Positions 1-55,636 of a DNA stretch of 55,636 bases are shown here, in pieces; within the stretch, counting starts at the first letter, position 1; each line of letters begins with the position of its first letter. The notes under the pieces are model-generated. The model did not search any database. It was not told where the DNA came from and was given only the letters and a program-made list of their open reading frames with translations. Both the position numbers and the translations under genes were made by a program. The stretch is from Oryzomonas sagensis (GTDB lineage Bacteria; Desulfobacterota; Desulfuromonadia; Geobacterales; Pseudopelobacteraceae). The stretch lies in the NCBI RefSeq assembly GCF_008802355.1, contig NZ_VZRA01000006.1:1-55636 (forward strand), written 5' to 3'.

Positions 1-222
1 GTAATCGACCGGGTCGAACCGGTGGAGAGCGCCGAAGCGATCGAATTCGCCAAGCGGCTGTCCCGCGAAGAAGGCATTCTTGTGGGCATCTCCAGCGGTG
101 CCGCTGCTGCGGCGGCGGTGCGACTCGCCAAGCTGGACGAATTTGCCGGCAAGACCATTGTGGCCATCCTTCCCGACGCGGCAGAGCGCTACCTTTCCAC
201 GCCGCTGTTCGAGGGCATCTGA
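1..222 (+). CDS. cysK: Cysteine synthase A, C-terminal part (cut by window edge)
   Basis: The frame is open from base 1 and gives the last ~73 residues of an O-acetylserine sulfhydrylase, ending PLFEGI. It carries the glycine/serine-rich [11 protein letters not shown] segment typical of the PLP phosphate-binding side of this fold. The sequence matches the end of the complete cysK on the minus strand at 54181-55134, with one residue difference (Lys for Thr in RLAKLDEF). The stop overlaps the next ATG (TGATG), so the two are translationally coupled. Role: O-acetylserine plus sulfide to cysteine. Whether the part left of the window is intact cannot be seen. Confidence 0.9.
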
Positions 223-404
223 TGGCCGCCCCGCCCCCTGAGCCATGGAGCCGGGACCTGGAGCAGGTCGTGCGTGAGGCGCTGAGCTCGATCCGTTTCG
301 GCACGGTGACCCTGGTGGTGCAGGACGGCCGGGTGATCCAGGTGGACAAGAGCGAGAAGATCCGGCTCAACAAGGTCGGGTATGTGGACGGCGGCGGGAT
401 TTAA
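222..404 (+). CDS. YezD-like small protein (DUF2292), copy 1
   Basis: 60 residues with the family core IRFGTVTLVVQDGRVIQVDK followed by EKIRL. YezD/DUF2292 proteins are small, of unknown biochemical role, and commonly sit beside sulfur-assimilation genes. The ATG overlaps the cysK stop, and the leader RNA and nifB-like gene follow. The second copy at 53999-54181 differs by one residue (Pro/Thr at position 5). Function here is inferred only from context: an accessory of cysteine synthesis or its control. Confidence 0.85.
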   Translation: MAAPPPEPWSRDLEQVVREALSSIRFGTVTLVVQDGRVIQVDKSEKIRLNKVGYVDGGGI

Positions 405-455
405 CAAACCAACGTCCCCACTTCCGCAGACCAACAACAAAATATCGTATGCCGC

Positions 456-500
456 GCTGACTAGACAACTGGAGGCCGGGGGAACCATTCCCTCGGCCTC
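456..500 (+). promoter_or_regulatory. Structured 5' leader A (upstream of nifB-like gene)
   Basis: GCTGA (456-460) is followed by hairpin CTAG-ACAA-CTGG (461-472). Directly after comes a second hairpin with arms AGGCCG (473-478) and CGGCCT (494-499), enclosing GGGAA/TTCCC, then T-rich GTTTCGTTTT. The same layout recurs at 45478-45536, 51812-51877 and 53872-53931, each before a sulfur or nitrogenase-like gene. The second hairpin looks like an intrinsic terminator placed in a leader. I cannot match it to SAM, SAH or cobalamin riboswitches from memory. Confidence 0.6.
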
Positions 501-527
501 GTTTCGTTTTCTACGGGAGATCGCACC

Positions 528-1370
528 ATGACCATATCATCATGCACCAAAGACCGCGTTACCCATGGCCACCCCTGCTTCGGCGGGAACCGGCACAAAA
601 ACGGCCGCATCCACCTGGCCGTGGCGCCGCGCTGCAACATCAAGTGCGGCTACTGCGACCGCAAGCACGACTGCGCCAATGAATCGCGCCCCGGCGTCAC
701 CAGCCGCCTGTTCTCCCCCCGGGAAGCCCTGGAGCAGGTGCGCGGCACCATGGCCGACGGGCAACTCGGCAAGGTCATCAAGGTGATCGGCATCGCCGGG
801 CCCGGCGACCCGCTGGCCAATGAGGAGACCTTTGAAACCTTCCGGCTGGTGAAGGCCGAGTTTCCCGAACTCATGTTCTGCATGAGCACCAACGGCCTGT
901 TGCTCCCCGAACGGCTCAAGGACCTGGCAAAGATCAACCTGCACAGCCTTACGGTGACCATCAATGCCGTCGATTCGGCTGTCGGGGCTCAGATCTATCG
1001 CCACGTGATCTACCACGGCACCCACTACCGGGGCGAGGAGGGAGCCGCCATCCTGATCGAAAACCAGTTCGAAGGGGTGCGCCGGGCCGCCGAGCAGGGT
1101 CTGGTGGTCAAGGTCAACACGGTGCTGACCCCCGGCATCAACGACAGCCAGATACCGCTTATCGCCGACAGGGTCAGCGAGTGCGGGGCATTTGTCATGA
1201 ACATCATGCCGATCATCCCCCAGGCGGAGTTGGCCCATGTCGCTCCGCCGTCGCCCGAGTACCTGGAAGCGGTGCGGGCGGGCAACGAACAGACCATCAG
1301 CCAGTTCAGGGGCTGCCAGCAGTGCCGTGCCGATGCGGTCGGCTTGATCGGCGGCGGCTGTCCACTATAA
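528..1370 (+). CDS. NifB-like radical SAM protein (Fe-S-C cofactor core synthase)
   Basis: 280 residues. The N-terminal HPC (15-17), the radical SAM motif C36-x3-C40-x2-C43 (RCNIKCGYCDRKHDC) and the GPGDPLAN motif are those of NifB, which fuses two 4Fe-4S clusters with a SAM-derived carbide into the 8Fe precursor of the nitrogenase cofactor. It ends at CRADAVGLIGGGCPL, so the C-terminal NifX-like domain of many NifB proteins is absent; a separate NifX-like protein lies at 45096-45440. No nifEN is seen in the window. It probably supplies the cofactor core for NifD/K-like at 33.6-36.5 kb, although it lies 32 kb away. ATG at 528 follows GGGAG. Confidence 0.85.
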   Translation: MTISSCTKDRVTHGHPCFGGNRHKNGRIHLAVAPRCNIKCGYCDRKHDCANESRPGVTSRLFSPREALEQVRGTMADGQLGKVIKVIGIAGPGDPLANEETFETFRLVKAEFPELMFCMSTNGLLLPERLKDLAKINLHSLTVTINAVDSAVGAQIYRHVIYHGTHYRGEEGAAILIENQFEGVRRAAEQGLVVKVNTVLTPGINDSQIPLIADRVSECGAFVMNIMPIIPQAELAHVAPPSPEYLEAVRAGNEQTISQFRGCQQCRADAVGLIGGGCPL

Positions 1371-1383
1371 GGAGAAGAGAATC

Positions 1384-1788
1384 ATGGCCATCAATACGAA
1401 TGTGGCGGAAGCATCCATCCGGGAACGGCGCTTGAACGCCATCACCGGCTACAGCGGCTCGGTCAGGGACCTGGCCTGCCGCACCTCGGGCGGTTGTTGG
1501 AGGCTTATTGGTGGCTGGCAGCGTCAACACTGCGTCTGCACTGGAAAGCGATTTTCATTTCGCCAAACCGAGGATGCGTCGAAACGGCAAAAAGCCAACT
1601 GCATACTCAACGCAAAAGGCTGTGGGGACCAGGCACTGAGTATCCAAACGAAGATCGACCGATTGAAACAGGAGATAGAGAAGGGAACCAAGGTCTATAC
1701 CCCCAAGGAATTGCAGAAATTGAAAAACAAGCTGGAGGATGCTAATGACGTACTCGACGAACTCCTGTTTCATCCGACAAACAACTAA
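1384..1788 (+). CDS. Short ORF with nitrogenase alpha-like N-terminus (probable truncated/chimeric gene)
   Basis: 134 residues starting 14 bases after nifB-like, with AAGGAGAAG as ribosome site. Residues ~12-30 (IRERRLNAITGYSGSVRDL) resemble the N-terminus of nitrogenase component-1 alpha-type proteins, which are normally about 450-500 residues. The sequence then leaves that family. The last ~50 residues are a charged, coiled-coil-like stretch (IDRLKQEIEKGTKVYTPKEL...) that I do not recognise. Reading: remnant of a nifD/E-like gene fused by deletion to something else. It could still be expressed. Confidence 0.45.
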   Translation: MAINTNVAEASIRERRLNAITGYSGSVRDLACRTSGGCWRLIGGWQRQHCVCTGKRFSFRQTEDASKRQKANCILNAKGCGDQALSIQTKIDRLKQEIEKGTKVYTPKELQKLKNKLEDANDVLDELLFHPTNN

Positions 1789-1907
1789 TGATCAGGTTTG
1801 AAGATTCGCGAATTCAGCACGACGGACGAATGTTCCTGACAACCTGATCCCCGGAAGCATCAACGGGTCTCTGAAGCAAGCAAGAGCAGTGCATCCTCCC
1901 CTGTTAT

Positions 1908-1933
1908 GTCCCCGCGCAAGCGGGGACCTTTTT
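1908..1933 (+). terminator. Rho-independent terminator
   Basis: GTCCCCGC, loop GCAA, GCGGGGAC, then CC and TTTTT. It ends the cysK-yezD-nifB-ORF transcript on the plus strand. Confidence 0.75.
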
Positions 1934-2006
1934 CACAAGCCAGGCAGAGCCGAAACCGAACGATCACATACGGAGTGGGCCGCGGATTAAATTGCGTACA
2001 GTCTCT

Positions 2007-3158
2007 TCATCGTTGTTGTAGCGCCCGTTCCATCCGCTGCAATGCTTCCTTCAGCAGGCCCCGCGCACATCCGAAGTTGAGCCGCACAAACCCCGGCGCG
2101 TCGAACTCGGCGCCATTGGACAAGCCAACTCCGGCCTCCTCGAAGAAGCGGCCCGGATCGCCGATGCCGGCGGCACGGGTGTCGATCCAGGCCAGGTAGG
2201 TGGCCTCCACGTGAAAGGTCGTCAGGCCGGGCATCCGCGCCACGGTTTCAGCCAGGAGATCGCGGTTGCCGCGAAGGTACGAGAGCAGGTCGTGCCGCCA
2301 CGGTTCGCCGTGCCGGTAGGCCGCTTCGGCGGCGGTGTAGCCCAGCAGGTTGACGTGCGGCACGATGCGGCCGGCCGCCTTGATGAAGCTGCGGCGCAGG
2401 GCGGGATCGCCGATCACCGCAAAGGAACACCCCAGGCCGGGGATGTTGTAGGTCTTGCTGGGAGCCAGCAGCGTAATCGTCCGGCGGGCCGTCTCCGGCG
2501 ACAGGGTGGCTATCGGCAGATGACGCGCTCCCTCGTCCAGGATCAGGCCGGCGTGGATGTCGTCCGAGCCGATCACCAGGTCGTGGCGCTCGGCCACGGC
2601 GGCGAACTGTTGCAGTTCCTCACGGGTCCAGGCCCGTCCCACCGGGTTGTGCGGACTGCACAGCAGGAGCAGCCTGGTGCGGGGCGTGATGGCCCGCTCC
2701 AGCGCTTCCATATCGGCCACCCAGCGGCCGTTGTGCAGTTGCAGCGGCACCTTGACCGTGGTGCGCTGCGACAGGGTCGGGACCGACATGAAGGGGGGAT
2801 ACACCGGGGTGAAGGTTATCACCTCGTCGCCAACCTCCCCCACGGCCCTGCTGAGCACGTTCAGGCCGCACACCAGGCCGGGGAGCCAGACCAGCCATTC
2901 GGGCTGGGCCTGCCAGCCGAAATCCCGTTCCAGGTGATCCAGCACCGCCTCCACCAGCCCCTGCGGCGGGTGGGTGTAGCCGAACACCCCATGCTCGATC
3001 CGCTCGTGCAGCGCCCCAATCACCGCCGGGGGAGAGCGGAAGTCCATGTCCGCCACCCAGAGCGGGATGACGTCCCGCCCCTGGTACTTGTCCCATTTTT
3101 CACTATCGGTGGCGCTGCGGTCGACGGGGGTATCGAAATCGAAAGATTGAGTGTTCAT
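2007..3158 (-). CDS. PatB/MalY-type PLP C-S lyase (cystathionine beta-lyase)
   Basis: 383 residues, fold-type I aminotransferase family. Visible signatures: N-terminal IPLWVADMDF, GYTHPP, CSPHNPVGR, SDDIHAGL and the PLP lysine in APSKTYNIPG (Lys235). These proteins cleave C-S bonds of cystathionine or other S-substituted cysteines to thiol, pyruvate and ammonia. ATG at 3158 (MNTQSFDFD) is chosen because AGGAG lies just upstream and the upstream extension is unlike the family. Its place beside nifB-like and cysK suggests sulfur scavenging. Cystathionine versus S-alkyl-cysteine as substrate cannot be decided here. Confidence 0.85.
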   Translation of the reverse strand: MNTQSFDFDTPVDRSATDSEKWDKYQGRDVIPLWVADMDFRSPPAVIGALHERIEHGVFGYTHPPQGLVEAVLDHLERDFGWQAQPEWLVWLPGLVCGLNVLSRAVGEVGDEVITFTPVYPPFMSVPTLSQRTTVKVPLQLHNGRWVADMEALERAITPRTRLLLLCSPHNPVGRAWTREELQQFAAVAERHDLVIGSDDIHAGLILDEGARHLPIATLSPETARRTITLLAPSKTYNIPGLGCSFAVIGDPALRRSFIKAAGRIVPHVNLLGYTAAEAAYRHGEPWRHDLLSYLRGNRDLLAETVARMPGLTTFHVEATYLAWIDTRAAGIGDPGRFFEEAGVGLSNGAEFDAPGFVRLNFGCARGLLKEALQRMERALQQR

Positions 3159-3422
3159 CGGGTCAAATGCTCCTTTTCGGTATGGTTCAATGGCAGGGGG
3201 CACTCCGCAGGCCCCGGCCCACTCCAGCTCCGTGTAGTGGACCATCCGGGATGACGACTACGGACGAACCGCACGGCCGACGGGCCTGAAGCTGCAACAT
3301 GGTAGCGCACATCCATCAATTGTGGAAACACAAACCGCCCCACCTCGCAAAAGAGGATAGAGCGGTTTGCAAATGCCGCGGCAAAACTGCATGGTTCACC
3401 GGTACCGGCGCGGCCCTTCCTG

Positions 3423-3652
3423 TCAGGCCGCTTCCCGGGTCTGCCTGATGTAGGCGTAGGGGTCCTGCTCGTACCAGGCTTCCTTGTAAGGCAGCCTGGT
3501 CGTTTCGCCAAGGGTAGTGTACCAAGAAGATGATGATATGGGCCAGGATCACCGGATTGGCCTGGGCAAACAGCTCCATCAGCGGCTCCGTGGCCGTTTG
3601 AATGCGGGGAAACCACCCGCCCAGGAGAAGCCCCAGGGGCGGGCCAATACCT
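3423..3652 (-). pseudogene. Deletion scar: ABC permease fragment joined to nitrogenase alpha-like C-terminus
   Basis: Reading leftward, one frame (about 3652-3516) gives PPLGLLLGGWFPRI then EPLMELFAQANPVILAHI, like the middle of an SsuC/TauC-type permease. A different frame (3512-3423) gives LGETTRLPYKEAWYEQDP ending REAA-stop. That matches the C-terminus of the nifD-like protein at 34943-36463 (LGENLRLPYSDAWYTADP). The order permease then nifD is the order of the intact cluster. This is therefore probably what remains of a second copy after an internal deletion. Confidence 0.65.
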
Positions 3653-3659
3653 CAAAGGC

Positions 3660-4071
3660 TCAGGCTTTATTGCCTAAGTCCTTATTGTTTCCTACATCCT
3701 CTGGTGGATACTCTAGTTATCTTGCGAGGTAAAGGAAACGATCATAAAAACGATTTATCTCAAAACAAACCGATATCGGGAAGTACGTCTGTCTTGCACA
3801 GATAGCTTATCCTGATGGCGATCAGCGTTGTCAGACGATAAGTTTTGTGGTTGCCGTCTAAGGTTGAGCCGGTATTATTTCTGTTCAAATAATTTAATTC
3901 AGTTTTTCTTGACCCTGCCATCCGACTGGTGGCAATATCCGTATTAAAAGCGTTCGAATCAAAAATTCGGCAACACTGACAATTCATATCGAGGAGTTCC
4001 GGGCGCGCATCGCTCTTCAAACGAGCCCGCGGCAGGTTCCCGCAGGCTCTCTTTCACAAGGATATATAGGC
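3660..4071. other. Gene-free stretch of lower GC
   Basis: No convincing coding frame on either strand. It is clearly more AT-rich than its neighbours between about 3720 and 3990. A ribosome site (AAGGATAT) for the next gene is at the right end. I see no clear terminator or repeat. Confidence 0.5.
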
Positions 4072-4797
4072 ATGCTCACACGAAGACAGTTTATTGCAGC
4101 TGGCGCCGGATTGTTGTTGGTGCCGCACAGTTCTCTGGCGAAAGCGCTCTTGAAGCACAACGTATCCACGGGGATCAGCGACCTCGTCGAGAACGGCGAC
4201 ATCCCAAAGGACATCGCCGTTGGTCCGAACATAACCGCCGAGCAGTTCATTGCCGCCCAACGCGACGAAAAAGCCCTCGAAAGCCTGGTGGGCGGCCTGG
4301 TTGAGCGCAAGATAAAGGGGCAGCCTTTGTTCAACGAGGGCAAGATCATTCTCTATAACACACACTTCAAGGAACGGTACCTCTTCAAGTTCAGGAACGG
4401 CTACGGGGAGTATGATCCCAAAATCCTCGGCTCGCTCAACTATTTCATGCGCTGCAATTACGACAACAAATACACCGACATGGACATTGCCACCATAGAG
4501 ATGATCAACTACGTTGCACAGCTCCTCGGGGTCAAGGAAATCTACATCAACTCAGCCTACCGGACGCCGGAATACAACGCCATACTCGCCAGGAAGAGCG
4601 AGAACGTGGCGCGCAACTCGTTCCACATGCAGGGCAAGGCGGTGGACTACTCCATACCTGGCGTGCCGATCAGCAAGGTGTGCCAGTATGCCCAACTGGC
4701 GCGCAACTATTTCGGCTACGGTGGCGTCGGCTATTATCCGCGGCAGAACTTCGTGCATAACGACAGTGGACCGCTTCGCAACTGGGCAAAGAAGTAG
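4072..4797 (+). CDS. DUF882 / peptidase M15-type murein hydrolase, Tat-exported
   Basis: 241 residues. The N-terminus MLTRRQFIAAGAGLLLV has a twin-arginine pattern and hydrophobic core, so it is probably exported folded. The C-terminal half carries M15A/DUF882 metal-site motifs: INSAYRTPEYNA, SFHMQGKAVDYS (His and Asp ligands) and QNFVHNDSGP (His). The family (YcbK/MepK-like) cuts peptide cross-links in peptidoglycan. Monocistronic; ATG preceded by AAGGATAT. Confidence 0.82.
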   Translation: MLTRRQFIAAGAGLLLVPHSSLAKALLKHNVSTGISDLVENGDIPKDIAVGPNITAEQFIAAQRDEKALESLVGGLVERKIKGQPLFNEGKIILYNTHFKERYLFKFRNGYGEYDPKILGSLNYFMRCNYDNKYTDMDIATIEMINYVAQLLGVKEIYINSAYRTPEYNAILARKSENVARNSFHMQGKAVDYSIPGVPISKVCQYAQLARNYFGYGGVGYYPRQNFVHNDSGPLRNWAKK

Positions 4798-5004
4798 CCG
4801 TTACACTCCATCAAATGACTATCTGATATTTAATGATGTTCCCCACGACTCATCTCCCGTGACACGCCACTATAGCGTAAAGGCCTGCACGGTTATTGCC
4901 GATACCTGTATCATTACAGCAGCCCCATAGCCCACGAATTCACACGTTAAAATCGACGGGAGGGTTAACCCTTGATTTTTCAGAACGGAACAAAGGAGAC
5001 CGTC

Positions 5005-5436
5005 TTGGCCAACCACACCGAGTTCCCGGTGGGAGAATTGCTTCTCCGCACCTATGCAAAGCCGAGCGATACGAACGCGAATGGAGATATCTTCGGGGGA
5101 TGGATCATGTCGCAGATGGACATCGCCGGCGGCATGTTGGCAATAGAGATCACCGGCGGCCGCGCCGTGACCATTGCTGTGGACGCGATGAAATTCATCA
5201 AACCGGTAAAGACCGGCGACATTGTCTGTTGCTTCGGCAAAGTTACGAGGGTCGGAAACACCTCCATCACCATCAGGTTGGAGGTTTGGGTTAAGCCGAG
5301 CCTGCGGGAAGCGCCGATCGACAAGGAAAACGCCTTGTACTTGGTCACGGAAGCGTCATACACCTATGTGGCCGTTGACCAGGAAGGGCGCAAACGGCAG
5401 TTCCCGAAACCGGCTCTTCGCCAACATGAGCAATAG
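5005..5436 (+). CDS. yciA: Acyl-CoA thioesterase, YciA type (hotdog fold)
   Basis: Hotdog-fold protein with the YciA pattern SDTNANGDIFGGWIMSQMD near the N-terminus, containing the catalytic Asp region, and IVCCFGKVTRVGNTSI. Hydrolyses short to medium acyl-CoA. Two TTG starts are possible: 4972 (preceded by GGGAGGG) and 5005 (preceded by AAGGAG, 6-base gap). 5005 puts the conserved LLLRTYAKPSDTN at the usual distance from the start. No operon partner. Confidence 0.8.
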   Translation: MANHTEFPVGELLLRTYAKPSDTNANGDIFGGWIMSQMDIAGGMLAIEITGGRAVTIAVDAMKFIKPVKTGDIVCCFGKVTRVGNTSITIRLEVWVKPSLREAPIDKENALYLVTEASYTYVAVDQEGRKRQFPKPALRQHEQ

Positions 5437-5632
5437 AGTCCCCCTCACGGCACCACCTTCGGCATGCCGTAAGGGCCGAAGTACCATAGGGCGGCTGTTT
5501 TTCCCGTGGGGATTGCGCTATTGAGCGATGCAATATCGTAATTACCTTTCAAAATTATAATTTCAATCCGATAAACCAATTTGACCTTAACCAGCTAACT
5601 CTTTAGGATGCTCCTCCGCTAGGTAAAACAGA

Positions 5633-7417
5633 ATGAGTTCGATCCAGAGTGAAACCAAGGCGTTGCGGCCGCAACTGGCGGCACTGCTTGCGGATGAAAT
5701 CAGCGGCTGCACCGGGTGCGGCGTCTGCGTCGGGGAGTGCGGCTTCCTGAAGCTCTACGGTTCCCCACGCGATATCGCCCGTTCCTACGACCCGGATGAC
5801 CCGAAAAAAAATGTCGTCTGCTTCGAGTGCAGCCTCTGCGGACTCTGCTCGGCCGTCTGCCCCAGCGGCGTCAAGCCCCAGGCCCTCTTTCTGGAGATGC
5901 GGCGCGAGGCGGTCGATCGGGGCTTTGGCTCGTTCCGCGAGCACAAGGGGCTGCTCGGGTACGAGCGGACCGGCACGTCCCGCCGCTTCACGTGGTACGG
6001 CCTGCCTGAAGGGTGCACCACGATCTTTTTCCCCGGCTGCGCCTTGCCGGGCACCCGCCCCGGCGTGACCGTAGCGGTTTATGAACGGCTGAAAGAGGCG
6101 TTTCCCGCCCTCGGCCTGGTGCTGGACTGCTGCACCAAACCGTCCCACGACCTGGGGAGGGAACCGTATTTTTCCCAAATGTTCGGCGAGATGGTGGCCT
6201 GGCTGGAATCCCACGGGATACAACGGGTCCTGGTGGCCTGCCCCAACTGCTACAAGGTCTTTACCGAATATGCCCCGCACCTTCAGACAGAGACGGTCTA
6301 CGAACGGCTTGCCGGGATCATGCCGGAGACAACGGCGGAGGCGTCAGCTTCTCCGGTGACCATCCACGACCCCTGCGTAATCAGGTTCGCCTCCGCGCCG
6401 CAGGAAGCGGCGCGAAGGTTGGTTTCCCGATCCGGCCGTGTGATCGCAGAGATGCCGCACGCGCGGACAAAAACGCTCTGCTGCGGTGAAGGGGGGACCG
6501 TGGGGGCCCTGGCCCCCGACCTGGCCGATGCCTGGGGAGAACTCCGGTCGGGTGAAGCCGCGGGCCGCCAGGTGGTCACCTACTGTGCCGGCTGCGCCAA
6601 TCACCTCGGGAAACGGCTTACGGTCAGCCATGTCCTCGACCTGGTCTTCGACGCGCCGAAACCGTCAGCGGGGCCGATCACCTATGTCAATCGCCTGCGG
6701 CTCAAATCCCGGTTCAAGAAAATCGTGCCCGCCGCCACAACCAGGGAGAGAAGCGTTCCCGGCAGCGGTTCCGGGATGCTCCGGCCGCTGCTCTTTCTGG
6801 GCGTCATGATTGCCGCCATAGTTCTGGTGCGGGCAAGCGGAGTCGGCCAGTACCTGGAACCGGAACGGCTGCGTGCCCTGTTTAGCGGCTTCGGCATCGT
6901 GGCGCCGCTGGTGTACATCGCCATCTATACGGTCGCTCCCGCGTTGATGCTGCCCGGCCTCCCCATCAGCATGGCCGGGGCAACCGTCTTCGGGCCGGTC
7001 TGGGGGGTGGTCTACACGATCATCGGGGCCACCCTGGGGGCCTGCGTGGCGTTCCTGATCGCCCGCTACGCCGCCCGGGACTGGGTAGAACGGCAGCTGG
7101 TCGGTTCGCGGTGGAACAGACTCGACAGCGAAACCGCCCAGAACGGCTGGAAGGCGGTGGCCTTTACCCGGTTGATCCCCCTGTTCCCCTTCAACCTGCT
7201 CAATTTTGCCTTCGGCCTGACGAAGATACCGTTTCCCCAGTATGCCGTGGCAACCTTTATCTTCATGCTGCCCGGCACTATCGCCTTTATCACGTTTTCG
7301 AGCTCGTTGCTGGGATTGCTCAAGGGTAAGGTCTCCCGCGAATTTTTTATCGGGATCGGTCTCATCGTCGCGGTATCCCTGATTCCCCGGCTGGTAAAAC
7401 GGCACAGGAGAATCTGA
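5633..7417 (+). CDS. Fusion: 4Fe-4S/CCG oxidoreductase plus TVP38/DedA-like membrane domain
   Basis: 594 residues. The first ~85 residues hold two ferredoxin-type clusters (CTGCGVCVGEC and CFECSLCGLCSAVC). Then come HdrB/GlpC-like cysteine-rich domains with CC near LDCCTKPSHD and TLCCGEGG, and CAGCANHLG. From about residue 380 there are five or six membrane segments with the SNARE-associated/TVP38 pattern (GPVWGVVYTIIGATLGACVAF; FTRLIPLFPFNLLNFAFG). Known families suggest cytosolic electron transfer tied to a membrane transporter-like module. The partner and substrate are unknown. Confidence 0.8.
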   Translation: MSSIQSETKALRPQLAALLADEISGCTGCGVCVGECGFLKLYGSPRDIARSYDPDDPKKNVVCFECSLCGLCSAVCPSGVKPQALFLEMRREAVDRGFGSFREHKGLLGYERTGTSRRFTWYGLPEGCTTIFFPGCALPGTRPGVTVAVYERLKEAFPALGLVLDCCTKPSHDLGREPYFSQMFGEMVAWLESHGIQRVLVACPNCYKVFTEYAPHLQTETVYERLAGIMPETTAEASASPVTIHDPCVIRFASAPQEAARRLVSRSGRVIAEMPHARTKTLCCGEGGTVGALAPDLADAWGELRSGEAAGRQVVTYCAGCANHLGKRLTVSHVLDLVFDAPKPSAGPITYVNRLRLKSRFKKIVPAATTRERSVPGSGSGMLRPLLFLGVMIAAIVLVRASGVGQYLEPERLRALFSGFGIVAPLVYIAIYTVAPALMLPGLPISMAGATVFGPVWGVVYTIIGATLGACVAFLIARYAARDWVERQLVGSRWNRLDSETAQNGWKAVAFTRLIPLFPFNLLNFAFGLTKIPFPQYAVATFIFMLPGTIAFITFSSSLLGLLKGKVSREFFIGIGLIVAVSLIPRLVKRHRRI

Positions 7418-7677
7418 CCGAAGAAAAGATTGCGGTTGACGGCAAAGACGTCATCAAGCCCTCTACTCCGCATTTCGTCTACCATGGCACGGCCGAGACG
7501 ATCAACTTTGCATCGGGCTGTATTGTCTGCCCACCCGGGTGCAATGGGGGGATCATCGCCGACAATTCGCTTCCCCTGAAGGAGACCAAGAATTATTACC
7601 GCTTTGACTGGAACAAGAGGCCGGCGCCCGGAACAAAGGCCGAAATCGTAATCAAGTCGATTTACGGTACGAAGTAA
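7414..7677 (+). CDS. Small unrecognised protein or gene remnant without normal start
   Basis: An open frame (LTEEKIAVDGKDVIKPSTPH... ending KSIYGTK-stop) shows normal codon use and a conserved-looking centre CIVCPPGCN with three cysteines. There is no ATG/GTG/TTG in frame. Only a CTG at 7414, four bases after AGGAG and overlapping the end of the previous gene, could start it. It is either a rare CTG start or the 3' part of a gene whose 5' end was lost. Function unknown. Confidence 0.4.
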   Translation: MTEEKIAVDGKDVIKPSTPHFVYHGTAETINFASGCIVCPPGCNGGIIADNSLPLKETKNYYRFDWNKRPAPGTKAEIVIKSIYGTK

Positions 7678-7726
7678 TACAAGAAACGAGAGAAGTTTAC
7701 CGACCGATTCAGCACACATGCGGCAC

Positions 7727-7770
7727 AAACGGGAAGAGGAGCCGCACGACAGCGGTTCCTCTTCCCGTTT
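7727..7770 (+). terminator. Strong hairpin, probable terminator
   Basis: Fourteen-base perfect arms AAACGGGAAGAGGA / TCCTCTTCCCGTTT around a GC-rich loop. It lies downstream of the CCG/TVP38 gene and the small ORF. The T run is delayed (TTTTCTCTTTTTT at ~7791), so termination is likely but not certain. Confidence 0.55.
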
Positions 7771-7953
7771 GCTCCATCCTCCCAGTCAAATTTTCTCTTT
7801 TTTGTACATCAATTACAAAATCGCTTCACATCAATTTAACCTGAGGTATACTTTATGCCTGCGCTGAACATTATCCTCCTATCTCCAGAGGTGGGGGGGC
7901 GCAGTCCATTACGTGAGCTCATTGTACAGAGATTCCACAACCCGGGAGTGTAC

Positions 7954-9990
7954 ATGAAGAGGCGTTTCCTGATCGCACCCTGTCCGGCGAAATCCTGTTC
8001 ATCGTTCCCGAGCATCTTGTTCGGCATCATTCCCCTGGCGGCCTTTTTCCTCCTTCTCCTCCACCCTGCCCTGCTTCTGGCCGGCACTACCGTGCTGACG
8101 CCGGTCACCCTGCAATTGAAGTGGAAACACCAGTTCCAATTCGCCGGATATTACGCCGCCGTGGAAAAGGGCTACTACCGCGATGCCGGGCTTGTGGTAA
8201 CGCTCCGTGAGGCGACCCAGGGGAGCGACCCCGCTGAGGCGGTCCTGAACGGGGAGGCCCAGTTCGGGGTGGGAGGCAGCTCTCTGGTCCTGCTGCGGGC
8301 TGAGGGGAAACCGGTCGTCGCCCTTGCCGCCATCCTGCAGCATTCGCCCCTAGGCATCCTCTCCCTCAACGCAAACAACATCAGAAACGTCCATGATCTG
8401 GCGGGCAGACGGGTCATGCTTGAACCGATGTCGGCCGAGGTCATGGCGCTCTTCAGGGCGGAGGGGGTACCCGACAACGCGATCAAGGTCGTTCCCCACG
8501 AATTTTCCCTTGAAAAGCTCCTGAACGGCGAGGTTGACGCCGCCTCTGTCTACAGTACGACCGAACCCTATCAGCTCGAAAAACGAAGAATCGCCTATTC
8601 CATCATCTATCCCGAGCGGAGCGGGATCGATTTTTACGGCGATACGCTCTTCACGCGCCGGGAGGTGGTACAAAAGCAGCCCGAAATGGTGCGGCAATTT
8701 CGCGATGCAAGCCTCCGCGGCTGGAAATACGCCCTTGAGCATCAGGACGAAATGATCGACCTCATCCTGAAACGCTACAATACCCACCGCCTCACCCGGG
8801 GGCAGCTTGCCTACGAAGCTGGAGAGCTGCAAAAGCTGATCAGGCCTGACCTGATGGAAGTCGGCTACATGAACCCCGGCCGGTGGCAGCACATCGCCGA
8901 CACCTATTCCCAGTTGGGACTGATCCCGGCAGCGAAACCGTTTCCCCTGGAAAGCTTCCTCCATGCCGGCGAACAGCCACGGCTCCCGGACTGGCTCTAC
9001 GGGACCCTGGGCGCGGCCATGGCGATCATCATCGCCGTCTCTGTGGTCGCTATTCGCTTTCACTACCTTAACGCGGCGCTCAACGATCAGATGCAGTTAC
9101 GCGACAAGGCCGAGGCAAAGCTGCGGAAACTGTCGGCGGCCATTATTCAAAGTCCGGTTTCGATCGTCATCACCGACACGGCCGGCGCAATCGAATACGT
9201 CAACCCCAAGTTCTGCGAGCTTACCGGCTATACGGCGGAGGAGGTCGCCGGCCAGAATCCCCGCATCCTGCGCGGGAGCATCCTGCCCCCCGAATTCTAC
9301 AGCGATCTCTGGCGGACCATCCTCGCCGGAGGACTCTGGCATGGGGAGTTTCTGAACAAGAAGAAGAATGGGGAGTTGTTCTGGGAGCATGCCACCATCG
9401 CCCCCATCTGGGACGCACAGGGTGAGCTCACCAACTTCATCGCCATCAAGGAGGATATCACCGAGCGCAAGACGCTGCAGGAAAAGCTCGATCACATGGC
9501 CCATCACGACGAGTTGACCGGCCTGCCCAACCGGGCGCTCTTCTTTGACAGGATCGGGCGGGCGCTGGCCCATGCCAAAAGGAGTCAGACGGGATTCGCC
9601 CTGCTGTTCGTGGACCTGGATGGTTTCAAGACGATTAACGATACCTACGGGCATGACAGCGGCGATGCGCTGTTGCGGGAGACGGCCCGGCGTCTGGCGG
9701 GATGCGTCAGGGACTCGGATACGGTCGCGCGTATGGGGGGAGACGAATTTGCGGTCATGCTGCTGGATGTTGCCGATCTCGGGCATATCACCCAGGTGGC
9801 GGAGAAGATGCTGACGCTTCTTTCGCTGCCGTTCATGTTCAAAGGGCTCGAGTGCCATGTGGGGGCGAGCATCGGCATCAGCATCTTCCCCCAGGATGGC
9901 GACGCCGTGGACACCCTCATGAACACGGCCGACATGGCCATGTATCGCGTCAAGCAAGGCGCCAAGAACAACTACGCCTTTGCCTCATAA
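7954..9990 (+). CDS. SBP (NMT1/THI5-like) - PAS - GGDEF diguanylate cyclase
   Basis: 678 residues from ATG 7954 (preceded by GGGAG). Order: signal/membrane anchor (~20-42), periplasmic NMT1/SsuA-like binding domain (LKWKHQFQFAGYYAAVEKGYY...), a membrane helix (~342-365), a PAS/PAC domain (VSIVITDTAGAIEYVNP; IKEDITERK), and a C-terminal GGDEF. The active-site motif MGGDEFAVM is intact, and RDSD five residues upstream fits the inhibitory I-site RxxD. It should sense a small ligand outside the cell and make c-di-GMP inside. The ligand is unknown; this SBP type binds pyrimidine precursors or organosulfur compounds. The next gene (pyrD) is convergent. Confidence 0.87.
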   Translation: MKRRFLIAPCPAKSCSSFPSILFGIIPLAAFFLLLLHPALLLAGTTVLTPVTLQLKWKHQFQFAGYYAAVEKGYYRDAGLVVTLREATQGSDPAEAVLNGEAQFGVGGSSLVLLRAEGKPVVALAAILQHSPLGILSLNANNIRNVHDLAGRRVMLEPMSAEVMALFRAEGVPDNAIKVVPHEFSLEKLLNGEVDAASVYSTTEPYQLEKRRIAYSIIYPERSGIDFYGDTLFTRREVVQKQPEMVRQFRDASLRGWKYALEHQDEMIDLILKRYNTHRLTRGQLAYEAGELQKLIRPDLMEVGYMNPGRWQHIADTYSQLGLIPAAKPFPLESFLHAGEQPRLPDWLYGTLGAAMAIIIAVSVVAIRFHYLNAALNDQMQLRDKAEAKLRKLSAAIIQSPVSIVITDTAGAIEYVNPKFCELTGYTAEEVAGQNPRILRGSILPPEFYSDLWRTILAGGLWHGEFLNKKKNGELFWEHATIAPIWDAQGELTNFIAIKEDITERKTLQEKLDHMAHHDELTGLPNRALFFDRIGRALAHAKRSQTGFALLFVDLDGFKTINDTYGHDSGDALLRETARRLAGCVRDSDTVARMGGDEFAVMLLDVADLGHITQVAEKMLTLLSLPFMFKGLECHVGASIGISIFPQDGDAVDTLMNTADMAMYRVKQGAKNNYAFAS

Positions 9991-10014
9991 GGCGACGTGG
10001 TAGTAGGCCTCCAG

Positions 10015-10218
10015 CAGGCTGTTGAAAAGACCTGGTTGTTCAAAAATAGTCAGATCGTCGCACCCGCTAGACAAGCCCCGCGGAGGCGTAGCAGCGCTAC
10101 GCCGCACAATTTCACTCGTGAAATTGGACCGCGAAGGCGCCCGAAGGGTGAGGCCGCAGGCCGAAGTCACAAGGAGGCTTTCGAGGACGCGGCGAGATGG
10201 CTGTTTTTCAACAACCTG
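10015..10218 (-). repeat. MITE-like palindromic repeat, copy 1
   Basis: The ends are imperfect inverted repeats: GGTTGTTCAAAAATAGTC on the left and GGCTGTTTTTCAACAACC on the right. Inside are GGAGGCGTAGCAGCGCTACGCC (palindrome) and AGATCGTCGCACCCG. The right end touches the pyrD stop codon. Other copies are at 11972-12191 and 44070-44207. It has no coding capacity of its own. Confidence 0.85.
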
Positions 10219-11133
10219 TCAGGCCTCCAGAGCCCCGATCAGGCTCTTCACATCTTCAACGCCGTTTTCCGCCAGCCACTTTTCCATGCCTTCAGCGATT
10301 TCCTGAGCAGCCCCCGGATTGATGAAACTGGCGGTCCCGACCTGCACCGCCGTCGCGCCGGCCAGGATGAACTCCAGGGCGTCGCGGGCGTTCATGATGC
10401 CGCCGATGCCGATGATCGGCAAGTTGACCGCCCGGGCCACCTGCCAGACCATGCGCAACGCCACCGGCTTGACCGCCGGGCCCGAGAGGCCGCCGGTGAT
10501 GTTGGCCAGCACGGGCCGACGGCGCTCCAGGTCGATGGCCATGCCGGTCAGGGTGTTGATCAGCGACAGGGCGTCGGCCCCCGCATCGGCGCAAGCCTTG
10601 GCCATGGAGACGATATCCGTGACATTGGGCGAGAGCTTGACGATCAACGGCTTGATGGTGGCCTCGCGGCAGGCCGTGACCACCTGGAAGGCGCACTGGG
10701 GATCGGTACCGAAAACGATGCCCCCCTGCTTGACATTGGGGCAGGAAATATTCACCTCCAACCCGGCGATCTCGGGGATGGCGTCCAAACGGCGGGCCAG
10801 TTCGGCGTACTCGTCGATGGTGTTGCCGAAGAAATTGGCAATGGCCGGGGTGGCGACCGAACGGAGGAAGGGGACCTTTTTCTCGATAAAGGCGTCGATG
10901 CCCACGTTCTGGAGGCCGATGGCATTCAGCATGCCGCCCGGCGTCTCCACGATGCGCGGCGTGGGATTGCCGGCCCGGGGCCTTAAGGACAGCCCCTTGG
11001 TCACGAAGGCGCCGATGGTTGCCAGGTCCACGTATTCCGCAAATTCCTCGCCATAGCCGAAGGTGCCCGAAGCGGTCATCACCGGGTTGCGCAGTTCCAG
11101 CCCCGCAATGGATACAGACAGGTCAGGTTTCAT
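10219..11133 (-). CDS. pyrD: Dihydroorotate dehydrogenase B, catalytic subunit
   Basis: 304 residues. Class 1B signatures are [21 protein letters not shown] (catalytic Cys of class 1), [10 protein letters not shown] and the FMN-binding [14 protein letters not shown]. Oxidises dihydroorotate to orotate and passes electrons to PyrK, hence to NAD. pyrK lies four bases upstream in the same operon. Confidence 0.95.
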
Positions 11134-11137
11134 GGTT

Positions 11138-11956
11138 TCAGGCCTCCCACTTCAGTTCGGCAGCGTCGAAGACCGGTCCATCGGCGCAGACGCAGCGATA
11201 ATCAGGGGTTTCATTGGAGTGGTGGTGCCCCGGAGTGACACACCCCAGGCAGGCCCCCATGCCGCAGGCCATATACCCCTCAAGGGAGACCTGACAGGGG
11301 ATGTTCCTTTGGGCGGCGATGCCGGCCACGGCGTTCAGCATGCCATGGGGACCGCAGGCGAAGATGCGCGGCGTGCCGTCGCAGGCAGCCAGCCGCCTGA
11401 TCAGGGCCTCGGTCACCAGGCCACATTCCCCCAACGACCCATCCTCGGTGGCCACATAGCACTCCACCCCCAGGCGTTCGAATTCGGTGATGCAGAGGAC
11501 GTCGTCCCGCGTCCTGCCGCCGACGAAGAGCCGCACCGGCGACTGCTTCACCAACTCCTTGGCCAACAGGTAGAGCGGCGCCAGTCCGACCCCCCCGCCC
11601 ACGATGATTTTTTCCTCCCCGGGAGCGCCGAGCTGGAACCCCTTCCCCAAAGGTCCCAAGACATCCAGCAGGTCGGTATCATGCAGCGCCGAAAGCATGC
11701 CGGTCCCCTTCCCCACCACCCGGTAGAGCATCTCCAGGTAGGGCTGGGATGCGGCGCCGGTCTGGGCCGGGGTGTGGACCCCCACGTCGAAGATGCCGAA
11801 AGGGCGCCGCAGGAGCGGATCGATGGCATCATTCACCCGTACCATCACGAACTGCCCCGGTTGGGCCGCGGGGAACTCGGAGGGAGCGGTCATACGCATG
11901 CGCCAGTAGCCGGGCGAGACCTCCACGTTGGATATGATCATGGACTTGAACTGCAT
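11138..11956 (-). CDS. pyrK: Dihydroorotate dehydrogenase electron-transfer subunit
   Basis: 272 residues. FAD-binding [11 protein letters not shown]-binding [17 protein letters not shown] and FACGPHGML, and the C-terminal 2Fe-2S cysteine set [10 protein letters not shown] ... CVCADGPVF. Forms the PyrD2K2 complex. ATG 11956 is preceded by AAGGAGA; the MITE-like repeat copy 2 lies just upstream. Confidence 0.95.
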
Positions 11957-11971
11957 TTATAGTCTCCTTAG

Positions 11972-12191
11972 CAGGTTGTTGAAACACCCAGGTTGTTCAA
12001 AAATAGTCAGATCGTCGCACCCGCTCGACAAGCCCTGCGGAGGCCCTCACCCGGCCTTTGGCCACCCTCTCCCAGAGGGAGAGGGTAACGGTATCCCTTC
12101 TCCCTTGGGGAGAAGGATAGGATGAGGGGCGCTACGCCGCACAAAAGGGCTTTCGAGGATGAAGGCCCGATGGCTGTTTTTCAACAACCTG
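11972..12191 (-). repeat. MITE-like palindromic repeat, copy 2
   Basis: Same terminal sequences as copy 1, but the inner part is interrupted by another repeat (12044-12129). The right end runs into rimI: the last codons (ACAGGTTGTTGA) belong to the repeat, so the repeat supplies the rimI stop. Confidence 0.85.
12044..12129. repeat. Nested repeat inside MITE-like copy 2
   Basis: CCCTCACCC ... GATGAGGGG with inner hairpins CCCTCTCCCAGAGGGAGAGGG and CCTTCTCCCTTGGGGAGAAGG. This is a widespread class of proteobacterial intergenic repeat. It is absent from the other two MITE-like copies, so it inserted later. Confidence 0.75.
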
Positions 12192-12642
12192 TTGAGAGTG
12201 ATTTTTCCATCAACAGCGCGTCCTCCACGCCTTCGTAATACTTCGTCCGCACCCCGGTCCGGGAGAAACCGGACCTCTCGTAGAGGGCGATGGCTGCCCG
12301 ATTGGAGGCGCGGACTTCCAACCTCATGATCCCGGCCTGTTTCCCCTGGGCGATGGCAACGGCATGCTCCAGCAGCGCCCGGGCGATACCCCGTCCCCGC
12401 AGGTGCGGCGCCACGACGATGTCCAGGATCTCGGCCTCTTCGAAAAGCGACATCAGGCAGACATAACCGCCCACCGCGCCTTCGATGACGGCGACGAACG
12501 GAAACGAATAGGGTGACGCAAGTTCGTGCAGGAAATGCTCATGGCGCCAGGGATGGGAAAAGGAGGCCTGCTCGATGGCCAGCACGCTCTCCAGATCGGC
12601 CTTGGTCATGGGACGGATGTCAACGGTTCCCGGTGCAGACAT
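12181..12642 (-). CDS. rimI: Ribosomal protein alanine N-acetyltransferase-like (GNAT)
   Basis: GNAT fold: VAPHLRGRGIARALLEHAV (acetyl-CoA loop), MRLEVRASNRAAIALYERSGF. Start ATG 12642 (MSAPGTVDIRPMTKAD) matches where RimI proteins begin; the longer upstream frame is not family-like. The last residues (STGC) are encoded by the adjoining repeat, so the native C-terminus was replaced by the insertion. Confidence 0.85.
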   Translation of the reverse strand: MSAPGTVDIRPMTKADLESVLAIEQASFSHPWRHEHFLHELASPYSFPFVAVIEGAVGGYVCLMSLFEEAEILDIVVAPHLRGRGIARALLEHAVAIAQGKQAGIMRLEVRASNRAAIALYERSGFSRTGVRTKYYEGVEDALLMEKSLSTGC

Positions 12643-12860
12643 GGAAAAATATGATAGGCAAACAACCGGGTAAAGTAAACGATTTTGTACGGCCAGGGGC
12701 GGCATCGCCGCCCCATGAATCGCCCAGGACCACGCAGGGTGCATATTTCGGCAAAAAGCGCCGTCTGAACGGCAAAACCGGCGTATAATACTATCCAGAG
12801 GCAGAGCACAAGCCGGTTGCGGGAGGCATCGCCGCCGTTTGCCGGCAGAGGAGGTGTGCC

Positions 12861-13223
12861 ATGAAAGGACGTGAGATACTGGCAACCGTCAGGGAGCGGG
12901 CAACAACGGATCACTGCTTCGTCAAGTGGTGGCGCAAGGAAGAGGATTTTCTCGATTACGAACTGCTTGACCGGTTCCTGGAACATGCCACGGAAAGTGA
13001 AGAGATCGGCGGCCTGCAACTATTGACCATGAACGAGATGCGGGATGAAGTCAAACGGGTCGGCGGGACACGGGTGAAGTTCATCCATGAGGCGTCCGGG
13101 GACAAAATCGAATGGGTGCATCGGGCCAAGGAAGGTGTGCGTACCCACATCTGCGCCTATACGCCCGAGGCGTTGATGACGATCTTCGACGTGGAGACCC
13201 ACGGCAATGCGGTCGATTCCTGA
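12861..13223 (+). CDS. Conserved-looking hypothetical protein
   Basis: 120 residues, soluble, charged, with no recognised motif (FVKWWRKEEDFLDYELLDRF; GVRTHICAYTPEALMTIFDVE). GAGGAGG precedes the ATG and a terminator follows, so it is a real one-gene unit. Function unknown. Confidence 0.7.
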   Translation: MKGREILATVRERATTDHCFVKWWRKEEDFLDYELLDRFLEHATESEEIGGLQLLTMNEMRDEVKRVGGTRVKFIHEASGDKIEWVHRAKEGVRTHICAYTPEALMTIFDVETHGNAVDS

Positions 13224-13240
13224 AATACACCCGGACCTGA

Positions 13241-13272
13241 AGGCTGCCGGCCGATGATCGGCAGCCTTTTTT
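13241..13272 (+). terminator. Rho-independent terminator
   Basis: AGGCTGCCG / CGGCAGCCT followed by TTTTTT, ending the gene at 12861-13223. Confidence 0.85.
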
Positions 13273-13344
13273 ATGCCGATGCCCGGCGCGGGACAGCGCC
13301 CAGGAGCATCGACGTCATGCGGCAACCACTGAGGAGAATCCTCC

Positions 13345-14763
13345 ATGACAACCAGCGGCATACCCGACCTGATCATCCTCGGCTCCGGTTCCACCGCCTT
13401 TGCGGGGGCATTGCGCGCCACCTCCCACGGCGCACGGGTGCTCATGTTCGAAAAGAGCGTTCTGGGAGGCACCTGCATCAACTGGGGTTGTATCCCCAGC
13501 AAGACCCTCATCCACGCGGCCCTGTTCAATCACGAGGCCCATCTGGGGATGAGGCTCGGGCTCGGACTTGAGGATGGCAGGCAGGGCGTCGCTTGCGAGG
13601 CGCTCTTCGCCCACCGGGAAAAGGTCGTGCGCACGCTCCGCCAGGAACGCTACCTGGACGTGCTCAAAAACATGTCCGGTCTGGAACTCGTCAAGGGGAC
13701 CGCACGCTTCATCGACCCGCACACCATCGAAGCCAACGACAAACGGTATCGCTCTCCCCGTTTTCTTGTCGCGGTGGGTGGCAAGCCGCGCATCCCCCCT
13801 ATTCCGGGGATCGAAGGGTGCAACTATCTGACGAGCCGGAGCGCCCTGCTGATGAAGGAGCTTCCCCCATCCCTGGTCATCGTGGGGGGCGGCGTCATTG
13901 CCGTCGAACTGGGGCAGATGTACCATCGCCTGGGCTGCCGCGTGACGATCCTCGAACACGGACCGCATCTCTTGCCGACCGTGGAGCGGGAAGCGGCCGA
14001 AGCGCTCCGCGCGGTGCTGGTTGGGGAAGGCATCAAGGTGGTGACGAATGTGACCATCTGTTCGGCCGATCGTGCGGGGGATGTGAATGTACTCTCCGCC
14101 GATGTGTGCGGCAGGCGCCACGAATACACCGCCCAACGACTGCTCCTGGCGGTGGGGACCGGCCCGGCCACGGAAGGGCTCGGCCTGGAACAGGCGAACG
14201 TGGGGACGGACCCGAAGGGCTTTATTGTCACCGATGGGCGCATGCGCACCTCAACCGGCGGCATCTGGGCGGCCGGTGACGTGACCGGCAGGATGCTGAT
14301 CGCCACGGTGGGAGCCCGTCAGGCCATCGTGGCGGTCGACGACATGTTCAACGAGGGGTGCGGCTGCACCATGGATTACCTGTCGGCCCCCATGGCGATC
14401 TTCACGGACCCGGAGATCGGCATGGTGGGCCATACCGAGGAAAGCGCCCGGCAAGCCGGTTTTGAGGTGGCGGTCAACGTCATGCCGGTCAGCGCCATTC
14501 CCAAGGCCCACGTCACCGGCCACACCGCCGGGATGATCAAGATGATCGCCGACCGGCCGACCGGGCGGCTCCTGGGGGTGCATCTGGCCTGCCACCGGGG
14601 GGCGGACCTGATCAACGAGGCGGCCCTGGCCCTGCACCTGAAGGCAACCGTGGCGGATCTGGCCACCACCATGCACGTCTACCCCTCCATCGGCGAAGGG
14701 CTGAAGCTTTGCGCCCAGGGGTTCGACAGGGATATCAGCAGGCTCTCCTGCTGCGCCGAATAA
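13345..14763 (+). CDS. merA: Mercuric reductase-like flavoprotein disulfide oxidoreductase
   Basis: 472 residues. FAD motif LGSGSTAFAGALRA, redox disulfide GGTCINWGCIPSK, NAD(P) motif VIVGGGVIAVELGQ, and GIWAAGDVTGR. The C-terminus LSCCAE has the paired cysteines that in MerA hand Hg(II) to the active site (typical end LSCCAG). No N-terminal NmerA domain. There are no merR, merT or merP genes nearby, so it is an orphan. It may act on mercury or another thiophilic substrate. Confidence 0.8.
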   Translation: MTTSGIPDLIILGSGSTAFAGALRATSHGARVLMFEKSVLGGTCINWGCIPSKTLIHAALFNHEAHLGMRLGLGLEDGRQGVACEALFAHREKVVRTLRQERYLDVLKNMSGLELVKGTARFIDPHTIEANDKRYRSPRFLVAVGGKPRIPPIPGIEGCNYLTSRSALLMKELPPSLVIVGGGVIAVELGQMYHRLGCRVTILEHGPHLLPTVEREAAEALRAVLVGEGIKVVTNVTICSADRAGDVNVLSADVCGRRHEYTAQRLLLAVGTGPATEGLGLEQANVGTDPKGFIVTDGRMRTSTGGIWAAGDVTGRMLIATVGARQAIVAVDDMFNEGCGCTMDYLSAPMAIFTDPEIGMVGHTEESARQAGFEVAVNVMPVSAIPKAHVTGHTAGMIKMIADRPTGRLLGVHLACHRGADLINEAALALHLKATVADLATTMHVYPSIGEGLKLCAQGFDRDISRLSCCAE

Positions 14764-14786
14764 GCATATAAACCGAGAAAAAGCAG

Positions 14787-14930
14787 TTCACCACAAAGAC
14801 ACAAAGGACACAAAGTTACACAAATAGTGATTTCAGTTAGTTATATGATGGCTGGACTCACCTTCTGGGTAACCCCCTTTTTGCCGCTAACTCTTTGAAT
14901 CTTTTGTGCTCTTTGTGCCTTTGTGGTGAA
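14787..14930. repeat. Long inverted repeat between merA-like gene and gabD
   Basis: Left arm TTCACCACAAAGACACAAAG... (14787-14815) pairs with right arm ...CTTTGTGCCTTTGTGGTGAA (14902-14930). The ~87-base interior is unrelated and AT-rich. It lies between convergent genes, so it may act as a two-way terminator or be a MITE. Confidence 0.75.
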
Positions 14931-14952
14931 TGACTGCCCTCTTTAGGATAAA

Positions 14953-16407
14953 TCAGATCCCGCCCATGCAGAGGTACTTGATCTCCAAAAAGTCATCGAC
15001 GCCGTACCGGGACCCCTCCCGGCCGACCCCCGATTCCTTTACCCCGCCGAAGGGGACAACTGCGGACGAGATGAGGCCGGTATTGATGCCGACAATCCCG
15101 TATTCCAGGGCCTCGGCCACCCGCCAGACCCGGCCGATATCCCGGCTGTAGAAGTAGGAGGCAAGCCCGAATTCGGTGTCGTTGGCCATGGCAACCGCTT
15201 CCTCGTCGGTGGTAAAACGGAACAGGGGCGCCAGCGGGCCGAAGGTCTCTTCCCGGGCCACCGCCATGGCAGGGGTGACATCGGCCAGGATGGTGGGCTG
15301 GAAGAAGCTGCCGCCCAGTTCGTGCCGCTTTCCGCCGGCGACGATGCGCGCCCCCTTGGCAAGGGCGTCGGCGATGTGTTCCTCCACCTTCTCCACGGCC
15401 TTCATGTCGATCAGCGGCCCCTGCTGGGTGTCCCCCTTGAGCCCGTCGCCCACTTTCAGCCTGCCCACGGCGGCGGACAATTTTTCGGCAAAGGCGTCGT
15501 AGATGCCGGCCTGCACCAGGAAGCGATTGGTGCAGACGCAGGTCTGGCCGCTGTTGCGATACTTGGAGGCGATAGCCCCTTCCACCGCGGCATCCAGGTC
15601 GGCATCGTCGAACACGATGAAGGGTGCGTTGCCCCCCAACTCCATGGCCACCTTCTTGACCGTCCCGGCGCACTGCTGCATGAGCAGTTTGCCGATTTCC
15701 GTCGAGCCGGTGAAGGTCAGCTTGCGGACGATGGGGTTGGCGGTCATCTCGCCGCCGATGGCGCCGGAGACCCCGGTGACCACGTTGAACACCCCGGCCG
15801 GGATGCCGGCCCGCTCGGCCAGCACGGCCAGGGCCAGGGCAGAATAGGGGGTCTGACTGGCCGGTTTGAGGACCATGGTGCAGCCGACGGCCAGGGCCGG
15901 TCCGGCCTTGCGGGTGATCATGGCGGCGGGGAAGTTCCAGGGGGTGATGGCGGCGCAGACGCCGATCGGTTCCTTGATGACGACGATCCGCTTGTCGTTC
16001 TGCACGGTGGGGATGGTGTCGCCGTAGACCCGCTTTCCCTCCTCGGCGAACCATTCGATGAACGAGGCGGCATAGGCGATCTCGCCCCGGGATTCGGCCA
16101 GCGGCTTGCCCTGTTCGGCGGTCATGAGGATCGCCAGGTCCTCCTGATTTTCCAACAGCAACTCGTACCAGCGGCGCAGGAGCCGGGAACGATCCGCAGC
16201 GGTCCTGGCCCGCCAAGCCGGATAGGCCGCGTTGGCCGCCGCGATGGCGGTGCGGGTCTCGCTTGCGCCCATCCGGGGAACCGTGCCGATGATTTCATCG
16301 GTGGCCGGGTTGTTGACCGAAATGGTGCCGCCGTCCGCGGCATGAAGCCACTGGCCGTCGATATAGCATTGCTGGCGAAAAAGGGTCGGGTCTTGTAAGG
16401 TGAGCAT
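14953..16407 (-). CDS. gabD: Succinate-semialdehyde dehydrogenase (NAD(P)+)
   Basis: 484 residues, full-length aldehyde dehydrogenase. NAD motif FTGSTEIGKLL, catalytic Glu in MELGGNAPFIVF, catalytic Cys in NSGQTCVCTNRF. The GabD-like features KPASQTPYSALALAVLAERAG and GREGSRYG are present. Oxidises succinate semialdehyde to succinate; a related semialdehyde substrate is possible. CGGAGGA precedes the ATG. Confidence 0.87.
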   Translation of the reverse strand: MLTLQDPTLFRQQCYIDGQWLHAADGGTISVNNPATDEIIGTVPRMGASETRTAIAAANAAYPAWRARTAADRSRLLRRWYELLLENQEDLAILMTAEQGKPLAESRGEIAYAASFIEWFAEEGKRVYGDTIPTVQNDKRIVVIKEPIGVCAAITPWNFPAAMITRKAGPALAVGCTMVLKPASQTPYSALALAVLAERAGIPAGVFNVVTGVSGAIGGEMTANPIVRKLTFTGSTEIGKLLMQQCAGTVKKVAMELGGNAPFIVFDDADLDAAVEGAIASKYRNSGQTCVCTNRFLVQAGIYDAFAEKLSAAVGRLKVGDGLKGDTQQGPLIDMKAVEKVEEHIADALAKGARIVAGGKRHELGGSFFQPTILADVTPAMAVAREETFGPLAPLFRFTTDEEAVAMANDTEFGLASYFYSRDIGRVWRVAEALEYGIVGINTGLISSAVVPFGGVKESGVGREGSRYGVDDFLEIKYLCMGGI

Positions 16408-16704
16408 GATGTCAATCCTCCGTCGGGATAGTCAGGGGCACGCCGGCACTGCCGGTGGCTGCTATTTTACCCCAAAGCCTTGTGAAGTAAAGTGTTGTGT
16501 ATACCATTGAAAAAGAGCACATGCGTGGTGCATCATTCCAGAATCCGTGGCGCCTGAACGGCGGAGCGAGCGCCAAGCCGCCTGTGTCATGCGTACTCCG
16601 TCACGGAGAAACCACGTCTGGCACCGTTGAGACAGAGGCATGCCAAGCGAGAAAAGCCGTGAAGGCGTCGCGGATTCTGGCCTCTCTGATTTTGATAATT
16701 CCCC

Positions 16705-16733
16705 TTGACACATTAGACCGACCGGTCTATTTT
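16705..16733 (+). promoter_or_regulatory. Promoter and TetR operator of the redox cluster
   Basis: TTGACA (16705-16710), 17 bases, TATTTT (16728-16733). The spacer contains the palindrome TAGACCGACCGGTCTA (16714-16729), which fits the TAGACC-N4-GGTCTA operator of NemR-type TetR repressors. A bound repressor would block the promoter. Transcription would start at about 16740, next to the second in-frame ATG (16741). Confidence 0.7.
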
Positions 16734-16734
16734 T

Positions 16735-17328
16735 ATGCCCATGAAAAAGAAAGACACACGAGGCGAGATCATCCGCATCGGCACCGAGATGATCGCCCGC
16801 CAAGGATACAACGCCACCGGCATCGACGCCGTTTTGAAAGAGGCCGGCGTCCCCAAGGGGTCGTTCTACCACTACTTCAGGAGCAAGGAAGAGTTCGGCC
16901 TGGCGGTGATCGATCACTTCGCCGAACGCTTCGAGCAACGCATGGAGGAGTTCCTCGGCAACGAGAACCTTGCGCCGCTCGCCCGCATCCGCGATTTTTT
17001 TGAGAGCGGTCTGACGCGCGTGACCCAGAACCAGTGCACCAAGGGGTGCCTGATCGGCAACCTGGGGCAGGAACTGGCCGATCTGAACGAGCGCTTCCGC
17101 GCCCGGCTGGACGAGATCTTCGGCATGTGGCGGGAGCGCTTCGCCGCCTGTCTGCGCGAGGCCCAGAGCCGTGGGGAGCTTTCCGATGCGGTCGATCCGG
17201 CGGTAACGGCCGGTTTCATCCTTTCCGGCTGGGAAGGTGCGATCCTGCGGGCCAAGGTGATGAAATCGCCCCAGCCGATGCGGGACTTCGTCGATCTCCT
17301 CTTCAGCGCCATCCTGGGGCAGAAGTAA
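16735..17328 (+). CDS. TetR/AcrR regulator, NemR-like
   Basis: 197 residues. N-terminal helix-turn-helix: IDAVLKEAGVPKGSFYHYFRSKEEFG. The C-terminal domain has TRVTQNQCTKGCLIGNLGQEL, with cysteines as in TetR_C domains of electrophile sensors. The operator overlaps its own promoter and a related half-palindrome precedes the next gene, so it likely represses itself and the 17.4-21.5 kb cluster until an electrophile or oxidant modifies a cysteine. Start 16735 or 16741 (MKKKDTR). Confidence 0.85.
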   Translation: MPMKKKDTRGEIIRIGTEMIARQGYNATGIDAVLKEAGVPKGSFYHYFRSKEEFGLAVIDHFAERFEQRMEEFLGNENLAPLARIRDFFESGLTRVTQNQCTKGCLIGNLGQELADLNERFRARLDEIFGMWRERFAACLREAQSRGELSDAVDPAVTAGFILSGWEGAILRAKVMKSPQPMRDFVDLLFSAILGQK

Positions 17329-17352
17329 GCCCTTTATTTATTCAAAATATAG

Positions 17353-17364
17353 TTGACCGGTCTA
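17353..17364 (+). promoter_or_regulatory. Second operator-like site
   Basis: TTGACCGGTCTA, 38 bases before the flavin reductase start, shares GACCGGTCTA with the site at 16714-16729. Confidence 0.5.
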
Positions 17365-17401
17365 TTATCGTCAGATTGGCGAACCAATCAAGGAGGAACC
17401 G

Positions 17402-17986
17402 ATGAAACAATCCATTGGAGCAAAGACACTGGCCACCCCAACCCCGGTGTGGCTGGTCGGCACCTATGACGAGGCGGGGGCGGCAAACGTCATGACCGCC
17501 GCCTGGGGCGGCATCTGCTGTTCCCAGCCCCCCTGCCTGGCGGTCTCCCTGCGCAAGGCGACCTACAGCCATGCCGCCATCGTGGCGCGCAAGGCGTTCA
17601 CCGTCAGCATCCCCTCCCAGGCCCAGGTGGCGCAGGCCGATTATGTGGGGACCGTATCGGGCCGCGACGGGGACAAGTTCGCCGCCTGCGGCTGGACGGC
17701 GGTGAAAAGCGACCTGGTGGACGCCCCCTACGTGGACGAGGTGCCGCTGGTGGTGGAGTGCCGCCTGCTGCATATCCACGAACTGGGCCTGCACACCCAG
17801 TTCGTGGGGGAGATCGTGGACGTCAAGGCGGACGAGGCACTTATCGGTGCCAAGGGATACCCGGACATCACCAAAGTCAGGCCCATGATCTGGGACACGG
17901 CCCACATGGGATACTACGGCCTGGGGGAATTCCTGGGCAAGGCGTGGGAGATCGGCAAGGCCATCACAACGGAGGGAATGAAATGA
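17402..17986 (+). CDS. Flavin reductase-like (FMN-binding split barrel) protein
   Basis: 194 residues with the flavin-reductase-like pattern: TPVWLVGTYDEAGAANVMTAAW, PPCLAVSLRKATYSHAAI and FTVSIPS. Binds FMN and probably reduces it or a nitro/quinone substrate. The stop overlaps the next start (ATGA). GGAGG precedes the ATG. Confidence 0.82.
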   Translation: MKQSIGAKTLATPTPVWLVGTYDEAGAANVMTAAWGGICCSQPPCLAVSLRKATYSHAAIVARKAFTVSIPSQAQVAQADYVGTVSGRDGDKFAACGWTAVKSDLVDAPYVDEVPLVVECRLLHIHELGLHTQFVGEIVDVKADEALIGAKGYPDITKVRPMIWDTAHMGYYGLGEFLGKAWEIGKAITTEGMK

Positions 17987-18552
17987 AAATCGTTTGTCTG
18001 CTGGGAAGCCCCCGCACCAAGGGGAGCAGTGCCACCATCGCCAACCATCTTCTGAAAACCGCCGGGGATCTGGGGGCGGAAACGCGGTCCTTTGAATTGA
18101 ACCGTCTTGCCTACCGCGGCTGCCAGGCGTGCTATGCCTGCAAGACCAAACTCGACCGATGCGCGCTCAAAGACGACCTGAGCGAGGTATTGGCCGCAGT
18201 GAGCGAGGCGGACGCGGTGGTGCTGGCCTCGCCGGTCTATTACGGCGACATCACCAGCCAACTCAAGGGCTTCATCGACCGCAGCTACTCCTACCTGGTC
18301 CCCGACTATATCACCAACCCGCAGCCGAGCCGCCTGGCGCCCAAAAAGCTGGTCTTCGTCCAGACCCAGGGGCAGCCGGAAGAGGCGGCATTTTCCGATA
18401 TCTTCCCGCGCTACGAAGGGTTCCTGAAATGGATGGGGTTCGGCGAGACCACGCTGATCCGCGCCTGCGGCATCGGCCCCGGTAGAACCGACGTCGTGCC
18501 GGGGCACATCCTGCAACAGGCCGAGGAAGCGGCGCGCGCCTTGATGGCATAA
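17983..18552 (+). CDS. Iron-sulfur flavoprotein (Isf-like) / NADPH-dependent FMN reductase
   Basis: 189 residues. Flavodoxin-like FMN loop LLGSPRTKGSSATIA, then the compact cluster motif C-x2-C-x2-C-x6-C (CQACYACKTKLDRC) of Isf proteins, and SPVYYGDITSQLKGFIDR. Shuttles electrons between ferredoxin and small oxidants. Translationally coupled to the flavin reductase. Confidence 0.82.
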   Translation: MKIVCLLGSPRTKGSSATIANHLLKTAGDLGAETRSFELNRLAYRGCQACYACKTKLDRCALKDDLSEVLAAVSEADAVVLASPVYYGDITSQLKGFIDRSYSYLVPDYITNPQPSRLAPKKLVFVQTQGQPEEAAFSDIFPRYEGFLKWMGFGETTLIRACGIGPGRTDVVPGHILQQAEEAARALMA

Positions 18553-18575
18553 CTACGGCAGGAAAGGAGACGGGG

Positions 18576-19415
18576 ATGGAAGAGCGCATCCGCGCCATGA
18601 TCTGCCGCTTTGTCGGGGAAAGCCCGACCGGGCGTTTTCCCGAGAGCGATGAGCCGTATTTCGATGAACCGCTGGTCGGCTATGCCGCGGCCGACGATCC
18701 ACTCTTCGATGACTACAAACGGATCATCGGAGCGTTTCACCGTACGCCGCACGAGGTGATGGAGCTCGGTTTCGGCACCGGCGTGCGGGCGGCCACGGTC
18801 ATTTCCTGGATTCTGCCCATCACCCAGCCGACGCGGGACAGCAACCGCCGGGAAGAGGTCCATCCTTCTCCGGCCTGGGCCCGAACCCGGAACTTCGGCG
18901 AGCAGTTCAACGCCGCCCTGCGCCGCCATGTGACGGAGTGGCTGGCCGAACAGGGACACCGCGCCGTGGCGCCCCAGCTGGAAGCGACCTGGCGCGAATA
19001 CCCCGAAACCCCGGTCGGGAGAGCCTCCACCTGGTCGGAGCGCCACGCCGCCTATGCCGCCGGTCTGGGCACCTTCAGCCTGAACGACGCCCTGATCACC
19101 CCCCGCGGGATCGCCCATCGCTGCGGCAGCGTGATTACCGACCTGCCGTTGATGCCGAGCCCGCGCCCCTACCCCGGCCCCTATCACAACTGCCTCTATT
19201 ACCGGGAGAAGAGTTGCGGCGCCTGCATCGGACGTTGCCCGGCCGGGGCTATTTCGTACCAGGGACACGATAAGGACGCCTGCGGCCGTTACGTCTACGG
19301 CACGGCGGTGGCGGCGGTCGCGGAGAAATACGGCGTAACCCAGACCGGGTGCGGCCTCTGCCAGACCAGGGTCCCGTGCGAGGGGCAAATCCCGGCCGGA
19401 ACGATCAACACGTGA
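18576..19415 (+). CDS. QueG-like 4Fe-4S protein
   Basis: 279 residues. The QueG-family central motif WSERHAAYAAGLGTFSLND is followed by CGACIGRCPAGAI and CGLCQTRVPC, i.e. two 4Fe-4S sites. It aligns with the C-terminal half of 36523-37881 and the broken gene at 29074-29723. True QueG reduces epoxyqueuosine with cobalamin; these short relatives have unknown substrates. Here it is probably an electron carrier or reductase within the redox operon. Confidence 0.75.
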   Translation: MEERIRAMICRFVGESPTGRFPESDEPYFDEPLVGYAAADDPLFDDYKRIIGAFHRTPHEVMELGFGTGVRAATVISWILPITQPTRDSNRREEVHPSPAWARTRNFGEQFNAALRRHVTEWLAEQGHRAVAPQLEATWREYPETPVGRASTWSERHAAYAAGLGTFSLNDALITPRGIAHRCGSVITDLPLMPSPRPYPGPYHNCLYYREKSCGACIGRCPAGAISYQGHDKDACGRYVYGTAVAAVAEKYGVTQTGCGLCQTRVPCEGQIPAGTINT

Positions 19416-19487
19416 GTTCACGGGCCACGAACGTCCGCCGCGAGCATTCTGCAATTCCAACAGCAGGTTTCACTTCAAGGAGGGAAA

Positions 19488-20291
19488 ATGAGTCTGGTAA
19501 CGATTGATCACAGCACCTGCCGACGTGACGGCATGTGCAGCGAAGTATGCCCGCCGGCGCTTTTCGAGGTGGATGGGGAGGGATTTCCCGTTTTCCGCGC
19601 CGGCGGCGAGCAGGACTGCATCACCTGCGGTCACTGCGTCGCCGTCTGCCCCCAGGGGGCGGTTCACCACGAAAGAATTCCCCTGGAGGAGTCGCTCCCC
19701 ATCGATCCCGCCCTGACGGTTTCCGTCCCGGCCCTGGACCAGCTCGTGAGGAGCCGCCGCTCGGTCAGGGAGTTCCGGGATGAGCCGGTGCCCCAGGCCC
19801 TGGTCAGGGAGGTCATCGAAGTGGCCCGCTGGGCCCCCTCGGCCGTGAACCGCCAGCCGGTGCACTGGCTGGTGATCCAGACCCCGGACGAGGTGAAGCG
19901 CCTGGCCGGGCTGGTGATCGATTACCTGCGCCAGAGCAACAGGCTGGAACCGCGCTACACCCGGTATATCGATCTGTGGGAACAGGGCAAGGATCCGATC
20001 CTGCGCAATGCGCCCCACCTGGCCGTTATCCACGCCCCGGACGAATGGCTCTGGAGCTCGGTGGACAGCACCATCGCCCTGACCCAGTTTGAACTGGCGG
20101 CCGTCGCCCAGGGCATCGGCACCTGCTGGGCCGGCTTCCTGATGCGTGCGGCCAACGGGCATCCTCCGCTCAAGGAGGCGCTCGGCATCCCCGAGGATCA
20201 CAGCGTCTACGGGGCGCTGATGTATGGTTTTCCCCGCTATCGTTACCCCCGCGTCCCACCGCGCCAGGAGGCGCGAATCCAGTGGAGATAA
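19488..20291 (+). CDS. Nitroreductase with N-terminal 2x4Fe-4S ferredoxin
   Basis: 267 residues. Ferredoxin domain (CRRDGMCSEVCP; CITCGHCVAVCP) in the first 55, then nitroreductase: RRSVREFRDEPV, WAPSAVNRQPVHW, FELAAVAQGIGTCW. The fusion lets reduced ferredoxin feed FMN directly. AAGGAGGG precedes the ATG. Confidence 0.88.
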   Translation: MSLVTIDHSTCRRDGMCSEVCPPALFEVDGEGFPVFRAGGEQDCITCGHCVAVCPQGAVHHERIPLEESLPIDPALTVSVPALDQLVRSRRSVREFRDEPVPQALVREVIEVARWAPSAVNRQPVHWLVIQTPDEVKRLAGLVIDYLRQSNRLEPRYTRYIDLWEQGKDPILRNAPHLAVIHAPDEWLWSSVDSTIALTQFELAAVAQGIGTCWAGFLMRAANGHPPLKEALGIPEDHSVYGALMYGFPRYRYPRVPPRQEARIQWR

Positions 20292-20373
20292 TCGGGCTGC
20301 CGGCGCTGATATCGAACAAAAGGAAACATGACGTGAAAATTTTAGAAACAGTCCTAGTGCGGAGGTGTAACTG

Positions 20374-21027
20374 ATGAAGGTCATTGCCATAAACGGAAGT
20401 CCGAGAAAAAAATGGAACACGGCGACCCTGCTGGGCAAGGCCCTGGAAGGGGCCGCCGCGCAGGGGGCCGAGACCGAGCTTGTCCACCTCTACGACCTTG
20501 ACTACAAAGGGTGCGTGAGTTGTTTCGCCTGCAAGACCCGAGGGGGCAAAAGCTATGGCACTTGCGGTTTCACCGACGGTTTGACGCCACTCCTGAACAG
20601 GATCATCGAGGCCGACGCCCTAATCATCGGGTCGCCGATCTATTTCGGCTCGGTGACCGGCGAGACCCGCTCCTTCCTTGAGCGCCTGCTGTTTCCCTAC
20701 CTGACCTACACCCTGCCCTATGCATCCATCGCCCCCAAGCAGATCGCCACCGGGTTCATCTATACGATGAATGTTACGGACGAACAGAGCACGACATACG
20801 GCTACGAGCACCTTTTCAACTCCCATGCCCGTTACCTGCAACTGATCTTCGGGCAGCAGCCCGAAACGTTGTGCAGCTTCGACACTTGTCAGGTCAGCGA
20901 TTACTCCAAGGTGCTGATCGAGAGTTTCGACCCCGCTCACAAGGCAAAGCGACGCGAAGAGGTATTTCCCCTGGACTGCCAGCAGGCGTATGACTTGGGG
21001 GCCAGGCTTGCCGGGAAGGGGCAATGA
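20374..21027 (+). CDS. NAD(P)H-dependent flavodoxin-like oxidoreductase with cysteine cluster
   Basis: 217 residues. FMN loop INGSPRKKWNTATLL; cysteine motif CVSCFACKTRGGKSYGTC, similar to Isf but with a longer last spacing; SPIYFGSVTGETRSFLERL. Second Isf-like protein of the cluster. Ends two bases before the cupin start. Confidence 0.8.
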   Translation: MKVIAINGSPRKKWNTATLLGKALEGAAAQGAETELVHLYDLDYKGCVSCFACKTRGGKSYGTCGFTDGLTPLLNRIIEADALIIGSPIYFGSVTGETRSFLERLLFPYLTYTLPYASIAPKQIATGFIYTMNVTDEQSTTYGYEHLFNSHARYLQLIFGQQPETLCSFDTCQVSDYSKVLIESFDPAHKAKRREEVFPLDCQQAYDLGARLAGKGQ

Positions 21028-21028
21028 C

Positions 21029-21457
21029 ATGACGGAGCAGGCGAAAAACTTCACGGCAGCCCATATCGGCCCGTTGGAAGGCCTTTTGAACCACGACTTC
21101 CGCGGACTCAAGGGCAAGTATTTCATCGGCGGAGAGTTGGGACTTACCGGCTGCGAGGCTTCCCTCAACCGGCTTCCGGCCGGCAAGGCCATGCCTTTTG
21201 TCCATGCCCACAGGAAAAACGAAGAGCTCTACATCGTGCTGCGCGGCAACGGCACGTTCTTCGTGGACGGCGACGAATTCCCGGTCCAGGAGGGAAGCTT
21301 GGTACGGGTGGCCCCCCAGGGCGAGCGGTCGTGGAAAGCCGGCGATGAGGACCTGTACTTCATCTGCATCCAGGCCGAGGAAAACAGCCTGAGCCAGGCC
21401 ACCCTGGAGGATGGATTTCGCATCCCGACGGCCAAGGCGTCCTGGATGGCGGAGTAG
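21029..21457 (+). CDS. Cupin-domain protein
   Basis: 142 residues. Cupin motif 1 lies around PFVHAHRKNEELYIVLRGNG and motif 2 around PQGERSWKAGDEDLYFICI. The start at 21029 has a G-rich ribosome site (GGGAAGGGG). Likely metal-binding; substrate unknown. Last gene before a terminator. Confidence 0.78.
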   Translation: MTEQAKNFTAAHIGPLEGLLNHDFRGLKGKYFIGGELGLTGCEASLNRLPAGKAMPFVHAHRKNEELYIVLRGNGTFFVDGDEFPVQEGSLVRVAPQGERSWKAGDEDLYFICIQAEENSLSQATLEDGFRIPTAKASWMAE

Positions 21458-21492
21458 GCCCAAACCGGACAGGATTGCTGCGGCATTACCTG

Positions 21493-21530
21493 CAAAAGCC
21501 CCGTTTCCCGGATGGGAGGCGGGGCTTTTG
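21493..21530 (+). terminator. Rho-independent terminator of redox cluster
   Basis: CAAAAGCCCCG / CGGGGCTTTTG stem followed by CG, with the T run inside the 3' arm. Confidence 0.75.
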
Positions 21531-21654
21531 CGCGCCAGGTGGTACGCGCCCAGCTTCGTGACGCTTTTCATGCTCAGCAGGCCGGAAAAACCATACGACG
21601 GCTACCGACCTCCCGGGCGGCAGTTCCTCCCTTGGAGGGGACCATAAGAACCCC

Positions 21655-21710
21655 TTGACAGGCCATAGTAAACATTATAAATTGGCCACATTGAATGACC
21701 ATTCATTCAA
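21655..21710 (+). promoter_or_regulatory. Promoter and TetR operator of second regulator
   Basis: TTGACA at 21655 with AT-rich TATAAATT ~15-17 bases on. The palindrome TTGAATGACCATTCATTCAA at 21691-21710 (8-base perfect arms, CCAT centre) sits where the initial transcript begins. Typical autorepression site. Confidence 0.65.
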
Positions 21711-21735
21711 TTCCAACGGGATTGGGGTCAGGAAC

Positions 21736-22314
21736 ATGGCAAAACTTGATAAGCGTAGTGAAATAGTGCGTGCGGCGGTGCAGATCATCGCCGACCAGGG
21801 ATTCCATGGCTCCCCCATGGCCATGATCGCCGAGCGGGCCGGGGTGGCGGCCGGGACGATCTACTGCTACTTCGAGAGCAAGGACATCCTCATCAAGGAG
21901 TTGTATCGGGAGATAGAGGGGAAATTACTGGAGGCGCTCCGGGTTGGCTACCAGACGGAACGGCCCATCAGGGAGCGTTTTCTGCACCTCGGCATCAACT
22001 TCCTCAAGTACTTCGTTGCCCACCCCCTCGAATCCAAGTACATGGAGCAGTTTCACAACTCCCCCTATGGAGTGGACCTGCGCCGGGGCAGGTTTGCCAA
22101 AGAATTCAAGGACGACGACCTCCTGTATCTGGAGTTGTTCGAGCAGGGAGTCGCCCAGCAGGTCATCAAGGACCTGCCCACTATCTTACTCTTTGCTCTG
22201 GCCTTCGGACCAGTGATCACCTTGACCCGGGACCATATTCTCGGGTTTATAGAACTGGACGACGCGCTCATTGAGAAGACCATCGCGGCATGCTGGGACG
22301 GCATCAAACGATAG
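21736..22314 (+). CDS. TetR/AcrR-family regulator
   Basis: 192 residues from ATG 21736. Helix-turn-helix MAMIAERAGVAAGTIYCYFESKDIL. The C-terminal domain is unlike that of the first TetR protein. It likely binds the GAATGA palindrome upstream. pepN follows 38 bases later and may share the transcript. Confidence 0.85.
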   Translation: MAKLDKRSEIVRAAVQIIADQGFHGSPMAMIAERAGVAAGTIYCYFESKDILIKELYREIEGKLLEALRVGYQTERPIRERFLHLGINFLKYFVAHPLESKYMEQFHNSPYGVDLRRGRFAKEFKDDDLLYLELFEQGVAQQVIKDLPTILLFALAFGPVITLTRDHILGFIELDDALIEKTIAACWDGIKR

Positions 22315-22352
22315 GCCGGCGTTGTCAAAAAAAACCGCATGAAGGACCCGAT

Positions 22353-24992
22353 ATGACAGAAACTGCCCATACCACCATTCACCGTCACGATTACCGTCCG
22401 CCCGACTATACCGTTGAAAGTATTGACCTCCGCTTTGAGTTGGGGGAGGACACGACGCTCGTCCGCTCCCGCCTTGCCCTGCGGGCGGCTTATGACCGCT
22501 CCGGGGGAGAGCGGCCGTTGGTTCTGGACGGCCACCGTTTCGTACTGCGCAGCCTCTGCCTCGACGGGACGCCCCTTGTCCCGGAGGCCTTCCAGGTGTC
22601 GGCAGAGACGCTCGTCGTGCCGTCGGTTCCCGTCAGCTTCACCCTGGAGGTGGAAACCGAACTGCGCCCCCAGGACAATACCTTTCTCGAAGGGCTCTAT
22701 CGCTCCAACGGGATGTTCTGTACCCAGTGCGAGGCCCAGGGTTTCCGCTCCATCACCTACTACCCGGACCGTCCCGATGTCCTTTCCATCTTCACCGTCA
22801 CCGTCGTCGCCGACCGAGAGCGCTACCCGGTGCTTCTGTCCAACGGCAACCCGCTGGACAGGGGCGAACTGCCGGATGGCCGCCACTTCATCACCTGGCA
22901 CGACCCGTTCAGGAAGCCGAGCTACCTCTTCGCCCTGGTGGCCGGCAAGCTGGCCTGCATCGAGGACTCTTTTACGACCTGCTCGGGCCGGGAGGTGAGC
23001 CTGCGGCTCTATCTCCAGGAGGCCAACCGCAACAAGGGGGAACACGCCCTCCGTTCCCTGAAAAAGGCCATGCGCTGGGACGAGGAAACCTTTGGCCGTG
23101 AATACGACCTGGACTGCTACATGATCGTGGCGGTGGACGATTTCAACATGGGGGCCATGGAAAACAAGGGGCTCAACATCTTCAACTCGCGCTACGTCCT
23201 GGCCACCCCCGAGACCGCCACCGACGAGGACTACCAGGCCATCGAGGAGGTCATCGGCCACGAGTATTTCCATAACTGGAGCGGCAACCGGGTTACCTGC
23301 CGCGACTGGTTCCAGCTCTCCCTCAAAGAGGGGCTCACCATCTTCCGCGACCAGGAGTTTTCCGCCGACATGGAATCGCGCGGCGTGAAGCGCATCGCCG
23401 ATGTCCGCTACCTGCGCACCGCACAGTTCGCCGAGGATGGCGGCCCGCTGGCGCACCCGGTCCGCCCCGAATCCTACATGGAGATCAACAACTTCTACAC
23501 CGCGACCGTCTATAACAAGGGGGGCGAGTTGATCCGCATGCTCCGCACCTTGCTGGGCGCCGAGCGTTTCAGAAAGGGAATGGACCTCTACTTCGAACGC
23601 CATGACGGGCAGGCGGTCACGATTGAGGACTTTGTCCAGGCCATGGCCGATGCGAGTAATATGGACCTCGGCCGGTTCCGCCTCTGGTACAGTCAGGCCG
23701 GAACGCCGCTTATGGAGGCATCGGGCTCATTTGAAGCGGCCGACGGCGTCTTCACCCTGACGGTGCGCCAATCCTGCCCCGCCACCCCCGGGCAGCCGGA
23801 GAAACAACCGCTCCACATCCCGCTGGTCGTCGGCCTCCTGGACCGGGCCGGCCGGGAGCTTCCGGTCACCCTGTTCGGCGAACCGGTGCCCGGCCCCGCC
23901 ACCAGGCTGCTTGAAGTGAACAAGGCTGAACAGACGTTCCACTTCTCCGGTCTGGACAGCGAGCCGGTGCCGGCCCTGCTGCGCGGCTTCTCAGCCCCGG
24001 TAAAGCTGGATTACCCCTACCGCCACGACGACCTCGTACTCCTCATGGCCCACGAAACCGATCCTTTCTGCCGCTGGGAGGCGGGCCAACAATTGGCGGC
24101 GCAGGTCATCCTCGCCCTGGTGGCCGACCAGCAGGCCGGACGGGAACTCAAGCCGGACCCGGCGTTCGTGGCGGCCTATCGGGCCATCCTTACCAGTGGG
24201 GAGCCGGATCGGGCCTTTCTGGCCGAGGCGCTCACCCTGCCGTCGGAGAAATACCTGGCCGAACTGATGCCGGTCATCGACCCGGAGGCCATCCACATCG
24301 CCCGCAGGTTCACGATCCGCGCCCTGGCAACGCCGTTGCGGAACGATTTTCTCGCAGTGCGCGAGGCGTGCCGCAGTACCAGGCCCTACGGGGTGGACGA
24401 CGGCCGATCGGGAGAACGCCGTCTGGCCAACCTCTGTCTGGCCTACCTGATGAGTCTGGAAGAGCAGGCCATCACCGAACTCTGCATCCAGCAGTACCGT
24501 ACATCGGACAACATGACCGACACCATGGGGGCGCTTGGGCCGCTGGCCTCGTGCGACTGCCCCGAGCGCAGCCAGGTGTTGGAGGATTTCTACCGTCACT
24601 GGCAGGGGGATCGCCAAGTGGTGGACAAGTGGTTTTCGCTCAGAGCCCTGTCGGATCTCCCCGACACCCTTGACGACGTCCGGGCGCTCCTGAACCATCC
24701 GGCTTTCGAGCTGGCCAATCCCAACCGTTTCCGCGCCCTGGTGGGAGCCTTCAGCCAGAACCAGCCCCACTTCCATGCCCCCGACGGCGCAGGTTACCGG
24801 TTTCTGGTCGATCAACTGCTCCGCCTCATCCCGCTCAATCCCCAGGTCTCCGCCCGACTGCTCGCGCCGTTGACCACTTGGCGGCGCTTCGAGCCGGGGC
24901 GACAGGAGCTCATGCAGCAGGAGTTGCGACGGATCCAGGCACTTCCCAACCTGCCCCGGGATGTCTACGAGGTCGTGGAAAAAAGCCTGTAA
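22353..24992 (+). CDS. pepN: Aminopeptidase N (M1 family)
   Basis: 879 residues, normal E. coli-type PepN length. GAMENKGLNIFNS (substrate N-terminus recognition), zinc motif HEYFHNWSGNR with the distal Glu in LKEGLTIFRDQEF, and the C-terminal helical domain. Cytosolic, removes N-terminal residues from peptides. ATG 22353 chosen because the protein then begins like PepN. Confidence 0.95.
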   Translation: MTETAHTTIHRHDYRPPDYTVESIDLRFELGEDTTLVRSRLALRAAYDRSGGERPLVLDGHRFVLRSLCLDGTPLVPEAFQVSAETLVVPSVPVSFTLEVETELRPQDNTFLEGLYRSNGMFCTQCEAQGFRSITYYPDRPDVLSIFTVTVVADRERYPVLLSNGNPLDRGELPDGRHFITWHDPFRKPSYLFALVAGKLACIEDSFTTCSGREVSLRLYLQEANRNKGEHALRSLKKAMRWDEETFGREYDLDCYMIVAVDDFNMGAMENKGLNIFNSRYVLATPETATDEDYQAIEEVIGHEYFHNWSGNRVTCRDWFQLSLKEGLTIFRDQEFSADMESRGVKRIADVRYLRTAQFAEDGGPLAHPVRPESYMEINNFYTATVYNKGGELIRMLRTLLGAERFRKGMDLYFERHDGQAVTIEDFVQAMADASNMDLGRFRLWYSQAGTPLMEASGSFEAADGVFTLTVRQSCPATPGQPEKQPLHIPLVVGLLDRAGRELPVTLFGEPVPGPATRLLEVNKAEQTFHFSGLDSEPVPALLRGFSAPVKLDYPYRHDDLVLLMAHETDPFCRWEAGQQLAAQVILALVADQQAGRELKPDPAFVAAYRAILTSGEPDRAFLAEALTLPSEKYLAELMPVIDPEAIHIARRFTIRALATPLRNDFLAVREACRSTRPYGVDDGRSGERRLANLCLAYLMSLEEQAITELCIQQYRTSDNMTDTMGALGPLASCDCPERSQVLEDFYRHWQGDRQVVDKWFSLRALSDLPDTLDDVRALLNHPAFELANPNRFRALVGAFSQNQPHFHAPDGAGYRFLVDQLLRLIPLNPQVSARLLAPLTTWRRFEPGRQELMQQELRRIQALPNLPRDVYEVVEKSL

Positions 24993-25075
24993 CCTGCCCC
25001 CAGGCGAAACGGCTGGGCACTATTCGGGACAACGCGAGTTTGAAGGATTGGAGCAACAGGCTGCGGGGAGGATTC

Positions 25076-25498
25076 CTACCCGAGGCATTCCGGCAGTGAA
25101 TATCCGGGATTGACAGGGATATCGAAATGTATCCCCGTTGAAAACTCCATGATTCCCTCGACCCGAACCACGAACCTGGTCAAGGCGGGGGTAATGTCCA
25201 GTGGTACGGGTCCGGCGCTCTCTCCTTCGACCGTATCGTCGTGGGGCTTGACGACCCGGCCGATCAACTGATAGCCGGTCTTCGATCCGGGCGCGGCTAC
25301 CACAACCGCAACATGGGTGTTGCGGGTAATATTGTGCAGCGTCATCGGGCAAAACCAGTTCTCGAACACCAAAAGCGACCCGCCGCTCACAGCCAGGCGA
25401 TTACCGGCTGCCACGTGAGGATGTCCCTTCGCATCCGCAGAAGCCACATAGACCACGGGAGCGCTTTCAATGTATTGACGCATCGTTTCCGAAATCAT
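25076..25498 (-). CDS. Pyridoxamine 5'-phosphate oxidase-like flavin-binding protein
   Basis: 140 residues from ATG 25498 (MISETMRQYIESAPVVYVAS), preceded by a GA-rich ribosome site. Split-barrel pattern: ASADAKGHPHVA, FCPMTLHNITRNTHVAVVVA, GYQLIGRV. Probably binds FMN or F420; substrate unknown. Confidence 0.72.
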   Translation of the reverse strand: MISETMRQYIESAPVVYVASADAKGHPHVAAGNRLAVSGGSLLVFENWFCPMTLHNITRNTHVAVVVAAPGSKTGYQLIGRVVKPHDDTVEGESAGPVPLDITPALTRFVVRVEGIMEFSTGIHFDIPVNPGYSLPECLG

Positions 25499-25804
25499 GT
25501 CGCCCCCCCTCTGCAGCAACGCTCCCGCGCACACAATGCGTATCGACTGCCACTGTTCTCGGTACATTCGCAGGATGCGCGCCAACAATACAATAAAAAA
25601 TAGCACAGTAATACCAGCATATTGCAGTATCAGCCGCATCCTCGGCAATCAAGGGGACTGCAATAAAACTTGCAGCGCAAGCACGCTTGATACAAGTACT
25701 GGACCAGAAAAGGGCAACTCACGGGACGAATACATCTTTGTTGCTTATGCAACAAAGATTGCTGGATATGGGGCAGCAACCGGCGTAAACTCCCCCAGAC
25801 ATAG
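25499..25804. other. No gene seen
   Basis: Frames here lack family resemblance and ribosome sites. AT content rises toward the IS256 relic on the right. Confidence 0.45.
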
Positions 25805-26254
25805 GTTCAGCTCGGCATCGTCTACTTAGTCCGGCACAGCCTGAACTTCGTATCCTGGAAACAGCGGAAGGAAATGGCTAATGATCTGAAATCGACATAC
25901 AATGCCGCTACCGTCGATCAGGCTGAAGCAAACCTCGAAGCATTCGGCAAGAAGTAGGATGCCACCCATCCCAAGGTGAGTCAATCGTGGCGTAACAGCT
26001 GGCAACGAATCATCCCGTGCTTTGCCTATCCGCAAAACATACGAAAGGTCATTTACACCACCAATACTATTGAATCGTCGAACATGTCCCTGCGGAAGGT
26101 GACCAAAAACGGTGGTTCATTCCCGGATGACGAAGCAATGTTTAAGTTGCTCTATCTGGCTCTGACGAATATATCAAAGAAATAGGCCATGACGATCAGG
26201 GATTGGAAGTCTGTACTTAACCAATTCAGTATCATGTTTGAAGATCGTGTTTGA
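25805..26254 (+). mobile_element. IS256-family transposase remnant (3' part, two stops)
   Basis: One frame reads VQLGIVYLVRHSLNFVSWKQ ... IRKVIYTTNTIESSNMSLRK ... LLYLALTNISKK, the C-terminal third of an IS256/mutator transposase. In-frame TAG codons at 25955 and 26183 both fall where the family has Trp. The 5' two thirds and the terminal repeats are missing, so it is inactive. Confidence 0.88.
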
Positions 26255-26312
26255 AATTGACGCCAAATGTGCGTCTGGAATAGTTGCCCTCATAACGACT
26301 GCGTTGGTGGAT

Positions 26313-28820
26313 ATGATGACCTCAAACAATGAATTGTCCCCAAAATCCTCTATTGATAGCAAACCGGGCAGCGATTTTGCGCTCCAGGTTGTAATCATTG
26401 GCCTTGCCTATTTTACTGCCAACAAAATAGCGCTGCTTTTCCCCGACGCCGAAAGAGTTCTTGCTGCTGTCTGGCCCGCTGCCGGGGTAGGGTTGGCAGC
26501 TCTGCTCCTCTCACCACGCCAAATCTGGCCAAAAACTCTCATCGTCATATTCGCAGCCGGCAATAGTGCAAATCTTATCTCCGGACGTCCACTAATCAAC
26601 AGCCTCTGTTTCATGACAGCGAATTGCCTCGAATCATATTGCAGTGCCTGGCTGATTACTCGTTGGTGCGGCGACAACATTACCTTTTCCAGAGTAAAGG
26701 AGATATTGGCCCTCATCTGCGCCAGCACCCTGGTAAACGCCTTCACGGCAACAGTGAGCAGTGCTTTTGCTGTCATTGTTGGTATCAATTCTTTCCAGAC
26801 ATTCTGGTCGACCTGGTGGGTGTCGGATGGCCTTGGCCTGCTGATCGTCACCCCTGCCATTGTTACCTTGTTCAGGCCACATATCATTAACAAAAAGACT
26901 TTACGGCTCAGTCGGCTTGCCGAAACCGCCTGCTACTTTGTCGTGATAATCATGTTTAGCCTGGATGCATTTAATAATAACATCGTCCTGTTGCATATTG
27001 ACCGATTCCCGTTTCTCTTATTTGCAGTAATTGCATGGGGGGCTTTGCGCCTGAACATCAGCGCGGTTGCAGGCAGCATCCTCATACTGGCAATCATTGC
27101 CGCCACCGGTGATACCATTAGCAGAGGGCCACTTATTTGGGGAGGTAACACTCCTCCGGAGCGTCTGCTGAATGTGCAAATGTTTATCGGTATCCTTGCT
27201 GCAACCGGGCTGTTTCTCTCCGCCAGTTTCGCCGAGGCCAGGAAAGCAGTCCAATCTGAGCGTGAGACCGGGAAACGTTTCCGCGCTTTGATCGAACAGG
27301 CTCCTGAAGCAATCTTGATATTTGAAGTGGATCAGTTGATGCTGGTTGATGCAAACCCTGCCGCCGAAAAGTTGTTCGACTGTAGTCGCAATGTTCTTAT
27401 CCAGGGTGGTCTGCAACGATTTTATACCATGGGGCAATCTGATGGACAGTTGATTGCCGAGTTAATTGAAGACCACAATCAACAGGTCATATCCGGCAAA
27501 ATCGTAACCTTTGAACAACAAGTCCAGACCGCTGAAGGCAGGTTCAGACTGTGCGAGGTGCACCTTGTCAGGCTGCCATCGGAGCATGATAATCTGATCC
27601 GGGCAAGCTTCATCGACATCACGGAGCGCAAACGGGTCGAGGAGGAACGCATTGGCCTGGAGAAACAGCTACTGCACGCTCAAAAGTTGGAATCGTTGGG
27701 GGTCCTTGCAGGCGGCATCGCACATGACTTTAACAACCTTCTCATGGCCATCATGGGCAATGCCGACATGGCCCTCATGAGACTTAGCAAGGAATCCCCC
27801 GCTGTGGAAAACCTGCGCAAGATTGAGCAAGCGTCTGCCCGCGCCGCCGATCTGGCCAAACAAATGCTTGCCTACTCCGGCAAGGGGAAGTTCGTGGTGG
27901 AACCACTCGACCTGAACAACCTGGTGGAAGAGATGTGGCATATGTTGGAGGTTTCTATATCCAAGAAAGCGGTGCTCCGCCTCAATCCGTATCATCCTCT
28001 CCCGGCCGTTGAGGCCGATGCCACCCAGATTCGCCAGATAATCATGAATCTGGTCATCAATGCCTCGGAGGCCATCGGCGACAAGAGCGGCATTATCGCC
28101 GTCACCACCGGTTGTCTTGAGTGCAACGAAATATACTTGCAGGGCACCTGGCTGACCGACGCAATCCACGAAGGGCTGTATGTCTATCTGGAAATAGCCG
28201 ACACTGGTTGCGGCATGGACAAGGAGACACAGGATAAGATCTTTGACCCCTTCTTTACCACCAAGTTTGCCGGCCGGGGGTTGGGGATGGCTGCGGTGCT
28301 CGGCATCGTGCGCGGCCACAAGGGGGCAATCAAGGTCTACAGTGAACTGAACAAGGGGACAACCTTCAAGATCCTGCTTCCTGCCTCTGATCGACCCGCT
28401 GAGTTGTTCAACGGAGACAGCGGTCACGATGACTGGCATGGTGAAGGGACTGTCCTGCTGGTTGACGACGAAGAAACGGTTCGTGGCATCGGCACAGACA
28501 TGCTCAAGGGATTGGGCTTCGAGGTCATCACCGCCAATGACGGGCATGTGGCGTTAGACAAATACCGTGATAATCCCGGAATCACCCTTGTCATCCTCGA
28601 CCTGACCATGCCGCACATGGATGGCGAGCAATGTTTCCGGGAACTCAGGCAGCTTGATTCAAAAGTGAAGGTCATTATGTCCAGCGGTTTTAGTGAGCAG
28701 GAGGTGGCGCAGAAGTTCGCCGGCAAAGGTCTGGCCGGATTCATTCAGAAGCCCTACAAACTGTCAATGCTGCGGGAGGAGATCAAAAAAGTGACGGCTG
28801 CGCACATCAAGATGTCATAA
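26313..28820 (+). CDS. MASE1-PAS hybrid histidine kinase with receiver
   Basis: About 835 residues. Eight or so membrane helices form an N-terminal MASE1 domain (VWPAAGVGLAALLLSPRQIWP; WSTWWVSDGLGLLIVTP). Then PAS (FRALIEQAPEAILIFEV), HisKA with GGIAHDFNNLLMAIMGNA (phospho-His), HATPase with GCGMDKETQDKIFDPFFTTK, and a C-terminal receiver (LVDDEETV; phospho-Asp in VILDLTMPHMDG; SSGFS; KPY). ATG 26313 is preferred over TTG 26238, which would overlap the IS relic. No cognate regulator gene adjoins. Confidence 0.85.
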   Translation: MMTSNNELSPKSSIDSKPGSDFALQVVIIGLAYFTANKIALLFPDAERVLAAVWPAAGVGLAALLLSPRQIWPKTLIVIFAAGNSANLISGRPLINSLCFMTANCLESYCSAWLITRWCGDNITFSRVKEILALICASTLVNAFTATVSSAFAVIVGINSFQTFWSTWWVSDGLGLLIVTPAIVTLFRPHIINKKTLRLSRLAETACYFVVIIMFSLDAFNNNIVLLHIDRFPFLLFAVIAWGALRLNISAVAGSILILAIIAATGDTISRGPLIWGGNTPPERLLNVQMFIGILAATGLFLSASFAEARKAVQSERETGKRFRALIEQAPEAILIFEVDQLMLVDANPAAEKLFDCSRNVLIQGGLQRFYTMGQSDGQLIAELIEDHNQQVISGKIVTFEQQVQTAEGRFRLCEVHLVRLPSEHDNLIRASFIDITERKRVEEERIGLEKQLLHAQKLESLGVLAGGIAHDFNNLLMAIMGNADMALMRLSKESPAVENLRKIEQASARAADLAKQMLAYSGKGKFVVEPLDLNNLVEEMWHMLEVSISKKAVLRLNPYHPLPAVEADATQIRQIIMNLVINASEAIGDKSGIIAVTTGCLECNEIYLQGTWLTDAIHEGLYVYLEIADTGCGMDKETQDKIFDPFFTTKFAGRGLGMAAVLGIVRGHKGAIKVYSELNKGTTFKILLPASDRPAELFNGDSGHDDWHGEGTVLLVDDEETVRGIGTDMLKGLGFEVITANDGHVALDKYRDNPGITLVILDLTMPHMDGEQCFRELRQLDSKVKVIMSSGFSEQEVAQKFAGKGLAGFIQKPYKLSMLREEIKKVTAAHIKMS

Positions 28821-29073
28821 GCCAACCGCCACACATCATCTGCTCATAGGTAAATCCTAAGGACATTGCTATTGCTCGGCGAAAGCAATAGTGAAATTAT
28901 AGAGACTTCCAACAACCGAGAAATTCATTTACACAAGGCTTGTGACATCCATGTTAATTATTTTAAAACGTTGAAATTGAATTGTGATCTTGGTTCCTGT
29001 CATGTAGAAGAAAGTATATTTAATAAGCAGTTGCCACCTAGTTGAAACGCGGGACATCACCGAGGAGGAACCT
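28821..29073. other. AT-rich intergenic region
   Basis: No coding frame. AT-rich, with CTATTGCT(C)GGCGAAAGCAATAG forming a small hairpin near 28868. Ends in GAGGAGG before ATG 29074. Confidence 0.5.
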
Positions 29074-29723
29074 CATGTACGATGCTGCAGCCCTCCTTTC
29101 CTGGATCGTCCATCATTACTACTACTTTCCCGCCTTTACCGTCTTCGTCATCCTGCTCAGGAACTCGATGGTAGTGGCGAGGCATCCCAAATGGCCCCAA
29201 CCAGGCATATGCCGATGAGTACGCACGCGTGAACGGCATTATCAATGACCGTGCAGAAGCCTTGGCAGCGGAAATCGGGCAGAGAGGTTCTCGTGCCACG
29301 CCTTTGGCGGCTTCCCAGCGCACCGACACGGCCAACCTGAACGGGGATTTTCCCCATAAAACCGCCGCAACCCGAGCAGGAGTGGGGTGGATCGGACGTC
29401 ATTGCCAACCGATCACACGTCCCTTTGGACCATGGGTTCGCCTGGGAACGGTTTTCACCGATCTGGCTCTCCCCTGCGCACAGCCGATGCAACAGAGTTT
29501 GTGCGGCCGTTGTTCCCGTTGCGTCAAGGCGTGCCCTGCAAAAGCTCTGCAGGGCCCTACGTGGTATCCCGGGCTGCCCCGTGAAGAACTTCTAGATGCC
29601 TGGGCCTGCGATCAGTGGAAAAAGGAACACTATTATCAATACCAGCGGGGACACGCTTGCGGAATGTGCACGGCGGTTTGCCCCCATGGACTCCGTTTCC
29701 CGAATGGTGACGTTCCATCTTGA
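29074..29723 (+). pseudogene. QueG-like 4Fe-4S protein, frameshifted
   Basis: A good ribosome site (GAGGAGG) and ATG 29074 open a frame that stops after 48 codons. The family sequence resumes in another frame near 29173: GIPNGPNQAYADEYARVNG, then RAGVGWIGRH, CGRCSRCVKACPAKAL and CGMCTAVCPHGL (two 4Fe-4S sites). The downstream frame has a stop (TAG) just upstream of that point and no start until GTG 29229. Most simply a gene broken by a frameshift near 29165-29175. The 3' end overlaps plsY. Confidence 0.6.
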
Positions 29724-30322
29724 CACAAACCATTATCGCCATAACCGCCGCCTACCTGCTGGGCTGCTTCACCACCGGCTACTACCTGGTGCGGCTTTCG
29801 ACCGGCCAGGATATCCGCGCCACTGCCAGCGGCAACCTGGGAAGCCGCAACGTGGGGCGTCTGTTGGGCACCAAAGGTTTTATCCTCACCTTTCTCGGCG
29901 ATGCCGGGAAGGGGTTGTTGGCGGTCTGGCTGGCCCGCTACCTGAGCCCCGCCCCGTGGCTTCCCTGCGCCGCCCTGCTGGCGGCGGTCGCCGGGCACAT
30001 CTGGCCGATACAGCTCGGCCTGCGCGGCGGCAAGGGATTCGCCACCTTCGCGGGGGGAATGATCCTGCTCAAGCCGCTGGTGCTGCTGGCCGGCCTGGGC
30101 CTCTGCGTTGTGGCCTATCCGTTCCTGCGCGGCACCACCAGGACCGGCCTGGTGGCCCTGGCCTGTTCCCCCCTGTTTGTTGTAGCAGGGCAACTGCGGC
30201 GCGGCGCTCCGATCATGTCCCCCGCAACGGCGCTCTACTGTCTGCTGGTGGTCGTGGTCCTCTACGCCCACCGTACCAACATCCGCAAGGAATTTTTCAA
30301 CCGTGGCGGCTGTTTGAGATAA
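29720..30322 (+). CDS. plsY: Glycerol-3-phosphate acyltransferase PlsY
   Basis: 200 residues, TTG start overlapping the preceding stop. Motifs of this acyl-phosphate-dependent membrane enzyme: ATASGNLGSRNVGR, AVAGHIWPIQLGLRGGKGFAT. About five membrane helices. First acylation step of phospholipid synthesis. Confidence 0.85.
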   Translation: MTQTIIAITAAYLLGCFTTGYYLVRLSTGQDIRATASGNLGSRNVGRLLGTKGFILTFLGDAGKGLLAVWLARYLSPAPWLPCAALLAAVAGHIWPIQLGLRGGKGFATFAGGMILLKPLVLLAGLGLCVVAYPFLRGTTRTGLVALACSPLFVVAGQLRRGAPIMSPATALYCLLVVVVLYAHRTNIRKEFFNRGGCLR

Positions 30323-30341
30323 TACCGGAGGCCCCTGATTT

Positions 30342-31514
30342 GTGCAAAACTACCGACAGTCGGATATCACCATGACCGGCACCACCGGTAAACGGCAAAA
30401 AATCGCCATCCTGAGCGTCTCGGCCGGCGCCGGCCACGTGCGGGCCGCCCAGGCGCTCCAGGCCGCGGCGGAGAAATGGTATCCCCACCTGGAAACGGTC
30501 CACGTGGACCTGATGGCGCTGGTGCCCAAACTGTTCAAGACCATCTACGCCGATACCTACATCAAGGTGGTGGAACGCCACCCGGCCTTTTGGGGCTATC
30601 TCTACGACAAGACCGACCGCGACAAGGTGGATTCGGCTTTGAGCCGCCTGAGGAGCGCCATCGAGCGGCTCAATACCCGGAAGCTGAAACGGGTGCTGGC
30701 CGAGATCGCCCCGGACCATGTGATCTGCACGCATTTCCTGCCGGCCCAACTGCTGGCGCGCCAGATCCGCAAGGGGGAGTTCAAACAGCCAGTCTGGGTG
30801 CAGGTGACCGATTTCGACGTGCATGCCCTCTGGATTCACGAAGGACTGAGCGGCTACTTCGCCGCCCACGATGAGGTGGCCTGGCGCATGGTCGAGCGGG
30901 GTATCCCGGCGGCCGGCGTGCGGGTGACCGGCATCCCGATCATGCCGGCCTTCGGCGAAAAGCAGGACCGCGCCGCCTGCGCCGCTGAACTGGGGCTCGA
31001 TCCCGACCGAAAAACGCTCCTGATGATGTCCGGCGGCACCGGTGTGGGGAGTATCCACCTCCTGGCCGAACGGCTGCTCAAACTGGAAGGTGATTTCCAG
31101 ATCGTGGCCATGGCAGGCAAGAACGAGCGGCTGCTGGCCGATCTTCGGGCCATGGCCCGGCAGTATCCGGGGCGGCTCTTCCCTCTGGGGTTTACCAGGG
31201 TGATCGAGCGGGCCATGACGGTCAGCGACCTGGCCATCACCAAACCGGGCGGCCTGACCACCTCGGAATGCCTTGCCATGGGGCTGCCCATGATCGTGGT
31301 GTCGCCGATCCCGGGGCAGGAGGAACGCAATGCCGATTTTCTGCTGGAGAACGGCGCGGCCATGAAGGCCTGCGACGCCGGCGCCCTGGCCTGGCGGGTG
31401 GCAATGCTGCTGCAAGAGCCGGAGCGTCTGGCGCGCATGGGGAAAAAGGCCCTGGGGCTGGGGCGGCCGGATGCGGCCCGGCAGGTGTTGGAGATTGTAC
31501 AAGGCGGGCTATGA
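30342..31514 (+). CDS. MGDG synthase/UgtP-type glycolipid glycosyltransferase
   Basis: 390 residues. N-terminal SVSAGAGHVRAAQAL (acceptor-side loop of MGDG synthases) and C-terminal GT28-like donor site TKPGGLTTSECLAMGLPMI. Probably transfers a hexose to diacylglycerol, fitting plsY upstream. GTG 30342 lies after CGGAGG; ATG 30372 is an alternative. Confidence 0.8.
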   Translation: MQNYRQSDITMTGTTGKRQKIAILSVSAGAGHVRAAQALQAAAEKWYPHLETVHVDLMALVPKLFKTIYADTYIKVVERHPAFWGYLYDKTDRDKVDSALSRLRSAIERLNTRKLKRVLAEIAPDHVICTHFLPAQLLARQIRKGEFKQPVWVQVTDFDVHALWIHEGLSGYFAAHDEVAWRMVERGIPAAGVRVTGIPIMPAFGEKQDRAACAAELGLDPDRKTLLMMSGGTGVGSIHLLAERLLKLEGDFQIVAMAGKNERLLADLRAMARQYPGRLFPLGFTRVIERAMTVSDLAITKPGGLTTSECLAMGLPMIVVSPIPGQEERNADFLLENGAAMKACDAGALAWRVAMLLQEPERLARMGKKALGLGRPDAARQVLEIVQGGL

Positions 31515-31556
31515 ATTTTATTTCCTCACAACGTTACGCAGAAGGTGAAACCGTTT

Positions 31557-32063
31557 ATGAAAAAATTCCGTTGGGCTCGTTCCGGGCACCTGTTGTTTCT
31601 CATCACCTGGGTAACGCTTCTGGGGCTGTTCTTCGCCATGACCGAGATCCAGATCGAGGGGGCCAACGGCTGGGCCGCTTCTCTGCCCACCTGGCGCGTC
31701 GAAAAGCATTGGCTGCTGGACCTTTTCTGGGGCGGCCGGGCCATGACCGGCTACCACGCCTGGGTATTTTCCTTCATGTGCCTGGCTTTCCACCTGCCCC
31801 ACGCCATCGTGGGGCGGATCACCTGGCGCCAGGAGGCGCGGTGCCTCGGCTCGTTGATGCTCTTCTGGATCATCGAGGACTTTCTCTGGTTCGTCATGAA
31901 CCCGGCCTACGGCATCGCCCATTTCAGGCCGCAATTCATCTCCTGGCACAAGCATTGGGCACTGGGCGTGCCCACGGATTATCTGCTCTTCACCGTGGTC
32001 GGCTCCCTGCTCCTCATGGCATCCTTTTCCGGCGTGCGATCAAACGAGAGGCTACAGGCGTGA
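31557..32063 (+). CDS. Small polytopic membrane protein
   Basis: About 168 residues with four hydrophobic segments (LLFLITWVTLLGLFFAM; AWVFSFMCLAFHLPHAIVG; CLGSLMLFWIIEDFLWFVM; YLLFTVVGSLLLMASF) and many conserved-type His/Trp. I do not recognise the family. AGAAGG precedes ATG 31557; GTG 31545 is another start. Confidence 0.65.
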   Translation: MKKFRWARSGHLLFLITWVTLLGLFFAMTEIQIEGANGWAASLPTWRVEKHWLLDLFWGGRAMTGYHAWVFSFMCLAFHLPHAIVGRITWRQEARCLGSLMLFWIIEDFLWFVMNPAYGIAHFRPQFISWHKHWALGVPTDYLLFTVVGSLLLMASFSGVRSNERLQA

Positions 32064-32164
32064 GCTGTCCCCCCAGCTTCCCTCCCGCGGCACCATTTCC
32101 TTTGATTGCGTATTGAAATTTGTCTCTCGACTTGAGAAAATGAATCTATAAGGAGGTGCTCGAT

Positions 32165-32620
32165 ATGATACGCAAAGCGCTACTGCTCATGGGGGTTCTG
32201 CTCCTGCTGGGAGGATTCACCTCGCTCTCGGACCGGCTCAAGGAACAGTTGAAAACGTCACCGCAGCATTATGCCCAGTTTGATGTGAATATGGGGTGGG
32301 ATGTGACGACGGCGAAGGGTACTACCGTCATCAACGGCGTCATCCAGAATATCCGGTATGCATCAATGGAGGATATCGAGATATGGGTGTCATCGGTTGA
32401 CGCCAACGGCAAAACCGTCAGCCGTTCGGTCAATTACGTGATCCCGAGGAGACTGGAAATGGGCGACCTTACCCCATTCAGCATCACATTGCCGACCGCG
32501 GCACCGCCGGGCACAAAACTTATTTTCACCTACAAATACAACGGGTCGGACGGTGGCCCGGATGACGGTTCAATCAACTGGATGCAATCGTTTGAGTCGA
32601 TTGTTTCTCCCCCCGTTTAA
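32165..32620 (+). CDS. Secreted beta-rich hypothetical protein
   Basis: 151 residues from ATG 32165, preceded by AAGGAGG. N-terminal signal (RKALLLMGVLLLLGGFTSL), then an FxLYD/Ig-like pattern (TVINGVIQNIRYASMEDIEI ... LIFTYKYNGSDGG). Periplasmic or secreted; role unknown. Confidence 0.65.
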   Translation: MIRKALLLMGVLLLLGGFTSLSDRLKEQLKTSPQHYAQFDVNMGWDVTTAKGTTVINGVIQNIRYASMEDIEIWVSSVDANGKTVSRSVNYVIPRRLEMGDLTPFSITLPTAAPPGTKLIFTYKYNGSDGGPDDGSINWMQSFESIVSPPV

Positions 32621-32640
32621 AACGGGAAAACAGGTAAAAC

Positions 32641-32674
32641 GGAAAAGCCCACCCCGAAAGAGGTGGGCTTTTCC
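32641..32674. terminator. Bidirectional terminator
   Basis: GGAAAAGCCCACC / GGTGGGCTTTTCC with loop CCGAAAGA; A and T runs flank it, so it can serve both convergent genes. Confidence 0.8.
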
Positions 32675-32746
32675 GTGTCCGGCCGGCATCGAGGAGTTGC
32701 AACGACGGCCGCACGGGATTACGACTACGACGAACCGAACTGCGGG

Positions 32747-33313
32747 CTAGAGCCAATGTTTGGGATACGAGCGGTGATACACCACGTTATTGGTAAAGAT
32801 CGCCGTTGCCAGAAGGATCAACGCCCCTGCCAGCACCGGCAGCAGGATGAAGCTCGGGCCCGCCGCCCCCTGAACGCCGATCAGGGCGGTGGCTCCACCG
32901 GGCGGATGGGTTGTGTGGGTCATGTTCATAACGAAAATGGCCAGCCCCACCCCAATGGCCATGGTCACCGGCGAGGAGCCGAAGAGGGCGACCACAACCA
33001 CCGCCACCGTGGCGGAGACAAGGTGCCCCCCCACCAGATTGCGCGGCTGCGCCAGCGGCGAATCCGTAGCGCCGAACAGGAGAACCGCCGAAGCGCCGAA
33101 TGAGCCGATCAGCAAGGGATGGCCGACCAGGGTGGTCACCTCGCAAATGGCAAGAATGCCCAGGGTGGCGCTGATGAAGCTCCAGACGGCATAGCGCAGC
33201 GACATGGGTGGACGGGGCCCCCGGAGCGGGGCTTTGCAGTTGCGGGGCAGTCTGGCAAGCCTCTTATTGATCGCAAGGTGTCTCCGCACAAAGATTGAAA
33301 CGCGTTTTTTCAT
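32747..33313 (-). CDS. HPP-family membrane protein
   Basis: 188 residues with four hydrophobic segments and the name-giving motif in HTTHPPGGATALIG; also SFGASAVLLFG and QPRNLVGGH. Some HPP proteins transport nitrite; the substrate here is not determined. Confidence 0.82.
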   Translation of the reverse strand: MKKRVSIFVRRHLAINKRLARLPRNCKAPLRGPRPPMSLRYAVWSFISATLGILAICEVTTLVGHPLLIGSFGASAVLLFGATDSPLAQPRNLVGGHLVSATVAVVVVALFGSSPVTMAIGVGLAIFVMNMTHTTHPPGGATALIGVQGAAGPSFILLPVLAGALILLATAIFTNNVVYHRSYPKHWL

Positions 33314-33524
33314 TCAGCCGACGCCTCCGATTTCATGACCAAGATACGTTTCAAGCATATGCGCCGCTGACAACCGGGCTCAGTGCCCGCAAAAGATGGT
33401 GCGGGAGCGTGCACCTCAAAGGTAGCATAAATCACCGGCATGGCTTTGACTCAGATCAAAAACGCCGTGATGCGAGGCCATGAATGGCCGTGTCGTGCGC
33501 GGGAGAGATGGCCGGGAAAAGGAA

Positions 33525-33557
33525 AACCCGCTCAACCCTCGGAAGGGTGGGCGGGTT
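33525..33557 (-). terminator. Terminator of the nitrogenase-like operon
   Basis: On the minus strand AACCCGC...GCGGGTT with inner CCACCC/GGGTTG, followed by TTCCTTTTCC. It lies 45 bases after the nifK-like stop. Confidence 0.7.
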
Positions 33558-33602
33558 CACGATGCGACATCTGGAGCGGTATCATCCCGGTGCCGGAGGA
33601 GT

Positions 33603-34946
33603 CTACCTTCCCGCCACAACAGCGCTGAGGATATCCTCGGTCAGGCGCAGTCCTCCGCGGAAACCGGTGTAGCCCCGGTCGAGCACGGCACGGTTGGACA
33701 CCGGAAAACTGACCGACAGGTGGGGAGCGCCGACGGTCTGGGCCAGTTCCCGCTCCAAAGAGCTGCCGATGACAAAGGCCGGGCTGAAGGCGTTATGGTA
33801 CTTTTGGCCGCCGGCCGGCGGCCATTTTTTCTGCAGGTGTTCGATGGCGCGGCTGCCGTCGGTCTCGAAGACCAGCGTGGTCTTGTAGCGCGACTCCAGC
33901 ACGTTCAATTGGCTGGTCAGCCGGTCTTTTTCCTCGTCCTCCAATGGGTCGGTGCAGACGGTCAGTTCGGGGAGCCATCCCAGGTCGTCGGCCAGGAACT
34001 TGGTCAGGGCCGTGGCATAGTTGGCGTCGCCCACGACGACGGCGTAACGTTGCAGGTCCAGGTCGTTGAGGCAGTCGGTCAGCGGCTCGAGGAAGCGGAA
34101 GTAGGCCTGTTTCTCCCGGCTGAGGACCGTGTTGACCTTCTGCCGGGAAATCTTCAGGGCCTTGCCCACGCTCCGCAGGAAGGCTTCCGAGGCGCTGGCG
34201 CCCACCGGCAACGACAGGCTCAGAAAGGGGGTGCCGTGGATCTCTTCGAACAGCTTGGCAGCCTCGACCCCGTAGACGTGGGACACGACGATGTTCAATG
34301 AGGCCGCCCCGGCCTTGCGGATGTTCTCTATGGTGTCTTCCGAGGTGAAGAAGGAGTTGACGGTCAGCCCCAGGGCCTCCAGCAGGCGGCGCACCCCTTC
34401 AAGGTTGCCGCGCCAGAACGGGTCTGCCGACGGCACGACGCCCCACAGGTTGACGCTGTTTTTGACCTTTGCCGTGCCGCGCTCCACGAATTCCCGGAAC
34501 AGGGACTGCAAGGCCAGATCGTATCCCCAGTAGGAGTTGCCCTTGAACCCGCCGGTCTCGGCGCCGATGATCGGAACGTTCTGATCGCGGAAATCGGCAA
34601 CCACCGTCTTGATGTCGTCGCCGATCACCTCGGTGACGCAGCCGGTCAAGACGGCGTAGATCTGGCCGTCCATGACCTTTATGGTGCTTTCGACCTGTTC
34701 CCTGAGGCGCGCATCGCCGCCGAAGACCACCTCCCGTTCCTGGACGTTGGAACTGGGGATGGAGAGGGGCCCGCAATACCCCCCCACCTGGAGACCCGAG
34801 CCGCCGTTCTGGGCCCAGGCGAAGTTGCCGGCGCAGCCCGAGGCGGCATGAAGGATGGGGATGCCTCCGGGAAGGGCCGCGATGGTCGCCGCAGCACCGC
34901 CAAGTGCGCACACGTAACGGGGCCGTTCGATGAAATTGTCACTCAT
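33603..34946 (-). CDS. Nitrogenase-like beta subunit (NifK/MarK-like)
   Basis: 447 residues, shorter than NifK (~520). P-cluster cysteines are kept: Cys38 (AASGCAGN), Cys58 (GGYCGPL) and Cys103 (TGCVTEVIGDD). The start overlaps the nifD-like stop (ATGA), so the subunits are made together. It should pair with NifD-like as a heterotetramer receiving electrons from a NifH-like protein. Clearly not nitrogenase proper; closest known functional analogue is methylthio-alkane reductase. The exact substrate is inferred. Confidence 0.85.
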   Translation of the reverse strand: MSDNFIERPRYVCALGGAAATIAALPGGIPILHAASGCAGNFAWAQNGGSGLQVGGYCGPLSIPSSNVQEREVVFGGDARLREQVESTIKVMDGQIYAVLTGCVTEVIGDDIKTVVADFRDQNVPIIGAETGGFKGNSYWGYDLALQSLFREFVERGTAKVKNSVNLWGVVPSADPFWRGNLEGVRRLLEALGLTVNSFFTSEDTIENIRKAGAASLNIVVSHVYGVEAAKLFEEIHGTPFLSLSLPVGASASEAFLRSVGKALKISRQKVNTVLSREKQAYFRFLEPLTDCLNDLDLQRYAVVVGDANYATALTKFLADDLGWLPELTVCTDPLEDEEKDRLTSQLNVLESRYKTTLVFETDGSRAIEHLQKKWPPAGGQKYHNAFSPAFVIGSSLERELAQTVGAPHLSVSFPVSNRAVLDRGYTGFRGGLRLTEDILSAVVAGR

Positions 34947-36463
34947 GCCGCTGTACCTCCACGTTGATCGATATGGGAAAAGGGGTCCGCCGTGTACCAG
35001 GCGTCACTGTAGGGAAGCCGGAGATTTTCGCCCAGCTTGCGGTTATAGATCGGATTTTTGAGCTGGCGGTACAGGCGGCGGGCAACCTCGTAGACCCCGC
35101 GGTAGCCGATGTAGGCCAGGCCGGTGTTGTAGATGACATGGGTGGGAATGCCCAGCTTGGCGGCGGTGCCGTTGCCGTTGGCATGCCCCAGGAACAGGTC
35201 CGGCTTGATCCTTTTCAGCAGGTTGGCCTCCTCGAAGGGCTGTACGTTGGCGACATCGACCACATAATCGTCCTTGCTGGAATCGGCCAGTTTCCGATAT
35301 TCCCCCTCGGCGAATTCGTCGTGGTGGAAGGAGCGGATGCCCGTGACCGTGAGCCCCAGCTCTTCCAGCAGCCGGGCCGTTGCCAAGGCGCGGAACTCGC
35401 CCGCGCTGATGAAGACCCGCTTGCCCTCGAACACGGGGCGGAAGACCTCCAACGCCTCCCGCAGTTCCCGCTCCTCATGTTCGATGATCCGCTCCGCCTT
35501 CTCCTCCTCGCCGAAACGGGCCGCCACGTCCCGCAGCCAGAGGCCGGTGTTCTCGATGCCGATCGGCATGTGGCGGATCAGGGAGGGGACGCCGAAACGC
35601 TCCTCCAGATAACCGAGGAAATAGTCGTCATGGGTCGGGCACGTGCTCACGGAGAGTGCCGCCTGGGTGGCCTTGACCATGTTCTCGGGATGGGCGAAGA
35701 CCGGGAAGACGTTGACATCCAGGCCGAGGGTGGTCAGGAGGCGCTCCAGCTCCACCTCGTCGACACGCCCCATGGAGGACACGTTCATGAGGTTGACGGT
35801 GCGGGGCAGGCGTTCCAGCCCCTTGAAGGGCGCCAGGCCGTCCCCGGTCGGCGACTGTTCCCCCGGGGAGAGCAGGGTGCGGCCGATGCCGTGATAGACC
35901 GCATCGTAGGCCGTGGCCCAGATCTTGGTCTTGAAGCCTTCGCAATGCACCGGCAGCAGCTTGGCGGTCACCTGGGGCTGAACCCGTTGCACCACGCCGT
36001 CGATATCGTCGCCGATGATGCCGGGCACACAGCCCGCCACCACGGTAATGCTGAAGGGGCGGTACCGCCGGTCGGCCTCGATGATGGCCTGTTCCAGCTT
36101 CTCTTCTCCTCCGGTGATGACATCGGTTTCATCCATGGCCGTGGAGAGCCAGACGCCGTCCTTGGGGCGTCCCCAGCGCGCATTGCTGCCGAAGCGGACA
36201 TTGGTGTTCTGGGAGTGGGTGCAGCCGCCGCAGCCGATGGCGCTGTGCAGCAACACCACATTGTCCGGTAGGGTGTTGAGCATGGCCAGGGCCGGCAGGA
36301 TCAGGCAGATGGACCCTTGGGTGAAGGAGCGTTCGCCGTCGTCGTGCAGGCAGGACTTCTTGCCCTTGGCGCCGGCCATTTCGCAGATCGTGCCGCCGTG
36401 GGCGATGCAGGCCTTGAGGCGGTCTTCGCGCTTCGGGGGGGATTTCAGGTCGATATAGCTCAT
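34943..36463 (-). CDS. Nitrogenase-like alpha subunit (NifD/MarD-like)
   Basis: 506 residues from ATG 36463. P-cluster cysteines: Cys53 (GSICLIL), Cys78 (SAIGCGGC) and Cys145 (VAGCVPGIIGDD). The candidate cofactor ligands Cys275 (VSTCPTHDDY) and His442 (IPTHVIYNTG) are both present, so it probably holds an 8Fe-type cluster. The stretch corresponding to nitrogenase Gln191/His195 reads GFKTKIWATAYDAV, so the N2-reducing site is not conserved. It also lacks nifEN partners. With MetY, CysK and organosulfur-type transporters, C-S bond reduction is the best hypothesis. Confidence 0.87.
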   Translation of the reverse strand: MSYIDLKSPPKREDRLKACIAHGGTICEMAGAKGKKSCLHDDGERSFTQGSICLILPALAMLNTLPDNVVLLHSAIGCGGCTHSQNTNVRFGSNARWGRPKDGVWLSTAMDETDVITGGEEKLEQAIIEADRRYRPFSITVVAGCVPGIIGDDIDGVVQRVQPQVTAKLLPVHCEGFKTKIWATAYDAVYHGIGRTLLSPGEQSPTGDGLAPFKGLERLPRTVNLMNVSSMGRVDEVELERLLTTLGLDVNVFPVFAHPENMVKATQAALSVSTCPTHDDYFLGYLEERFGVPSLIRHMPIGIENTGLWLRDVAARFGEEEKAERIIEHEERELREALEVFRPVFEGKRVFISAGEFRALATARLLEELGLTVTGIRSFHHDEFAEGEYRKLADSSKDDYVVDVANVQPFEEANLLKRIKPDLFLGHANGNGTAAKLGIPTHVIYNTGLAYIGYRGVYEVARRLYRQLKNPIYNRKLGENLRLPYSDAWYTADPFSHIDQRGGTAA

Positions 36464-36522
36464 GGTTGTTCCTTTCTCCGTTTTTCCAGATGTTTTCATC
36501 TCGTTCCTGCTCAGGTATGGCG

Positions 36523-37881
36523 TTACAGCGTTTTTCTGATCTTTGCCGGAATGCCCCGCGAGCAGGGGATATTGGTGGAGCAATGACCGCAGGAGCCGTA
36601 ATTCCATTCCTTGAAATGCTCCTTGTTGCCGTGGGTCTCGCACCTTCCGGGCAGCTTGCCGGCAGCGGTGACGGCCCCGGTGGGGCAACGCCTGATACAG
36701 GCATCGCAGCTTCCGTCAAAGGCGTACAGACAGTAGCCGTAGACCTCCGTATAGTTTCTTTCCGTCGGGGTCAGGTGCAAGGTGGTGACAACGCTGCACA
36801 GCCGCCCAAGGCATCCCTTTTCGGAGATGAAATTCTGGTGCAGGCCGAAGGTGCCGAGTCCGGCGGCAAAAGCGGCATGGCGCTCCGACCAGAACGGCCG
36901 CCAGCCGTCGGAATCGTAGCGCGGGTCGATATTGGGCGCGACAGCCGCGCCGCCATGCCGCCCGGCGAAACGGATCAAGGCCCGGCGGACCACGTTGAGG
37001 AACTTGGAGCCGTTCCATTTGCCGGACGAGAATTCGATGGCGGAATAGCGTTGTTCCTTGGAATAGTTTGCCGATATGTGCTCCGTGAACGGCAGGAAAA
37101 CGCTGATGACCGAGCGGGCACCCGGCAGCCACTCATAGGGGAGACGGTGCCCGGGACCGACCACCTCCGGGTCCTGGAAGCGCTCGAACAGGGGGTCATG
37201 GGCAGAGGCGATGCCGATCAGCGGTTCTGACCATATCGGCGGATTTAGCCCTTCCGGGAGGGCATTGCGGAAATCGGTCTTCACCAGGTTCGTCACGAAA
37301 CCGAGCAGCTCATCGTACGGCACATCGGGCTGAATCTCTCCGTCAACCGCATGCTCCGGCACCGGATCGGGCAGGAAGAATTGGGGGTTGATCCCCTTCG
37401 CTATCTCCCGCCTCCTGGTCTTCCGCTCCGGGTTGGGATGGGGCGATCCCTTGACGATGAGGGGGGCGTCAAAGGGTTTTCTGAAGCCGGGGGGCGACCC
37501 CTTGGTGAAGTCATAGGCGGTCCAGATATAAAGTTGTTCGTAGATAGTCCCCAGCAACGCCTCGGCCAGTTCCGTCGCGCTCTGCCCGTCGTGCAGGCGG
37601 GTGGCACCCTCTTCCGGGAACAGTTCTCCCTCGATGAAGTAGTAGACCTCCTGGCGGATGGGGGTACTCGCGTTGCGCAGGGTGGCGGTCCGGTCCGCCG
37701 TCCGCACGGCAAGCACCTTGCGCCGGTCGGGCCGGTAGCCATAGTAGTTTGCCTGGAGGATGTAGTCTTTCAGACATTCGAACACCGACCGGCGGTTGAG
37801 GATGTTCGGGTAGGGTTCGCCCCATTTGGGGATCTCATTGACAAACAGCGACGTGCTTCCAGATGAAGTCTGGTCGGACAT
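36523..37881 (-). CDS. QueG-like 4Fe-4S reductase with large N-terminal extension
   Basis: 452 residues. The first ~200 match nothing I recognise. The C-terminal half has WSERHAAFAAGLGTFGLHQ, CDACIRRCPTGAV and CGHCSTNIPC, two 4Fe-4S sites as in the QueG relatives at 18576 and 29074. It lies directly before nifD-like in the operon, so it may pass electrons to the NifH/NifDK-like system or process a product. Confidence 0.75.
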   Translation of the reverse strand: MSDQTSSGSTSLFVNEIPKWGEPYPNILNRRSVFECLKDYILQANYYGYRPDRRKVLAVRTADRTATLRNASTPIRQEVYYFIEGELFPEEGATRLHDGQSATELAEALLGTIYEQLYIWTAYDFTKGSPPGFRKPFDAPLIVKGSPHPNPERKTRRREIAKGINPQFFLPDPVPEHAVDGEIQPDVPYDELLGFVTNLVKTDFRNALPEGLNPPIWSEPLIGIASAHDPLFERFQDPEVVGPGHRLPYEWLPGARSVISVFLPFTEHISANYSKEQRYSAIEFSSGKWNGSKFLNVVRRALIRFAGRHGGAAVAPNIDPRYDSDGWRPFWSERHAAFAAGLGTFGLHQNFISEKGCLGRLCSVVTTLHLTPTERNYTEVYGYCLYAFDGSCDACIRRCPTGAVTAAGKLPGRCETHGNKEHFKEWNYGSCGHCSTNIPCSRGIPAKIRKTL

Positions 37882-37891
37882 GGCGGTCTCC

Positions 37892-38656
37892 TTATCGTTT
37901 CCCGGTCCAGTACAGGGCTCTGCGCTGGATCGTATCGAAGAGTTCCATCATCAGGATGATGAAGAGGGACATGAAGATCATGCCGGCCAGGACCCGGGGA
38001 TAATCGGAGAAGTCCGAATAGTACTGGATGAAATACCCCATGCCGGATTTGGCCCCGAACATCTCCGCAACCGTCAGCAGGATAAAGCTGAAGACCAGCG
38101 CCATCCCGGCGCCGGCAAAGATATGGGGGAGCGCGCCCGGAAAGACCACCAGGCGGAGCAGGCGGCTGCCGTGCAGCCCCAGCGCCCTGGCGTTGTCCAG
38201 GTAGCGTTCCTCCAGGAGCACCACCCCATGGATGGTCCCCATCAGTATGGGCCAGAAGGCGCCCATGAAGATGATGAATGCCGACGAGAGCCAGAACGTG
38301 GGCAGCACGGAGATGGCGTAGGGGATCAGCATCGTGGGGGGGATCGGGCTGACGCCCCTGAAAAGCGGCATCAGCGTGGTCCGCACGGCCTGGTGATAAC
38401 CGACGAAGAGTCCCAGGCTGACCCCCAGGACGAGCGCCAGGACATAGCTGGGCAGCAGCAGGGCAAAGGAGCTCACCAGGCCTTCCATGAGCTTGGGGAA
38501 CGCCTCCGCGAATGCCGGGAGAATCCTGGACAGCCCCGGGAACAGGACCGGTTCCAGCCATCCCGTGATATCGGTGGCCAGTTCGAAGAGGGCCACGCAG
38601 ATCAGGATGATGACGGCTGTCCCGGCGTATTTTTTAGCGATTCTGGTCAGTAACAC
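37892..38656 (-). CDS. ABC transporter permease, SsuC/TauC family
   Basis: 254 residues, about six membrane segments, BPD-type permease of the nitrate/sulfonate/taurine class (VSLGLFVGYHQAV; NARALGLHGSRLLRLVVFPGALPHIFAG is the EAA loop). Eleven bases before the QueG-like gene. Second permease served by the ATPase at 42560-43375. Confidence 0.85.
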   Translation of the reverse strand: MLLTRIAKKYAGTAVIILICVALFELATDITGWLEPVLFPGLSRILPAFAEAFPKLMEGLVSSFALLLPSYVLALVLGVSLGLFVGYHQAVRTTLMPLFRGVSPIPPTMLIPYAISVLPTFWLSSAFIIFMGAFWPILMGTIHGVVLLEERYLDNARALGLHGSRLLRLVVFPGALPHIFAGAGMALVFSFILLTVAEMFGAKSGMGYFIQYYSDFSDYPRVLAGMIFMSLFIILMMELFDTIQRRALYWTGKR

Positions 38657-38668
38657 GGGCTATTTCCT

Positions 38669-39718
38669 CTAACTGTTCTGCTTTTCAAAGTGTTTTTTCG
38701 CATTCAGGTAATAACGATCCCTGGGGTTGCGGCGGATCAATTCACCGAGCGCGTCGCGGTACAACTGGGTGTTGATGTAGCGATTGATGTCCAGTTCCGA
38801 CGTGACATAGTTGATATCCTTCAGCTCATGCCACATCTGTTTGACCCGGTGCTTGTCGGGATCGACGCTGACATGCTGATGCGGTTCGCTCACGAAGGTG
38901 GCAGCCAGGTTGTCGTCGATATTCATGTAGCGCTTGGTGATGTTCTGGGCCAATTTGGGGTTGGTGTCCTTGATCTTCTCGGCTTGCAGCAGAGCCCGCA
39001 GGAAAGCCCGGTAGACGTCCGGGGCGCCGTTGACCGCCCTGCCCTTGGCGACGATGCGGCAGCAGGGATGCTGGGGGAAAAAGTCGTTGCTCCACCCGAC
39101 GATCGCGAGGCCGGATTCCTTGGCCTGCAGAAAGATGGACGACGCGCCGATGCCCACATCGACCTTGCCCGATTTGACCGCTTCCAGGACCGCGGGCGGA
39201 TTCTTCAGTTCTATGATCTTCAGGTCCCTGTTCGGGTCGATCCCGGCACGTTTGAGCGCTCCGCGCCAGACCACGTCCGCCGTATAGAGCCGGGGAACGG
39301 CAACCGTTTTACCCCTGAAATCCTTGATGGATTTGAACTGTCCGGCGCGCGCGGGAAGGGCTATGACCGGATGCCCCCCCGCCAGGGCTCCGCCGATGAT
39401 GGTGAAGTCGGAGCCCTTGGAGATAAAGGTCAACGGCGCCGCCGTGCCGAAGGAGATCCCGATGTCGATCTTGCCGCTGTTGAGCGCATTCAGGCCGTCG
39501 CCGGTGCTGCTGAACTGCACCAATTCGACCTCGACACCCTCCTTGGTAAAGAGCTTCTGATCCTGGGCGACGAAGGCCAGGATGCTGGCGCCGCCGGGGG
39601 TATAGCCGACCTTGAGTTTTCCCTGCTGTTTGGCCTCGGCCCGGGCCATGGTCAGCAGCAGCGCGACCAGCACCAGGGCGATAATGTTGCCTGCCAGTAC
39701 CACTTGTTTCAACCTCAT
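38669..39718 (-). CDS. ABC substrate-binding protein (SsuA/NMT1 type) with Cys-Cys motif
   Basis: 349 residues, signal peptide (LAGNIIALVLVALLLTMARAEA), AAGGAGA before ATG 39718. KVGYTPGGASILAFVAQDQKLF is the usual first strand/helix. Vicinal Cys219-Cys220 in HPCCRIVA lie in the second lobe, at the same place as in 40717-41745. Substrate unknown, probably organosulfur. Confidence 0.82.
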   Translation of the reverse strand: MRLKQVVLAGNIIALVLVALLLTMARAEAKQQGKLKVGYTPGGASILAFVAQDQKLFTKEGVEVELVQFSSTGDGLNALNSGKIDIGISFGTAAPLTFISKGSDFTIIGGALAGGHPVIALPARAGQFKSIKDFRGKTVAVPRLYTADVVWRGALKRAGIDPNRDLKIIELKNPPAVLEAVKSGKVDVGIGASSIFLQAKESGLAIVGWSNDFFPQHPCCRIVAKGRAVNGAPDVYRAFLRALLQAEKIKDTNPKLAQNITKRYMNIDDNLAATFVSEPHQHVSVDPDKHRVKQMWHELKDINYVTSELDINRYINTQLYRDALGELIRRNPRDRYYLNAKKHFEKQNS

Positions 39719-39755
39719 CTGATTCTCCTTTGGGTAGTATGAAAATGGACTAACG

Positions 39756-40658
39756 TTAGTTCCGCCACCGCAGTAGATGGCGTTCAAGGCGTTCCGTGCC
39801 GAAGGTGATGACCATCACCACCAGGCTGATGAAGATGATGCCCACGACCACCCGCGGGTAGTCGGCAAAGTCGGCGAAGTTCTTCACATACCAGCCGATG
39901 CCCGAGTTGGCGCCGATCAGCTCGGCGGCGGTCAACAGCACGAAGGCAAAAACCAGTGCAAGCGTGGCCCCGGTGCAGATGGAGGGCATGGCACCCGGCA
40001 GGATGACCCGCCGCAACAGCGTGCGCTCCTTCAAGCCGAGCACCCGTGCGGAGTCCAACAGCCCCTTGGGAATGTTGAAGACACCGTTGACCGTGTTGAT
40101 GAAAATGGGCCAGAAAGCGCCGATGAAGATCACGAAGATCGAGGCAGCGCGGAAACTCGGCAACAGGGCAATGGCATAGGGGATATAGACAATGGGCGGA
40201 ATGGGGCCCAGCACCTTGGTGAACGGGTTGACGGCATGGAACAGCCGGACCCGCCAGCCGACCAGAAGCCCCAGCGGCAGGGCGGTCGCCACGGCCAGCA
40301 GATACCCGCTCACCAACAGGATCAGGGAGTTCACCAGCCCTTTCAGCATGTCCGGCAATTCGGCGACAAACAGGGTCAATACCGCTTCCGGCTGGGGGAA
40401 GAGCATCTTGTCCAGCACAATGAAGCGGGAGGTGGCCACGTACCATGCCAGAAGAATGGCAAGGATGATGGCGCTCACATCGCCGGCTCCCCGACGTGAT
40501 GCTTCATTTTTGACGGTAGCAAGCATGATCAGATCAATGGCCTTGACCACAAGGGCGGCGGTCAAAAGATGCCAGGGGACCTGCCCTGCCGACGGCCAGA
40601 AAATGGTCGCCAGCAGGGTGACAAAGAGCAGGTTTGATGCAGTTGCTATCTGGTTCAT
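39756..40658 (-). CDS. ABC transporter permease, SsuC/TauC family
   Basis: 300 residues, about six or seven helices, EAA loop SARVLGLKERTLLRRVILPGAMPS. Similar to 37892-38656. ATG 40658 follows AGGATAT. Sits between two binding-protein genes. Confidence 0.85.
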   Translation of the reverse strand: MNQIATASNLLFVTLLATIFWPSAGQVPWHLLTAALVVKAIDLIMLATVKNEASRRGAGDVSAIILAILLAWYVATSRFIVLDKMLFPQPEAVLTLFVAELPDMLKGLVNSLILLVSGYLLAVATALPLGLLVGWRVRLFHAVNPFTKVLGPIPPIVYIPYAIALLPSFRAASIFVIFIGAFWPIFINTVNGVFNIPKGLLDSARVLGLKERTLLRRVILPGAMPSICTGATLALVFAFVLLTAAELIGANSGIGWYVKNFADFADYPRVVVGIIFISLVVMVITFGTERLERHLLRWRN

Positions 40659-40716
40659 GGGTATATCCTGATGGGTATGGATGTGCGGTTCCGGGCCGCA
40701 GCCCCGGAATGCCTTC

Positions 40717-41745
40717 TCAATCATTCTTTTTGTAGAAGCTCAGCATCTGCTGATAGACCTTGTCCTTAGGGTTTTTCTTGATCACCGAATCGAGCGCCTG
40801 CTTGTAGATGTCGGTGTTGATATGCTTGTCGATCGGGTAGTCCTGGGGGATGTAGCCCGCCTCACGGATATGCTGCCAGAAATCCAGTATCCCCTTGCGG
40901 AGCGGGTCGGGGTTCGATTCGGACACCTTTTTCACATACGTTTCGTTGCGGACGATGCCTTCGTCGATCTTCAGGGACTTGGTATAGATCCGGACCGTCT
41001 CTTCGGGGTTGGTTTTATAGAACCTGTAGGCACGGATCAGCGCGGCCAGGAAACGGCGATAGGTATCCTTGTCGGCATTCAGCTTGGCCGTGGGGGCAAC
41101 GATGCGGCAGCAGGTGTACTTGGGGTAGTATTCTTCGAGGTAGTGGGCAACCTTCAGGCCGCTGTTCTTCTCGGCCAGTGAAAAGTGAGGCGGCCACAGG
41201 AGCCCTGCATCCACGGCACCTTTCTTGATCGCCTCCACCACCGCCGTGGCCGAGCCCAGCTCAACGAACGTGATATCCTTTTTCCAGTCGATGCCGGCCT
41301 TTTTCAGGGCGCCCTTGAAGATGACATCACCGGTGGAAAGCTTCACCAAGCCGATCTTCTTCCCTTTGTAGACCTTGAGGTTCCTGCCCGAGAGTTCGGC
41401 CAGACGCTCCGGCCGGGTGACGATGGCCTGTCCGCCGATCATCATGCCGCCGAAGAAGGTGAAGTCGGACCCTTTGGAGATGAACAACAGCGGCGCGGTG
41501 GTGCCGAAGGTGCCCACGTCCAGTTTTTCTGCCTTGAGCGCGGCTATGCCCTCGGAGGCGCTGCCGAACTGGAACAGCTCCACGTCGACCCCTTCTTCCT
41601 TGAAGTAGCCCTTTTCCTTGGCCACGAAGTACAACCCGTGGGCCGGCTCCGGGACATACCCCACCCGAAGCTTGGGCAGGTTTGCGGCAACGGCGACGGA
41701 CACCATGAACATTGACAGCAGGAATGCGGCGATGATCCTCTTCAT
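40717..41745 (-). CDS. ABC substrate-binding protein (SsuA/NMT1 type) with Cys-Cys motif
   Basis: 342 residues, signal peptide ending SVAVAA; LRVGYVPEPAHGLYFVAKEKGYF; Cys212-Cys213 in YTCCRIVAP. AAGGAGG before ATG 41745, whose first bases overlap the stop of the next upstream gene. Paralogue of 38669-39718. Confidence 0.83.
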   Translation of the reverse strand: MKRIIAAFLLSMFMVSVAVAANLPKLRVGYVPEPAHGLYFVAKEKGYFKEEGVDVELFQFGSASEGIAALKAEKLDVGTFGTTAPLLFISKGSDFTFFGGMMIGGQAIVTRPERLAELSGRNLKVYKGKKIGLVKLSTGDVIFKGALKKAGIDWKKDITFVELGSATAVVEAIKKGAVDAGLLWPPHFSLAEKNSGLKVAHYLEEYYPKYTCCRIVAPTAKLNADKDTYRRFLAALIRAYRFYKTNPEETVRIYTKSLKIDEGIVRNETYVKKVSESNPDPLRKGILDFWQHIREAGYIPQDYPIDKHINTDIYKQALDSVIKKNPKDKVYQQMLSFYKKND

Positions 41746-42563
41746 TGGGTACTGCCTCCTTGTAACGAAAATAGTCTGCCGGAATTTGCCGGGCAGCAAT
41801 TGGGCGTGCAGACCGCCCTGGAGAACAGGTCGTGCAGGACAGGGTCCATGGGACCCATCAACAGGCGGTCCAGTGCATCGCAGTAAATCTCTTCATAGAC
41901 ATGGTTTGCCAGGAAATCACCCGGCATGGCGGCATCCTGGAGGCCGAGCCCCTGCCAGATGCGGAGCATGCGCCAATAGTCCGGGTTGGGGTCGAAATGG
42001 ATATTCGGGGCAACCGTTCCTTGCGCCAGCTTCTGCAGCGTTGCCTGTCTGACTGCCGGCGGTTGCTGGTGCAGCGTGCGGTGGGCCCGGATCAGGGCGG
42101 CGGTCAAGCCGATGATGGTGCCCTTTTCGGCCGCCGGCCGGCCTGCCGGAACGAGCACGACAATCCCCCTGCGCTCCTGTTCGCGCTGAGCGCTTTCGTC
42201 CAGGTTAGCCAGCGGCCCCGCGTCGGCGGGGGTCCCGCCTCCGGCAATGATGCGGAATTCCTTTCCTTTGGCTATCTGCCCCAGCGCCTCTCCGACCATG
42301 AAGGCTCCGGCGTCGATGGAGCCCGCCTCGAGGGCGGCCAGGCCGCCGGCGGTATCCTGAAATTTGACCAGTTTGACCTGCAATCCTTCTTCGCGAAAAT
42401 GGCCGTATGTCGCGGCAACGCGGCACAGGGCGCTGCCGGGGTGGTCCAGGTAGCCCAGGCGGAAGATTTTTCCCGCCGCACGGCACGGCATGACGCCGGA
42501 GACCAGCAACAGCACCGCCATGAGAGGCGGTGCCGCTATCCGGCGGACACGCCCGGGACTCAT
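41742..42563 (-). CDS. Shortened SsuA-like binding protein lacking most of lobe 2
   Basis: 273 residues with signal peptide (AAPPLMAVLLLVSGVMPCRA). The first lobe (FRLGYLDHPGSALCRVAATYGHF; GSIDAGAFMVGEALGQIAKG) is normal. After IIAGGG the sequence jumps to VLVPAGRPAAEKGTIIGLTAALIRAH, the region following the Cys-Cys motif in its neighbours. About 80-90 residues of lobe 2 are absent, though the frame is kept. Coupled by ATGA overlaps on both sides. It may be non-binding or regulatory. Confidence 0.7.
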   Translation of the reverse strand: MSPGRVRRIAAPPLMAVLLLVSGVMPCRAAGKIFRLGYLDHPGSALCRVAATYGHFREEGLQVKLVKFQDTAGGLAALEAGSIDAGAFMVGEALGQIAKGKEFRIIAGGGTPADAGPLANLDESAQREQERRGIVVLVPAGRPAAEKGTIIGLTAALIRAHRTLHQQPPAVRQATLQKLAQGTVAPNIHFDPNPDYWRMLRIWQGLGLQDAAMPGDFLANHVYEEIYCDALDRLLMGPMDPVLHDLFSRAVCTPNCCPANSGRLFSLQGGSTQ

Positions 42564-43375
42564 ATCCCATCCCCCTGGGATGCGACTATCTGACCGGCAT
42601 CCAGCTCGGAGAGGATGTTTTCGTACAGCACCGTGACCAGGCGGTCCCGCAGTGCCTGGAAGGTCTGGTTGTGGTACAGTTCCTGGCGGATGCGGGGACG
42701 GGGCAGGTCAACCTCGAATACGCCCTTGATGGTGCCGGGATTGACGCCCAGCACCACGATGCGGTTGGCCAGCAGGATGGCCTCCTCCACGTCATGGGTG
42801 ACGAAGAAGACTGTCTTGCGCTCGTCCTGCCGCTGCTGCCAGAGCTGGAGCAACAGGTCCTGGAGCCGGGCGCGGGTGATGGCGTCCAGTGCGCCGAAGG
42901 GCTCGTCCATCAAAAGCACCGGCGCGTTAATGGCAAAGGCCCGCGCAATGGCGGCCCGCTGGCGCATCCCGCCCGAAAGCAGGCCGGGGAGTTTGTCGTA
43001 GGCATCCGGCAGGCCGACCATCTCCAGGTAGCCGGCCGCCGTCTCACGGTACTCCTCCTTCTTCTTCCCGGGGAAGGCCTGTTCCAGGGCCAGGACGATG
43101 TTCTGCCCGGCGGTCATCCAGGGAAACAGGGAGTAATCCTGGAAGACCACCCCCCGGTCCAGGCCGGGACCGCTGATCTGCTTCCCGTCCAGGGTGATGC
43201 CCCCCGACGAGGGAAAGGAAAGCCCTGCCAGAAGCCGCAGGAGCGTACTCTTGCCGCAGCCGGACGGCCCCAGCAGGCAGACGAAATCCCCCGGTTCGGC
43301 GGTAAAGGTGATGTCCTGCAGGACCCGTTGGTCACCGTAGGAATAATTAACGTTGGACAATGTCACTTCGTACAT
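42560..43375 (-). CDS. ABC transporter ATPase, SsuB/TauB family
   Basis: 271 residues from ATG 43375. Walker A GPSGCGKST, Q-loop VFQDYSLFPW, signature LSGGMRQR, Walker B VLLMDEPFGALD, H-loop VTHDVEEAI. Only ATPase for two permeases and three binding proteins downstream. Confidence 0.92.
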   Translation of the reverse strand: MYEVTLSNVNYSYGDQRVLQDITFTAEPGDFVCLLGPSGCGKSTLLRLLAGLSFPSSGGITLDGKQISGPGLDRGVVFQDYSLFPWMTAGQNIVLALEQAFPGKKKEEYRETAAGYLEMVGLPDAYDKLPGLLSGGMRQRAAIARAFAINAPVLLMDEPFGALDAITRARLQDLLLQLWQQRQDERKTVFFVTHDVEEAILLANRIVVLGVNPGTIKGVFEVDLPRPRIRQELYHNQTFQALRDRLVTVLYENILSELDAGQIVASQGDGI

Positions 43376-43385
43376 GGAGCTATCC

Positions 43386-44042
43386 TCACAGATCCCGTTT
43401 GTCGGCCAGCCGTTTGTAGTACGAGTGGCTGGTGTACAGCGCGCCGACCGGGTTGTGGGCCAACACGCGGTCCTTGACCACAAGGTAGGTGACCGGCGCT
43501 TTGGAGTATTTGATGAACATGGAATCGTGGCCGACGCACAGGCCGACGATTATGTTCAGATCGGTCTTTTCCCTGGCCAGGATGCGGGCCTGGAGCACCG
43601 GGTTGCAGGCCGATTCGTGCTGGCCCTTGTTGATCTTGTGCTCTTCCGGGATGCCCAGTTCGGTCTTATCCACCGAACCGACCTTGCAGGCCACGGTATA
43701 GCTCTGTATCCCCTGGGCATCGAGGAACTTGATGAAGTTTTTGGTCTCGTTGATCAGGCCGACGCAGGTGGCGATGCCGACCTTCTTTGCCTTGATGCGG
43801 CGGGCAAAGGCGGCCACCTCCTCCACGCGGGTCAACCTGCCGTAATAGGTCCCTTCGACCTCTGCGGCGGCGTTGGAGATCTTCGACACCAGCGGATCTT
43901 CGCGGTAGATGCGGCTGACCTCCTCGATCTCCTGTTTGTCCTCGGCCTCGGTCAGGCAGAAGGCGGGAAAAACGGAGGTCCGCGAGTTGCAGTTGACGGT
44001 GGCGCAGTCGCCACAGGTCAGTACGTTCTTTTTCTTGGCCAT
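43386..44042 (-). CDS. DUF1847 protein (cysteine-rich, metal-binding)
   Basis: 218 residues. N-terminal CGDCATVNC suggests a Zn or Fe-S site; later CVGLINETKNF, ESACNPVLQA and GLCVGHDSMFIKYSKAPVT give further conserved-type cysteines, as in DUF1847. Function unknown. Its place between nifH-like 1 and the transporter genes makes it a candidate accessory or metallocluster carrier. Confidence 0.8.
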   Translation of the reverse strand: MAKKKNVLTCGDCATVNCNSRTSVFPAFCLTEAEDKQEIEEVSRIYREDPLVSKISNAAAEVEGTYYGRLTRVEEVAAFARRIKAKKVGIATCVGLINETKNFIKFLDAQGIQSYTVACKVGSVDKTELGIPEEHKINKGQHESACNPVLQARILAREKTDLNIIVGLCVGHDSMFIKYSKAPVTYLVVKDRVLAHNPVGALYTSHSYYKRLADKRDL

Positions 44043-44069
44043 GGTTCTCTCCGAAGGATGGTATTATCG

Positions 44070-44207
44070 GACTGTTGAAAAGCTCAGGTTGTTCAAAAAT
44101 AGTCAGATCGTCGCACCCGGAGAAGGCCCTAAGGAGGCGTAGCAGCGCTACGCCGCACGAAAGGGCTTTCGATGAGGGCGGCGAGATGGCTGTTTTTCAA
44201 CAACCTC
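44070..44207 (-). repeat. MITE-like palindromic repeat, copy 3
   Basis: Same ends and core as copies 1 and 2 (GGTTGTTCAAAAATAGTCAG ... GGCTGTTTTTCAACAACC). Placed between DUF1847 and nifH-like 1; the right end is next to the nifH-like stop. Confidence 0.87.
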
Positions 44208-45083
44208 TTAGATGCTTGCCCCGTTGCTGCGCACCTCCCCGGCTTCAACGGCCAGGATCTGATCGGACCAGTCGGCGGCCCACTTGCGCAGCGCCTCCGC
44301 GCTCAGCGGCTCCGGCACCTTGGATTCAGTGTGGTTGGCGATCCTGTCCGCAAGCTTCTTATAGACCTGGGCCTGCTCGGAATCGGGGAAGGCCTCGATG
44401 GTGGTCTTGCCCTGCAACTCGGCCTGGGTGACGGTGATCGAACGGGGCACATACTCCATCACCTGGGTGTTGGTGCGGGCCACGAAGTCGTCGATGATAT
44501 GCTTGGCGTAGGGTGCATTGACGGAGTTGGCGATCACCCCGCCCAGGAGCGCCCCGCCGTTGTTGGAGTACTTCTTGATGCCGGTGAACAGGTTGTTGGC
44601 GGCGTAAATGGCCATGAAGTCCGACGACGACACCGTGAAGACATGCTCGGCGATCCCCTCCCGGATCGGCACGGCAAAGCCGCCGCAGACCACGTCCCCC
44701 AGGACGTCGTAGATCACGTAATCCAGGTCCAGTTCCTCGAAGACCCGTTGCTGTTTGAGCAGCTCGATGGCGGTGATGATGCCGCGGCCGGCGCAGCCGA
44801 CCCCCGGCGCGGGTCCGCCGGCCTCCACGCAGTGGACGCCGTTGAAACCGGAGAAGATCACTTCGCCGGCCTTGGCGCTCTTCTTTTCCCGCAGGGTATC
44901 CAGGATCGTGGGGATGTAGTTCCCCCCCCGCAGGGTGACGGTGGAGTCGTTCTTGGGGTCGCAGCCGACCTGCATGACCTTGTAGCCTGCCACCGACAGG
45001 GCGGCGGTGATATTGGAGGTGGTGGTGGATTTACCGATGCCTCCCTTGCCGTAGATCGCTATCTGTTTCGGTTTTTTTGCCAT
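44208..45083 (-). CDS. NifH-like reductase component 1
   Basis: 291 residues. P-loop [10 protein letters not shown] (11-20), cluster cysteines Cys97 (GVGCAGRG) and Cys133 (GDVVCGGF), switch regions DPKNDST and YDVLGD. Arg100, the site of ADP-ribosylation in NifH, is present. A homodimer with one 4Fe-4S would deliver electrons to NifDK-like with ATP hydrolysis. Preceded by nifX-like in the operon and by GGAGGAAC ribosome site. Confidence 0.92.
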
Positions 45084-45095
45084 CTGTTCCTCCGG

Positions 45096-45440
45096 TTATT
45101 TGATGTAGGTGAAACGCTTCGACGCCCGCAATGTTTCCAGGGCCTCGTCGATGAGGCCGCCCATGGTGAAGGCCAGAATCCGGTGACCGATGAGGGCGTC
45201 GATGGCGCCGGGGCCGACCTGGGCGGCAACCACCCCTCGGCAGTCGGCAATGAGTTGCGCGGCCCGGTCCAGAACATCGTCGTCATGCTGCTGCCCCCCG
45301 CAGGCCGGGGTATTTTTCCGCAGTTCCAGAAATTCATGCCCTTCGTCGTGCAGCCGGTAGATGCGGAAGGCCCGCGCCCTGCCGAAATGCTCGTTTATCG
45401 TCGTCCCGTCGCTGCTTGCCACGGCGATCTTTACATCCAT
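45096..45440 (-). CDS. NifX/NafY-type cofactor carrier
   Basis: 114 residues from ATG 45440 (GAGGAG upstream). Dinitrogenase FeMo-cofactor family: KIAVASSDGTTINEHFGRA, FRIYRL, GVVAAQVGPGAIDAL. It could carry the NifB product to NifDK-like and replace the NifX domain missing in NifB-like. Confidence 0.85.
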   Translation of the reverse strand: MDVKIAVASSDGTTINEHFGRARAFRIYRLHDEGHEFLELRKNTPACGGQQHDDDVLDRAAQLIADCRGVVAAQVGPGAIDALIGHRILAFTMGGLIDEALETLRASKRFTYIK

Positions 45441-45477
45441 GGGCCAAACTCCTCGTTGGGGTTGAAAATAAAAAAAA

Positions 45478-45536
45478 GAGGTCAAGGTATGGGCGTAATT
45501 CTCGCCCTGCCTTGACCTCCAGTGTGTCTGGTCGGC
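45478..45536 (-). promoter_or_regulatory. Structured 5' leader B (upstream of nifX/nifH-like)
   Basis: Minus strand: GCCGA, hairpin CCAG-ACACA-CTGG, then AGGTCAAGG ... CCTTGACCT with inner GGGCG/CGCCC, followed by TTTTTTTTATTTT. The second hairpin plus T run is a perfect intrinsic terminator within the leader. Base changes in both stems relative to leaders C and D keep pairing. Confidence 0.72.
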
Positions 45537-45588
45537 CGTTATCGATGTGTTTGTGTGTGAAGCGGAAACTGTCAGATCACATTTCTTG

Positions 45589-45646
45589 ACTTAATCAGTG
45601 TTACTTAAGTGGTGATAAAATTAACATTTGTATGCGATTTCGTCAA
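45589..45646 (-). promoter_or_regulatory. Promoter with operator-like inverted repeat for nifX-nifH-like operon
   Basis: Minus strand TTGACG (45646-45641), 17 bases, TAATTT (45623-45618); predicted start near 45611. Just downstream lies ACTTAA-N10-TTAAGT (45610-45589), which a repressor could occupy. The Rrf2 protein encoded at the right edge is a candidate. The surroundings are strikingly AT-rich. Confidence 0.6.
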
Positions 45647-45812
45647 TAAAAAAAATAATATTATGTCTATCTATTTTGTATTTTATCTGACTATTCGCAA
45701 AAAAGAGGCCAAGATACGCCAATTTCCGGCCATGTTTTGTTGAGCAATCAACGGGATAATCATGGGTGGTGACGTGGCACTGCCACGACCGGGTGCAGGT
45801 CACACGGCCGGG

Positions 45813-46658
45813 TTACTGGCCCCAAAAGTGGGACAGTACCTGCTCTTTAAGCGTCTCAATGGCAACGGTCCGATGCCGGCGCGGCCGAGGGACGTCGATG
45901 GCGACCCGGCCACGGATCGCTCCGGGCGCCGGGGAGAAGATGTAGACCTCGTCGGACAGGCAGACCGCTTCGCCCACGTCGTGAGTCGCCAGGACAATGG
46001 TTATGCCGCTGGTCTCCCAGAGGCGCACCAGATCGTCCTGGAGTTTTTCCCGGGTCAGGGCGTCAACGGCTGCAAAGGGCTCATCCATCAGGATGATCCG
46101 GGGTTCCGCGGAAAAGGCCCGCGCCAGGGCCAGCCGCTGGCGCATGCCGCCCGACAGGTGGGACGGGTAGCTGTCGGCGGCCTCCTCAAGACTGACCATG
46201 GCCAGATAGTGGCGGGCCAGTTTTTCGCGCTCGCCCCGGGGGACGCCGCGCAGCCCGAGGACGAACTGCACGTTCTGACGGGCGGTCATCCAGGGGAAGA
46301 CGGCGTAGTCCTGGAAGATCATGGCGATGTCGTGCCGGGGCTTGTTGCGGAAGAGGCTGTTGGCGATGGGGGAGAGGAAGCGGTGCTTTTTCCGGTACGC
46401 CTTCATCCCGGCCTGGGTTGCGGGGAGCGGCTCCAATACCCGTGTGCCGTCGATACGCACTTCACCGTGGGACGGCGCCTGAAGCCCGGCCAGGATCTCC
46501 AAAAAGGTGGACTTGCCGCAGCCGGTCGGACCGACCAGGGACACAAAGGCGCCGTCTGCGATGGTGAGCGACACCGACTGCAGCACCGTCTTGTCCGCCG
46601 TACGCCCCTGCCCGCTTGAAGTGGGAAAGGTTTTGGTGATGGCGACCGCCTCGATCAT
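45813..46658 (-). CDS. ABC transporter ATPase, SsuB/TauB family, with insert
   Basis: 281 residues. Walker A GPTGCGKST, signature LSGGMRQR, Walker B IILMDEPFAAVD. About 25-30 extra basic residues (LPATQAGMKAYRKKHRFLSP...) sit between the Walker A strand and the Q-loop IFQDYAVFPW, compared with 42560-43375. Last gene of the metY transcript. Confidence 0.9.
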   Translation of the reverse strand: MIEAVAITKTFPTSSGQGRTADKTVLQSVSLTIADGAFVSLVGPTGCGKSTFLEILAGLQAPSHGEVRIDGTRVLEPLPATQAGMKAYRKKHRFLSPIANSLFRNKPRHDIAMIFQDYAVFPWMTARQNVQFVLGLRGVPRGEREKLARHYLAMVSLEEAADSYPSHLSGGMRQRLALARAFSAEPRIILMDEPFAAVDALTREKLQDDLVRLWETSGITIVLATHDVGEAVCLSDEVYIFSPAPGAIRGRVAIDVPRPRRHRTVAIETLKEQVLSHFWGQ

Positions 46659-46662
46659 GGCG

Positions 46663-47505
46663 TCACCGTTCGATGCGCCATACGGCCAGCTTCGACTCGG
46701 CGTATTTCACTGTTTCGGTCATAAGCCATCCGGCAGCGCCCAGGATCAGCATGCAGACCGCCATCCGGTCGATCTGGAAATATTCCTTGCCCCGCAGCAG
46801 CAGGTAGCCGATCCCGCTGCCGCCGCTCTGCATCTCGGCCACCACCAGCATGACCAGTCCCAGGGCGATGCCGATCCTGATCCCCATGATGACCGAACCG
46901 AGGGCGTGCCAGATGTGAACGTGGGTAATGATGGTGAATTCGCTGGCGCCGAAGACGCGGGCCGAGGCGATGTACCGGGGGTCGGTCTCGCTGATCCCCT
47001 GGTAGGTACTGAACAGCACCGGATAGAACACCCCCAGGAAGATGAGGAACACCTGCATCGGCAGGCCGATGCCCAGCACGATCATGGTGACCGGCACCCA
47101 GGCCGGCGGCGGGATCGGCGCCAGGATCTGGAACAGGGGCAGGCAATGCTTGCGGATGAACCGGTTCCACCCCATCAGTACCCCGAGGGGAAAAGCGGTC
47201 GCCACCGCCAGGGTGAAGCCGAGGAAGAAGCGGAGCGCGCTCTCCCCCAGGTGCCCCAGCAGATGTTGCTTCTGGAGCATCTGGCCGAAGGTGGAAAAGA
47301 GCGTTGACGGTGGCGGAACGAGGGAGGCCGGCACCAGGCCGAGCCGGGGCAGGAGTTCCCAGAGGATCAGCAACGGCATCAGCACGGTCAGGGATTCCCG
47401 GGACAGCAGGCTGCCGAAGGACGACCGCCAGAAGAGCCGCACCTCGGCCGGCAGCCGCCGCCAGCGGCCTTCAGTCCCACCCGCGATCAGCGGAGCACCA
47501 GGCAT
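46663..47505 (-). CDS. ABC transporter permease, SsuC/TauC family
   Basis: 280 residues, about six helices. ATAFPLGVLMGWNRF; EAA-loop region SARVFGASEFTIITHVHI. The 5' end overlaps the binding-protein gene by 19 bases. Works with the ATPase four bases downstream. Confidence 0.87.
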   Translation of the reverse strand: MPGAPLIAGGTEGRWRRLPAEVRLFWRSSFGSLLSRESLTVLMPLLILWELLPRLGLVPASLVPPPSTLFSTFGQMLQKQHLLGHLGESALRFFLGFTLAVATAFPLGVLMGWNRFIRKHCLPLFQILAPIPPPAWVPVTMIVLGIGLPMQVFLIFLGVFYPVLFSTYQGISETDPRYIASARVFGASEFTIITHVHIWHALGSVIMGIRIGIALGLVMLVVAEMQSGGSGIGYLLLRGKEYFQIDRMAVCMLILGAAGWLMTETVKYAESKLAVWRIER

Positions 47506-48416
47506 CGCCCATCTCCCAACTCCTTGCGCAGGTCATCGCCCACCGTCACGAAGTTTGCCGTCGGCAGCCGTTCCAGGTCTTCCCGGGAATAACCGAGCCG
47601 TTTGCTTACCGCCTTGCGTAGTTCGGCAGGGGGCAGTGCGCTGGCCGCCAGCAGCGACTGCACCACCGGCTTGAGCGCCTCCACGGCCCCTCCCCTGACC
47701 ACCAGAAAATAATCGCTCTGGGCCAGGGCGGCCGGGCAGCACTCGTCGCCGGCCTTGATGTCCCAATTCTGGTAGAGCACCTTGTGCCCCAGGTGCTCGG
47801 CGAGCACCGCGTAGGAACCCTTCACCAGCACGGCATCGACCTTGCCCGCCTCCAGGGCGGGCACCATCTCGTCGAAGGACATGAAACGGGTGCGTATCCG
47901 ATCCACGTCGACGCCCAGGCGCTTGGCGTCCCTCCTGAACTGGTGGAGCAGCTTGCAGTCCGGTTCCTGAGCCGCAATGGTCCTGCCGGCAAGATCCCCC
48001 AGACGGATGTTGAGATCCTTGCGGATCACCAGCGTCGCACCGTAGGGAAACTGTACGGCACCAGCCACCTTGAGGGTCTCGCCTCCGGGTGCCTTGAGCA
48101 GTTTCACCGCCTTGTTGGTCTCGACAAAACCGGCGTCGACCGCGCCCGAGATCAGGGAGTAGCCGATGTCGCCACCGCTGCCGATGGGAACCGCTTGCCA
48201 GGCACGCGGCCGGCCCGCCTGGCGCTCATCGGCGGCGTACAGCGGCCCGAGCAGGGGGCTGTCACCGTAACCGATGCGGACGGACGGCGGCGACTGAGCC
48301 GGGCCAGGTTGGAGGGAACCCTGGTGCGGATTCTGTTTCCGGCACGCCGCACACAGTAGTATCGTTGTGAAGAGCAGCACAATCCATGGGGCGAGCATCT
48401 GTCTTTTCCGGTTCAT
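47487..48416 (-). CDS. ABC substrate-binding lipoprotein (SsuA/NMT1 type) with Cys-Cys motif
   Basis: 309 residues from ATG 48416 (GGAGG upstream). Lipobox LLCAAC, so membrane-anchored after cleavage. VRIGYGDSPLLGPLYAADE; vicinal Cys226-Cys227 in GDECCPAALA correspond to the Cys-Cys of the other binding proteins. Confidence 0.8.
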   Translation of the reverse strand: MNRKRQMLAPWIVLLFTTILLCAACRKQNPHQGSLQPGPAQSPPSVRIGYGDSPLLGPLYAADERQAGRPRAWQAVPIGSGGDIGYSLISGAVDAGFVETNKAVKLLKAPGGETLKVAGAVQFPYGATLVIRKDLNIRLGDLAGRTIAAQEPDCKLLHQFRRDAKRLGVDVDRIRTRFMSFDEMVPALEAGKVDAVLVKGSYAVLAEHLGHKVLYQNWDIKAGDECCPAALAQSDYFLVVRGGAVEALKPVVQSLLAASALPPAELRKAVSKRLGYSREDLERLPTANFVTVGDDLRKELGDGRCLVLR

Positions 48417-48459
48417 CCGTTGCGAATCCTCCCTGTCTCTGTGACTCCGTGCCAGATAT

Positions 48460-49422
48460 TCAGCGGGCGGCACCCCAGGTAATCCCCTTGAATGCCGCGG
48501 CATACAGGTTCTCCTTCGGATTCTCCCGAATCTCCTTAATGGCCGCCAAATCCTCGCCCAAGACGTGTAAACCTTTTTCATCGATCCTGTCGTTGAAGGT
48601 GAAGCGGCGGGCGGCACGCGTGATGGCCTGTTGCGGAGCGCCGGTGTATTTCTGGGCGATCTCCGCGATCTGCCGGGAGGCGGGGGCCTTGTTGATAAGG
48701 GTATTGGCCTCCCGGATGGCCGCAACCAGGCGTTTGAGCGCGTCCGGGTTTTCCTTGAGATAGGCCGTGCGTGCATTGATGGTCCGGCAGGGGAACTTCT
48801 GCGGAGCGTCGCGCAGGATTGCCCTGTACCCTTTGATCTCGGCGATGGCGAGGTGCGGGTCCTCCAGGATGGCGCCATCCACCTTGCCGGCATCCAGCGC
48901 GACGATAGCCGGACCTCCGGCCAACTTTTCCAGGACAAAGCGGGCGCCGGCTTCACGGGCCTTTTTCTCGTAGGCGATAACCGCCTCGCAGGCCGGGGCG
49001 CTGCCGGCAATGCGTTTTCCGTTCAAATCCCTGTAGGACCTGATGGGAGAGCCCTTGGGAACGACCAGCAGCGAGGAACAGGGGGCCTTGACCTGGGCAA
49101 TGATCTTGAGCGGTGCGCCGTTGGCGATAGCCGAAACAGCTACCGACGGGCAGGACCAGAAGACGTCGGCCTGGCCGGAGATCACCAGATCGCGGGCCAG
49201 GGCCGGGTCCCTGGCCTCCACGATGGCAACGTCAAGCCCGTGTTTTTGGAACAGCCCACGCTCCTGGGCCACATACAGGTTCAGGTGGTTGGTTGTTTTG
49301 GCGTCGGCAATGATGATCCTGGCGGGGGCGGCCTCCTTGCGGGCCGCAACCGCCCCCCCCATGCCGGCCGCCAGGGCGGCAAAAACGCCGACAGCGATAA
49401 TCCCGGTTCGCCACATGCCCAT
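48460..49422 (-). CDS. ABC substrate-binding protein (SsuA/NMT1 type)
   Basis: 320 residues with signal peptide (GIIAVGVFAALAAGMGGAVAA). IIIADAKTTNHLNLYVAQERGLF starts lobe 1. It carries cysteines at APCSSLL, APACEAV and FPCRTI but only a single Cys where the neighbours have two. Fourteen bases after metY, so one operon. Confidence 0.83.
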   Translation of the reverse strand: MGMWRTGIIAVGVFAALAAGMGGAVAARKEAAPARIIIADAKTTNHLNLYVAQERGLFQKHGLDVAIVEARDPALARDLVISGQADVFWSCPSVAVSAIANGAPLKIIAQVKAPCSSLLVVPKGSPIRSYRDLNGKRIAGSAPACEAVIAYEKKAREAGARFVLEKLAGGPAIVALDAGKVDGAILEDPHLAIAEIKGYRAILRDAPQKFPCRTINARTAYLKENPDALKRLVAAIREANTLINKAPASRQIAEIAQKYTGAPQQAITRAARRFTFNDRIDEKGLHVLGEDLAAIKEIRENPKENLYAAAFKGITWGAAR

Positions 49423-49436
49423 ATCGGTTTCCCCCC

Positions 49437-50816
<1,380 letters not shown>

Positions 50817-51791
50817 CTAGCGGGCTTCCGTCAAGCGGACACCTTGCGGCGCTCCCTGCTCCAGCGGAAGCGCGGCGTCTTTCGACCAGCCGATCCACGA
50901 GCTGTCGTAGTTGTGCAGCTTCTCCAGCGGCCAGCCGGCAAGGTACAGGGTAAAGAGCGCCTGGGTGGAGCGCACCCCGGACTGGCAGTAGAAGTACTGT
51001 TCCTTATTCCTGTCGTAGCCGAGCGTGTGCAGCAGGTGCCCAACTTCGGCGGCATTCAGCCACTCGGCCTGATTATCCTTCTTCTTGAACAGCGCCCAGT
51101 TGCTGTGGTTGCTCCCTGGAATCCGGCCGGCGCGGTAGGCCCCCTTCTTCAACTCCTCGCCGGTAAACTCCTTCAGGTCCCGGTTATCCCACAACTGGGC
51201 GGCGGCACTGCCCCGCACGGCATCGATCTCCGGGGTATCGACCCGCAGCCGCGGCTCGGCGATGCGGGCGACAAAACCGCCTCTGCGGGCCGGGGCGTCC
51301 GGGGCCAGGATATCGACCGGATATCCGGCGGCCCGCCACGCCTTGACCCCGCCGTCCAGCACCCTGACATCACCCTTGCCGTAATAGGTGAAGGCCCACC
51401 AGAGGCGGGTGGCGTCGTACTTGGTGTCATAGACCACCACAACAGAGTTCCGGTCGATACCGAGCCCCTGCGCCAACCTGCTGAAACCGGCGGCAGCGAT
51501 GATATTGCCGGCGACGCCGTTCTGGGTCTCCGGGGGCGCTTCGATATCCGGGCGATCCACCTGGTACGAACCGGGGATGTGTCCCAGGCGGTACTCCAGG
51601 TTGTTTTCAGCCGCCAGGATCACCAGCTTCGGGGTGCGGGCATCGATCAAGCGCTTCAGTTCCTGGACGCTGATCAAGGCGTTCCCCCGGGGGTACCCCT
51701 TGTAGCCGGACTCTCCGGCAACGGCACTGACCAACGTCAGGTTCAGCAGGGCCAGGATCGTGAAAATAATACGGATCGGTTTTGTGTTCAT
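50817..51791 (-). CDS. Exported two-domain rhodanese (sulfurtransferase)
   Basis: 324 residues with signal peptide (RIIFTILALLNLTLVSAVAG). Two rhodanese domains. The first has Asp122 at the active position (VYDTKYDAT); the second has catalytic Cys269 in FYCQSGVRST. Periplasmic sulfane-sulfur transfer. Leader C precedes it, so it is regulated like nifX/nifH. Confidence 0.88.
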   Translation of the reverse strand: MNTKPIRIIFTILALLNLTLVSAVAGESGYKGYPRGNALISVQELKRLIDARTPKLVILAAENNLEYRLGHIPGSYQVDRPDIEAPPETQNGVAGNIIAAAGFSRLAQGLGIDRNSVVVVYDTKYDATRLWWAFTYYGKGDVRVLDGGVKAWRAAGYPVDILAPDAPARRGGFVARIAEPRLRVDTPEIDAVRGSAAAQLWDNRDLKEFTGEELKKGAYRAGRIPGSNHSNWALFKKKDNQAEWLNAAEVGHLLHTLGYDRNKEQYFYCQSGVRSTQALFTLYLAGWPLEKLHNYDSSWIGWSKDAALPLEQGAPQGVRLTEAR

Positions 51792-51811
51792 GGCACGTCT
51801 CCTTTTGAATA

Positions 51812-51877
51812 GAAAAAGGCCGGGGAATGCCCATGAGTATGGGACATTGAACCCGGCCTCCGGTTTTTCCGGTCAGC
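51812..51877 (-). promoter_or_regulatory. Structured 5' leader C (upstream of rhodanese)
   Basis: Minus strand: GCTGA, CCGG-AAAAA-CCGG, then AGGCCGGG ... CCCGGCCT with inner ATGTCCC/GGGCAT, then TTTTTCT. The ribosome site and ATG (51791) follow 20 bases later, so the hairpin could stop transcription just before the gene. Confidence 0.72.
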
Positions 51878-51926
51878 ACAGAATCGTTTGTCGCAGGCCG
51901 TGGGGGGCCGCTCTGTAGTTACGGGC

Positions 51927-52472
51927 CTACGCCCGGTCCATCTGGTAGATGGCTGCCACCGCATGACTGCGGTAATAATGGCTGATGCGCCGCAGGCCGT
52001 GGGGGGCCAAAAGGGTATCGAGTTCCTCGTGGGTAAGGGTTTTGGAGCATTCCGCACACGAGAAATAGTCGTTGCAGGTCGTGTCGCAGCGCTCCTGCGG
52101 CTTGCGGCACCGCACCTCCATCAACAGGTAACCGCCCGGCCGCAGGTTGGCGACGGCATTTTTCAGGTAGGCGTGCCGTTCGGCGCCATTCATGATGATG
52201 TTGAACACATAGGTGGACAGCACCAGATCCACGTTCAGGTCGCTACGGGACAGTTCATCGGTGGCAAGCAGGCGCTCCACATGGCGAACGGCCGGGCACC
52301 CTCCCAGCCTTTCCACCTGTTCCGGCAGGTCGGCGGCATAGACCCGGAACCCCTCCTGTGCCAGGTAAAGGGCGTTGCGCATGGTGCCGGTCCCGTAGTC
52401 CAGGACCTTTGCGGCATTCTGTTTTTTGAAGAAACGGCTATAACGTTTCACACTCTCGGCTACGGCTGCCAT
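51927..52472 (-). CDS. SAM-dependent methyltransferase
   Basis: 181 residues, class I fold: VLDYGTGTMRNALYLAQEG (motif I), VYAADLPEQV, LVLSTYVFNII, NLRPGGYLLMEV. A cysteine cluster (CRKPQERCDTTCNDYFSCAEC) follows and may bind metal. Substrate unknown. AAGGAGG precedes the ATG. Confidence 0.8.
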   Translation of the reverse strand: MAAVAESVKRYSRFFKKQNAAKVLDYGTGTMRNALYLAQEGFRVYAADLPEQVERLGGCPAVRHVERLLATDELSRSDLNVDLVLSTYVFNIIMNGAERHAYLKNAVANLRPGGYLLMEVRCRKPQERCDTTCNDYFSCAECSKTLTHEELDTLLAPHGLRRISHYYRSHAVAAIYQMDRA

Positions 52473-52812
52473 CGCGCCCCCCTCCTTATTTAAAATATAA
52501 TAACTATAAATTTAATAGACTAATAACATGCGAAGATAAAACCTGTCAAGAAAAATAATCGACATATCCTTTGAGCAGGCATGCTGTGACCGAAATGCCG
52601 CTGCCTCCACGAAAACCCGCCCAACGGCCCGGTTGCCTGCCACGTCCACAACAGTCACCCGATGATGCCACGTTCCACCCCTTGCCGTAGACGGCACAAC
52701 ACTCCAAATGCATCTTTCTGGCTATTGGTACGGTTTTTTGAATTACCTCAATCGTATTTATTAATTATACCAATTGGACTGTCGTTTCGAATTAGGCTAG
52801 TGTACCCGAAAC
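52473..52812. other. AT-rich gene-free stretch before tRNA
   Basis: No supported gene. Very AT-rich at 52495-52560 (probable promoter area for the methyltransferase) and 52730-52800 (probable tRNA promoter area). Confidence 0.5.
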
Positions 52813-52888
52813 GGGCACATAGCTTAGCTGGTAGAGCAGCCGACTCTTAATCGGCAGGTCGTCGGTTCGATCCCGACTGTGCCCACCA
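52813..52888 (+). tRNA. tRNA-Lys (anticodon CTT)
   Basis: 76 bases with encoded CCA. Acceptor GGGCACA/TGTGCCC; anticodon arm GCCGA-CTCTTAA-TCGGC gives anticodon CTT; T arm GTCGG-TTCGATC-CCGAC. It runs opposite to the surrounding sulfur genes. Confidence 0.96.
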
Positions 52889-52939
52889 TTCCTCCCCGCC
52901 ACACTTCCCTGCGCAGCAACATCACCTGCGCCCTTGCGG

Positions 52940-53812
52940 TCAAATCGCAGCCCCATCGGTAACCAGTCCGTTTTCAAGGGCATAGATCCGGTCTCCCCAC
53001 GTCCGCGCCCATGCCCGCAGTTCTTCGGGCTGCATCGGCACAGCCAGGCCCGGCTGGGACGTGGCCTCGTCAACGATCTGATTGGCCAGCCTGCGGTAGA
53101 AATAGGACTGGTTGGAGAGGGGCGACGCCTCGATGACGGTCTTGCCGTACAGTTCGCACTGCCTGACCATCAGGGAACGGGGGATGCGCCCCATGGTGCG
53201 GGTGCGGGTCTGCACGGCGAAATCGGCGATAAACGACTCCTCGAACGAACTGGTTATGCTGTTGGGGATCAGTCCCCCCACCGGGACCGGCACATTCGAT
53301 TCGCCATAGCGGTCCAACATCCTGAAGATGGCGTTGGCGGCATGCAGCGACATGAAATCGGCCGTTGTGACCACAAATACCCGCCGGACGCCGATCTGCT
53401 GGATCGGGGCATAGAAGCTGGAGCAGGTGCTGTCGCCGGAGATGTCGTAGAGCACGAAGTCGGGCGCGATGGCCCCGAACAGGTCGATCCTCTTCAACTC
53501 CGCAAGCGCGCGGGCTATCTCGGACGACCCGCATTGGCCCGAGCCGAACGGATCACCCAACTCGACGCAGGTGACCCCTTTGAACCCCTTGTGGGCAACG
53601 GCATCACCAGTGATCTCGCCCCGTTCCCGTAAAAGATCGAACACCGTCGGGATGGGATCGCCGCTGTTGAGGAGACTGCACGAGTCGCCTTTCGGATCAC
53701 ACCCCACCTGCAGGACACTGAAACCTGCTTCTGCCAGGGCGGCGCTGAGGTTGGAGGTCAAGGTGGATTTCCCCACTCCACCCTTGCCGTATAATGCGAT
53801 GTGTTCTGTCAT
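52940..53812 (-). CDS. NifH-like reductase component 2 (divergent)
   Basis: 290 residues from ATG 53812 (MTEHIALYGKGG; GAGGCGA upstream). P-loop YGKGGVGKST, cluster cysteines Cys94 (GSGQCGSS) and Cys130 (GDSTCSSF). The residue at the ADP-ribosylation position (Cys+3) is Ser, not Arg. C-terminal VTDGAAI resembles the end of nifH-like 1. No NifDK pair beside it; it may serve the same NifDK-like enzyme or have lost its partner. Confidence 0.9.
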   Translation of the reverse strand: MTEHIALYGKGGVGKSTLTSNLSAALAEAGFSVLQVGCDPKGDSCSLLNSGDPIPTVFDLLRERGEITGDAVAHKGFKGVTCVELGDPFGSGQCGSSEIARALAELKRIDLFGAIAPDFVLYDISGDSTCSSFYAPIQQIGVRRVFVVTTADFMSLHAANAIFRMLDRYGESNVPVPVGGLIPNSITSSFEESFIADFAVQTRTRTMGRIPRSLMVRQCELYGKTVIEASPLSNQSYFYRRLANQIVDEATSQPGLAVPMQPEELRAWARTWGDRIYALENGLVTDGAAI

Positions 53813-53871
53813 GGGTCGCCTCGTTTCCCATCCGGCAATCCGTCGCAGGATTCCGGATACGTGAAAAGCAA

Positions 53872-53931
53872 GAGGCCGGGGGATGCCCATGGAAGGGACA
53901 TGAACCCCGGCCTCCGGTTTATCCGGTCAGC
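53872..53931 (-). promoter_or_regulatory. Structured 5' leader D (upstream of nifH-like 2)
   Basis: Minus strand: GCTGA, CCGG-ATAAA-CCGG, then AGGCCGGGG ... CCCCGGCCT with inner ATGTCCC/GGGCAT, then CTTGCTTTT. Nearly identical to leader C although the genes differ. Confidence 0.72.
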
Positions 53932-53998
53932 ACGGATGAGATGATTGATCGTTGTTTAATAAAGTTGCAAGCGGAACCCCGTTGCAGCCGTTTGAGGA

Positions 53999-54180
53999 TT
54001 AAATCCCGCCGCCGTCCACATACCCGACCTTGTTGAGCCGGATCTTCTCGCTCTTGTCCACCTGGATCACCCGGCCGTCCTGCACCACCAGGGTCACCGT
54101 GCCGAAACGGATCGAGCTCAGCGCCTCACGCACGACCTGCTCCAGGTCCCGGCTCCATGGCTCAGGGGTCGGGGCGGCCA

Positions 54181-54181
<1 letters not shown>
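53999..54181 (-). CDS. YezD-like small protein (DUF2292), copy 2
   Basis: 60 residues, identical to copy 1 except Thr5 for Pro5. The ATG overlaps the cysK stop. Ends 68 bases before leader D. Confidence 0.85.
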
Positions 54182-55134
<953 letters not shown>

Positions 55135-55161
55135 GGTTATTCTCCTTTCAGGTGTTTGTTA

Positions 55162-55190
55162 CCTATAGAAATACTAGATAAAAAGGGCAA
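55162..55190 (-). promoter_or_regulatory. Candidate cysK promoter
   Basis: Minus strand TTGCCC (55190-55185), 17 bases, TATAGG (55167-55162). The AT-rich spacer TATCTAGTATTT is a plausible Rrf2 site but I cannot confirm it. Confidence 0.4.
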
Positions 55191-55196
55191 AAAAAC

Positions 55197-55636
55197 TCAG
55201 ATGCTGAAATCCAGCACGTTTGCCCGTTTGCTCCGCTCGGTTTCGCTCCGCTCGAGCATGTCCGCCAGGGTCAGGCTGTCCAGCACCCGGGCCAGGGCCT
55301 GGTTGACATCCACCATCACCAGCCGGATGCCGCAGACCGCCTCGTCGTCGCATTCGTCGCACTTGGCATAGTTGGTCTCGCTCAAGCACTGCACCGGCGC
55401 CAGGTCACCCTCCAGGATCCGCACCACGCTGCCCAGGGTAATCCTGGCGGGCGGGGAGGCCAGGTAGTAGCCGCCCCCCTTGCCGATCCTGCTCTGGAGG
55501 ATGCCCCCCTTGCGCAGGGACAGGAGGATGAACTCCAGAAACTTCTTGGGGATGTTCCCGGCCTTGGCCAGGTCGGAAATCAATACCGGCTGGGAGGCGG
55601 GCTGCCCGGCCAGATGATAGAGCGCCTTGAGCGCGT
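55197..55636 (-). CDS. Rrf2-family regulator (CymR/IscR type), N-terminus outside window
   Basis: The frame is open to the window edge (ALKALYHLAGQP...). Helix-turn-helix ISDLAKAGNIPKKFLEFILLSLRKGG, wing RIGKGGGYYLA, and the cysteine set CLSETNYAKCDECDDEAVC in the sensor loop, as in Fe-S binding IscR-like proteins. Directly upstream of cysK, so likely a regulator of cysteine/sulfur genes. Confidence 0.88.
   Translation of the reverse strand, partial: ALKALYHLAGQPASQPVLISDLAKAGNIPKKFLEFILLSLRKGGILQSRIGKGGGYYLASPPARITLGSVVRILEGDLAPVQCLSETNYAKCDECDDEAVCGIRLVMVDVNQALARVLDSLTLADMLERSETERSKRANVLDFSI

Follow-up and report, generated by a model that had tools for sequence, protein, structure and literature searches.

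A nitrogenase-like operon of Oryzomonas sagensis that probably encodes a third kind of C-S-cleaving reductase

The window, i.e., the whole stretch of 55,636 nucleotides that was analyzed, comes from a relative of Geobacter and contains a nitrogenase-like D/K gene pair among genes for transport and sulfur metabolism, which raises the question of what reaction the encoded enzyme catalyzes. In a preliminary description an enzyme similar to methylthio-alkane reductase (Mar) had been proposed, which would cleave C-S bonds to salvage sulfur and might act on another organosulfur compound than Mar does. Mar was reportedly described by North in Science in 2020. The best sequence and fold matches, the predicted ligands, the co-occurrence with NifB and the neighboring sulfur genes all agreed with this proposal, but the proteins are not MarDK itself. 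Its product is probably a C-S-cleaving reductase of a third kind in the nitrogenase-like family, besides Mar and isethionate reductase (Isr); it would be NifB-dependent and serve sulfur scavenging.

Gene content of the operon and its surroundings

It was verified that positions 33603-45437 of the minus strand form a real operon, from the K subunit gene through the NifX-like gene. The genes and coordinates given before were borne out:

33603-34946, minus: K subunit (NifK/MarK-like, 447 aa); PF00148, E 2e-70; MarK 9d9u_C, E 3e-80
34943-36466, minus: D subunit (NifD/MarD-like, 507 aa counted from ATG); PF00148, E 7e-81; MarD 9fmg_A, E 1e-65
36523-37881, minus: QueG-like Fe-S protein, 452 aa; TIGR00276, 36 bits (cut-off 200)
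37892-38656, minus: SsuC/TauC-type permease (perm2); PF00528
38669-39718, minus: SsuA-family binding protein with Cys-Cys motif (SBP3); PF13379/PF09084
39756-40724, minus: SsuC-type permease (perm1); PF00528
40717-41745, minus: SsuA-family binding protein with Cys-Cys motif (SBP2); PF09084/PF13379
41742-42563, minus: small NMT1_2-like binding protein (SBP1); PF13379, 25.0 bits (cut-off 24.7)
42560-43375, minus: ABC ATPase of nitrate/taurine type; PF00005; TIGR01184, 263 bits (cut-off 292)
43386-44042, minus: DUF1847 protein; PF08901, E 8e-63
44208-45083, minus: NifH-like reductase with Cys97 and Cys133; PF00142, E 4e-100; TIGR01287 above cut-off
45096-45437, minus: NifX-like protein; PF02579, E 5e-20

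The NifX-like, NifH-like, DUF1847 and SsuABC-type genes were thus all found by profile matches. The gene described as QueG-like is present as well, but the likeness is weak, and Pfam gave no match. Together with perm2 and SBP3 it forms one cassette in Geobacterales loci, as judged from gene order. Neither the QueG-like nor the DUF1847 protein had a match among PDB sequences up to E 1, an AlphaFold model of the former (built from four sequences) reached a mean pLDDT of only 36 and was set aside, and the term DUF1847 was not found in the open-licence literature searched. The binding proteins had weak matches among PDB sequences, which named no ligand. Transporters of the NMT1/SsuA type also carry other cargo, e.g., nitrate or vitamin precursors, which counts against reading them as organosulfur importers.

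The operon is flanked by the following genes:

528-1370, plus: second NifB-like radical SAM protein; TIGR01290, 298 bits (cut-off 344), without the NifX-like end of the model
1384-1788, plus: remnant (N-terminal part) of a D subunit of the MarD clade, following nifB; 53% identity over 66 aa to the D subunit of locus L037, E 1e-14; no Pfam match
45813-49422, minus: second ABC transporter (Pfam), comprising the next four entries
45813-46658, minus: its ATPase (Pfam)
46663-47505, minus: its permease (Pfam)
from 47487, minus: its binding protein with Cys-Cys motif (Pfam; motif check)
48460-49422, minus: its other binding protein (Pfam)
49437-50726, minus: MetY-type O-acetylhomoserine sulfhydrylase; PF01053; TIGR01326 above cut-off
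50817-51791, minus: rhodanese-type sulfurtransferase; PF00581
51927-52472, minus: SAM-type methyltransferase; PF13489
52940-53812, minus: divergent second NifH-like protein (H2); PF00142, E 1e-61
53999-54181, minus: OscA-like gene; translation of the same type as the OscA/DUF2292 copy at 222-404
54181-55134, minus: cysK; TIGR01139 above cut-off
55197-55583, minus: Rrf2-family, CymR-like regulator, reaching the contig end; PF02082; CymR NF047409, 57.5 bits, under cut-off

The vicinity of metY, cysK and the rhodanese gene, noted before, was thereby confirmed, while the second nifB, the second nifH-like gene, the two OscA-like genes and the CymR-like regulator had been overlooked. The NifB-like protein is 75% identical to NifB of the nif locus. 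The earlier remark that nifEN is missing holds locally, but not for the genome, which contains separate nif genes and four further PF00148 stretches on contig C1.

Relationship to MarDK and predicted cluster ligands

In PDB sequence searches the MarD and MarK chains listed above were the top solved matches of D and K, and nitrogenase was far weaker in both cases. The predicted model of D (pLDDT 89.8) had its best fold match in MarD (TM 0.84/0.91), and among the 50 best matches listed nitrogenase chains reached about 0.70-0.76 (query-normalized). Profile scores of D were 175 bits for NifE, the highest-scoring NCBIfam equivalog, 96 bits for BchB and 42 bits for CfbD, all under the cut-offs and for NifE far so. 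A position inside CfbD or BchNB, named in the preliminary description as speaking against a C-S reductase, was indicated neither by profile score nor by fold search (neither family is in the trees).

Phylogenetic trees of D and K were calculated as quick trees with SH-aLRT support only and with no CfbD, BchNB, Isr or Nfa rows. The window D fell inside a clade of 43 rows (SH-aLRT 99) and outside the MarD clade of 19 rows (100). The K tree agreed, with K apart from MarK in a clade supported by 99. The sampled members of the window clade belong to Geobacterales, Bacillota, Spirochaetota and Myxococcota. Identity to MarDK of Rhodospirillum rubrum is about 32% for D and 35% for K, and G060 and G084, genomes of other Geobacterales, encode close orthologues of R. 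rubrum MarDK as different genes. The window D/K are full-length nitrogenase-family proteins. Because of the separate clade in both trees, the missing equivalent of Arg428 (see below) and these separate orthologues, they are not regarded as MarDK orthologues. A search of open-licence papers found no study of the function of the clade.

The residues were compared in 122 D rows, comprising 96 of the superclade (42 of them from the window clade) and 26 of the MarD clade. Cys53, Cys78 and Cys145 of D, claimed before as P-cluster ligands, aligned with Cys66, Cys91 and Cys158 of MarD and are cysteines in all 122 rows; Cys275, aligned with the cofactor ligand Cys270 of MarD, is equally invariant. His442 had been named as the second cofactor ligand, but it was ruled out: MarD His429 on Loop I aligned, by alignment and secondary structure, with His427 (His in 122/122 rows), whereas residue 442 is His in 39 of the 42 window-clade rows and in 0 of the 80 others. 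For K, the claim stood for Cys38 and Cys103. Cys58 was ruled out as a P-cluster ligand and its place is taken by Cys13, and the aligned set Cys13, Cys38 and Cys103 is Cys in 128/128 K rows. Cys58 is an additional cysteine (81/87 superclade K rows, 0/19 of the MarD clade). The window clade is thus predicted to have retained the ligands of an [Fe8S9C] cluster and the P-cluster cysteines.

The region of nitrogenase Gln191/His195 is indeed replaced: Trp182/Tyr186 occupy these positions in D and in 42/42 window-clade rows, in contrast to Gln and His in 6/6 Nif rows of the same alignment. Equivalents of MarD Trp195 and His375 are present in 42/42 window-clade rows, and D carries His380. An Arg preceding the Loop I His is found in 26/26 MarD-clade rows versus 0/96 superclade rows; Arg428 beside His429 has been proposed as a hallmark of Mar (PMC12552129). 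In addition, MarD Phe199 is replaced by Tyr in 96/96 superclade rows and His194 by Ile in 42/42 window-clade rows. Compared with MarBHDK of R. rubrum (PDB 9fmg, 9d9u), the window system shares the H, D and K subunits, a protein resembling NifB, metY nearby, six P-cluster cysteines, the equivalents of Cys270, His429, Trp195 and His375, and the fold. It differs in the lack of Arg428, the replacement of His194, Phe199, Cys73 and Gln74, the extra Cys58 of K, and the presence of SsuABC-type import and cysK.

NifB, sulfur genes and corrinoid modules in related loci

NifB was found at E <= 5e-72 in 34 of 36 D/K carriers, the exceptions being G119 (none) and G123 (marginal). In four of 18 carriers searched (G116, G118, G122 and G123) the clade D/K is the sole PF00148 pair, and the first three contain NifB with no other nitrogenase-family D/K or E/N pair. 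As far as sequences tell, the clade D/K conform to the definition of an [Fe8S9C] reductase by which NifB is needed and NifEN is not. Only 10 of the 33 window-clade loci have NifB no farther than 8 kb from D, which, like the exceptions G119 and G123, counts against the proposed NifB-dependent reductase. In genomes with other pairs, D may be an assembly scaffold.

Related loci link D/K with SsuABC-type transporters (Cys-Cys motif in the binding proteins), cysK and genes of type 1 mlp corrinoid S-methyltransferase clusters. The gene cysK was found within 5 kb of D in 11/33 window-clade, 32/51 sister-clade and 5/20 MarD-clade loci; a clearly higher frequency in the window clade than in the MarD clade is not seen, and the hoped-for separation failed. 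The contrast was larger for metY (2/33 window-clade versus 6/20 MarD-clade loci), but such clade contrasts are biased, as the MarD clade contributes few loci, most of which came to notice only through their nearness to superclade loci. A URO-D methyltransferase lies within 2 kb of D in 18/33 window-clade loci, and all 19 D-adjacent ones have a His-Cys-Cys site. Among 97 relatives, RACo of the MGC type occurred in 17/21 carriers versus 4/76 others. Locus L078 contains URO-D, cysK, D, K, NifH, NifB, binding protein, ATPase and permease packed together. The type 1 mlp cluster genes (methyltransferases, corrinoid protein, RACo) were not found in the window by tblastn, and the sole RACo match in genome G000 is of the weaker kind. 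In the window's species metY is present and the corrinoid module of most relatives is absent, and this absence counts against the reading proposed below.

Several published systems resemble these loci. Kountz and Balskus (PMC10418091) described MarHDK-like genes of group IV-A that lie inside or close to type 1 mlp clusters of the non-selenium kind; the likeness is one of neighborhood, with genes for URO-D methyltransferases, a corrinoid protein and a RACo activator besides sulfur genes, and unlike them the D/K block of the window's species has no corrinoid module. Dos Santos 2012 (PMC3464626) listed NifE/NifN-like pairs with Cys275, one Geobacter strain included, that occur in linkage with either O-acetylhomoserine sulfhydrylase or cysteine synthase, similar to the sulfur linkage of the window D/K. 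The His442 ligand was thought to be absent there, but alignment with the later Mar structure puts the His on Loop I. Heliobacterial NflDK share the window and sister clades: the D of Heliobacterium mobile (L071) belongs to the window clade and that of Heliophilum fasciatum (L108, 9992) to the sister clades, the latter presumably being one of the numbered pairs NflDK2-4, whose role was called unknown without a proposed function (PMC9147875). In the same source the Heliophilum pair beside a nifH-like gene groups with NfaDK. Nfa (group IV-A, Endomicrobium) probably also belongs to the MarD clade, because the Heliophilum pair taken to be this one (L108, D at 809) falls there.

Competing explanations and proposed function

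It seems unlikely that D/K simply represent a diverged methylthio-alkane reductase, acting on the substrates of Mar (2-methylthioethanol, DMS, EMS) and supplying MetY with methanethiol. The predicted ligands are alike, including the Trp195 and His375 equivalents, metY lies in the window block, and the URO-D S-methyltransferases of relatives could accept methanethiol. However, the trees give a separate clade, the replacements of Phe199 and His194 are uniform, G060 and G084 encode MarDK as different genes, and SsuABC-type import would be odd for small volatile thioethers. Plain MarDK identity was rejected on the separate clade and the absence of Arg428. Still less is to be said for an Isr-like sulfonate reductase, which would act on taurine, isethionate or another such sulfonate, imported by the SsuABC-type transporters, and set sulfite free. 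IsrBHDK of Rhodobacter capsulatus (PMC11423573) likewise combines nitrogenase-like H, D and K and a radical SAM protein with adjoining sulfonate transporters of Ssu/Tau type, and its function, C-S cleavage for sulfur assimilation, is the one proposed here; the window transport genes are of SsuA/SsuC/TauC type. Yet IsrD lacks two of the three D-side P-cluster cysteines and both cofactor ligands (the equivalents of Cys62, Cys154, Cys275 and His442), whereas window D has all five residues, including a His ligand candidate, and Isr identity was rejected on these grounds. IsrB is not NifB-like, whereas a NifB-type partner is linked here. In five of 19 carriers no match to PF01077 (sulfite/nitrite reductase) was found, and sulfite would lead nowhere there, although these five are MAGs of unstated completeness and two matches exist in G000.

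It is very improbable that D/K are a group IV N2 reducer, as proposed for Nfa, or a NifEN-like platform for cofactor maturation. Every P-cluster ligand and two cofactor ligands are kept, NifB and NifX-like genes are near, and NifE is the top equivalog for D; nevertheless, Trp182/Tyr186, on which nitrogenase identity was rejected, replace Gln191/His195 throughout the window clade, the genome has separate nif genes, the linked genes concern sulfur and not nitrogen, and in G116, G118, G122 and G123 a scaffold would find no further PF00148 pair to supply. Equally little probability was assigned to a methyl-selenium, arsenic or other soft-element substrate. The Cys-Cys motif of the binding proteins would suit a soft ligand, and mlp clusters are selenium-tied in most organisms, but the same source (PMC10418091) ties MarHDK-like genes to non-selenium clusters, and the operon is flanked by cysK, metY, OscA, rhodanese and CymR-like genes.

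The favored reading is therefore a distinct C-S reductase: D/K probably cleave C-S bonds in imported organosulfur compounds and feed cysteine and methionine synthesis instead of fixing N2, and the sulfur is probably set free as sulfide or methanethiol. NifB would build the [Fe8S9C] cluster, which would be inserted into D without NifEN and, by homology to the MarDK structure, be held by Cys275 and His427. Electrons would pass from NifH, under ATP hydrolysis, via the P-cluster between D and K to this cluster, where the compound imported by the SsuABC-type transporters would be reductively cleaved. Sulfide would be captured by CysK; methanethiol would go to MetY or, in relatives, be demethylated by the corrinoid S-methyltransferases. 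Sulfur shortage would probably turn on the block via the CymR-like Rrf2 protein. It is tempting to speculate, at less than even odds, that the clade is a new enzyme class, an [Fe8S9C] desulfurase for a transported thiol or thioether bound by the Cys-Cys binding proteins, passing sulfide directly to CysK and in most hosts working in series with the corrinoid S-methyltransferase system; its active site (Loop I His without Arg, Trp182/Tyr186, extra Cys58 of K) would set a substrate range unlike those of Mar, Isr and nitrogenase.

Taken together, the analysis provides a defined set of genes, L078 as a minimal operon, and specific residues for testing. If the proposal is right, nitrogenase-type [Fe8S9C] clusters serve more sulfur-releasing reactions than that of Mar, in anaerobes spread over four phyla or more. 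This would bear on whether C-S reduction predates N2 fixation in the enzyme family, as PMC12552129 proposes, and the operon may represent a route by which anaerobes gain access to organic sulfur when sulfate is scarce.

Relationship of the operon to methylthio-alkane reductase

All twelve genes of the operon lie on the minus strand, from the NifX-like gene (45437) to the NifK-like gene (33603), with short gaps or overlaps, and profile matches showed that its PF00148 proteins, D (NifD-like) and K (NifK-like), are both intact. Among solved structures, D matched best to MarD, a subunit of methylthio-alkane reductase (Mar; E 1e-65, best nitrogenase 3e-34), and K to MarK (E 3e-80, next match 1e-31). 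An AlphaFold model of D, built from 54 sequences (pLDDT 89.8), was found in a fold search to be closest to the MarD chain 9fmg_A (TM 0.84/0.91, rmsd 2.6 A); the nitrogenase chains ranked behind MarD, with query TM values of 0.68-0.76 among the listed top 50 minus three MarD chains.

Clustering of 140 D rows at 72% identity left 70 representatives, from which a tree was calculated by a quick search with SH-aLRT as the sole support measure. In this tree the window D fell into a 12-row clade (SH-aLRT 99), the window clade, within a 43-row superclade (99), apart from the 19-row clade of R. rubrum MarD (100). The K tree (61 rows) gave the same splits (99, 99, 100). The likeness to Mar put forward in the preliminary description thus holds for the best matches, but the clade is distinct from MarDK.

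The window clade is represented in Geobacterales, in Bacillota (Heliobacterium mobile, Pelosinus propionicus, Clostridium polyendosporum, Sporobacter termitidis), in Spirochaetota and, through a single contig truncated at its end, in Myxococcales. Among 97 relatives the distribution is patchy: D at least 75% identical was found in 21 genomes including O. sagensis, in two of them split over contigs. Genomes G060 and G084 have separate genes 75-81% (D) and 72-76% (K) identical to R. rubrum MarDK; neither carries a window-clade D, and G084 has sister-clade pairs. Several distinct D/K pairs (30-50% identity), each with different sulfur or transport genes, are clustered in single genomes (G084 C50, L039-L041; G079 C155; G078 C1; G073 C16). 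In G001, of the same genus, D and K form one 953-aa open frame (L010, 1504-4365), which reflects either a fused gene in this MAG or an indel introduced by sequencing.

Active site residues

The comparison of D residues covered 42 rows from the window clade, 54 from the rest of the superclade, 26 from the MarD clade and 6 from NifD; these rows are related and not independent. The three D-side P-cluster cysteines and Cys275 are invariant in the first three groups. His427 aligns with the Mar ligand His429, and 122/122 rows have His here. Arg immediately precedes this His in 26/26 MarD-clade rows versus 0/96 superclade rows; the combination of Arg428 and His429 has been suggested as a potential hallmark of methylthio-alkane reductases (PMC12552129). 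In all 42 window-clade rows Mar His375 and Trp195 are kept and His194 is replaced by Ile; Trp195 is found in only 8/54 other superclade rows, and Phe199 is Tyr in 96/96 superclade rows. In K, the P-cluster positions Cys13, 38 and 103 are Cys in 128/128 rows. The earlier claim that all P-cluster cysteines are kept stands for the D side and for K Cys38 and Cys103, but not for K Cys58, which marks the superclade (37/37 window clade, 44/50 rest, 0/19 MarD clade).

Genomic context and cofactor supply

Contig C6, which forms the window, belongs to a 3.6-Mb genome (100% complete). Upstream of the operon, on the same strand, are a second SsuABC-type system, metY, rhodanese, a methyltransferase, a second NifH, OscA, cysK and a CymR-like Rrf2 regulator, which confirmed metY, cysK and rhodanese as neighbours. 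Further features are:

1-404 and 53999-54402, opposite contig ends: inverted repeat (cysK end and OscA), 404 bases, 99.3% identical
1384-1788: first part only of a MarD-clade D gene, directly after a second nifB; unrelated sequence beyond
52940-53812, minus strand: divergent second NifH, P-loop and both cluster cysteines kept

The contig starts inside one repeat copy, and the assembly was therefore probably broken there. The second nifB and the partial D gene, which follow the left-end copy, are the remains of a Mar-type locus that has decayed except for its nifB; perhaps this nifB serves the operon while the nif genes are off. The divergent NifH travels with these operons (also L060, 12.9 kb; L066, 4.1 kb) and is the sole NifH seen nearby in some loci. 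The product of 7855-9990 (711 aa) matches the NMT1 domain strongly (173 bits) and is probably a sensor using a binding-protein domain; similar proteins occur elsewhere in the genus.

NifB (TIGR01290) was strong in 34/36 carriers of such D genes, 15 above the curated cut-off, with the NifX-like end of the model absent from most matches; in this profile search G119 had none and G123 a marginal match only. Exactly one PF00148 pair was present in G116, G118, G122 and G123 (MAGs, completeness unstated) among 18 carriers searched, so that D/K cannot be a scaffold for another family enzyme there and NifEN is not needed. NifB shares a contig with D/K in G116, G118 and G122.

Genes near D in loci L057-L136 (contig sizes vary): window clade (33 D genes), rest of superclade (51), MarD clade (20)
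cysK, <=5 kb: 11, 32, 5
metY, <=5 kb: 2, 7, 6
NifB, <=8 kb: 10, 17, 7
close NifH, <=8 kb: 14, 21, 9
URO-D methyltransferase, <=2 kb: 18, 10, 1
corrinoid protein, <=8 kb: 12, 15, 0
RACo activator: 12, 10, 1

The tightest set, L078, comprises URO-D, cysK, D, K, H (NifH-like), NifB, binding protein, ATPase and permease. The His-Cys-Cys zinc site, an S-methyltransferase pattern (PMC10418091), is intact in 19/19 URO-D proteins adjoining D. Some RACo was present in 71/97 relatives. A stronger kind, scoring at least 227 bits (a threshold chosen once a gap in the scores had been noticed), was found in 17/21 carriers versus 4/76 non-carriers (Fisher 8e-12, kinship uncorrected); among the 97 relatives, the carriers G000 (O. 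sagensis), G002, G004 and G077 lack it. In G001 the segment from the second NifH to metY contains genes for a corrinoid protein, two URO-D proteins and RACo; the corresponding segment of the window carries a methyltransferase and rhodanese instead.

A Cys-Cys pair lies about two thirds along the window's transporter binding proteins SBP2, SBP3 and SBPB (TCCR, PCCR, ECCP) and is absent from its SBPC. Within 8 kb of D it was present in 35 and absent from 5 binding proteins (window clade; 14 and 11 in the rest), versus 0/31 NMT1-family proteins distant from such D genes in O. sagensis and relatives, a contrast that is inflated, since the proteins near D had been picked out by their resemblance to the binding proteins of the window.

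Previous descriptions and a proposed pathway

Earlier work had described MarDK together with its structure (PMC12552129) and the presence of MarHDK-like genes close to non-selenium mlp (type 1) clusters (PMC10418091). Pairs with Cys275 linked to metY/cysK (PMC3464626) and heliobacterial NflDK2-4, there of unknown role (PMC9147875), had been reported as well. The latter paper also suggests N2 fixation for NflDK1, the pair adjoining a nifH-like gene. The pairs taken as NflDK1 (D at 809 of L108, Heliophilum fasciatum, and at 20055 of L071) have a metY-type gene 10 bases off and the Arg-His motif, and belong to the MarD clade. Added here are the assignment of the operon to a distinct clade, the identification of a Loop I His without Arg, a link to NifB that does not involve NifEN, the binding proteins with a Cys-Cys pair, and one species that has the operon but lacks the corrinoid module.

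PF01077 (sulfite reductase-type) was found in 14/19 carriers including O. sagensis, and not in G116, G118, G119, G126 and G128. These gaps, together with the common occurrence of cysK near D, weakly favour release of the sulfur as sulfide or thiol rather than as sulfite. Judged from kinship, residues and linkage, an organosulfur compound would be imported, H would drive electron transfer to D/K, a C-S bond would be reduced at an [Fe8S9C] cluster, and the product would be captured by CysK or MetY or, in relatives, via corrinoid methyl transfer.
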